Below the pieces are notes generated by a model. The model was not told the origin of the DNA. It searched no databases and saw only the letters and a list, made by a program, of their open reading frames with translations. From contig JAOUIA010000038.1 of the NCBI GenBank assembly GCA_029884335.1, forward strand, positions 1 through 34,681: 34,681 nucleotides of DNA, given 5' to 3'. The position numbers were made by a program, and so were the translations under genes. The stretch comes from Betaproteobacteria bacterium (lineage in GTDB: Bacteria; Pseudomonadota; Gammaproteobacteria; Burkholderiales; Casimicrobiaceae). How positions within the stretch are numbered: position 1 is the stretch's first letter; each line of letters opens with the position of its first letter. Shown here piece by piece: positions 1 to 34,681 of the stretch.

Positions 1-24
1 CAGGCGATCAAGTCGATGGCCTGA
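1..24 (+). CDS. Possible C-terminal end of a gene cut by the window edge
   Basis: Frame 1 reads seven sense codons (Q-A-I-K-S-M-A) and then TGA at 22-24. A strong hairpin follows at 57-80, as expected after a gene end. Only eight codons are visible, so neither the product nor the reading frame can be confirmed. The call rests on the nearby terminator and on the convergent gene ending at 124. Confidence 0.3.
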   Translation, partial: QAIKSMA

Positions 25-56
25 TCCCCGCCGTCCGCGGGAGCAACGCCGAAGCG

Positions 57-84
57 AAGGGCGCCTCTCGAGGCGCCCTTCTCC
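57..84. terminator. Perfect 10-bp hairpin, likely bidirectional terminator
   Basis: The arms AAGGGCGCCT (57-66) and AGGCGCCCTT (71-80) are perfectly complementary around a CTCG loop, and a short pyrimidine run TTCTCC overlaps and follows the right arm. The hairpin sits between the presumed plus-strand gene end at 24 and the minus-strand CusF-like gene ending at 124, so it can serve convergent transcripts. Confidence 0.7.
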
Positions 85-123
85 ATTCCGGGGGCCGGCC
101 GGCGCCGGCTGCCGCTCGCCGCG

Positions 124-459
124 CTATTTCGCCGGTGCGAGCTCCGTCACGACGAGCTGGCCGCCCGACTCGGCGGCCTTGAAGCGCACCTTGTCGCCGA
201 CCTTCACGCGGTCGAGCAGCGCGGGGTCCCTCACGCCGAACGACATGGTCATCCCGCCCATGCCAAGGCTCGCGATCGGGCCGTGCTTGAGAGTGATCTT
301 GCCGCCTTCCTTGTCCACCTTGCGCACTTCGCCATCCGCGTAGGCGGCGCTCGCCGCCGCGGGCGCGGCGCCGTGCTGGTGGCCGGACATCTGCGCCGAC
401 GCGGGCAGCGCTATGCACGCGGCGGCGAGAATCGCGATGGGAGTGGTGAAGCGGATCAT
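124..459 (-). CDS. CusF-like periplasmic copper-binding protein
   Basis: This is a 111-aa protein. Residues 1-22 form a signal peptide (hydrophobic stretch ending ALPASA). The mature part is a small OB-fold-type CusF domain with the copper-site pattern KHGPIASLGMGGMTM: His59, Met70 and Met72 correspond to the Cu(I) ligands of CusF. Met67 occupies the region where E. coli CusF has its tryptophan, a substitution I recall as common in betaproteobacterial homologues. The expected role is binding Cu(I) in the periplasm and handing it on. The gene lies 65 bp after nnrS on the same strand and is probably co-transcribed with it. No CusCBA efflux genes are visible, so a role in copper supply or buffering is as likely as resistance. 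The ATG at 459 was chosen because the signal peptide starts there; the frame upstream is non-coding. Confidence 0.85.
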   Translation of the reverse strand: MIRFTTPIAILAAACIALPASAQMSGHQHGAAPAAASAAYADGEVRKVDKEGGKITLKHGPIASLGMGGMTMSFGVRDPALLDRVKVGDKVRFKAAESGGQLVVTELAPAK

Positions 460-524
460 GGCGGCCTCGTTGGCAAGGGAGGGCGGTCGGGCGAAGCGGC
501 GCGATTCTACCCCGATCCGGCGGT

Positions 525-1775
525 TCAGCCCGGCTTGCCGTCCGCGCGCGCTCGCCAGTAGATCGGCAGGAAGCGCAGCGCCCAGGGCACGACGACGGCT
601 GCCCACAGCAGCGCTCCGGCCGCCATCGCCGCCGGGTGCGGCCACAGCGACGCGCCGACGCGCGCGACGGCCGCGGCCTGCAGCAGCACGAACAGGCTCC
701 AGGTGAAGCGGTCCGCGGCGAGCGCGCGGCCGCTGTGGCCGAACGTCACGCGCGACACCATCGCGATCATCAGCGAGCCGCAGAAGCCGAGCGCGAGCGC
801 GTGCACCGGCGCGTGGCCGAGGGAAGTCCCGGCGAGCAGCGCGGCCAGCGACGACGACGCGTAGAGCGCGAAGGAGATCGCGTACCACGCGAAGCCGACG
901 TGGAGCATGGCGAGCAGCCGGTTGGCCATGCTCTGCGCCAGCCCCCAGCGCCGCGCGAGGTCGAGCGCGAAGACCGCCAGCGGCAGGTCGACGATCCAGG
1001 TCCACGCCTGCGCGCCCGCGAATTCCAGCGCGCCGTGAACGAGCGGCCCTCCGAGCAGGACCGCGAGCAGCCACCACGGGCGGAAGATCGCCATCGCCGG
1101 CAGCACGCTCGCGGTGAAGAACGGGATCATGCGGTGGCAGACGACGACGAACACCGGGATCGCGTACAGCCACATCCCGGCGTAGGCGAGCCACGGATAG
1201 GCGTCGACGGCGAACGCCGCGTAGGCGAGCGGGCCGCTGGCGCCGGCGAGCATGGCCGCGAGGACGAGCGACGCGTGCACCTTGTCGCGCGCGCGGCTGG
1301 CGACGAGCAGGCGCGCGAACGCGACGTCGAGTACCAGCCAGGCGAAGCCGTACGCCGCCGCGCCGGCGCGCGCGAGCGGTTCCGTCGGCGCGAGCAGCAT
1401 GGCGAGGGCGCCGAGCAGCGCCGCCACGCCCGCCGGCCGCCACTGCGCAGCTGCGGGCGGCGGCACGTCGAGCCAGCGTGGCCCGGCCGTGAACAGGAAA
1501 CCGAACATGTAGAACGCGAAGGAGCCGAACAGCATCGCCAGGAGGTGCCAGACCGGCTGCGCCGGACCGAGCGGCGGCATGCCGGCGACCCCCGTGCGCG
1601 CGACGAGCGCCCACGCCCAGACCAGCGCCGACACGACGAGCACGAGCATCGCCGCGGCGAAGAACAGCCGGTGCGGAACCGCAGCGAGGAGGCGCCACGC
1701 GGGCGGCGCGGGGTGCGAGGCGGGAGGCGGCGGCGAAGGCGGGGGCGACTGGACGCGCAGCGGAATCGTCTTCAT
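525..1775 (-). CDS. nnrS: NnrS family haem/copper membrane protein
   Basis: This is a 416-aa integral membrane protein with roughly a dozen hydrophobic segments and the NnrS family layout. A proline-rich N-terminus precedes the first membrane span, and a conserved GHAPVHALALGFCGSLMIAM segment follows about residue 310. NnrS proteins are linked to nitric oxide metabolism and protection from nitrosative stress and were described as haem- and copper-containing. The ATG overlaps the stop of the upstream flavoprotein gene (ATGA, 1772-1775), so the two are probably translationally coupled. The CusF-like gene follows, which fits a copper requirement. Expression is probably controlled by an FNR/DNR-type regulator through the box at 3010-3023. 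Confidence 0.88.
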   Translation of the reverse strand: MKTIPLRVQSPPPSPPPPASHPAPPAWRLLAAVPHRLFFAAAMLVLVVSALVWAWALVARTGVAGMPPLGPAQPVWHLLAMLFGSFAFYMFGFLFTAGPRWLDVPPPAAAQWRPAGVAALLGALAMLLAPTEPLARAGAAAYGFAWLVLDVAFARLLVASRARDKVHASLVLAAMLAGASGPLAYAAFAVDAYPWLAYAGMWLYAIPVFVVVCHRMIPFFTASVLPAMAIFRPWWLLAVLLGGPLVHGALEFAGAQAWTWIVDLPLAVFALDLARRWGLAQSMANRLLAMLHVGFAWYAISFALYASSSLAALLAGTSLGHAPVHALALGFCGSLMIAMVSRVTFGHSGRALAADRFTWSLFVLLQAAAVARVGASLWPHPAAMAAGALLWAAVVVPWALRFLPIYWRARADGKPG

Positions 1776-2950
1776 GCCGCGGCAGGCTCGGGACGCCTGC
1801 CGGTGAGCAGGAATTCCAGCAGGTCGCGCACCGGGCGGATCTCGCGGCCGAACGGCAGGCGCCCCGCGCCGCGGAAGAACAGCCCCTTGCCGACGTCCCC
1901 GCGCAGCGCCTCGGCGAGCTTGACGTCGATGCAGAACTGGCCGATCTTCGCCAGCCCGTCGCGCAGCCCGCACTGCAGCAGGCAGTCGAACTTGAGCGTG
2001 CAGCGCGGCTTCGGGTGCGCGACCGCGGCGAGCTTCGGGAGGTGCGCGAGGTAGCGCTCGAGCCAGGGCGTGCGCACGGCGCGCGCCGGCAGGCCGGCCA
2101 CGCTCACGAACTCGACGATGTCCTTCGGCTCCGCGTTGGCGAGCACGGCCTTGAACTCGGGCGAGGCGTCGCCCTCCTCGGTCACCGCGAACGCGGTGCC
2201 GAGCTGCACGCCGGAGGCGCCGAGAGCGAGCAGCTCGCGGATGCGCTGGTGCGAGTCCACGCCGCCGGCGCAGATCAGCGGAACCTGCTCCGGGGCGATG
2301 CCCTCGGCGCGGAAGAACGCGAGCGTCTCGGGCACGACGCGCTCGAAGTCGAAGCGCGCGTCGCCCAGGTCCTCGACGCGCGCGGCGCCCAGGTGGCCGC
2401 CGGCGTGCTTCGGGTGCTCGATCACGATCGCGTCGGGCAGGCGGCCCTTGCGCGCCCACTTCTTCACCACCAGCGCGATGCCGCGGGCATCGGAGAGGAT
2501 CGGCAGCAGCGCGACGTCCGGGAAGTCGGCGGCGAGATCGGGCAGGTCGAGCGGCAGCCCCGCGCCCATCACGATCGCGTCCGCGCCGCTCGCGCAGGAC
2601 TGGCGGACGAGCGCGCGGTACTCGCTGACGGCGCGCATCACGTTGACGGCGACGATGCCCCGACCGCCGGCGGTCTCGCGCGCCGCGCGGACCTCGCGGT
2701 CGAGCGCCTCGAGGTTCGCCGCGTCGACGATCGCCTTGTCGGCACGGGCGCTGCGCTCCATGAGGTCGGCGTGGTGGCGGCGCAGGTCCACTGCGGCGAT
2801 CGTGCCCATCCCGCCGTAGGCGGCGACCGTGCCCGCCAGGCGATGCGCGGAAACGCCCACGCCCATGCCGCCCTGCACGATCGGGAGAAGCGCCCGGCCG
2901 CGCACTACCAGTGGCGGCAGGTCGTGGCGCAACGGCGTCGGAAGGGTCAT
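1772..2950 (-). CDS. Nitronate monooxygenase-like FMN protein (2-nitropropane dioxygenase family)
   Basis: The protein is 392 aa from the ATG at 2950. It is a TIM-barrel flavoprotein with an N-terminal glycine-rich IVQGGMGVGVS segment, a GGHLG motif, an ICAGGVDS strand-loop and a GASGVQLGTAF phosphate-binding motif. These are the marks of the nitronate monooxygenase / NPD family, which oxidises alkyl nitronates using FMN. The C-terminal part has three cysteines (FDCLLQCGL and FCID) and extends past the short family members. A longer frame would start at an ATG at 3010, but that codon touches the FNR-type box and would add 20 residues with no family resemblance, so 2950 is preferred. It is the first gene of the unit with nnrS, which points to nitro or nitrogen-oxide stress. 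Confidence 0.8.
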   Translation of the reverse strand: MTLPTPLRHDLPPLVVRGRALLPIVQGGMGVGVSAHRLAGTVAAYGGMGTIAAVDLRRHHADLMERSARADKAIVDAANLEALDREVRAARETAGGRGIVAVNVMRAVSEYRALVRQSCASGADAIVMGAGLPLDLPDLAADFPDVALLPILSDARGIALVVKKWARKGRLPDAIVIEHPKHAGGHLGAARVEDLGDARFDFERVVPETLAFFRAEGIAPEQVPLICAGGVDSHQRIRELLALGASGVQLGTAFAVTEEGDASPEFKAVLANAEPKDIVEFVSVAGLPARAVRTPWLERYLAHLPKLAAVAHPKPRCTLKFDCLLQCGLRDGLAKIGQFCIDVKLAEALRGDVGKGLFFRGAGRLPFGREIRPVRDLLEFLLTGRRPEPAAA

Positions 2951-3009
2951 CGGCAGGGTCGGGTCGGGCGGACGATCGCGCAGTCTTGCCGCAAATGCGC
3001 ACCGGCGCA

Positions 3010-3023
3010 TTGACCCGGGTCAA
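3010..3023. promoter_or_regulatory. FNR/ANR/DNR-type box between the nnrS unit and argF
   Basis: The 14-mer TTGACCCGGGTCAA is a perfect palindrome and an exact match to TTGAY-N4-RTCAA, the consensus for FNR, ANR and DNR/NnrR regulators. It lies 60 bp upstream of the flavoprotein start at 2950. A site centred near -41.5 would put that transcript start about 25 bp before the ATG. The family link fits, since nnrS genes are classic targets of NO-responsive FNR-family regulators. The box also overlaps the upstream part of the argF promoter. Confidence 0.75.
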
Positions 3024-3034
3024 GCGGAGGCGCG

Positions 3035-3043
3035 TGCTAATAT
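3035..3043 (+). promoter_or_regulatory. Extended -10 promoter for argF
   Basis: TGCTAATAT at 3035-3043 is an extended -10 element (TGn followed by TAATAT). It is one of the few AT-rich spots in the spacer and lies about 40 bp upstream of the argF start codon. No good -35 is present at the normal spacing, which is tolerated with an extended -10. Confidence 0.5.
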
Positions 3044-3083
3044 CCTGATCCGGCGAAGCATTTCGCTGCTCCGCGGGTTTTCC

Positions 3084-4016
3084 ATGGCCAGCGCCCCCGC
3101 CCCGAAGCACTTCCTCGAGCTGCGCGACTTCTCGCGCGAGGAGCTCGACCACCTGTTCGCGCGCACGCGCTGGATCAAGGACCGGTTCAAGCGCTACGAG
3201 ACCTACCAGCCGCTGCGCGACCGCACGCTGGCCATGGTGTTCGAGAAGGCCAGCACGCGCACCCGCGTGTCGTTCGAGGCCGGCGTGAACCAGCTGGGCG
3301 GCATCGCCATCAACCTGAACCGCCACGACACGCAGCTCTCCCGCGGCGAGCCGATCGAGGACGTCGCCCGGGTGATCTCGCGCATGGTCGACGTGGTCAT
3401 GATCCGCACGTTCGAGCAGTCGGTGCTCGAGCGCTTCGCCGCGCACTCGCGCGTGCCGGTGATCAACGGGCTCACCAACCAGTTCCACCCCTGCCAGATC
3501 CTGGCCGACGTCTACACCTACGTGGAGCACCGCGGCTCGATCGCCGGGCGCACGGTCGCGTGGGTCGGCGACGGCAACAACGTCTGCGCGACGTGGCTGC
3601 AGGCCGCCGAGATCCTCGACTTCCGCGTCCACGTGGCGACGCCGAAGGGCTACGAGGTGGACGCGCGGGCGGCGGGCCTTAAGGACGCCTCGCGTCTCGC
3701 GGTCTTCGCCGACCCGATGGACGCCTGCCGCGGCGCCGACCTCGTCACCACCGACGTGTGGACCAGCATGGGCTTCGAGGCGGAAAGCGAGGAGCGCATG
3801 CGCGCGTTCGCCGGCTTCGAGGTCGACGCGGCGATGATGGCGCAGGCGAAGCCCGACGCGCTGTTCATGCACTGCCTGCCCGCGCACCGCGGCGAGGAGG
3901 TCGCCGCCGAGGTGATCGACGGCCCGCAGAGCGTCGTGTGGGACGAGGCCGAGAACCGGCTGCACGCGCAGAAGGCGCTGCTGGAGTACCTGGTCTGCGG
4001 GCGCGTCGACCCGTAG
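3084..4016 (+). CDS. argF: Ornithine carbamoyltransferase
   Basis: The 310-aa protein is of normal length for an anabolic OTCase. It converts ornithine and carbamoyl phosphate to citrulline in arginine synthesis, in the cytoplasm as a trimer. The diagnostic motifs are present: FEKASTRTR near residues 53-61 (carbamoyl phosphate binding), HPCQ at 135-138, and MHCLPAHRG near the C-terminus (ornithine binding and catalytic cysteine). The ATG at 3084 starts the conserved N-terminus directly before the HFLELRDFS segment; the upstream frame is non-coding. argG, the next pathway step, is encoded about 600 bp downstream on the opposite strand. The pair is therefore a neighbourhood and not an operon. 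Confidence 0.97.
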   Translation: MASAPAPKHFLELRDFSREELDHLFARTRWIKDRFKRYETYQPLRDRTLAMVFEKASTRTRVSFEAGVNQLGGIAINLNRHDTQLSRGEPIEDVARVISRMVDVVMIRTFEQSVLERFAAHSRVPVINGLTNQFHPCQILADVYTYVEHRGSIAGRTVAWVGDGNNVCATWLQAAEILDFRVHVATPKGYEVDARAAGLKDASRLAVFADPMDACRGADLVTTDVWTSMGFEAESEERMRAFAGFEVDAAMMAQAKPDALFMHCLPAHRGEEVAAEVIDGPQSVVWDEAENRLHAQKALLEYLVCGRVDP

Positions 4017-4047
4017 GCGAGCGCGCCGAACGCAACGGAGGCAATCC

Positions 4048-4416
4048 ATGTTCGACCACGTAGGGCTCGCCGTCGCCAACCTCGAGCGCTCGCGCGCGTT
4101 CTATTCGGCGGCGCTGGCCGCACTGGGCATCCGCTCGCTGGTGGAGTTTCCCGGCGCCGTGGCCTTCGGCGTCGAGCTGCCGCAGTTCTGGCTCATGCAG
4201 GGCGAGCCCGCGAGCGGACGCCCGCGCGCGCACGTCGCGTTCCACGCCGCCACGCGGCTCGAGGTCGACACGTTCCACCGCGCCGCGCTCGACGCCGGCG
4301 GCATCGACAACGGCGCGCCCGGCCTGCGCCCCGACTACCACGAGAACTACTACGGCGCGTTCGTGCTCGACCCCGACGGCTACAACGTCGAGGCCGTCTG
4401 CCATCGCGCGCCGTGA
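4048..4416 (+). CDS. VOC superfamily protein (glyoxalase/dioxygenase fold)
   Basis: This is a 122-aa single-domain vicinal oxygen chelate protein. It begins MFDHVGLAVANLERSRAFY and ends with FVLDPDGYNVEAVCH, the two hallmark beta-alpha-beta segments. Likely metal ligands are His4, a mid-chain histidine in HVAFHA, and a glutamate in VEAVCH. A clear Shine-Dalgarno sequence (AACGGAGG) precedes the ATG. The family covers glyoxalases, fosfomycin resistance proteins and ring-cleavage dioxygenases, and nothing here decides the substrate. The gene follows argF by 31 bp and may be read through from it. Confidence 0.85.
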   Translation: MFDHVGLAVANLERSRAFYSAALAALGIRSLVEFPGAVAFGVELPQFWLMQGEPASGRPRAHVAFHAATRLEVDTFHRAALDAGGIDNGAPGLRPDYHENYYGAFVLDPDGYNVEAVCHRAP

Positions 4417-4490
4417 CGGCGTCGGATACGTATCCGCGTACCTATCCGGCCCCGACCCAGTACGGCGACCTGCGAGGATTGCAGCGTGCC

Positions 4491-4602
4491 GGCATGGGCA
4501 CAACACATCGTCGTCCCCGCGAAGGCGGGGACCCAGCGTCTTGTACGGTCGCAGGTCGCCCTGAACGGACGTCACTGGGTCCCCGCCTTCGCGGGGACGA
4601 CG
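4491..4602. repeat. Dispersed palindromic repeat, inverted pair
   Basis: A 28-bp unit at 4509-4536, with the hairpin core CCCCGCGAAGGCGGGG, is repeated in perfect reverse complement at 4575-4602, so the pair can fold into one long hairpin. It lies between the convergent ends of the VOC gene (4416) and argG (4652) and may act as a terminator. The left copy extends leftwards to 4491, and that 46-bp block recurs exactly, in inverted orientation, at 33015-33060. Confidence 0.85.
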
Positions 4603-4651
4603 GATGATCCAGGCGCATGCTCTGGCCGAACAACGTCCTGACAGTCGACAA

Positions 4652-6085
<1,434 letters not shown>

Positions 6086-7045
6086 TCAGAAGCCGAGGCG
6101 CGCGCGGCGTCCGCAGAGCTTGCGCGAGTCGATGTCCTCGGGCACCAGGTGGTCGCGGCCGGAAAGCCGCGCGGTGCCGAACGCGTCGAGCAGCAGCTTC
6201 TTCATGTCGCGCGGCGGGATCGTCGCCAGCTTCTCGAGGACGAGCTCGTCGGGCTCGGCCGGGAACGTCCAGCTGTGCTGTTCGAGGATCTCGCGGTAGA
6301 CGGCGAGCGCGATGCGCCGCGAGCCGTCCGCGTCGGGACGGTCGATCGCGTAGACGTTCATCCGGTTGAGGATCGGCTCGGGAATCGAGGACTCGTCGTT
6401 CGCCGTGGCGACCCACAGCAGGTGCGAGGCGTCCATGTCGACGTCGATGAACTCGTCCTTGAAGTGGCTCGCCGTGTCGCGCTCGAGCAGCGTGTAGAGC
6501 GCGCCCATCGGGTCGTAGCGGGCATCGCCCCCGGCCTTGTCGACCTCGTCGAGCACGACGACGGGGTTCGCGAACTCGCCCTCGATCAGCGTCTGCGCGA
6601 CCTTGCCGGGCCGCGCGTTGTGCCACTGCGCGGAGGCGCCGGTGAGCACCCAGCCGGCGGTGAGCGAGCTCATCGACACGAACTCGAAGCCGGTGCCGAG
6701 CACCTGCGCCAGCTTCTTCGCGAAATAGGTCTTGCCCAGCCCCGGCTCGCCGAGCAGCAGCAGCGGCGTGAACTGCACGGCCTCGTTGCCCGAGACCGCG
6801 AGGGCCAGGAACTTGCGCAGGTCGTCGATCACCTCGCGGAAGTTGGGCGAGGTGTCGTAGAGGTCGTCGACCGCCTTGTGCGTGGACGGCTTCACGATGA
6901 AGCGCGAGCCGCCGAGCTCGTGCATCCGGTCGTACCAGCCCTTCAGGCCCTCGTTGCGCCTGGCCGACGACTCCTCCCGCGCCCGGTCCACGTCGGCGAC
7001 CGAGTAGATCGACTTGAGATCGGCCAGCGGAATGACGGTGTCCAT
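6086..7045 (-). CDS. Lon-like AAA+ ATPase without a protease domain
   Basis: The 319-aa protein has one AAA+ module: Walker A GEPGLGKT at 99-106, Walker B VVVLDEVDK at 162-170, a sensor-1 ATAND at 213-217, and an arginine-finger LNRM near 228. The central sequence resembles the ATPase part of Lon, but the Ser-Lys protease domain and the long N-terminal Lon domain are both absent. It is therefore probably a chaperone-like ATPase or a partner of another protein. It is separated from argG by 90 bp on the same strand and is divergent from the MFS gene. The ATG at 7045 was chosen because the frame upstream is low-complexity shadow sequence. No specific substrate can be proposed. Confidence 0.85.
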   Translation of the reverse strand: MDTVIPLADLKSIYSVADVDRAREESSARRNEGLKGWYDRMHELGGSRFIVKPSTHKAVDDLYDTSPNFREVIDDLRKFLALAVSGNEAVQFTPLLLLGEPGLGKTYFAKKLAQVLGTGFEFVSMSSLTAGWVLTGASAQWHNARPGKVAQTLIEGEFANPVVVLDEVDKAGGDARYDPMGALYTLLERDTASHFKDEFIDVDMDASHLLWVATANDESSIPEPILNRMNVYAIDRPDADGSRRIALAVYREILEQHSWTFPAEPDELVLEKLATIPPRDMKKLLLDAFGTARLSGRDHLVPEDIDSRKLCGRRARLGF

Positions 7046-7157
7046 GGCTTGACGGCTCCCGGTGTCCGGCCCTGCCGCGACCATGCCAGAAGCGTGCCAC
7101 AGCGGCAAGCGACGGCCGGGCGGCATCGCGCAGCCGAAGGACGGCCGTGGTGCGCGC

Positions 7158-7183
7158 GCAACGGCCGCGTTGCACGGTGCAAC
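7158..7183. promoter_or_regulatory. Overlapping inverted repeats in a divergent promoter region
   Basis: GTTGCACGGTGCAAC (7169-7183) is a perfect 15-mer palindrome. It overlaps another, GCAACGGCCGCGTTGC (7158-7173), giving three alternating GCAAC/GTTGC half-sites. The block lies between the divergent AAA+ ATPase (start 7045) and MFS (start about 7256) genes, the position of an operator. The regulator is unknown. Confidence 0.45.
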
Positions 7184-7255
7184 CCGCTTCGGGTCGACTT
7201 GGGCGAGAATCCGCCGGCGAGCGTCCCGGCGCCGCCGTTGCACCGCGAGAACGAC

Positions 7256-8500
7256 TTGCGCTCCCACGCCCCCGACTCCCCCTACGCGGCGCGCCGCCTC
7301 GTCTTCGCGCTGCTGCTGATGACGCTCGGCAACGGCGGCATGTACGTCGTCGTCACCGTCCTGCCCGCGGTGCAGGCCGAGTTCGGCGTCGACCGCGCCG
7401 CCGCGTCGCTGCCTTACACGCTGCTGATGATCGGGTTCGGCCTGGGCGGCATCGTGATGGGGCGGCTCGCCGACCGCCACGGCGTGTTCGTTCCGCTCGT
7501 CATCGGGGCCGCGAGCCTCGGCCTCGGCTACGTTGCCGCCTCGCTCGCCGGCAGCGTGTGGACGTTCGCGCTCGCCCACGGCGTCTTCATCGGGCTGGCC
7601 GGCAGCTCGGCGATGTTCGCGCCGCTCATCGCCGACACTTCGCACTGGTTCGTGCGGCGGCGCGGCATCGCGGTCGGCGTGTGCGCCAGCGGCAACTACG
7701 TGGCTGGCGCGATCTGGCCGCCGATCGCGCAGCACTTCGTCGAGACGGTCGGCTGGCGGCAGACTTACTTCGGCATGGGGATCTTCTGCGCGCTGGCGAT
7801 TGCCTCGCTCGCGCTCGCCATGCGCGAGCGCGCGCCGCAGGACGCCCACGCGGCGCCCGCGTCCGGCGGCGCGGGGGCGGACCGGGAGCGGCCGTTTCGC
7901 CACTCGAAGGCGTTCGCCACCGCGCTGCTGTGCGTGGCCGGCCTCGCCTGCTGCGTGGCGATGTCGATGCCGCAGGTGCACATCGTCGCGCTGTGCACGG
8001 ACCTGGGCTACGGGACCGCGCGGGGCGCGCAGATGCTCGCGCTCATGCTGGCCTTCGGCATCGCCAGCCGCCTGATCTCGGGCTACGTCTGCGACCACAT
8101 AGGCGGCCTGCGCACGCTGCTGCTGGGCTCGGCGCTGCAGGGCGCCGCGCTGCTCATGTACCTCCAGGCCGACGGCCTCGCGTCGCTGTTCGTCGTCTCC
8201 GCGCTCTTCGGCCTGTTCCAGGGCGGCATCGTGCCCTCCTACGCCATCATCATCCGCGAGCACTTCCCTGCCCGCGACGCCGGGGCGCGCGTCGGGCTCG
8301 TGCTCATGTTCACGCTGCTCGGCATGGCGCTCGGCGGCTGGATGTCCGGCAAGGCGTACGACCTCACCGGCTCGTACTCGGCGGCGTTCGCCAACGGCAT
8401 CGCGTGGAACCTGCTCAACCTGTCGATCGCCGCCTGGCTGCTGCACCGCGCGTACCGCCGGCCCGGCGGATGGCTCCGCCCGTCCCGCCCGGCCGCCTGA
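7256..8500 (+). CDS. Major facilitator superfamily transporter
   Basis: A protein of about 414 aa with about twelve membrane spans in two halves joined by a hydrophilic loop (roughly residues 185-215). The MFS motif A loop between spans 2 and 3 is visible as GRLADRHG. It resembles the oxalate/formate antiporter and monocarboxylate-type MFS group, but the substrate cannot be named. No ATG or GTG fits the N-terminus. The best starts are TTG at 7256 (weak purine run CGAGAA upstream) or TTG at 7238; the first in-frame ATG (7319) would cut into span 1. A GAGAAT at 7205-7210 could be its -10 element. Confidence 0.8.
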   Translation: MRSHAPDSPYAARRLVFALLLMTLGNGGMYVVVTVLPAVQAEFGVDRAAASLPYTLLMIGFGLGGIVMGRLADRHGVFVPLVIGAASLGLGYVAASLAGSVWTFALAHGVFIGLAGSSAMFAPLIADTSHWFVRRRGIAVGVCASGNYVAGAIWPPIAQHFVETVGWRQTYFGMGIFCALAIASLALAMRERAPQDAHAAPASGGAGADRERPFRHSKAFATALLCVAGLACCVAMSMPQVHIVALCTDLGYGTARGAQMLALMLAFGIASRLISGYVCDHIGGLRTLLLGSALQGAALLMYLQADGLASLFVVSALFGLFQGGIVPSYAIIIREHFPARDAGARVGLVLMFTLLGMALGGWMSGKAYDLTGSYSAAFANGIAWNLLNLSIAAWLLHRAYRRPGGWLRPSRPAA

Positions 8501-8524
8501 AAGCCCGCCGACCTGGGCGATAAT
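8497..8524 (+). promoter_or_regulatory. Possible promoter of yajQ
   Basis: CTGAAA at 8497-8502 and GATAAT at 8519-8524 are separated by 16 bp and lie 39 bp before the yajQ ATG. The -35 part overlaps the MFS stop codon. A similar TGGGCGAGAAT string precedes the MFS gene. Confidence 0.4.
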
Positions 8525-8562
8525 GCGCGCCCGGCACCAACCCGCCCGAGAGCCCCACCGCC

Positions 8563-9048
8563 ATGCCTTCGTTCGACATCGTCTCCGACGTCGACCAGGT
8601 CGAAGTGCGCAACGCCGTCGACCAGGCCAACAAGGAGATCGGCAACCGCTTCGACTTCAAGGGCTCCGACGCCCGCATCGAGCTCGCCGACAAGGCGCTC
8701 ACGCTCTTCGCCGACGACGAGTTCAAGCTGAAGCAGGTCTCCGACGTGCTGACGGGCAAGCTCGCCAAGCGCTCGGTCGACGTGCGGTCGCTCAAGTACG
8801 CCGACCCGGAGAAGATCTCCGGCAACAAGCTGAAGCAGCCGGTGACCGTGCGCACGGGCGTCGAGCAGGACCTGGCCAAGCGCATCCAGAAGCTCGTCAA
8901 GGACAGCAAGCTCAAGGTGCAGGCGTCGATCCAGGGCGACGCCGTGCGCGTGTCGGGCGCCAAGCGCGACGACCTCCAGGCCGTGATTGCGCTGGTGCGC
9001 AAGTCGGTCGCCGACTACCCGCTGCAGTACACGAACTTCCGCGACTAG
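8563..9048 (+). CDS. yajQ: YajQ family nucleotide-binding protein
   Basis: The 161-aa protein matches the full length of the YajQ / UPF0234 family. It opens with [20 protein letters not shown], carries the RFDFKGSD segment, and ends [13 protein letters not shown]. YajQ members fold as two ferredoxin-like domains and bind nucleotides; a homologue in Xanthomonas is a cyclic di-GMP effector, but the role of this copy is unknown. The stop codon TAG is formed by the TA insertion site and the first G of the inverted-repeat element that follows. Without the element the stop would be TAA, overlapping the ATG of the acetyltransferase gene now at 9317. Confidence 0.95.
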
Positions 9049-9316
9049 GGCCTGTTCACGCTATGGACACGTGCGCGTTGCGAAGCCGGAAAGGCCATGC
9101 GCCAGGCGCGAAGCCGAAGGCGGGTCGGGAACCCGTCGAGGCTTCGCAACACCGCGCATGGCCTTTCCGGCCGCAACCCGAAGGGAGCGGGCCCCTGGGC
9201 GCGCCCCTCATTGTTGCTCGCCTTGCGAAGACGCCCGGTCTTCGCGGCGGCGAGCGCCGCGATGGACACGCCCAGAGGCCCGCTCGCGCGCGCGGCCATA
9301 GCGTGAACAGGCCCTA
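9046..9316. mobile_element. MITE-like element with 21-bp terminal inverted repeats (TA included)
   Basis: The ends are perfect inverted repeats: TAGGGCCTGTTCACGCTATG plus G at 9046-9066, and its exact complement at 9296-9316. Inside lies a second perfect 17-bp inverted repeat (9086-9102 and 9154-9170). The outermost TA at each end can be read as a duplicated TA target, as made by IS630/mariner-type transposases. At about 270 bp it has no room for a transposase; the short open frames inside look like shadows. Removing one TA plus the element joins the flanks as GACTAATGAGC, so yajQ would end TAA and the acetyltransferase ATG would overlap it by one base. Confidence 0.8.
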
Positions 9317-9874
9317 ATGAGCGCCCCGGAAGTCGCGCCCGCGCTCGCGGTTGCGCTCGCCACGCCGCGCCTCGCGCTCGAGCCGCTGCGCATCGCGCAC
9401 GCCGCCGCGTGCTTCCCGGCTTTCGCCGAGCCGGGGCTGTACCGCTACATCGACATGCCGATGCCCGAGAGCGAAGCCGAGCTGCGGCAGCGCTTCGCCG
9501 GCTGGATCAAGGGCAGCGGCAGCACCTCGGAGTTGTGGGCCAACTGGATCGCCGTGGACCAGCGTTCGGGGCAGCCGGCCGGCTGGTTCCAGGCGACCGT
9601 CCACGAGCGCCACGCGGACGTCGCTTACTTCGTGTTCGACGCGTTCCAGCGCCGCGGCATGGCCGTGGAGGCCGTCCAGCAGATCTGCGCGCACCTGTTC
9701 GCCGTGACGCCGGTCGACGAGATTCGCGCGCAGACCGACGACCGCAACAAGGGGTCGATCCGCGTGGCCGTCGCGGCGGGCTTCCTGCCCGACCCGGCGC
9801 CGATCGCCTCGACGCTGCACGGCGAGCCGTCGCGCGACCTCGTGTTCCGGCTGCGCCGGCCGGTGCGAGGCTGA
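9317..9874 (+). CDS. GNAT family acetyltransferase (RimJ/RimL-like)
   Basis: This is a 185-aa single GNAT domain. It begins with the RimJ-type [16 protein letters not shown] strand-helix, has a [19 protein letters not shown] segment that supplies the acetyl-CoA pyrophosphate-binding Q/RxxGxG/A loop, and continues with [16 protein letters not shown], the asparagine-containing helix typical of the family. It probably acetylates a protein N-terminus or a small amine. The ATG at 9317 abuts the inserted element, which now carries whatever translation signal the gene uses; no good Shine-Dalgarno is present. It ends convergent with the DUF3501 gene, 7 bp away. Confidence 0.88.
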
Positions 9875-9881
9875 CCGGCGG

Positions 9882-10490
9882 TCAGGCGAAGTCGGCGAGC
9901 AGCGCCTCGTGCGTGCGCGGCCCGACGGCCGCGATGCGCGCCTGGTACTGCGGGTGGTCGACGCCGACCGCGAGCGGTACGCCCACGCGCAGCGCGTCGA
10001 TCATCGGGCGCGCGAGCTCGAAGCGCAGGAAGTGCACCGACGAGGTCTTCTCGTCGTTCTCGCGATCGAGGTCCTCGTCGGCGATCGCGTAGACGCGCGC
10101 AAAGCCCTCGACCTCGACGTAGACGCGGTCCTCGACCCCCTTGAGGCGCGCGAGCGCGCGCTGCCGCTCGCCGACGTCCTCGTACTCGATCAGCATCGTC
10201 GCCTTGAGATTCGAGCCGTCGGGCACCAGCGGGCCGTACGCGTCGAGCTCGCCCTGGATGCCCTCCTCCTCGAAGATGCGCTCGATGCGCAGCATCTCCT
10301 GCACCTGGTAGCGCATCGTCAGCTCGTCCTCGAAGGCGAGCGTCAGGTGCTCGCCCAGGTGCACGGTGCGCGCCTTCTTGTGCGCGATCACCTTCGCGCG
10401 GAACTCGTCGCGCGCCTTCGCGTACGCCTCCAGCGAAAGCAGCGATTCTCGGGCGATGCCGCCCTTCACGGGTCGATGGGTCACGGTCAC
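9882..10490 (-). CDS. DUF3501 family protein
   Basis: The 202-aa soluble protein matches the DUF3501 family by its opening [32 protein letters not shown] and its mid-protein [29 protein letters not shown] segment. Its function is unknown. DUF3501 genes are habitually found directly after an Fe-S oxidoreductase and near a rubrerythrin, exactly as here. It starts with GTG at 10490, only 3 bp after the oxidoreductase stop codon, so the two are probably translated together. No catalytic residues can be pointed out; the chain is rich in acidic residues and has no membrane segment. Confidence 0.85.
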
Positions 10491-10493
10491 GTC

Positions 10494-11834
10494 CTACTCC
10501 AGTCCATAGGCCAGGCGGATCAGCGTCAGCGGGTGCTCCTTGCGCCCGCGCATCGCCTGCTCCTCGTTGATTCCCTGCGTGATGCGCCGCCCCGCGATCG
10601 GGCAGTCGGAGCTCACGAAGTCGGGCTCGGTCTCCGCCATGCGCCGGAACACCGGCTTGCCGATCTTCATCGAGTGGGCGAAGAACTCCTTCTTCACGCC
10701 GTAGGTGCCGTCGTGGCCCGCACAGCGCTCGACGGTGTTCACGGTCGTCTCCGGCACCCACTCGAGGACCTCGCGCGTCTTCTGGCCGACGTTCTGCACG
10801 CGCGAGTGGCACGGGATGTGGTAGCTGACCTTGCCGAGCGGCCGCTTGAAGTCCTTCTTCAGCAACCCGTCCTTGTCGCGCGCCACGAGGTACTCGAACG
10901 GATCGAACATCGCCTCGGCGACCGCCTTCACGTCCGCGTCCCCGGGGAAGATGAGCGGCAGTTCCTGCTTGAACATCAGCGTGCACGACGGCACGGGAGT
11001 CAGGAACGCGTAGCCGGCGCGCGCCAGCGGGGCAAGTTGCGCGATGTTCGCGTCCTTGAGCTTCTCGACGGTCTCGAGGTCCCCGAGCTCGAGCTTCGGC
11101 ATGCCGCAGCACGACTCGCTGGGCGCAATCGCGTAGGGGATCTCGTTGTGCTCGAGGATCAGCGCCAGGTCGCGGCCGATCCCCGGCTCGTTGTAGTTGA
11201 CGTAGCAGGTCGAGAAGATCGCGACCTTGCCGGGCGTGCGCTGGCCATCGCGCACGGGCCAGCCGAGCGAGGGCTTCATCCCCTTGCGGAACGTCGTTCC
11301 CGCGTACGGCGGCAGCGCGGCCGCCTTCGCGACGCCGAGCACCTTCTCCATGGCGCTTCGCGTGACCGGCGTACGGTTCGCCCAGTTGACCGTCTGCACG
11401 ACGACGGGAATCGTCGCGAGCTTGCCCAGCCGGTCGGTCGAGGTCAGGAGGCGGTCGCGGAAGCTCGCGCCTTCCTTGCGGAACTTCACGGCCTTCGCGC
11501 GCAGCATCAGGTGCGGGAAGTCGAGGTTCCACGGGTGCGGCGGCACGTACGGGCACTTCGTCATGTAGCAGACGTCGCACAGGTAGCAGTGGTCGACGAC
11601 CTTGGCGTAGTCGGCCTTGTCCACCCCGTCGACCTCGCCCGTCTTGCCCTCGTCGACCAGGTCGAACAGCGTGGGAAACGACTGGCACAGGCTGACGCAG
11701 CGGCGGCAGCCGTGGCAGATGTCGAACACCCGCTCCATCTCCTTGTGGAGCGCGGCCTCGTCGTAGAACTCGGGGTTGCGCCAGTCGAGCGGATGGCGCG
11801 TGGGGGCTTCGAGACTGCCTTCGCGGGTCGTCAT
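10494..11834 (-). CDS. Fe-S oxidoreductase with two [4Fe-4S] and CCG domains (HdrD/GlpC-like)
   Basis: The protein is 446 aa. The N-terminus binds two [4Fe-4S] clusters through Cys40/43/46/50 ([11 protein letters not shown]) and Cys83/86/89/94 ([12 protein letters not shown]). Two cysteine-rich CCG-type domains follow: one around [16 protein letters not shown] and [13 protein letters not shown], the second around [11 protein letters not shown] and [11 protein letters not shown]. This architecture is shared with heterodisulfide reductase subunit D, GlpC and DsrK, where CCG domains bind a catalytic Fe-S cofactor or pass electrons. The second domain reads RCAGHDG where many have CCG, which may alter its cofactor. 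With DUF3501 and rubrerythrin it may form a peroxide or oxygen-responsive electron path; the donor is not evident. Confidence 0.88.
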
Positions 11835-11864
11835 GAATTCGTCACTTGGCTGCGGAACCCCAAT

Positions 11865-11963
11865 CGTCGTCCCCGCGAAGCCTGCCCCGAATGCCTTGGT
11901 CGGGGGGCGGGGACCCAGCGGCTTGCGCTAGACACTGGGCTCCCGCCTGCGCGGGAGCGACGG
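11865..11963. repeat. Dispersed palindromic repeat, variant pair
   Basis: A CGTCGTCCCCGCGAAG arm begins at 11865, and a related reverse-complement arm (CTGGGCTCCCGCCTGCGCGGG, in part) ends at 11963. The left hairpin has an enlarged loop holding CCTGCCCCGAATGCCTTGGT compared with the core at 4509-4536. It lies between rubrerythrin and the Fe-S oxidoreductase gene and could separate their transcripts. Confidence 0.65.
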
Positions 11964-12013
11964 CCTGCGAGCGGCGCCGGCCCGAGCCGGCGTCCGCTCC
12001 CACAGGCTGCAAC

Positions 12014-12436
12014 TCAGTCCGTCAGCGAATCGAGGGCCTTCTGGAAGCGATTCGCGTGCGACCGCTCGGCCTTCGCCAGCGTCTCGAACCAGTCGGCGAT
12101 CTCGTCGAAGCCCTCGCCGCGCGCCGACTTCGCCATGCCCGGGTACATGTCGGTGTACTCGTGCGTCTCGCCGGCGACCGCCGCCTTGAGGTTCTGCCGC
12201 GAGCTGCCGATCGGCAGGTCGGTGGCCGGGTCGCCGACCTGCGCGAGGTAGTCGAGGTGGCCGTGCGCATGGCCGGTCTCGCCTTCGGCCGTCGAGCGGA
12301 ACAGCGCGGCGACGTCGTTCTGGCCCTCGACGTCGGCCTTGTTGGCGAAGTACAGGTAGCGGCGGTTCGCCTGCGACTCGCCGGCGAACGCTGCCTTGAG
12401 GTTGTCGTGCGTCTTCGTGCCCTTGAGCGACTTCAT
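12014..12436 (-). CDS. Rubrerythrin, di-iron domain only
   Basis: The 140-aa protein is a ferritin-like four-helix di-iron protein. The iron-ligand motifs are visible as [10 protein letters not shown] (Glu20), [10 protein letters not shown] (Glu53, His56), AGETHEY (Glu90, Glu93) and [10 protein letters not shown] (Glu124, His127). The C-terminal rubredoxin domain of classical rubrerythrins is missing, so electrons must come from a separate donor. The role is reduction of hydrogen peroxide. The Shine-Dalgarno GGAGAGGAGAA before the ATG at 12436 is excellent, suggesting high expression. It heads the minus-strand group with the Fe-S oxidoreductase and DUF3501 but is separated from them by about 180 bp containing a repeat, so it may have its own transcript. 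Confidence 0.92.
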
Positions 12437-12895
12437 CGTGCTTCTCCTCTCCAAGTTGTCCTGCGGCGCGCGTCCTCGCGCGGCGGCGTCGCGTGCGCCC
12501 GAGCCGTGGCCGGGCGAACGGGGGCAATTCTCGGCCGCGCCCGCCCATGCGTCCAATCGATTCTCCTAATCCTGTCGATAGACGCCGGTTAATCGTCGCG
12601 ACAGGCTCATCCTACGCCCGCGTGGGCCGCCTGCGGGGAGCCGCGGCAGCAGTTCGTGACCCCGCTCAAGACGGAATCCGGCAGCCGGCCGCCGTTCCGA
12701 TCGCCGGCCGCCCGCCGCGGGCGCCCGCTCCCCGAGCGCCCCCCTTTCGGGTAGTGGGGTCTTACCCACATCGGGCTATAGACACCCCGGGGCCTGTGTT
12801 CGCCTAATGGCCCCCGATCGCGGCAGTGGCGGTAACCTTGGGGTGCGCGCCGCCGCACGTCGCGGCGGCGCAACCGCCGCTCGAGGAGGATTCAC
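12437..12895. other. 459-bp divergent intergenic region between rubrerythrin and tusA
   Basis: No convincing gene is seen. The rubrerythrin side holds an inverted repeat, CCTGTCG at 12571-12577 and CGACAGG at 12599-12605, in a comparatively AT-rich stretch that is the likely promoter area. The middle (about 12620-12745) is GC-rich with no clear signal. The tusA side carries the GGGTA/TACCC inverted repeat described separately and ends in a strong Shine-Dalgarno (GAGGAGGA) before the GTG at 12896. Confidence 0.6.
12749..12782 (+). promoter_or_regulatory. Candidate activator site and -10 of the tusA-dsrE2 unit
   Basis: GGGTA (12749-12753) and TACCC (12763-12767) form an inverted repeat, followed by CATCGGG and then TATAGA (12777-12782), a fair -10 hexamer with no matching -35. 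A repeat overlapping the -35 position suggests activation by a bound regulator. A closely similar string occurs upstream of dsrA at 21939-21966. Confidence 0.4.
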
Positions 12896-13123
12896 GTGGA
12901 TTTCGACAAGGAACTGGACGCCCGCGGGCTGTCGTGCCCGCTGCCGATCCTGAAGACGAAGATCGCCCTGAACGGCATGACCTCGGGGCAGGTGCTGAAG
13001 GTCGTCTCCACCGACGCGGGCTCGGTCAAGGACATGGAGGCATTCGCCAACCAGACCGGCAACCCGCTGCTCTCCTCAGGCCAGGAGAACAAGGAGTTCG
13101 TGTTCCACATCAGGAAGAAGTAG
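12896..13123 (+). CDS. tusA: TusA family sulfur carrier protein
   Basis: The 75-aa single-domain protein has the TusA signature LDARGLSCPLPILKTK, with the CPxP cysteine at position 14 carrying the persulfide. In sulfur oxidisers TusA receives sulfane sulfur, often from a rhodanese, and hands it to DsrE-type proteins and on toward DsrEFH/DsrC. It has only one cysteine, unlike the double-domain TusA encoded at 20371-20859. The start is GTG with a strong GAGGAGGA ribosome site. It is followed after 56 bp by dsrE2, the usual partner in the rhd-tusA-dsrE2 arrangement of purple sulfur bacteria; no rhodanese gene is seen here. Confidence 0.92.
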   Translation: MDFDKELDARGLSCPLPILKTKIALNGMTSGQVLKVVSTDAGSVKDMEAFANQTGNPLLSSGQENKEFVFHIRKK

Positions 13124-13179
13124 CCCTCGCGCGGCGCGCGACACCCTGACTCTGCCGAACGGATGCCGGAGGACCAACG

Positions 13180-13818
13180 ATGGACACGCACGTTGAGACG
13201 ACAACCGGGATCGCCGCTGGCGAGGCCCTCGACCGTGCCATAAGCGAGCGCATCGATGCCCTGCTCGAACGCAGGCTCGAGGCGAAGCTCGCCGAGATCG
13301 AGGCGGCGAGGACGCCGTCGATGACGATCATCGCCACCAAGGGCACGCTCGACTGGGCGTACCCGCCGTTCATCCTGGCGTCGACCGGCGCCGCGCTCGG
13401 ATGGGACGTCTCGGTCTTCTTCACGTTCTACGGGCTCGAGCTGCTGAAGAAGGACCTGAGCAAGCTCAAGGTGAGCCCGCTCGGCAACCCGGCGATGCCG
13501 ATGAAGATGCCGATGGGCCCGGCGTGGTTCAAGTCCATCCAGTGGAACATCCCGAACGCCGTGCAGTCGATCATCCCGGCGTACGAGCACTTCGCCACGA
13601 AGATGATGAAGAAGACGATCAGGAACCAGGGCGTGGCCCCGATCGCCGACCTCCGCGCCATGTGCCTCGAGGCCGGCGTCAAGCTGATCGCCTGCCAGAT
13701 GACCGTCGACCTCTTCGGCTACAGGCACAACCAGTTCATCCCCGAGGTCAAGGACTTCGTGGGCGCGGCGAGCTTCCTGCCGATCGCCAAGGACGCCGAC
13801 GTCAGCCTCTTCATCTGA
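13180..13818 (+). CDS. dsrE2: DsrE2-type sulfurtransferase/peroxiredoxin-like protein
   Basis: The 212-aa DsrE-fold protein begins with an alpha-helical, charged N-terminal region (residues 15-45, possible coiled coil). The core starts at MTIIATKGTLDWAYPPFILAS. Conserved features include the hydrophobic, methionine-rich NPAMPMKMPMGP loop and the cysteine pair Cys162 and Cys172 in MCLEAGVKLIACQMTVDLFG, which is characteristic of DsrE2. DsrE2 proteins are thought to be membrane-associated and to exchange sulfane sulfur with TusA. The gene follows tusA closely and has its own GGAGG ribosome site. A FadL-like outer-membrane gene follows 19 bp later, which points to one operon for uptake and handling of reduced sulfur. 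Confidence 0.88.
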   Translation: MDTHVETTTGIAAGEALDRAISERIDALLERRLEAKLAEIEAARTPSMTIIATKGTLDWAYPPFILASTGAALGWDVSVFFTFYGLELLKKDLSKLKVSPLGNPAMPMKMPMGPAWFKSIQWNIPNAVQSIIPAYEHFATKMMKKTIRNQGVAPIADLRAMCLEAGVKLIACQMTVDLFGYRHNQFIPEVKDFVGAASFLPIAKDADVSLFI

Positions 13819-13837
13819 GAACGCGAGGGACGCAGAC

Positions 13838-15184
13838 ATGAGAACGAGACTGCTTGGTGGATTGCTGATCGCGGCCGCGCCGCTGGCCGCGCAGGCCACC
13901 GACGGCTACTTCGCGCACGGCTACGGCATGAAAGCCCTCGGCATGGGCGGGGCCGCCGTTTCGGTCGCGCAGGAGCCCTTCGGCGGGGCGATCAACCCCG
14001 GCGCGATGTCGTTCCTCGGCAACGAGTGGCAGGCGGGGCTCGCGTGGTTCAGCCCGCGGCGCGACGCGTCGCGCACCGGCTCCGGGCCGGCGGGAATCGA
14101 CGGCAGCATCGAGAGCGGCAGCGAGAACTTCTTCATTCCCGAGTTCGGCGTGAACTGGAAGTACCGCCCCGACCTCGCGTTCGGCCTGACGATGACCGGC
14201 AACGGCGGGATGAACACCGACTACCCGGGCGGGCAGATCTCCAACCAGAGCGCGTGCACGGCGTTCTGGCAGAACAACCCGGTCGGGCCCTACAACATGC
14301 TGTGCGGCCAGGGGCAGCTCGGCGTGGACATGATGCAGCTGCTGATCGCGCCCTACGTCTCGTGGCAGTTCACTAAGGGCCACTCGGTCGGCATCGCGCC
14401 GGTGATCGCCTACCAGCGCTTTTCCATGGAGGGCATGCAGCTGTTCGACAACCCGGTGTTCTCCACGAGCCCGGGCAACGTCACCAACAAGGGCCACGAC
14501 GACGGCTGGGGTGTGGGCGTGCGCGTCGGCTACATGGGTCAGCTGACCGACCAGTTCGCGGTGGGGATCGCCTACGCGAGCAAGATCCCCATGAGCGAGT
14601 TCGACAAGTACAAGGGGCTGTTCGCGGAGAGCGGCGGCTTCGACATCCCGTCGAACTTCACCGTCGGCTTCGCGTGGCGACCCGTGCCGCAATTCCTCGT
14701 CGCCGTCGACTACCAGAAGATCTACTACGAAGACGCGAACTCGGTGAACAACCCGAGTGCCTGGATCGGCCGCTGCGTTCCGCCGCAGATGGGCGGGCTC
14801 GGCCAGCGGGAGTTCTGCCTCGGCGGCAGCAGCGGCGCCGGCTTCGGCTGGCAGAACGTCGACGTCTGGAAGGTGGGCCTGCAGTACGACATCAACGAGC
14901 GCTGGACGGTGCGCGCAGGCTACAACCACACCGACAACCCGATCGGGCCGCAGGACGTCACGTTCAACATCATCGCCCCCGGCGTGGTCACCGACCACTA
15001 CACGGTGGGCGCGACGTGGCGCATCGACCGGCAGTCGGAGATCACCGGCTTCTTCATGTACGCCCCGGAGGACTCGGTGACGGGCACCAGCCTGTTCGCG
15101 GGCTTCGGGCTGCCGCCGACGACCACCGAGACGATACGCATGAAGCAGTACGAGCTCGGGATCGCCTACAACCGCAAGTTCTGA
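13838..15184 (+). CDS. OmpP1/FadL/TodX family outer-membrane channel
   Basis: The 448-aa precursor has a signal peptide cleaved after AQA (residue 20), leaving TDGYFAHGYGMKALGMGGA. That is the typical FadL N-terminal hatch, including the NPG-type motif INPGAMSFLG. The rest alternates short beta strands and glycine/aromatic turns and ends in an aromatic residue (NRKF), as in 14-stranded barrels. FadL proteins pass hydrophobic molecules across the outer membrane. The position directly after tusA-dsrE2 suggests the cargo is a hydrophobic sulfur species and not fatty acid; this is inference from context. Four cysteines, unusual in barrels, lie in presumed loops (around NQSACTAFW, NMLCGQ, GRCVPPQ and EFCLGG). 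Confidence 0.88.
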   Translation: MRTRLLGGLLIAAAPLAAQATDGYFAHGYGMKALGMGGAAVSVAQEPFGGAINPGAMSFLGNEWQAGLAWFSPRRDASRTGSGPAGIDGSIESGSENFFIPEFGVNWKYRPDLAFGLTMTGNGGMNTDYPGGQISNQSACTAFWQNNPVGPYNMLCGQGQLGVDMMQLLIAPYVSWQFTKGHSVGIAPVIAYQRFSMEGMQLFDNPVFSTSPGNVTNKGHDDGWGVGVRVGYMGQLTDQFAVGIAYASKIPMSEFDKYKGLFAESGGFDIPSNFTVGFAWRPVPQFLVAVDYQKIYYEDANSVNNPSAWIGRCVPPQMGGLGQREFCLGGSSGAGFGWQNVDVWKVGLQYDINERWTVRAGYNHTDNPIGPQDVTFNIIAPGVVTDHYTVGATWRIDRQSEITGFFMYAPEDSVTGTSLFAGFGLPPTTTETIRMKQYELGIAYNRKF

Positions 15185-15206
15185 TCGCAGCGGGCCCACG
15201 CCCCGG

Positions 15207-15238
15207 CCCCTCTCCCGCCTGACGGCGGGAGAGAGGGG
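15207..15238. terminator. GC-rich hairpin between convergent genes
   Basis: CCCCTCTCCCGCC pairs with GGCGGGAGAGAGGGG around a short loop, with a two-base bulge. It follows the FadL-like stop codon and precedes the end of the minus-strand operon at 15243, so it probably ends both transcripts. There is no real T tract. Confidence 0.6.
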
Positions 15239-15242
15239 AACG

Positions 15243-16286
15243 CTAGCGCAGCGTGGCGGCGGCGAACTCGGCCTCGGTGGCGGCGATGCCGGCCGCGCCC
15301 TGCGCGGAGTGCAGCTCGACGGCGCGCTCGCACATCGCCTGCCAGTGCGGGACGCCGCGCGATGCGCAGGCCGCGACGGCCTCGTCATCGCCGGCGAGCC
15401 ACGCGGAGTAGGCGTCCGCCAGCGCGGGGAAGAGATCCTCGCGCAGCCCCTCGAAGTTCGCGAACCAGAAGTGCAGCGACGCCGGGTCCTCGCGCGCCGC
15501 AAGCGCCGGCAGCGTGACGAGGCAGTCGGCGAGAAGGTCGCGCGCGGCGCGCAGCGGCCACTCGGCCCGGGTGCCGGAAGCCGCCGCGAGGACGTCGTGC
15601 CAGCCGGCTCCGAGCCGCGCGGACGCCGCGTGCTCGCCGAGCTCGTGCAGCACCAGCGTCTCCGCCTCGCCGGCGGCGATGCGATCGATCCCGCGCACCG
15701 GGTCGTCACCGACGCCGTAGGCGAGGAGCGCGCGGCGCATCGGGCCGTCGACCGGCCGGTGCAAGTGGGTCTCGAGCCTGCCGCCGATCCAGCGGCGCAG
15801 CGCGTCGTGGCGCAGGTAGACGGTGTCGCCGCGCAGCGCGGCGGGGGCGGGTGCGAGGTCGCGCGCGATCTCGCTGCCGGCCCGGAGGATGCGGACGCCG
15901 CCGCGTCGCTCGTCGCCGGCGAGTTCGGCGAGGAAGAACTGCGGCTTGCCGAGCCTCCCCACCCCCGCGCCATACACGTAGCCCTGCGGCGCCAGCGCCG
16001 CGTTCGCCGTCTCGGCGTCGAACGGATCCACGTCGCTGCCGCCGATCGGCAGCACCGCGTAGCCCCGCTCGTCGAGCCCCGCCCACAGCGCCTCGCGCTC
16101 GGCGAGCCACGCGCCGACCGCGCCCTTCACCAGCGCGCCGCCGGGAGCCAATCCCCGCTCCCAGCGATACAGCTCGCGCATCTCGAGCAGGTAGGTGCAC
16201 AGCGTGAGGTCGCGGGCGTGGCGCGCGTCGGAGACGTGGCAGTTGGCCTGCACCGTCCGGGCCAGCGCCGCGATCTCGGGCGTCAC
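15243..16286 (-). CDS. Uncharacterised protein resembling the Sfum_1244 family
   Basis: The 347-aa soluble protein has no recognised catalytic motif. Its N-terminus (ARTVQANCHVSDARHARDLTLC, in part, then YLLEMRELYRWERGL) and the segment YVYGAGVGRLGKPQFFLAEL match my memory of the Sfum_1244 group of conserved hypotheticals found in sulfur-metabolising bacteria; I could not verify this by search. Two histidine pairs (ETHLHRP and LVLHELGEH) might bind a metal; HELGEH recalls a zinc HExxH motif with an extra residue, so protease activity is not claimed. The start is GTG, overlapping the stop of the preceding gene (GTGA). It is the last gene of the ten-gene minus-strand set. Confidence 0.7.
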   Translation of the reverse strand: MTPEIAALARTVQANCHVSDARHARDLTLCTYLLEMRELYRWERGLAPGGALVKGAVGAWLAEREALWAGLDERGYAVLPIGGSDVDPFDAETANAALAPQGYVYGAGVGRLGKPQFFLAELAGDERRGGVRILRAGSEIARDLAPAPAALRGDTVYLRHDALRRWIGGRLETHLHRPVDGPMRRALLAYGVGDDPVRGIDRIAAGEAETLVLHELGEHAASARLGAGWHDVLAAASGTRAEWPLRAARDLLADCLVTLPALAAREDPASLHFWFANFEGLREDLFPALADAYSAWLAGDDEAVAACASRGVPHWQAMCERAVELHSAQGAAGIAATEAEFAAATLR

Positions 16287-16735
16287 GTCCGCTCGTCCCT
16301 TGCACGCCGCCGCGGCCGCCAGGCCGCGACGGCCCGCGCGATCGCCTCCCAGGGCAGCCCCGCGAGGCCGCCGAACCGCTCTTGCGCAGCGACGACCATG
16401 CGGTGAACGTCCCCGTCCGTGGCGCCAAGCGCTCCGCGCACGCCGTCGAGCCCGCCGCACTGCACCCTCATCGCCGTCGCGTGCGACGGCGGTTCGCCGC
16501 GCCGCGCCCGGCCGAGCGAGAACGCGCAGCGCTCGAAGATCATCGCGTGCAGCGTCGCGCAATTCATGCCCGCGACCGCGCGCGTGCACGCCACGCGCTC
16601 GCCCTCGCCGAACGTGCGCCTGCGGGCGAGTTCGCAGGCCGCGTGGCCGGCGAACAGCGCGTGGGCGAACGCGCACGGCAGTTCCGCGGCCTCGGGCAAG
16701 CCGCTGCTCTCGTCGCGATGCTCCGGGCGCTGCAC
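16283..16735 (-). CDS. Uncharacterised conserved protein, 150 aa
   Basis: I do not recognise a named domain. The protein has an FAHALFAGHAACELARRR segment, a short basic stretch, then VACTRAVAGMNCATLHAMIFERCAF with three cysteines, and a fourth cysteine in RVQCGGLDG. Cysteines and histidines are spaced as they might be for a metal or Fe-S site. The start is GTG at 16735, and its TGA overlaps the GTG of the next gene, so translation is coupled. The gene lies 18 bp after the 74-aa gene. Conservation next to dsr genes in other sulfur oxidisers is my expectation but is untested. Confidence 0.65.
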   Translation of the reverse strand: MQRPEHRDESSGLPEAAELPCAFAHALFAGHAACELARRRTFGEGERVACTRAVAGMNCATLHAMIFERCAFSLGRARRGEPPSHATAMRVQCGGLDGVRGALGATDGDVHRMVVAAQERFGGLAGLPWEAIARAVAAWRPRRRARDERT

Positions 16736-16753
16736 CGTATCCCGGGACCCGCG

Positions 16754-16978
16754 CTACTCGTCGCCGGCGAGGCCCGGCGGGCGCTCGCGGACCTGGCTCA
16801 GCAGGTCCTCCGCCGCCAGCTCGTTGTCGGCGAAGATCACCTTGACGGCGCAGCGCTCCGGCAGGTCGGGCGATGCGCGCAGCGACTTCGCCAGCGCCGA
16901 CGCATCGCCGAAGACCGACCGCTCCGCGACCTTCTCGAGGCGGCGCAGCGGGAATACGCGGTAGACGTAGTAGGGCAC
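16754..16978 (-). CDS. Small uncharacterised protein, 74 aa
   Basis: The sequence starts at GTG with MPYYVYRVFPLRRLEKVAER, continues FGDASALAKSLRASPDLPERCAVKVIFADNELAAEDLL (in part), and ends acidic (AGDE). It looks like a compact alpha/beta protein of about 75 residues with one cysteine. A longer frame upstream to 17143 would overlap the S24-like gene heavily and encodes only arginine-rich shadow sequence, so the GTG is preferred. No function is proposed. It is embedded in the minus-strand operon between the S24-like gene and the 150-aa gene. Confidence 0.65.
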   Translation of the reverse strand: MPYYVYRVFPLRRLEKVAERSVFGDASALAKSLRASPDLPERCAVKVIFADNELAAEDLLSQVRERPPGLAGDE

Positions 16979-17013
16979 GGGGCAACCTCGGAAATCGGGA
17001 CTCGCTCGGGGCG

Positions 17014-17370
17014 TCACTCGACGTAGCGCTTGCGCTCGCGCCGCCGCCCCGGCTTGCTCCTCTGGATGACGACGCCGCGCACGGCCGCCAGGTCGGCCAG
17101 CGCGCGCTCCGGATACGCGGGATTGAGCGCGGCGAGGCGCCACGCGCCAGGGCCGCCCCGCAACTGCCGCAGCACGACGTCCTCCTCGACCTCAACGATC
17201 ACGAACGAGCCGTCGGCGGCGAGACCCTCGGGCTCGACCACGACCACGTCGCCCTCGACGAACTCGGGCGCCATGCTGTCGCCGAGCACCAGCAGCGCGA
17301 ACGGCTCCGCGCCGCTGCAGTCGCCGCCCGGCGCGGCAGGCGCGATCGGGATCGTCCGGCGCTCGCTCAC
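17014..17370 (-). CDS. LexA/S24-like protein, catalytic lysine replaced
   Basis: The 118-aa protein consists of only the C-terminal LexA-type fold. Ser32 in LGDSMAPEFVEGDVVVVEP matches the catalytic serine region of S24 peptidases. In the strand that normally carries the catalytic lysine (VTVKRL in LexA), the sequence is VVLRQL, so arginine or leucine stands there. Self-cleavage is therefore doubtful, and the protein may keep the fold for binding. There is no DNA-binding domain. Its GTG start overlaps the stop of the HTH-ferredoxin reductase gene (GTGA, 17367-17370), hinting that the two work together and that the HTH of that neighbour supplies DNA binding. The basic tail (RRRERKRYVE) is notable. 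Confidence 0.75.
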   Translation of the reverse strand: MSERRTIPIAPAAPGGDCSGAEPFALLVLGDSMAPEFVEGDVVVVEPEGLAADGSFVIVEVEEDVVLRQLRGGPGAWRLAALNPAYPERALADLAAVRGVVIQRSKPGRRRERKRYVE

Positions 17371-18827
17371 GAGCGGATGCGCGCGGCGGGAACGCCGCGC
17401 CCGGCGAGTTCCGCGGCGGCGCGCGCGACGAACTCCGCCGGCCCGGCGAGGTAGTAGTCGCTGTCCGGCGGCGGCGCGGCGTCGGTCAGCGCCTCGAGCA
17501 ATCCCGCGGTGCCGCGCGCGAGGTCGGCGTCGGCGTGCGCGACGTAGCGGAACGCGTCGATCGAGTCGGCCCAGGCGCGGCACTGGTTGGCGAGGTAGTG
17601 GCCGTCGGGTCGCGTGGCGAGCCAGCCGAGCACGATCGACTCCGCGGAGTCCGCGGCCATCGCGTGCTCGATCAGGCTGCGGATCGGCGCGAAGCCGGTG
17701 TCGCAGGCGAGGAACGCGAGCGGCCGCGCGGCGTCGGCCAGGGTGAACGCGCCGATCGGCCCGCGCAGGTTGAGCAGGTCGCCGGCGCGGATCGCGCCGG
17801 CGAACAGCCGGGAAGCGAGCGCATCGCCGTCGTCGCGCGCGACGTGGAAGTGCAGGTTGCGGTCGTCGCAGGGACAACTCGCCACCGGGTAGGTCGCCGC
17901 GGCATCCTGGCCGCCCGGGCTCGCCCCGAGCGTCACGCTCTGCCCGGCGAGGAAGCGCAGGCGCTGCGCGCGCGGCGTCTGCACGTGCAGCAGCAGCGTG
18001 TCCGGCGCGAGCGGGCTGACCGCGCGTACGCGCACGGCGAGGTCCTGCGCCGCGATGTCCTCGGGTCCCCGCGCCTCCAGCGTCTCCAGCACGATCTCCG
18101 CGGACGCGGCCGCATGGGCGCACAGCAGCGTGTGGCCCTGCTGCCGCTCGGCCTCCGACAGCGGGTAGTCGCACGGCGCGACGCGCACGACCTCCCCGGC
18201 GACCACGCGCGCCTTGCACAGGCCGCAGCTGCCGTTGCCGCAGCCGTAATCGAGCTTGAGCCCCGCGCGGAGGCCCGCCTGCAGCAGCGTCTCGCGGCCC
18301 TCGACGAGGAATTCGCGGCCGCTGGGGCGCACGACGACGCGCGCGGAGAGGAGCTTGAGAAGGTCGTCCATGACGGTGATGTCGTCGGCGGCGTCGGTGG
18401 CGAGCACGTCGGCGAGCCCGCGCTCGAGGCCCTCGGCGAGCTCGCGCGCCTCCGGCGACCCGCTCGCGTCCGCCCACGCGGACGCCTGCGCCTGCGTCGC
18501 CACGACCAGCGAATGGTAACGCTGCAGCAGCCGCCGCGCGTCGGTCAGCTCGCGGCTGTGCTCGTAGAGCCGCTGCGCCAGCACCTCCTGCGACGGCAGC
18601 GTGCGCTCCTGGACGCGGCGGCCGAACGCGGCCTCCTTGATGCGCGCCACGCGCTCGAAGGCTCCCGACGACTCGAGGTCGAGGCTCGGATACAGGCGCG
18701 CCAGGTCAGCGGCCTCCACCTGGCCGTCGCTGGACGGCAGCAGGCCCTCGCGGATCTGCCTCTGCAGCACGCCGCGCGACACGCCGGCGAGCCGCGCCGC
18801 GCGCGACAAGGAGAGCACGTGTCCCAT
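17367..18827 (-). CDS. HTH + [2Fe-2S] ferredoxin + flavin reductase fusion
   Basis: The 486-aa fusion begins with a helix-turn-helix of the MerR/excisionase kind (residues 3-45: LSRAARLAGVSRGVLQRQI then EAADLARLYPSL). A helical linker spans about 55-160. A plant-type [2Fe-2S] domain follows, with Cys196, Cys201, Cys204 and Cys236 (CGNGSCGLC and LLC). An FAD/NAD(P) reductase module runs from about 255 to 486, with TYPVAS in the flavin region and ACDTGFAPIRSL and YYLAGPAEF in the nucleotide region. The usual RxYS arginine and the C-terminal cysteine are replaced. Electron-transfer domains with a DNA-binding head suggest a redox- or NAD(P)H-responsive regulator. An alternative is an enzyme that merely kept a protein-binding HTH. 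Confidence 0.85.
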   Translation of the reverse strand: MGHVLSLSRAARLAGVSRGVLQRQIREGLLPSSDGQVEAADLARLYPSLDLESSGAFERVARIKEAAFGRRVQERTLPSQEVLAQRLYEHSRELTDARRLLQRYHSLVVATQAQASAWADASGSPEARELAEGLERGLADVLATDAADDITVMDDLLKLLSARVVVRPSGREFLVEGRETLLQAGLRAGLKLDYGCGNGSCGLCKARVVAGEVVRVAPCDYPLSEAERQQGHTLLCAHAAASAEIVLETLEARGPEDIAAQDLAVRVRAVSPLAPDTLLLHVQTPRAQRLRFLAGQSVTLGASPGGQDAAATYPVASCPCDDRNLHFHVARDDGDALASRLFAGAIRAGDLLNLRGPIGAFTLADAARPLAFLACDTGFAPIRSLIEHAMAADSAESIVLGWLATRPDGHYLANQCRAWADSIDAFRYVAHADADLARGTAGLLEALTDAAPPPDSDYYLAGPAEFVARAAAELAGRGVPAARIRS

Positions 18828-18836
18828 CGCGCGCCT

Positions 18837-19748
18837 TCAGCCGCCGACGCGGTCGTGGTAGCGCGCGCGGTAGAGCAGGCGCGGCCGCGACGGCGCGTCG
18901 ACGAAACCGTCGCGACGGTGCAGCACGTTGTTGCACACGATGCCCATGCCCGGTCGCAGCGCGACCTCGAGGCGGAACGGCGACGGCGCGTCGAGCAGCG
19001 CTTCCAGCGCGGCCACGGCGGCGAGCACGTCGGGCGATGCCAGCCAGGCGATGCTGCGCGTGCGCGCCGTGTAGCGCATGCCGAGGCAGCCCGTGGCGGG
19101 GTCGACGTCGAACACCGGGCCGCTCGTCGCGGGGCGGGCCGTCCCTTCCCCGCCCTCGCGCGCGGGCACGGTCATCGCGTCCGCGCGCATCAGCGCGCGG
19201 ACGTGGCGCGGATCGGCGTCGCGCAAGCGAAGGTACGCGATCTCGTGGTCCATGAACGCGTTGGCGCCGCCCTCCTCCGCGCTCGCCACGCAGTGCAGGA
19301 TCATGCCGCGGATGCGCCGCGGCGCGTCGTTGTAATAGCCGTCGGTGTGCCAGCGGATCGGGCGGTCCGTGTAGGGGATGTAGTCGGAGCGCTCGGCCAC
19401 GCGCTCGGTCGCGACGCGGATCGGGCTGATGCCGTCGTCGTCGGCGAGCCAGTTGCGGTCCAGCCGCGTGAGGCCGAGCTGCTCGCCCAGCCGCCGCGGG
19501 ATCGACTTGTCGGCGTCGACCGCGCCCGACACGTAGATCGCCATGTTCGCGCGCCGGCAGCGGTCGAGCAGCGCCTCGCGCTCGCCGGGCGTCAGCGCCC
19601 GCGGGTCGCGCACCTCGACCGTGTGCCCCGCGAGCCCTTCCGGGTACGCGGCGAGCTTCGCCTCGCGCCACGCCGCGTAGGCCGCGCCGGCGCCGGGATC
19701 GAACGGCCCTCCCGCGACGACGTCCCGCTGCGCAGTCACCGCGCCCAC
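18837..19748 (-). CDS. TauD/TfdA-type Fe(II)/2-oxoglutarate dioxygenase
   Basis: The 303-aa protein has the jelly-roll dioxygenase iron triad: His134 and Asp136 in RWHTDGYYND, and His277 in NNVLHRRDGF, followed by arginines at 288 and 290, one of which would hold 2-oxoglutarate. Family members hydroxylate taurine, sulfonates, aryloxy acids or carnitine precursors, releasing succinate and CO2. The substrate here is unknown. The setting, between a double-TusA gene and a ferredoxin-reductase fusion beside dsrA, suggests an organosulfur compound or a regulatory small molecule. The start is GTG at 19748, and the gaps to neighbours are 4 and 9 bp. It needs oxygen, which is notable beside genes often expressed at low oxygen. 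Confidence 0.87.
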   Translation of the reverse strand: MGAVTAQRDVVAGGPFDPGAGAAYAAWREAKLAAYPEGLAGHTVEVRDPRALTPGEREALLDRCRRANMAIYVSGAVDADKSIPRRLGEQLGLTRLDRNWLADDDGISPIRVATERVAERSDYIPYTDRPIRWHTDGYYNDAPRRIRGMILHCVASAEEGGANAFMDHEIAYLRLRDADPRHVRALMRADAMTVPAREGGEGTARPATSGPVFDVDPATGCLGMRYTARTRSIAWLASPDVLAAVAALEALLDAPSPFRLEVALRPGMGIVCNNVLHRRDGFVDAPSRPRLLYRARYHDRVGG

Positions 19749-19752
19749 CGCC

Positions 19753-20352
19753 TCACTCGCCCGACATCGTGCGCTGGCGCCGCGGCTCGCGCGGGGACTC
19801 GTCGAGCAGCCCCGCCATCGCGCGCTCGAGCAGCTCGGCGGCCTCGGGCGCCTCGACGTCGATCACCTGCGACACCGCCCACGTGCGTTCGCTCTCGTCC
19901 ATGACGTCGGCGACGCGATGGCCGAGGTAGCGCAGCAACGGGTAGTCGGGACCGGCGTCGTCCCAGGCGAACGCAGCGCACTCGGCCGCCCGCTCGTTGA
20001 CCAGCGCCACGAAGCGCCGCTTGATATCCTCCGCCGACGCGCTGGCGAGCAGGTCGGACTCGTTCTCGGCGAGGATCGCCCCCACCCGATTGGCCATTTC
20101 CGTGGTGAACTCGACGCGCCACGCGCCGTCGCGGCGCCGGTAGGCGATGCGGTCGGCGCCGACGACGAGGAACGCCAGGAGCTCGGCGAGGAAGTCGAAG
20201 TAGCCCGCTCCGGCCGCGAGCTCGAAGCGCGCCCCGCGCATCCGCTTGAGCGCGTTCTGCGCCACGCGCCAGGCGATGAACGCGGCGGCGCCGGCGACCT
20301 CGGTCGCGCCCTTGGCGCTGCCGGCCTTGAACCAGTTGCTCTTGACGCGCAT
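19753..20352 (-). CDS. Uncharacterised protein, 199 aa
   Basis: I do not recognise the family. The first third is helical and alanine-rich (AKGATEVAGAAAFIAWRVAQ and NALKRM), and the segment FDFLAELLAFLVVGADRIAYRRR is hydrophobic but interrupted by charges. The C-terminal third is acidic and ends with an arginine-rich tail (PREPRRQRTMSGE). One cysteine is present. There is no signal peptide or clear membrane span. The ATG at 20352 has a purine-rich GAGAGGCGGGA upstream. It sits 18 bp after the double-TusA gene and 4 bp before the dioxygenase gene, so it belongs to the operon. Confidence 0.65.
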   Translation of the reverse strand: MRVKSNWFKAGSAKGATEVAGAAAFIAWRVAQNALKRMRGARFELAAGAGYFDFLAELLAFLVVGADRIAYRRRDGAWRVEFTTEMANRVGAILAENESDLLASASAEDIKRRFVALVNERAAECAAFAWDDAGPDYPLLRYLGHRVADVMDESERTWAVSQVIDVEAPEAAELLERAMAGLLDESPREPRRQRTMSGE

Positions 20353-20370
20353 GCCGCGGCGTCCCGCCTC

Positions 20371-20859
20371 TCAGCGGCGGGCGAGGAAGAACGCGAACTC
20401 GCCCGGCGCGACCTCCTCGCTCGCGCGGAGCTCGACGCCGGTGGCCTTCGCCCAATCCGCGACGTCGGTCTCGATGCCCGGGCAGTTGCTGACGAGCTCC
20501 AGCGTCTCGCCGGGACGCATGCCGGCGAGCAGCTTCTTCGCCTCGACGATGGGGCCGGGACAGACGACGCCGCGCAGGTCGAGCACCGCGCTCGGCACCG
20601 GGCGCGGCGCGCGGCCGCGCCGCAGGTGATAGGCGCTGCCGCCGTCCGGCAGCCGCTCCGTCTTCACGACCTCGTTGCCGGTCCACTTCGCCCACGCGAA
20701 CAGGTCGTCCGCCGTGCCGGGGCAGTCGGAGAGCAGCACCAGCGTCTCGCCCGGCTTGAGGTCGTCGACGATCTTCTTCGCGCCGAGCAGCGGCGCGGGG
20801 CAGCGTGTCCCGCGCATGTCCAGCGTGGGATGCGCGGCCCGCCCGGTGATCTCGCTCAC
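20371..20859 (-). CDS. Tandem double-TusA sulfurtransferase
   Basis: The 162-aa protein is two TusA domains in a row (residues about 10-80 and 90-160). Each has the CPxP cysteine (Cys20 in RGTRCPAPLL; Cys100 in RGVVCPGPIV) and, 26 residues later, a second cysteine (Cys46 in LLSDCPGTADD; Cys126 in LVSNCPGIETD). The second cysteine is absent from the TusA encoded at 12896. Two pairs with identical spacing suggest persulfide relay or disulfide exchange within one chain. The GTG start at 20859 has a good GGGAGAAAG ribosome site. It is separated by 94 bp from the Cmx6-like gene upstream and has no recognisable promoter there. Confidence 0.9.
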   Translation of the reverse strand: MSEITGRAAHPTLDMRGTRCPAPLLGAKKIVDDLKPGETLVLLSDCPGTADDLFAWAKWTGNEVVKTERLPDGGSAYHLRRGRAPRPVPSAVLDLRGVVCPGPIVEAKKLLAGMRPGETLELVSNCPGIETDVADWAKATGVELRASEEVAPGEFAFFLARR

Positions 20860-20953
20860 GTTCTTTCTCCCGCCCGAAGGCGCCGTCCGAAGGATAGTCG
20901 GGAATCTCCGCGTGCGGCCACTTCCGAAGCAACCGACGCCGTCGCCGTTCCGG

Positions 20954-21601
20954 TCACGCGATCGCCTTCGCCGGCACGAACAGGCCCCAGCCGAGCGCCC
21001 GCTCGCCGCCCAGTCCCAGCGCCTGCACCACGAGCGAGTCGTCGGGCTGCAGTCCGTGCAGCGCGAGGCTGAAGCCCGCGATCGTGCGCGATCCCGCGCC
21101 TGCCGCGCGCCGGCGACCCGAGATGAAACCGCAATCGACGCCGATTTCCGCGAGTGCGGCGCGCGCGGAGCGCTCGAAGCCCTCGACGTCCGCCTGACCG
21201 AACGTCACGGCCCCCGCGGCGAGCGTGGCGCTCGCGCGCAGCGGCCGCGTCCGGCCCTCGCCGAGATCAAGCCGGCTGCCGGAAACGTCCAGCGCACAGC
21301 CTCCCAGCGCCAGCACTGCGCTCACGCGCGCCTCCGGCACCCGCAGCACGAGCTTCGCCCGCTGCGCGAGCAGGGCCACGCCGTAGTCGGTCGCGTTCGT
21401 GCGCAGCGGGTGGATGCCGCTCCCCGGCTCTGCGCCGAACCAGGCCAGCCGCGCCCGGACGGCGTCGAGCAGCGCGAGCGGATGATCGGCCGGCAGGCTG
21501 CCGCCGCCCAGCGGGAAGGCCACGTCGACGACGCGGATATCCTCCCGCCGCGCGCCCGCGCGCTCGCGCGCTCGCCTTGCCTCCGCGCCCGCCGGGGCCA
21601 T
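20954..21601 (-). CDS. Cas6/Cmx6-like RAMP protein, stand-alone
   Basis: The 215-aa protein resembles the Cas6/Cmx6 group described from type I-MYXAN CRISPR systems. It has VVDVAFPLGGGSLPADHPLAL followed by SGIHPLR, a middle LGGCALDVSGSRLDLGEG, SGRRR at 161-165, and a C-terminal glycine-rich RAMP loop, ALGLGGERALGWGLFVPAK (residues 194-212). His40, His64 and His182 are possible catalytic residues if it cleaves RNA. An N-terminal 20-residue arginine/alanine stretch lies before the conserved part, so the true start could be internal. There is no CRISPR array and no other cas gene in the window. It starts 3 bp after the 80-aa gene, firmly inside the dsr-linked operon. A function outside CRISPR immunity is inferred. 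Confidence 0.75.
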   Translation of the reverse strand: MAPAGAEARRARERAGARREDIRVVDVAFPLGGGSLPADHPLALLDAVRARLAWFGAEPGSGIHPLRTNATDYGVALLAQRAKLVLRVPEARVSAVLALGGCALDVSGSRLDLGEGRTRPLRASATLAAGAVTFGQADVEGFERSARAALAEIGVDCGFISGRRRAAGAGSRTIAGFSLALHGLQPDDSLVVQALGLGGERALGWGLFVPAKAIA

Positions 21602-21604
21602 CGC

Positions 21605-21847
21605 TCAGTCCCTGCCCCCGACGGCGACTCCCGCCCCGCCGCGCTGCGCCTCGCCCCAGCGCCGCATCGCCTCGCCCCAGGCGACCGCCGTCTGCGGGTC
21701 GATGTCGAACACCGTGAAGCGGCTGCGCTCGCGGATGCGGACGCGCAGCAGCGCCATCCCGCCGCCGTCGTGCTCCACCTGCTGCAGCGCGATCTCCTCA
21801 CCGCCCAGGGGGCTGCGGATCTGCTGCAGCGTCGTTGTCGTGGCCAT
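21605..21847 (-). CDS. Small uncharacterised protein, 80 aa, first gene of the minus-strand operon
   Basis: The protein starts MATTTTLQQIRSPLGGEEIALQQVEHDGG, continues with MALLRVRIRERSRFTVFDIDP and an amphipathic helix (AVAWGEAMRRWGEAQRGG). It looks like a compact beta-rich fold plus one helix, without cysteines. I cannot assign a family. A GTGGAGC purine-rich stretch lies before the ATG. Translation is probably coupled to the Cmx6-like gene 3 bp downstream. The gene starts 248 bp from dsrA in the opposite direction, so the two operons share a regulatory region. Confidence 0.65.
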   Translation of the reverse strand: MATTTTLQQIRSPLGGEEIALQQVEHDGGGMALLRVRIRERSRFTVFDIDPQTAVAWGEAMRRWGEAQRGGAGVAVGGRD

Positions 21848-22095
21848 CGTTGTGCTCCACACTTGCCGTAACCGCCGCGCGCCTCCGGCACGCCCGGTCA
21901 TTGAGCGAGCGCAGCAAGGCGCAGTCCATAGCCGATGCGGGTGATGGACCGTACCCCATCCGGGTAATTCCCGATCACGCCCTCGGGGCTTATTCACATA
22001 GCCTTGGCGAGTGATGGCGCGACCTTCGCCCGCCGCCTAGCATAGACGCCGTCCCGCCCGGACCCACAAGCCCGCTGCAGACAAGGAGCAAGCCG
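21848..22095. promoter_or_regulatory. Divergent control region between the minus-strand operon and dsrA
   Basis: The 248-bp spacer contains TACCC-CATCC-GGGTA (21952-21966), a perfect 5-bp inverted repeat, preceded by GGGT at 21939-21942 (with the base before it). The segment 21939-21964 resembles the one upstream of tusA (12749-12775). A GTGAT/ATCAC pair also flanks part of it. No consensus sigma-70 promoter stands out, which fits dependence on an activator. A good Shine-Dalgarno (AAGGAGCAAG) precedes the dsrA ATG. Confidence 0.5.
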
Positions 22096-23394
22096 ATGGC
22101 CAAGCCCATGCACCCGACCCCGATGCTCGACAAGCTCGAGAGCGGCCCCTGGCCCAGCTTCGTCACGGGGCTCAAGCGTCTGGCGAAGGACAAGGACTAC
22201 ATGGTCGACCTGCTCGGCCAGCTCGAGCACTCGTACAAGACCCGCAAGGGCTACTGGAAGGGCGGCACGGTCGGCGTGTTCGGCTACGGCGGCGGCGTGA
22301 TCCCGCGCTTCACCGAAGCGAAGGACGAGGCGGGCAAGCCGCTGTTTCCCGACGCCGCCGAGTTCCACACGCTGCGCGTGATGCCGCCGGCCGGCATGCA
22401 CTACAACACCGCGATCCTGCGCAAGCTCGCCGACATCTGGGAAAAGCACGGCTCCGGCCTGATCGCGTTCCACGGCCAGTCGGGCGACATCATGTTCCAG
22501 GGCGCGACCACCGAGAACGTGCAGAAGGCGTTCGACGAGATCAACGCGGCGGGCTTCGACCTCGGCGGCGCCGGCCCGGCGGTGCGCACGTCGATGTCCT
22601 GCGTCGGCGCCGCGCGCTGCGAGCAGTCGTGCTACGACGAGGCCTCCGCGCACCGCGCGGTGATCAACAGCTTCCTCGACGACATCCACCGCCCCTCGCT
22701 GCCCTACAAGTTCAAGTTCAAGTTCAGCGGCTGCCCGAACGACTGCATGAACTCGATCCAGCGCGCCGACATGGCCATCATCGGGACGTGGCGCGACGAC
22801 ATCCGCAGCGACGAGGCGCTGGCGCGCAAGTGGTTCGCGAAGCACGGCATGAACGAGCTGGTCAATGACGTCGTCGCGCGCTGCCCGACCAAGGCGATCC
22901 AGCTGAAGGAGGTCAAGGACCTCGAGGCCGCCCCGGGCGTCACGACGGTCGCGGTGAGCGACACGCACGGGCTCGCGATCGACAACCGCGACTGCGTGCG
23001 CTGCATGCACTGCATCAACGTGATGACCGGCGCGCTCGCGCCCGGCGTGGACAAGGGCGCCACGATCCTGGTCGGCGGCAAGCGCACGCTGAAGATCGGC
23101 GACCTGATGGGCACGGTGGTCGTGCCGTTCATGAAGCTCGCCACCGACGAGGACCGCGAGAAGCTGGTCGAACTGGGCCAGAAGATCATCGACTTCTTCG
23201 CCGAGAACGCGCTGGAGCACGAGCGCACGGGCGAGATGATCGAGCGCATCGGCCTGGTCAACTTCCTCGACGCGCTCGGCATCGAGGTCGACGCGAACAT
23301 GGTCGCCTCGCCGCGCACGAACCCCTACGTCCGCACCGACGGCTGGGACGAGGAAGTGGCGAAGATCAACGCGCGCAAGCACAAGGCCGCCTGA
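22096..23394 (+). CDS. dsrA: Reverse dissimilatory sulfite reductase alpha subunit
   Basis: The 432-aa DsrA carries the sirohaem-[4Fe-4S] ligands Cys169-x5-Cys175 (SCVGAARC) and Cys213-x3-Cys217 (SGCPNDC). The inserted ferredoxin domain uses Cys263 (ARCP) with Cys300, Cys303 and Cys306 (CVRCMHC). With DsrB it forms the cytoplasmic alpha2beta2 enzyme that in sulfur oxidisers turns DsrC-bound sulfane sulfur into sulfite. The oxidative direction is inferred from the presence of dsrEFH and dsrL and the absence of dsrD, and not from the sequence of DsrA alone. It is the first gene of the dsr operon; dsrB follows after 11 bp. Confidence 0.98.
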   Translation: MAKPMHPTPMLDKLESGPWPSFVTGLKRLAKDKDYMVDLLGQLEHSYKTRKGYWKGGTVGVFGYGGGVIPRFTEAKDEAGKPLFPDAAEFHTLRVMPPAGMHYNTAILRKLADIWEKHGSGLIAFHGQSGDIMFQGATTENVQKAFDEINAAGFDLGGAGPAVRTSMSCVGAARCEQSCYDEASAHRAVINSFLDDIHRPSLPYKFKFKFSGCPNDCMNSIQRADMAIIGTWRDDIRSDEALARKWFAKHGMNELVNDVVARCPTKAIQLKEVKDLEAAPGVTTVAVSDTHGLAIDNRDCVRCMHCINVMTGALAPGVDKGATILVGGKRTLKIGDLMGTVVVPFMKLATDEDREKLVELGQKIIDFFAENALEHERTGEMIERIGLVNFLDALGIEVDANMVASPRTNPYVRTDGWDEEVAKINARKHKAA

Positions 23395-23405
23395 GGGAGC
23401 ACGCG

Positions 23406-24482
23406 ATGAGCCAACCGCAGATGCGCCGGGCGATCGAGAGCGGCGTCCCCGACAACAAGCAGTTCCTGCACCCGCTGCTCGCGAAGAACTACGGCAACTG
23501 GAAGTGGCACGACCGGCCGCGCCCCGGCGTGCTGCACCACGTCGCGAACTCCGGCGACGAGGTGTGGACGGTGCGCGCCGGCACGCAGCGGCAGATGGAC
23601 GTCCACACGATCCGCAAGCTGTGCGACATCGCCGACAGGTACGCCGAGGGCCACGTGCGCTTCACCATCCGCTCGAACATCGAGTTCATGGTGTCGAGCC
23701 AGGCGAAGGTGGGCCCGCTGGTCGAGGCGCTCGAGTCGTCCGGCTTCCCGGTCGGCGGCACCGGCAACTCGGTGTCGATGATCGCCCACACGCAGGGCTG
23801 GCTGCACTGCGACATCCCCGGCACCGACGCCTCCGGCGCGGTGAAGGCGCTGATGGACGAGCTGATCGTCGAGTTCCGGCGCGAGGAGATGCCCAACCGC
23901 GTGCACCTGTCGACGTCGTGCTGCGAGATCAACTGCGGCGGCCAGGCCGACATCGCGATCATCGTGCAGCACACCAAGCCGCCGAAGATCAACCACGACC
24001 TCGTCGCCAACGTCTGCGAGCGACCGGCCGTCGTCGCGCGCTGCCCGGTGGCCGCGATCCGCCCGGCGCTGGTCAACGGCAAGCCCTCGCTCGAGGTCGA
24101 CGAGAAGAAGTGCATCTGCTGCGGCGCCTGCTACCCGCCCTGCCCGCCGATGCAGATCAACGATCCCGAGCACAGCAAGCTCGCGATCTGGGTCGGCGGC
24201 AAGAACTCGAACGCGCGCGCCAAGCCGACGTTCATGAAGATGGTCGCCTCCGGGTTGCCGAACAACCCGCCGCGCTGGCCGGAGGTCACGGTCGTGGTCA
24301 AGAAGATCCTCGCCGTCTACAAGGAGGACGCGCGGCCGTGGGAGCGCCTCTCGGACTGGGTCGAGCGCATCGGCTGGCCGCGCTTCTTCGAGAAGACCGA
24401 CCTGCCGTTCACCAAGTACCTGATCGACGACTGGCGCGGGGCGCGGGCGAACCTGAACGCGTCGACGCACATCCGCTTCTGA
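23406..24482 (+). CDS. dsrB: Reverse dissimilatory sulfite reductase beta subunit
   Basis: The 358-aa DsrB has Cys135, Cys172, Cys173 and Cys177 (LHCDIPG and STSCCEINCGGQ), with the spacing of the active-site ligands in known DsrB. The ferredoxin domain has Cys213 (ARCP) and Cys236, Cys239 and Cys242 in KKCICCGACYPPCPP. DsrB carries the catalytically active sirohaem in characterised enzymes. A GGGAGCAC ribosome site in the 11-bp gap after dsrA serves its ATG. It is followed by a 123-bp gap holding a palindromic repeat before dsrE, which may limit read-through and favour independent dosage of dsrAB. Confidence 0.98.
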   Translation: MSQPQMRRAIESGVPDNKQFLHPLLAKNYGNWKWHDRPRPGVLHHVANSGDEVWTVRAGTQRQMDVHTIRKLCDIADRYAEGHVRFTIRSNIEFMVSSQAKVGPLVEALESSGFPVGGTGNSVSMIAHTQGWLHCDIPGTDASGAVKALMDELIVEFRREEMPNRVHLSTSCCEINCGGQADIAIIVQHTKPPKINHDLVANVCERPAVVARCPVAAIRPALVNGKPSLEVDEKKCICCGACYPPCPPMQINDPEHSKLAIWVGGKNSNARAKPTFMKMVASGLPNNPPRWPEVTVVVKKILAVYKEDARPWERLSDWVERIGWPRFFEKTDLPFTKYLIDDWRGARANLNASTHIRF

Positions 24483-24509
24483 TGCGCCGGCGCGGGGCAC
24501 GACGCCTGT

Positions 24510-24578
24510 CGGTCATCCCCGCGACGGCGGGGATCCAGCGACGTCCGTGGAAAGACGCTGGATTCCCGCTGGCGCCGG
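24510..24578. repeat. Palindromic repeat between dsrB and dsrE
   Basis: The left part GTCATCCCCGCGACGGCGGG is itself a hairpin. GGGGATCCAGCG pairs with CGCTGGATTCCC about 20 bp later, making a larger fold. It belongs to the same GTC..CCCCGC..GCGGGG family as the copies at 4509, 26046 and 33015, but is diverged. Confidence 0.7.
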
Positions 24579-24605
24579 AGTGAAGACGCGGAAATGGAGC
24601 GACCG

Positions 24606-24965
24606 ATGAAGTTCGGCATCCTGGTCAACGAAGGCCCCTACCAGCACCAGGCCGGCGACTCCGCCTACCTGTTCTGCAAGGCGGCGCTGGCGAAGGGCCA
24701 CGAGATCCACCGCGTGTTCTTCTACCACGACGGCGTCAACAACTCGTCGCGGCTGACCGAGCCGCCGCAGGACGACCGCAACGTCGTCGCGCGCTGGTCG
24801 AAGCTCGCCGCGGACCACGGCGTCGACCTCGTCGTCTGCGTGGCGGCGGCGCTGCGCCGCGGCATCAAGGACGAGAACCTCGCGCCCGGCTTCCGCATCT
24901 CGGGCCTCGGGCAGCTGGTCGAGTCGGCGATAGGCGCCGACCGGCTGGTCGTGTTCGGCGACTGA
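24606..24965 (+). CDS. dsrE: DsrE, sulfur transfer subunit
   Basis: The 119-aa protein has the DsrE/TusD fold and opens MKFGILVNEGPYQHQAGDSA. The persulfide-carrying cysteine is Cys78 in VDLVVCVAAALRRG, at the same residue number as the active cysteine of Allochromatium DsrE. DsrE joins DsrF and DsrH in a heterohexamer that donates sulfur to DsrC. A start at 24594 is possible but would add only four residues; the ATG at 24606 matches the family. The gene begins the EFHC block after the repeat-bearing gap. Confidence 0.97.
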   Translation: MKFGILVNEGPYQHQAGDSAYLFCKAALAKGHEIHRVFFYHDGVNNSSRLTEPPQDDRNVVARWSKLAADHGVDLVVCVAAALRRGIKDENLAPGFRISGLGQLVESAIGADRLVVFGD

Positions 24966-24978
24966 CGGAGGGCGCCCC

Positions 24979-25350
24979 GTGGCCGAAGGCACCACCAGGA
25001 AGGTGATGTTCGTCAACCGCACCGCCCCGTACGGGACCGTCTATGCGCTCGAGTCGCTGGAGGTCGTGCTGATCACCGCCGCCTTCGACCAGGACGTCTC
25101 GCTCGCGTTCATCGGCGACGGCGTGTGGCAGCTCAAGAAGGGACAGCAGACCAAGGGCATCGAGACGAAGAACTTCTCGCCCACCTACCGCGCGCTCGAG
25201 GGCTACGACATCGAGAAGCTGTACGTCGAGCGCGAGGCGCTCGCCGAGCGCGGCCTCGCCCCCGAGGACCTGGTCGTCGACGTCACGGTGCTGCCGGCCC
25301 GCGAGCTCGGCGCCCTGATGGACGGGCAGGACGTCATCCTGAGCTTCTGA
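24979..25350 (+). CDS. dsrF: DsrF, sulfur transfer subunit
   Basis: The 123-aa protein, equivalent to TusC, begins at GTG with a CGGAGGG ribosome site 7 bp upstream. It shows the DsrE-fold motifs KVMFVNRTAPYGTVYALESL and DVSLAFIGDGVWQLKKGQ. It has no cysteine, consistent with a structural role in the DsrEFH hexamer, where DsrE carries the active thiol. Gaps are 13 bp after dsrE and 5 bp before dsrH, so expression is coupled. Confidence 0.97.
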   Translation: MAEGTTRKVMFVNRTAPYGTVYALESLEVVLITAAFDQDVSLAFIGDGVWQLKKGQQTKGIETKNFSPTYRALEGYDIEKLYVEREALAERGLAPEDLVVDVTVLPARELGALMDGQDVILSF

Positions 25351-25355
25351 AGAAC

Positions 25356-25652
25356 ATGCTGCACATCGTCAACAAGTCGCACCTGGAGCGCAGCGCGCTC
25401 GACGCCTGCCTGCGCATCGCCACCGGCGGCACGCTCCTGCTCATCGAGGACGGCGTCTACGCGGCGCTCGCCGGCACGCCCGGCGAGGCGAAGCTGCGCG
25501 ACGCGATGGCGCGCTTCAAGGTGTGCGCCCTCGCCCCCGACCTCGAGGCGCGCGGCGTGGCCGACCGCGTGATGGAAGGCGTCGCGCTGGTCGACTACGG
25601 CGGTTTCGTCGACCTGGTCGCAAGCCACCCGACCTGCCAATCCTGGCTCTGA
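25356..25652 (+). CDS. dsrH: DsrH, sulfur transfer subunit
   Basis: This is a 98-aa TusB-type protein. It starts MLHIVNKSHLERSALDACLR, the family N-terminus, with Cys18 at the position of the conserved DsrH cysteine, and ends HPTCQSWL. The long frame upstream of 25356 overlaps dsrF and is not coding. DsrH completes the DsrE2F2H2 hexamer. dsrC follows after 52 bp. Confidence 0.96.
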   Translation: MLHIVNKSHLERSALDACLRIATGGTLLLIEDGVYAALAGTPGEAKLRDAMARFKVCALAPDLEARGVADRVMEGVALVDYGGFVDLVASHPTCQSWL

Positions 25653-25704
25653 CGGCCGTCCCGGGCCCGTCACCCCTCCCCTCCCATCGACCCTGGAGAA
25701 CCCC

Positions 25705-26040
25705 ATGCCCAGCATCGAAGTCAACGGCAACAACTACGAGACCGACGAGGAAGGCTATCTCGTCAACCTCGCCGACTGGAACGAGGACATCGCCAAGCAC
25801 ATCGCGGTGGCCGAGAACGTCGAGATGAGCGAGAACCACTGGGAAGTGGTGAACTTCCTGCGCAAGTACTACGAGGAGTACCAGATCGCGCCCGCGGTCC
25901 GCGTGCTCACCAAGGCGATCGGCAAGCAGCTCGGCCCCGACAAGGGCAACAGCCAGTACCTCTACGAGCTGTTCCCCTACGGTCCGGCGAAGCAGGCGTG
26001 CAAGATCGCGGGACTGCCCAAGCCGACCGGGTGCGTGTAG
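25705..26040 (+). CDS. dsrC: DsrC, sulfur-carrying substrate protein
   Basis: The 111-aa protein has both functional cysteines on the flexible C-terminal arm: Cys99 (KQACKIAG) and the penultimate Cys110 (PTGCV), spaced 11 residues apart as in true DsrC. The body contains the family segments YLVNLADWNEDIA and HWEVVNFLRKYYEEYQ. DsrC accepts sulfur from DsrEFH, presents it to DsrAB, and the resulting disulfide or trisulfide form is processed by the membrane complex with DsrK. A CCTGGAGAA ribosome site precedes the ATG. It is followed by a palindromic repeat before dsrM. Confidence 0.98.
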   Translation: MPSIEVNGNNYETDEEGYLVNLADWNEDIAKHIAVAENVEMSENHWEVVNFLRKYYEEYQIAPAVRVLTKAIGKQLGPDKGNSQYLYELFPYGPAKQACKIAGLPKPTGCV

Positions 26041-26045
26041 CACCC

Positions 26046-26081
26046 CGTCGTCCCCGCGCAGGCGGGGACCCAGCGTCTTAG
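26046..26081. repeat. Palindromic repeat between dsrC and dsrM
   Basis: The 28-bp core (CGTCGTCCCCGCGCAGGCGG and on) differs by one base from the copy at 4509-4536. The hairpin ends only about 16 bp before the dsrM ATG, and no Shine-Dalgarno is visible between them, so the fold may influence dsrM translation. Confidence 0.8.
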
Positions 26082-26088
26082 CCCCCCG

Positions 26089-26823
26089 ATGTCCACCGCA
26101 TCCCTCGTCTTCGCCGCCCTGTTCTACGCGGCCGTCGCGGTGCTCGTCGGCGGGCTCGCCTGGCGGATCCGCCTCTACGCGCGGACGCCCGCGCCCCTCC
26201 GGATACCGACCACCCCCGCCCCGAGGACGCGCGGCGGCGTCGCGCTGCGCCTCGCGCGGGAGGTGGCGCTGTTCGAGAGCCTGTTCAAGGGCGGCGTGTG
26301 GCTGTGGCTGTTCGCGTGGCTGTTCCACGCCGGGCTCGCGCTCGTGCTGCTGCGCCACCTGCGCTACTTCGTCGAGCCGGTCTGGGCGTGGCTCGCCTTC
26401 GTCGTGCCGCTCGGCGTCTACGCCGGATTCGCGATGCTGGCCGGGCTCGCCGGGCTCTGGGTGCGTCGCGTCGCGGTCGAGCGCGTGCGCTACATCTCCA
26501 CGCCGTCGGACCACCTGATGCTCGCGCTGCTCGTCGCCATCGGGCTCTCCGGGTTCGCGATGAAGTACCTCGCGCACACCGACGTCGTCGCGGTCAAGGC
26601 GTTCTTCCTCGGCCTCATGCGCCTCGACCCGCAGCCTCTGCCCGCGGACCCGGTGCTCTGGCTGCACCTCTCGCTGGTCGCCGCGCTGATGCTCGTGTTC
26701 CCGTTCAGCAAGCTGCTGCACGCGCCGGGTCTGTTCTTCTCGCCCTCGCGCAACCAGCCCGACGACTCGCGCGAGCGCCGCCACCTCGCCGCGTGGGCCG
26801 CGCCGCTGGACTCGCACCGCTGA
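26089..26823 (+). CDS. dsrM: DsrM, NarI-like cytochrome b membrane subunit
   Basis: The 244-aa protein has about five membrane spans. Histidines placed for b-type haem ligation occur in LFAWLFHAGLALVLLRHLRY and in VLWLHLSLVAALMLVFPFSKLLHAPG, the NarI-like pattern. DsrM exchanges electrons between the quinone pool and DsrK. It lacks an evident Shine-Dalgarno; the upstream 48 bp are taken up by a hairpin repeat. dsrK starts 7 bp after its stop codon. Confidence 0.95.
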   Translation: MSTASLVFAALFYAAVAVLVGGLAWRIRLYARTPAPLRIPTTPAPRTRGGVALRLAREVALFESLFKGGVWLWLFAWLFHAGLALVLLRHLRYFVEPVWAWLAFVVPLGVYAGFAMLAGLAGLWVRRVAVERVRYISTPSDHLMLALLVAIGLSGFAMKYLAHTDVVAVKAFFLGLMRLDPQPLPADPVLWLHLSLVAALMLVFPFSKLLHAPGLFFSPSRNQPDDSRERRHLAAWAAPLDSHR

Positions 26824-26830
26824 CCCCGTC

Positions 26831-28363
26831 ATGGCCGCCGACGTCAAGGCCCCGCCGCTGCGTGAATTCCCCGAGACGCCGCCGGCGCTCGTGCCCGGCG
26901 CCATGTCGGGGGCGAAGCCGTACGTCGCCAGCGACAAGATCCAGCAGGCGATCGGCTTCCCCGGCGAGTTGACGGAAGGCTGGGAGGGCCGCGCCCTCGG
27001 GCGCATGGGCGAGCTGCTCGACCGCTACCGGTCGCTGCGCGTCTACCTCGACAGCTGCGTGCACTGCGGCGCCTGCGCCGACAAGTGCCACTACTTCCTC
27101 GGCACGCAGGACCCGAAGAACATGCCGGTCGCTCGCCAGGAGCTGATGCGCAGCGTCTACCGCCGCTACTTCACGCTGCCCGGCAAGCTGTTCCCGCGGC
27201 TGGTCGGCGCGCGCGACCTCACGAAGGACGTGCTCGACGAGTGGTACGCGTACTACCACCAGTGCTCCGAGTGCCGCCGCTGCTCGGTGTTCTGCCCCTA
27301 CGGCATCGACACCGCCGAGGTGACGATGGCGGCGCGCGAGATCATGGACGCGGTCGGGCTGGGCCAGAAGTACAGCAACGAGATCATCGGCAAGGTCCAC
27401 CGCGTCGGCAACAACCTCGGCCTGCCGGGCCCGGCGCTCGCCGACACGCTGACGGGGCTCGAGGAGGACACGCTCGAGGAGACGGGGGCGAGCGTGCGCT
27501 TCCCGCTCGACGAGGCGGGCGCCGAGGTGCTGCTGGTCACGCCGTCGGCGGACTTCTTCGCCGAGCCGCACGTCGAGAGCCTGATCGGCTACGCCAAGGT
27601 GTTCCACGCCGCGGGCATCCGCTGGACGCTGTCGTCGAAGGCCTCCGAAGCCGGCAACTTCGGCCTGTTCATCGGCAACTACGACCAGCTGCGCCGCATC
27701 GCGCTGCGCATCCGCGAGGCGGCGCTCGAGCTCGGCGTGAAGCGCATCGTCGTCGGCGAGTGCGGCCACGCCTGGCGCGTGGCGTACAGCTTCTGGAACA
27801 CGCTCGCCGGCATCGGCGCAGGCGGCGACGACCCGTTCGCGCGGGCGCTGCAGAGCCAGCTCGATGCCCGTTACCGGCAGCCGACGCACATCTGCGAGCT
27901 CACCTGGGACCTGATCCGCCAGGGCGCCCTGACGCTCGACCCGGAGGCGAACGACCACCGCGTGGTGACTTTCCACGACTCCTGCAACGTCGCGCGCGGC
28001 TCGGGCATGGGGGATTTCCCCGGCGGCCAGTTCACCATCCCGCGCGACATCGTCAGGGCGGTCGCCAACCGCTACGTCGAAATGGCGCCCGACACGACGC
28101 TCGAGCGCACGTTCTGCTGCGGCGGCGGCGGGGGGCTGCTCACCGACGAGCTCCTCGACCTGCGCGTGAAGGGCGCGCTGCCTCGCATGGAGGCGTTAAA
28201 GGAGGTCGTCGACCGCCATGGCGTCAACTTCATGGCGACGATCTGCGCGATCTGCAAGGCGCAGTTCACCAAGGTCCTTCCCTACTACGGCTTCAAGATG
28301 GGCATGGTGGGCGGCGTCCACCAGCTCGTGAGCACCGCGATCCGGCTCGGCGCGAAGCAGTAG
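26831..28363 (+). CDS. dsrK: DsrK, HdrD-like Fe-S subunit
   Basis: The 510-aa cytoplasmic protein has two [4Fe-4S] motifs: Cys76/79/82/86 (CVHCGACADKC) and Cys145/148/151/155 (CSECRRCSVFC). The CCG-type region has GECGHAWR, FHDSCNVARG, TFCCGGGGGLL and CAICKAQ, which together bind the special catalytic cluster of the HdrD family. DsrK is the subunit that interacts with DsrC. It is paired with DsrM as a minimal quinone-linked module and shares overall architecture with the Fe-S oxidoreductase at 10494-11834. Confidence 0.97.
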   Translation: MAADVKAPPLREFPETPPALVPGAMSGAKPYVASDKIQQAIGFPGELTEGWEGRALGRMGELLDRYRSLRVYLDSCVHCGACADKCHYFLGTQDPKNMPVARQELMRSVYRRYFTLPGKLFPRLVGARDLTKDVLDEWYAYYHQCSECRRCSVFCPYGIDTAEVTMAAREIMDAVGLGQKYSNEIIGKVHRVGNNLGLPGPALADTLTGLEEDTLEETGASVRFPLDEAGAEVLLVTPSADFFAEPHVESLIGYAKVFHAAGIRWTLSSKASEAGNFGLFIGNYDQLRRIALRIREAALELGVKRIVVGECGHAWRVAYSFWNTLAGIGAGGDDPFARALQSQLDARYRQPTHICELTWDLIRQGALTLDPEANDHRVVTFHDSCNVARGSGMGDFPGGQFTIPRDIVRAVANRYVEMAPDTTLERTFCCGGGGGLLTDELLDLRVKGALPRMEALKEVVDRHGVNFMATICAICKAQFTKVLPYYGFKMGMVGGVHQLVSTAIRLGAKQ

Positions 28364-28392
28364 CGTACCGTCCCGCACGAAAGAGAGCACGC

Positions 28393-30363
28393 ATGTCCTC
28401 GACGACCGTACCTTCCGACAAGCTCACGTTCCGCCGCTACCGCGACGGGGACACGGCGTTCAAGTCGTGGCGCGAGCAGATCTTCCAGGCGAGCTGGTCG
28501 CACAAGTGCCCGACGTACATCCAGTCCACGCCCCCTTGCCAGGGCAGCTGCCCGGCGGGCGAGGACATCCGCGGCTACCTCAACATCGTGCGCGGCATCG
28601 AGAAGCCGCCGCTTCGCGCCGACGGCAAGCCGGCGATGGGCTGGCAGGAGTACGCGTGGCGGCGGCTCACGCAGGCCAATCCGTTCCCCTCGGTGATGGG
28701 ACGCGTGTGCCCGGCGCCGTGCGAGACGGGCTGCAACCGCAACGAGGTCGAGGACCACGTCGGCATCAACTCGGTCGAGCACTACCTCGGCGAGTACGCG
28801 ATCGCCAACGGCCTCGGGTTCGACGCCCCGCCGGCGCCGACGGGCAAGCGCGTCGCCGTGATCGGCGGCGGCCCGGCCGGCCTGTCGTGCGCCTACCAGC
28901 TCGCGCTCAAGGGTCACGCGGTCACCGTCTTCGACGAGCACGAGCACCTCGGCGGGATGATGCGCTACGGCATTCCGGGCTTCCGCACGCCGCGCGAGAT
29001 CCTCGACGCCGAGATCCAGCGCATCCTCGCCCTCGGCGTCGAGGCGCGCCTCGCGTGCCGCGTCGGCACCGACGTGACGCTCGAGCAGCTGCGCCGGGAC
29101 TTCGACGCCGTGTTCCTCGGCATGGGCGCGCAGTCGGGACGCCCGCTGCCGGCGGCGGGCGGCGACGCGCCCAACGTCGTCACGGCCACCGCGTTCCTGC
29201 GCGCGTTCAACGACGGCCGCCTGCGGCACGTCGGCAAGCGCGTGGTGATCGTCGGCGGCGGCGACACGTCGATCGACGTCGCCACCGTGGCGCGCCGCCT
29301 CGGCCACATCGACAACCCGCGTCCGACCGACTTCCCCGAGCGCGCGATCGCCGGCCACATGGCGCACGACGTGGCGGAGATCTCGGTCAAGCAGGGCGCC
29401 GAGGTGACGCTGACCTCCGTGTTCGACGTCGAGAGGATGCAGGCCAACAAGCACGAGATCGAGCAGGCGCTCGCCGAGGGCATCGCGATCCGCGGCGGGC
29501 TCGCCCCCGTCGGCGTGAAGCGCGACGCGGCGGGACGGGCGATCGCGCTCACCGTCGCGCGCTGCGAGGCGAAGTTCGTCGGCCCGAAGCTGGAGATCAA
29601 GGTCGCCGAGGGCACCGAGGAGGACATTCCCGCCGATCTCATCGTCTCGGCGGTCGGCCAGGCGGTCGACTTCACCGGCCTCGAGGAGTTCGACACGGGA
29701 CGCGGCGCGATCCAGGCCGACCGCAACTACCAGGTGCCCGGCAAGCCCGGGACGTTCGCCGGCGGCGACGTGATCCGGCCGCACCTGCTCACCACCGCGA
29801 TCGGCCACGGCGCCATCGCCGCCGAAGGCATCGACCGGTTCCTGCGCGGCGAGGCGCTCGAGAAGCGGCCGAAGATCGACGTCCACGCGTTCGACATCAA
29901 GCGCAAGATGGTCGAGAAGGGGCTCACGTTCTCCGAGACGCACGAGCCGATCCACGGCACGGACAGGTCGAATGCCGCCGTGCACAACTACGACAACCGG
30001 TCGGAGCGGTACGTGATCCCGCACGACGAGCTGTTCCTCGGCCACTTCGGCTACACGCCGCGGCTGCGGCGCAAGGTGATCACGCTCAACCGGGAGTCGG
30101 CGCTGGGCAACTTCGAGGAGCGCCTCGCCCCGCTCGCCGAGACCGAGGCGGTGGCCGAGGCGAAGCGCTGCATGAGCTGCGGGCTCTGCTTCGAGTGCGA
30201 CAACTGCGTCGTCTACTGCCCGCAGACCGCGGTCGCGCGCGTGCCGAAGAAGGAGTCGACCACCGGCCGCTACGTGTACACCGACTACGACAAGTGCATC
30301 GGCTGCCACATCTGCGCGGATGTCTGCCCCACCGGCTACATCCAGATGGGGCTGGGCGAGTAG
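28393..30363 (+). CDS. dsrL: DsrL, NAD(P)H:acceptor oxidoreductase
   Basis: The 656-aa protein is nearly identical in length to Allochromatium DsrL. The N-terminal Fe-S domain has CPTYIQSTPPCQGSC and VCPAPCETGC. Two Rossmann sites follow, VIGGGPAGLSCAYQLA (FAD) and VIVGGGDTSIDVATVARR (NAD(P)), as in GltD-like enzymes. The C-terminus carries a ferredoxin domain with CMSCGLCFECDNC and CIGCHICADVC. In sulfur oxidisers DsrL takes electrons from DsrAB and reduces NAD(P)+; its presence is a strong marker for the oxidative direction. The ATG at 28393 starts the conserved N-terminus; the longer upstream frame is a shadow of dsrK. Confidence 0.97.
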   Translation: MSSTTVPSDKLTFRRYRDGDTAFKSWREQIFQASWSHKCPTYIQSTPPCQGSCPAGEDIRGYLNIVRGIEKPPLRADGKPAMGWQEYAWRRLTQANPFPSVMGRVCPAPCETGCNRNEVEDHVGINSVEHYLGEYAIANGLGFDAPPAPTGKRVAVIGGGPAGLSCAYQLALKGHAVTVFDEHEHLGGMMRYGIPGFRTPREILDAEIQRILALGVEARLACRVGTDVTLEQLRRDFDAVFLGMGAQSGRPLPAAGGDAPNVVTATAFLRAFNDGRLRHVGKRVVIVGGGDTSIDVATVARRLGHIDNPRPTDFPERAIAGHMAHDVAEISVKQGAEVTLTSVFDVERMQANKHEIEQALAEGIAIRGGLAPVGVKRDAAGRAIALTVARCEAKFVGPKLEIKVAEGTEEDIPADLIVSAVGQAVDFTGLEEFDTGRGAIQADRNYQVPGKPGTFAGGDVIRPHLLTTAIGHGAIAAEGIDRFLRGEALEKRPKIDVHAFDIKRKMVEKGLTFSETHEPIHGTDRSNAAVHNYDNRSERYVIPHDELFLGHFGYTPRLRRKVITLNRESALGNFEERLAPLAETEAVAEAKRCMSCGLCFECDNCVVYCPQTAVARVPKKESTTGRYVYTDYDKCIGCHICADVCPTGYIQMGLGE

Positions 30364-30367
30364 CCTC

Positions 30368-30781
30368 ATGCGCCGCGCCACGGCCCTCGCGCGAGCCGCG
30401 CTGCTCATCGCAGCGGGCGCAGCGGTCGTGCTGGCGTCCGGCATCGAGGCGCGCGTGCCGCGGCCGGCGCACGACACGCCGAAGGGCGAGCGCTGCGTCG
30501 AGAACACCGAGTTCATGCGGCGCAACCACATGAAGCTGCTCGTGCACCAGCGCGACCGCACGGTGCGCGAGGGCGTGCGCACGAAGGCGCACAGCCTCGC
30601 CAATTGCGTCGACTGCCACGCCGGCGCGACCACGCGCAGCGTGATCGCCCGCGGGCCCGACGGGAGCGAAGGCTTCTGCGCGGGCTGCCACGCCTACGTC
30701 GGCGTGACGCTCGACTGCTTCGAGTGCCACGCCGCGACCCCCCGCGCCGCGGCCACCGCCGCCGCGGAGGAGCGCCCGTGA
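30368..30781 (+). CDS. dsrJ: DsrJ, periplasmic trihaem cytochrome c
   Basis: The 137-aa protein has an N-terminal hydrophobic signal or anchor (residues 9-24) and three CxxCH haem sites: Cys80-His84, Cys104-His108 and Cys117-His121. Cys43 (GERCVENTEFM) matches the unusual cysteine reported as a distal haem ligand in DsrJ. It forms the periplasmic part of DsrMKJOP. The ATG lies 4 bp after the dsrL stop. It ends in an alanine-rich tail and is followed by 163 bp of repeats before dsrO. Confidence 0.95.
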   Translation: MRRATALARAALLIAAGAAVVLASGIEARVPRPAHDTPKGERCVENTEFMRRNHMKLLVHQRDRTVREGVRTKAHSLANCVDCHAGATTRSVIARGPDGSEGFCAGCHAYVGVTLDCFECHAATPRAAATAAAEERP

Positions 30782-30880
30782 CCCTTCACCCCCAGCCCTT
30801 CTCCCCGCTTCCGCGGGGCGAGGGGAGCATGACCCCTCACCCCCGGCCCCTCTCCCCGCTTCCGCGGGGCCAGGGGAGTG
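30781..30880. repeat. Two tandem 51-bp hairpin repeats after dsrJ
   Basis: Two copies with a 51-bp period begin at 30781 and 30832 and share ACCC(T/C)TCACCCCC followed by CTCCCCGCTTCCGCGGGG. Each folds as CCCCGC-TTCC-GCGGGG extended by flanking CTC/GAG pairs. They resemble intergenic terminator-like repeats and may reduce read-through from dsrJ to dsrO. Confidence 0.75.
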
Positions 30881-30881
30881 C

Positions 30882-30947
30882 GAGCCCGCAGGGCCGCCCC
30901 GGAGACGAACGGCTCCCGCGGCGCGTGGCGCGGAGGGCAGTCCATTG
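30882..30947 (+). repeat. 65-bp-type repeat supplying the ribosome site and start codon of dsrO
   Basis: GAGCCCGCAGGGCCGCCCC begins the block and GCGGAGGGCAGTCCA ends it, followed by the dsrO TTG. The same block occurs in tandem at 34555-34681, where the corresponding end reads GGAGGGTAGTCCA followed by ATG. The dsrO start codon therefore aligns with the ATG of the other copies, and the GGAGGG is its Shine-Dalgarno. Confidence 0.75.
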
Positions 30948-31688
30948 ACCGATCGGCGCGACGACGTCGACGCCGGCCGCCGCCAGTTCGTCGGCTGGGG
31001 CGTGGCGATGGCCGGCGCCACGCTGGCGCCGGGCGTCATGCTGTTCGACCTCGCGCACGGGCGCGCGCCGGAGGCGCCGGCGCCCAGGGGCGTGCGCTGG
31101 GGCATGCTGGTCGACGCCACGCGCTGCGCGCCCGACTGCAACGCGTGCATCGTCGCCTGCGCGAAGGAGCACGGCCTGCCGGACGGCAAGCGCTCGACGG
31201 ACGCGCAGTGGATCCGCAAGGTCGAGCTCAAGGACCTGCGGAGCGGCCGCGCGCTCGGCGCGCCGGTCATGTGCCAGCACTGCGCCAAGCCGCCGTGCGT
31301 GGACGTCTGCCCCACGGGCGCGTCGTTCAAGCGCGCCGACGGGATCGTGCTGGTCGATCGCCACACCTGCATCGGCTGCCGCTACTGCATGCTGGCGTGC
31401 CCCTACCAGGCGCGCTCGTTCGTCCACGAGCCGGTCGTCAACCCGCAGCCGGACGTCCCGCGCGGCAAGGGCTGCGTGGAGTCGTGCACGCTGTGCGTGC
31501 ATCGCATCGACCGCGACCGGGCGCCGGCGTGCGTCGAGGCTTGCGCCGCCGCCGGCCATCGTGCGCTGGTCTTCGGCGACCTCAACGACCCGGGCAGCGA
31601 GATCGCGAAGCGCGTCGCGAGCTACGCCACCGCGCCGCTGCGTCCCGGGCTCGGCCTCGACCCCGGCGTCCGCTACCACGGTATCTGA
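30945..31688 (+). CDS. dsrO: DsrO, periplasmic ferredoxin-like subunit
   Basis: The 247-aa protein has a twin-arginine signal (Arg12-Arg13-Gln-Phe-Val) and hydrophobic h-region to about residue 35, so it is exported folded by Tat. Four [4Fe-4S] sites are visible: CAPDCNACIVAC, CQHCAKPPCVDVC, CIGCRYCMLAC and CVESCTLC with ACVEAC, the NrfC/HybA pattern. It links DsrJ and DsrP. The start is TTG at 30945, the only initiation codon upstream of the twin arginines in this frame. It is provided by the repeat at 30882-30947. Confidence 0.95.
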   Translation: MTDRRDDVDAGRRQFVGWGVAMAGATLAPGVMLFDLAHGRAPEAPAPRGVRWGMLVDATRCAPDCNACIVACAKEHGLPDGKRSTDAQWIRKVELKDLRSGRALGAPVMCQHCAKPPCVDVCPTGASFKRADGIVLVDRHTCIGCRYCMLACPYQARSFVHEPVVNPQPDVPRGKGCVESCTLCVHRIDRDRAPACVEACAAAGHRALVFGDLNDPGSEIAKRVASYATAPLRPGLGLDPGVRYHGI

Positions 31689-31691
31689 CCG

Positions 31692-32903
31692 ATGCCGCCC
31701 GTCGCAGCGAATCCGCAGTCCGAGTCCCGCCGCTACTGGGGCCTCGTGGCGCTCGCCGCGCTTCTCGCGCTGGCCGGCTACGCGGCGGCGCATCACATGG
31801 ACGTGAACGGCCACGCGGTGACCGGGATGGACAACCGCGTCGTCTGGGGGCTGCCGCACGTCTTCGCGATCCTGATGATCGTGGCGGCGTCGGGCGTGCT
31901 CAACGTCGCCTCGATCGGATCGGTGTTCGGCCAGGCCGAGTACAAGGCGCGCGCGCCGCTGGCCGGGCTGCTCTGCATCGCGCTGCTCGCCGGCGGCCTG
32001 TTCGTGCTCATGCTCGACCTCGGCCGCCCCGAGCGCATGGTCGTGGCGGCGACCCACTACAATTTCACCTCCGTGTTCGCGTGGAACGTGTTCATCTACA
32101 CGGGCATGTTCGCCGTCGCGGCCGCGTACCTGTGGACGCTGATGGAGCGGCGCATGAGCCGCTGGTCGGGGCCGCTCGGCGTCGCCGCGCTGGTGTGGCG
32201 CTTCGTGCTCACCACCGGCACCGGCGCGATCTTCGCGTTCCTCGTCGCGCGCCCTGCCTACGGCAGCGCGCTGCTGCCGCCGCTGTTCATCGTGCTCTCG
32301 TTCGCGTGGGGGCTGGCCGTCTTCCTCGTCGCGCAGGCGGCGGCGTACGCGTGGTGCGGCCGCGCGCTGCCCGAGGCAATCCACGCGCGCATGCGCAGGC
32401 TGCTCGGCGTGTTCGTCGCCGCCGCGCTGTACTTCTCCCTCGTCCACCACCTCGTCAACGCCTACTTCGCCCAGCAGCAGGCCTTCGAGCGCTTCCTCCT
32501 CGTCGACGGCGGCCTCTATCCGCTGCTGTACTGGGGCGCGTTCGTCGCCGCGGGCAGCGTCGCGCCGCTCGCGCTCCTGTGGCGCCGCGGCGCGCCCTCG
32601 GCGGCGTCGACGCTCGCCGCCGCGCTGCTCGTCCTGCTCGGCGCGTTCGCGTGGCTGTACGTGTTCGTCATCGGCGGGCAGGCGTATCCGCAGCCGATCT
32701 TCCCCGGCTTTGATGCGCGCAGCAGCTTCGGCGACGGCGCGATCGCGCGCTACGCGCCGCGCTGGCCGGAGCTGGTCCTGGGAATCGGCGGCGTCGCGCT
32801 GGCCGCCCTCGTGACGCTCGTCGGCGCGCGGGCGTTCGCGTTCGTGCCCGAGGACCCGGCGACGACGCCCGCTCCGGCCGCGCGCGGCGCCGGCGCGGAC
32901 TAG
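31692..32903 (+). CDS. dsrP: DsrP, NrfD-family quinone-interacting membrane subunit
   Basis: The 403-aa protein has about ten membrane spans and the NrfD/PsrC-type layout. It includes the WGLPHVFAILMIVAASGVLN first-half motif and the paired DLGRPERM segment typical of the family. It passes electrons from DsrO to quinone, or the reverse. It starts 3 bp after dsrO, so the two are coupled. The C-terminus ends in an alanine/proline tail in the cytoplasm. A 205-bp spacer with repeats follows before dsrN. Confidence 0.95.
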   Translation: MPPVAANPQSESRRYWGLVALAALLALAGYAAAHHMDVNGHAVTGMDNRVVWGLPHVFAILMIVAASGVLNVASIGSVFGQAEYKARAPLAGLLCIALLAGGLFVLMLDLGRPERMVVAATHYNFTSVFAWNVFIYTGMFAVAAAYLWTLMERRMSRWSGPLGVAALVWRFVLTTGTGAIFAFLVARPAYGSALLPPLFIVLSFAWGLAVFLVAQAAAYAWCGRALPEAIHARMRRLLGVFVAAALYFSLVHHLVNAYFAQQQAFERFLLVDGGLYPLLYWGAFVAAGSVAPLALLWRRGAPSAASTLAAALLVLLGAFAWLYVFVIGGQAYPQPIFPGFDARSSFGDGAIARYAPRWPELVLGIGGVALAALVTLVGARAFAFVPEDPATTPAPAARGAGAD

Positions 32904-32947
32904 GGGACCGGCTCATGAAACTCGCAACATGCGCTCAATCGCGGCTT

Positions 32948-33060
32948 CATTCCCGCGAAGACGGCCCCCCAGGACTGCAGTCGGGGAGCTGGAATCCCGC
33001 GTCGTCAAGAGACACTGGGTCCCCGCCTTCGCGGGGACGACGATGTGTTGTGCCCATGCC
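32948..33060. repeat. Palindromic repeats between dsrP and dsrN
   Basis: 33015-33060 is an exact inverted copy of 4491-4536 (46 bp), including the hairpin core and the flank that reads TGTGTTGTGCCCATGCC here. A diverged partner, beginning ATTCCCGCGAAGACGG at about 32948, forms the opposite arm. The spacer (32904-33108) contains no gene; dsrN starts at 33109. Confidence 0.8.
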
Positions 33061-33108
33061 GACACCTTGCGTTTGTTTCAGGTCGACGTACTGAGGTCTG
33101 TTTACGCC

Positions 33109-34557
33109 ATGGCCTCGCTCGCGGCACCCCGTCTGCTCGTCTCGGCCGCGCACAAGTCGTCGGGCAAGACGACGGTCGCGCTGGGCCTCTGCGCGGCGCT
33201 GCGGGCACGCGGCCTCGCCGTGCAGCCGTTCAAGAAGGGCCCCGACTACATCGACCCGCTCTGGCTCGGCGCCGCGAGCGGACTCGCCTGCCGCACGCTG
33301 GACCTCCACCTCTGCCCGGCCGGCGAGGTGCGCGACACGTTCCTGCGCCACGCCGCCGGCGCGGACGTCTGCGTCGTCGAGGGCAACAAGGGCCTGCACG
33401 ACGGCATGGCGCTGGACGGGCGCGACAGCAGCGCCGCAGTTGCCGTCCTCCTGGGCCTGCCCGTGATCCTCGCGATCGACGCGCGGGGGATGACTCGCGG
33501 CATCGCGCCGCTCCTCCTCGGCCTGCAGGCATTCGACCGCTCGGTGCGCATCGCCGGCACGATCCTGAACCGCGTCGGCGGTGCCCGCCACGAGAGCAAG
33601 CTGCGCGCGGCGATCGAGCGCTACACCGACGTCCCGGTGCTGGGCGCGCTCCACGCCGACGCCGCGCTCGCCATCGACGAAGCCCACCTGGGCCTCGTTC
33701 CAGGCAACGAGGCGGCCGACGCGCAGGGCACGATCGCCCGCATCGCCGCGGCCGTCGCGGACGGCGTCGACCTCGACACGCTGCTGTGCGTCGCGCGCAG
33801 TGCGCCGCGCTTCGACCAAGTCGCGCGCTCGCGCCCGGACGCGCCGGCACGGCGCCGGCCTTCCAGCCCGGCGCTGCGCATCGGCATCGCGCGCGACCGC
33901 GCCTTCGGCTTCTACTACCCCGACGACCTCGACGCGCTCGAGCGCGCGGGCGCGGTGCTCGTCCCGTTCGACACGCTGCGCGACGCCAGCCTCCCCGCCG
34001 TCGACGCGCTCTTCATCGGCGGCGGCTTTCCCGAGCGCTGGGCGCGCGAGCTCGCCGCGAACGATTCCCTGCGCAGCGAGATCCGCGCGGCGCTCGACGC
34101 CGGCCTGCCCGCCTACGCCGAGTGCGGCGGGCTCATGTACCTCGCGCGCTCGCTGACCTGGCGCGGCGAACAGGTCCCGATGGTCGGCGCGATTCCCGCC
34201 GACGCCGTGATGCACGAGCGTCCGGTCGGGCGCGGCTACGTCGAGCTCGACGAGACCGCGGCGATGCCGTGGCCCGCGCGCGCGGCGGGCGCGCCGCCGC
34301 TGCGCGCCCACGAGTTCCACCACTCGAGCCTGGAGAACGTGGCGCCGGGGCTCGCGTACGCCTACGACGTGACGCGGGGCCACGGCGTCGACGGCCGCCG
34401 CGACGGCGTGGTCGTCGGCAACCTCGTCGCCTCGTACGCGCACCTGCGCGGCACCGCGGGGAGCGACTGGCCGGAGCGCTTCGTCGCATTCGCGCGTGCG
34501 CGCCGGGACGACGCGCGCCACGCCGCGCCGGGTCGGGTCGCGGGAGCGCGGCCGTGA
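33109..34557 (+). CDS. dsrN: DsrN, cobyrinic acid a,c-diamide synthase-like sirohaem amidase
   Basis: The 482-aa protein is a CobB/CbiA-type amidotransferase. It has a nucleotide loop AHKSSGKTT at 14-22 and, after a linker, a glutaminase domain with Cys339 in AECGGLMYLARS and the C-terminal SYAHLRG histidine. In dsr operons this protein is assigned to making sirohaem amide, the DsrAB cofactor, from glutamine and ATP. On sequence alone it could also act in cobalamin synthesis; its position after dsrP favours DsrN. The ATG at 33109 was chosen at the start of the conserved segment; an earlier in-frame ATG lies in repeat sequence. Its TGA stop falls on the first bases of the 65-bp repeat. Confidence 0.93.
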   Translation: MASLAAPRLLVSAAHKSSGKTTVALGLCAALRARGLAVQPFKKGPDYIDPLWLGAASGLACRTLDLHLCPAGEVRDTFLRHAAGADVCVVEGNKGLHDGMALDGRDSSAAVAVLLGLPVILAIDARGMTRGIAPLLLGLQAFDRSVRIAGTILNRVGGARHESKLRAAIERYTDVPVLGALHADAALAIDEAHLGLVPGNEAADAQGTIARIAAAVADGVDLDTLLCVARSAPRFDQVARSRPDAPARRRPSSPALRIGIARDRAFGFYYPDDLDALERAGAVLVPFDTLRDASLPAVDALFIGGGFPERWARELAANDSLRSEIRAALDAGLPAYAECGGLMYLARSLTWRGEQVPMVGAIPADAVMHERPVGRGYVELDETAAMPWPARAAGAPPLRAHEFHHSSLENVAPGLAYAYDVTRGHGVDGRRDGVVVGNLVASYAHLRGTAGSDWPERFVAFARARRDDARHAAPGRVAGARP

Positions 34558-34681
34558 GCCCGCAGGGCCGCCCCAAGGGCGAACGAGCCCCGCAGCGCGC
34601 AGCGCGGAGGGTAGTCCAATGAGCCCGCAGGGCCGCCCCAAGGGCGAACGAGCCCCGCAGCGCGCAGCGCGGAGGGTAGTC
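34555..34681 (+). repeat. Tandem 65-bp repeat with embedded Shine-Dalgarno and start codon
   Basis: Unit 1 spans 34555-34619; unit 2 starts at 34620 and is cut by the window end. Each reads TGAGCCCGCAGGGCCGCCCC, continues AAGGGCGAACGAGCCCCGC and ends GCGGAGGGTAGTCCAA. The join makes GGAGGGTAGTCCA-ATG (ATG at 34619-34621). The frame from that ATG stays open to the window end but only translates the repeat, so the true next gene probably begins after the last unit. A diverged copy precedes dsrO. Confidence 0.85.

Follow-up and report, generated by a model that had tools for sequence, protein, structure and literature searches.

The stretch of DNA analysed here (34,681 nucleotides; hereafter, the window) carries rDsr genes on its plus strand and, divergent from them, a compact run of genes on its minus strand. 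The dsrA gene (22096–23394, plus strand; TIGR02064, 518.1 bits) is followed by dsrB (23406–24482, plus strand), which was assigned from its position after dsrA and a weak paralogous match of the dsrA model, and which served as the dsrB query. Further on, family and gene order mark two DsrE-family genes, dsrC, and then dsrM-, dsrK-, dsrP-, and dsrN-like genes: a cluster of the same kind as the dsrABEFHCMKLJOPN(RS) cluster of sulfur oxidizers.

Ten minus-strand open reading frames, g1 to g10, fill positions 15243–21847; neighbouring frames lie −4 to +94 bp apart, and several begin with GTG. Between the starts of g1 (21847) and dsrA (22096) lies a shared divergent control region of 248 bp (21848–22095). 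An earlier note on this DNA had described both the tight packing and the 248-bp divide, and the reading-frame coordinates confirm them. The operon, putatively a single transcript, is genuine and linked to dsrA, but its ten genes do not form one fixed unit.

Nearest the control region, g1 (21605–21847) encodes an 80-residue DUF6967 protein (PF22295, E = 2.7e-27), and g2 (20954–21601) a 215-residue Cas6/Cmx6-family protein. The g3 product (20371–20859; 162 residues) is a double TusA, with two PF01206 stretches and two CPxP motifs. Next come g4 (19753–20352), whose unnamed 199-residue product has no Pfam or NCBIfam match, and g5 (18837–19748), for a 303-residue TauD-type 2-oxoglutarate/Fe(II) oxygenase (PF02668, E = 8.4e-25). 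The structure model of g4 (pLDDT 92.9) predicts an all-helical protein of six helices; a search for solved relatives returned none that convinces (best PDB match, E = 0.36). The 486-residue g6 product (17367–18827) joins an HTH-like amino terminus to a 2Fe-2S ferredoxin and an FAD/NAD reductase (Fer2, FAD_binding_6, NAD_binding_1), the HTH match being weak (HTH_17, E = 0.032, below Pfam's cut-off).

The g7 product (17014–17370; 118 residues) has an S24/LexA-like fold (PF00717, Peptidase_S24, E = 3.7e-16) without a DNA-binding domain. Its serine motif, GDSM, is present; at what we take to be the position of the LexA catalytic lysine it reads arginine (VVLRQL, placed by eye rather than by alignment), so self-cleavage is doubtful. 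Neither g8 (16754–17017; 87 residues, or 74 from a GTG at 16978) nor g9 (16283–16735; 150 residues) matches a Pfam or NCBIfam family. The last gene, g10 (15243–16286), encodes a 347-residue protein of the DUF6866/Sfum_1244 family (PF21739 and PF21740, the N and C domains; NF045620, 375.5 bits). The earlier count of five unknowns holds as to function, although g1 and g10 do belong to named families, both of unknown function.

The Cas6 family comprises RNA-cutting enzymes of CRISPR immunity. In profile searches, g2 exceeds the cut-offs both for TIGR02807, cas6_cmx6 (133.1 bits, cut-off 98.85), and for PF09559, Cas6 (157.4 bits, cut-off 26.7; E = 5.6e-46). Its structure model (pLDDT 92.2) has 8fcu_B as best Foldseek match (E = 3.8e-16, TM 0.81), and ranks 1–42 are all CRISPR Cas6 or Cascade entries. 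Sequence and predicted fold together place g2 in the Cas6/Cmx6 family, and its likeness to the Cas6 proteins of type I-MYXAN and I-B CRISPR systems (Cmx6; the CAST Cas6 of PDB 8fcj and 8fcu) extends to a glycine-rich loop and residue R87.

Occurrence was surveyed in 274 genomes of the window's class and 300 of its order. The class sample has Cas6 in 91 genomes, dsrA in 94, and both in 87; the order sample has Cas6 in 58, dsrA in 64, and both in 58. Cas6 without detected dsrA is thus confined to four genomes of the class sample and none of the order sample, and with both samples pooled, Cas6 is found in 144 of 157 dsrA genomes. The association far exceeds chance expectation (Fisher p = 1.9e-57 for the class and 1.4e-55 for the order, values that ignore shared ancestry). 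Among 49 sampled dsrA genomes outside the class, none has Cas6.

The arrangement is nearly constant as well. Cas6 lies upstream of dsrA, divergent from it and 0.4–5 kb away, in 65/66 same-contig pairs of the class sample and 58/58 of the order sample. Where a genome has two dsrA copies (six cases), Cas6 stands beside one of them. Three genomes (G660, from the window's own family, G786, and G706) have kept dsrA and other operon genes, DUF6967 and g4 among them, and lack Cas6. DUF6866 is present in 63 of the 274 class genomes; Cas6 accompanies it in 60 of these and dsrA in 58. As an outcome that would count against its proposal, the earlier note named operon genes that mostly occur apart from one another and from rDsr; for the two surveyed, Cas6 and DUF6866, this is not the case.

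What surrounds Cas6 is more variable. The 91 class loci, the window's included, contain a family labelled c7 in 74, TauD (g5) in 66, a DsrC paralogue lacking the C-terminal cysteine in 66, g4 in 37, and DUF6866 in 33. DUF6967 is the gene nearest dsrA also in G506, G479, G660, G786, and G706. The nearest full operon to the window's is that of G506. Strong homologues of g6 occur in G506, G530, and G660, and homologues of g7, g8, and g9 in G506 and G530; overall, g6 to g9 were observed in few relatives. In G530 the operon is in two pieces: Cas6, Cys-less DsrC, g4, and TauD form a dsr-linked module, and g6, g7, g8, g9, and DUF6866 lie together at a distance from it; in G479 DUF6866 lies away from the dsr-linked genes. 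The earlier idea of an accessory set consequently stands insofar as dsrA repeatedly has Cas6, TauD, g4, and DUF6866 nearby, joined in the order by DUF6967; the ten genes as one conserved unit do not survive these splits. The most constant part of the operon is the Cas6-family protein.

This variability, with g6 to g9 in few relatives, is what might be expected of passengers carried along with dsr and sharing no role with it. Such passive hitchhiking is nevertheless very unlikely: orientation and place are the same in 123/124 same-contig cases over both samples (G000 counted twice) and across many families, and residue conservation is strict.

Does the protein serve CRISPR after all? The family is that of type I-MYXAN Cas6, and Cas1 is present in 39 of the 80 genomes tested (drawn from the 91 class-sample genomes with Cas6), so a spare Cas6 could in principle mature crRNA for arrays elsewhere in the genome. 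Yet Cas1 is missing from the other 41, the window's genome among them; Cas6 sits constantly beside dsrA and is nearly absent without it; and a tree separates the dsr-linked sequences from six annotated cyanobacterial Cmx6 with support of 0.992. We regard a spare crRNA enzyme as extremely unlikely. Apart from g2 itself, a family scan of the window's genes found no cas gene, and the ten recurrent neighbour families scanned in Cas6 loci include no cas family. Repeat runs occur in 4/179 loci, one of which (L191) has them within about 3 kb of Cas6. By contrast, cas3 adjoins five of the six cyanobacterial Cmx6 genes, one of which is shown with cas3, cas8, cas7, and cas5. In the loci scanned, the dsr-linked Cas6 nearly always lacks a CRISPR system beside it, and it appears to stand outside CRISPR. 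A reading of the operon as a defence system was also set aside: of the eight operon proteins given to PADLOC, g2 matched Cas6 models and g6 had a single weak match, to mad1.

Residue counts compare 155 dsr-linked sequences with the six cyanobacterial Cmx6. H40 is histidine in 154/155 and 6/6, and asparagine in the solved I-B CAST Cas6, 8fcj. R87 is invariant (155/155 and 6/6), and the glycines of the loop (G196, G198, G204, and G206) are kept in 149–153 of 155 and in 6/6. Conservation of this order amounts to strong constraint on H40, R87, and the loop. H64 is histidine in 147/155 dsr-linked sequences and 0/6 cyanobacterial ones; as a residue specific to the dsr set it is ruled out, 8fcj having histidine there too. 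The window's g2 keeps H40, H64, R87, and the loop, and so resembles the cyanobacterial Cmx6 at H40 and 8fcj at H64. Other positions do set the two groups apart: R81 (155/155 vs 1/6), K212 (147/155 vs 0/6), and an NGW insert (148/155 vs 0/6) that the window's g2 lacks.

These last differences hint at a changed surface. The Cas6-like protein might have lost its RNA role, and together with g4, DUF6967, TauD, and a DsrC- or TusA-like partner might mature, assemble, or protect rDsr. The place beside dsrAB and the kind of partners agree with this, as does the persistence of DUF6967, g4, and others where Cas6 is missing. However, the dsr-linked proteins and cyanobacterial Cmx6 have H40, R87, and the glycine-rich loop in common, and the constraint on these is more easily explained by a kept RNA contact, and we consider a maturation set unlikely, while giving it real weight.

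The partners suggest how an RNA role might be governed. Among 119 unique TauD (g5) homologues, HTDG is present in 115 and a distal N..LH-type histidine motif in 118; the family thus has the HxD and distal histidine motifs of a TauD-type 2-oxoglutarate oxygenase. Both are common to TauD/TfdA enzymes, the difference being the recurrent place of g5 beside Cas6 and dsrA. The second partner varies. Of the 123 DsrC-family reading frames at the class loci, 66 have no C-terminal cysteine, and this paralogue, presumably the one named RspA, ends mostly in KGGY and lies within 5 kb of Cas6 in 65 of its 66 loci. The window has double TusA in its place; double TusA is likewise divergent from dsrA in G660 and G706. 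In the full operon of G506, that place belongs to Cys-less DsrC. The window's genome does have a second DsrC-like gene lacking the C-terminal cysteine, on contig C60.

TusA- and TusE(DsrC)-type sulfur carriers, a 2-oxoglutarate oxygenase, and an RNA-binding Cas6 fold in one locus recall RNA modification, for example of tRNA, by which sulfur supply could be linked to translation. This is quite unlikely. Sulfur carriage is not to be expected of a DsrC without its C-terminal cysteine, the very form that accompanies Cas6, and family scans of the ten operon genes found no thiolation enzyme or methyltransferase.

We tentatively favor a reading in which the window's operon is the local form of an rDsr accessory operon belonging to one class of sulfur oxidizers, with its Cas6-like protein tuning RNA. 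Its likeliest role, judged from the genes, would be that of a lineage-specific accessory or regulatory module for rDsr with an RNA-binding, perhaps RNA-cleaving, Cas6. In this model, the Cas6-like protein would bind a short RNA hairpin and probably cut beside it. The target would matter for rDsr output and would, most simply, be either dsr mRNA or some small RNA. Timing would be set by the partners: the O2-dependent 2-oxoglutarate oxygenase together with Cys-less DsrC, in most lineages, or double TusA, in the window. A costly enzyme system would in this way be tuned at the RNA level in response to oxygen and sulfur state. A bolder version deserves attention although it is, on balance, rather unlikely: a Cas6-family RNase, taken out of CRISPR or of shared older origin, would be fixed class-wide as a dedicated RNA-level controller of rDsr, processing a dsr-transcript hairpin or small RNA, with the oxygenase as its oxygen gate and the dead DsrC paralogue or TusA as its sulfur gate.

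Several observations weigh against RNA-level control. Either H40 or H64 might be the catalytic histidine, 8fcj having Asn at the first position and His at the second; the leaders have no hairpin in common; Cas6 is absent from G660, G786, G706, and the 49 dsrA genomes of other classes; and Cas1 accompanies it in 39/80.

The searches for a target covered leaders, intergenic stretches, and Rfam, and found none. No hairpin is common to all 105 dsrA leaders folded (mean z about −0.5 at −98..−54, elsewhere in the region no better), and hairpins visible by eye in single leaders are discounted on that account. In one clade of ten, a dsrA-leader hairpin covaries modestly, with 4 doubly changed cells where shuffles average 1.6; this hairpin could also be a DNA operator. 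Of leader groups B–D, B has no consensus and C and D a weak one. Among the listed folds of the stretches between cas6 and Cys-less DsrC (123 folded, some running into the DsrC gene through start choice), no common hairpin was visible by eye, and positions 13000–26000 of the window have no Rfam match.

Much of biological sulfur oxidation proceeds through rDsr, one of its main routes, whose control is, to our knowledge, little understood. The constant Cas6–dsr association hints that RNA handling may help to run this energy pathway; why an energy enzyme should have an RNA-cutting fold beside it is now a testable question. For annotation, a Cas6 match in a sulfur oxidizer should not be taken as evidence of CRISPR.

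The literature appears to have overlooked a gene that, in one class, is almost as constant as dsr and carries the annotation of a CRISPR protein. In passages retrieved by term search from open-licence literature (PMC5728499, PMC5944118, PMC11267869, PMC13293266, PMC10504309, PMC5024460, PMC3368242, PMC10952691, and PMC5109826), the Cas6-containing papers listed for Cas6 or Cmx6 paired with dsr terms treat Cas6 only as a CRISPR gene, with no dsr link. For stand-alone or Cas6-like proteins, the titles among the matches listed concern CRISPR or are unrelated. DsrC paralogues are named in these passages, a dsr-linked Cas6 is not, and the rDsr cluster as described there leaves out the minus-strand operon; in the main text of a dsr synteny study, the terms "Cas6" and "CRISPR" are absent.

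Within the control region, the pseudo-palindrome GTACCCCATCCGGGTAA (21939–21955) is an operator-like element that recurs upstream of dsrA and presumably resembles a CsoR/CstR operator. CsoR/CstR was rejected as its regulator, the genome's only family match adjoining an apparent copper-pump gene. Against the pattern ATACCC-N2..8-GGGTAT, 67 of 113 dsrA upstream regions score at least 10/12, compared with 11.6 per 113 in shuffles.

The operon comprises ten minus-strand ORFs (15243-21847) whose spacing ranges from -4 to +94 bp; 248 bp separate the operon from the divergent dsrA (22096). Counted outward from dsrA, it encodes DUF6967, Cas6/Cmx6, a double TusA, the unnamed g4, and a TauD-type oxygenase, followed by the distal genes: g6, an HTH-like/ferredoxin/reductase fusion; g7, an S24-like protein; g8 and g9, two unnamed proteins; and DUF6866/Sfum_1244. 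The plus strand carries dsrA, dsrB, two DsrE-family genes, and dsrC, along with genes that family and order identify as dsrM-, dsrK-, dsrP-, and dsrN-like. A DsrE2-type gene (PF13686; 13180-13818, plus strand) lies to the left of the operon. In the 3.66-Mb genome, assembled in 120 contigs, the window corresponds to contig C58. Another contig of this genome, C60, bears at its start (114-1666 of locus L210) a second DsrC-like gene without the C-terminal Cys, followed by two genes that, judged by eye, resemble IscA/DsrR and a siroheme-type methyltransferase. Because C58 stops just past the dsrN-like gene and the C60 gene set stands at a contig start, the two contigs may adjoin.

Among the partners of dsrA, Cas6 recurs most consistently. 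Among 274 sampled genomes of the class, Gammaproteobacteria, 91 contain PF09559 (Cas6) matches and 63 contain DUF6866_N; dsrA occurs in 87 over cut-off and in at least 7 as fragments of more than 100 bits. Among the dsrA matches listed, both genes are present in 87 genomes, Cas6 alone in 4, and dsrA alone in 7; these 11 are mostly assemblies of at least 90 contigs. The two genes share a contig in 66 genomes and lie on separate contigs in 21. In 65 of the same-contig pairs the genes diverge, and Cas6 lies on the upstream side of dsrA at a distance of 0.6-4.5 kb; in the remaining pair, in genome G109, the distance is 41 kb. Sampling of the order, Burkholderiales (300 genomes), found Cas6 in 58 and dsrA in at least 64 (61 over cut-off, at least 3 fragments). 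Every one of the 58 Cas6 genomes also contains dsrA, and in each of them Cas6 is oriented divergently on the upstream side of dsrA; the distance is 416-833 bp in 55 genomes and 2.0-5.0 kb in the other 3. Co-occurrence is significant (Fisher test, p = 1.9e-57 and 1.4e-55, with genomes treated as independent though related), and Cas6 is found in 144 of 157 dsrA genomes in the pooled samples, again among the dsrA matches listed. Six genomes (G640, G753, G810, G739, G771, and G665) have two dsrA copies each, with a single Cas6 adjoining one copy.

DUF6866 likewise is dsr-bound in the class, accompanied by dsrA in 58 of 63 genomes and by Cas6 in 60. A phylum-wide sample of 329 Pseudomonadota genomes yielded 51 with dsrA over cut-off, which were examined for both families together with 2 containing dsrA fragments. 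The 4 inside the class all have Cas6 and DUF6866; neither was found in the 49 outside it (47 over cut-off).

The window Cas6 profile scores exceed the curated cut-offs. Its structural model (74 sequences; pLDDT 92.2) best matches the I-B CAST Cas6 8fcu_B (E 3.8e-16, TM 0.81), with other Cas6 structures next, and a sequence search of the PDB returned 8fcj_B as the sole clear relative (E 3.7e-8). We compared 155 unique PF09559 proteins from the fetched loci (the dsr set, including those with dsrA on another contig or not found) with six cyanobacterial Cmx6 proteins. Candidate catalytic histidines are kept in the dsr set: H40 (154/155, and 6/6 cyanobacterial; Asn in 8fcj_B); and H64 (147/155, 0/6 cyanobacterial, present in 8fcj_B). 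Like H40, R87 (155/155 and 6/6) and four loop glycines (each in 149-153 of 155, and 6/6) are common to both sets. By contrast, R81 (155/155 versus 1/6), K212 (147/155 versus 0/6), and an NGW insert (148/155 versus 0/6) distinguish the dsr set, which separates from the cyanobacterial proteins with support 0.992. The insert is missing from the window's Cas6 and its relatives in genomes G506, G479, and G530.

The dsr-linked protein belongs to the Cas6 family but probably works outside CRISPR. In the 80 genomes examined, of the 91 with Cas6 in the class sample, Cas1 is present in 39 and absent from 41, the window's own included. Exact repeats arranged like an array were found in 4 of the 179 loci; in one, L191, they lie about 3 kb or less from Cas6. 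The cyanobacterial proteins differ: relatives are annotated as type I-MYXAN Cas6 in eight plasmid records, and cas3 adjoins the gene in five of six examined, one of these also with cas8, cas7, and cas5.

Partner counts cover 91 class loci, among them that of the window, and are lower bounds because contig ends truncate many of these loci. Present are c7, an unnamed 70-aa protein (at least 74); a DsrC paralogue without the C-terminal cysteine and TauD (at least 66 each); c12, unnamed, 79 aa (at least 44); g4 (at least 37); c11, a PKHD-type oxygenase (at least 35); c15, unnamed, 242 aa (at least 34); DUF6866 (at least 33); and c16, a second 2OG-Fe oxygenase (at least 30). Rarer are S24 (at least 5), DUF6967 (at least 4), g6 (at least 3), and double TusA (at least 2); among these loci, g8 and g9 were detected only in the window. 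The usual order is c12, Cys-less DsrC, Cas6, (c15), c7, TauD, dsrA. Record-titled genomes (Thiohalobacter, Thiogranum, Thioalkalivibrio, Thiothrix, Venteria, and others) yielded 473 relatives; of the loci of the best 80, 73 contain TauD, 75 c7, and 62 dsrA. Through c11 and c16, roughly one in three of the 91 class loci has one or two extra 2-oxoglutarate/Fe(II) oxygenases near Cas6. Ten of the 91 (L046, L044, L092, and others) also have c24, a gene for methionine sulfoxide reductase B (SelR), close to the module.

The operon form in the window's order differs from this typical class form. G506 has DUF6967, Cas6, Cys-less DsrC, g4, TauD, g6, g7, g8, g9, and DUF6866: the window's set, but with the DsrC paralogue in place of double TusA. 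G479 and G530 have Cas6, Cys-less DsrC, g4, and TauD beside dsrA (G479 DUF6967 too); DUF6866 is away from the dsr locus in both, and in G530 lies within 10 kb of g6-g9. Six genomes of the order have dsrA but no Cas6, and three of these were examined: G660, of the window's family, retains DUF6967, double TusA, g4, and g6; G786 retains DUF6967, g4, TauD, and a TusA-like gene; and G706 retains DUF6967, Cys-less DsrC, double TusA, g4, and TauD. The operon thus can do without Cas6. The G706 locus (L226, 11377-11537) also contains a 20-base repeat in three exact copies around the dsrA-dsrB junction.

Among 119 unique TauD homologues, HTDG is present in 115 and the distal His motif in 118; judged by sequence, the active site looks intact. 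The g4 model has six helices (pLDDT 92.9) and no significant match in the PDB (best E 0.36). Genome papers report additional dsrC genes close by the dsr cluster but not within it: SVA_1949 and SCL_1279, which stand five locus tags away from dsrA (PMC5024460), and THSYN_22565 (PMC5944118). Tag numbering suggests that all three are the Cys-less DsrC paralogue of the present operon. Work cited in PMC5944118 reports that Allochromatium DsrC binds DNA upstream of dsr.

For a protein with this family, predicted fold, conserved candidate residues, dsr linkage, and partners, we propose that Cas6 would bind and cleave RNA, and that its target may be tied to dsr. Oxygen would gate Cas6 action through the oxygenase, and sulfur state through the DsrC paralogue or TusA. 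A role in assembly or maturation, with the RNA function lost, is the chief competing reading and also plausible.

A pseudo-palindrome of the ATACCC...GGGTAT type recurs upstream of dsrA, with at least 10 of 12 matches in 67 of 113 unique regions (first-order shuffles, 11.6 per 113). In the window this element, which recurs in the class and here takes the form of an ACCCC-GGGGT type palindrome, occupies 21939-21955 of the divergent region. No hairpin of the type found in a Thiogranum-like clade is common to all 105 dsrA leaders. In the dsrA-leader hairpin of that clade (10 sequences), 4 cells carry changes on both sides (against a shuffle mean of 1.6; as high in 9 of 500 shuffles), and 3 pairs include such a change (reached in 47 of 500).
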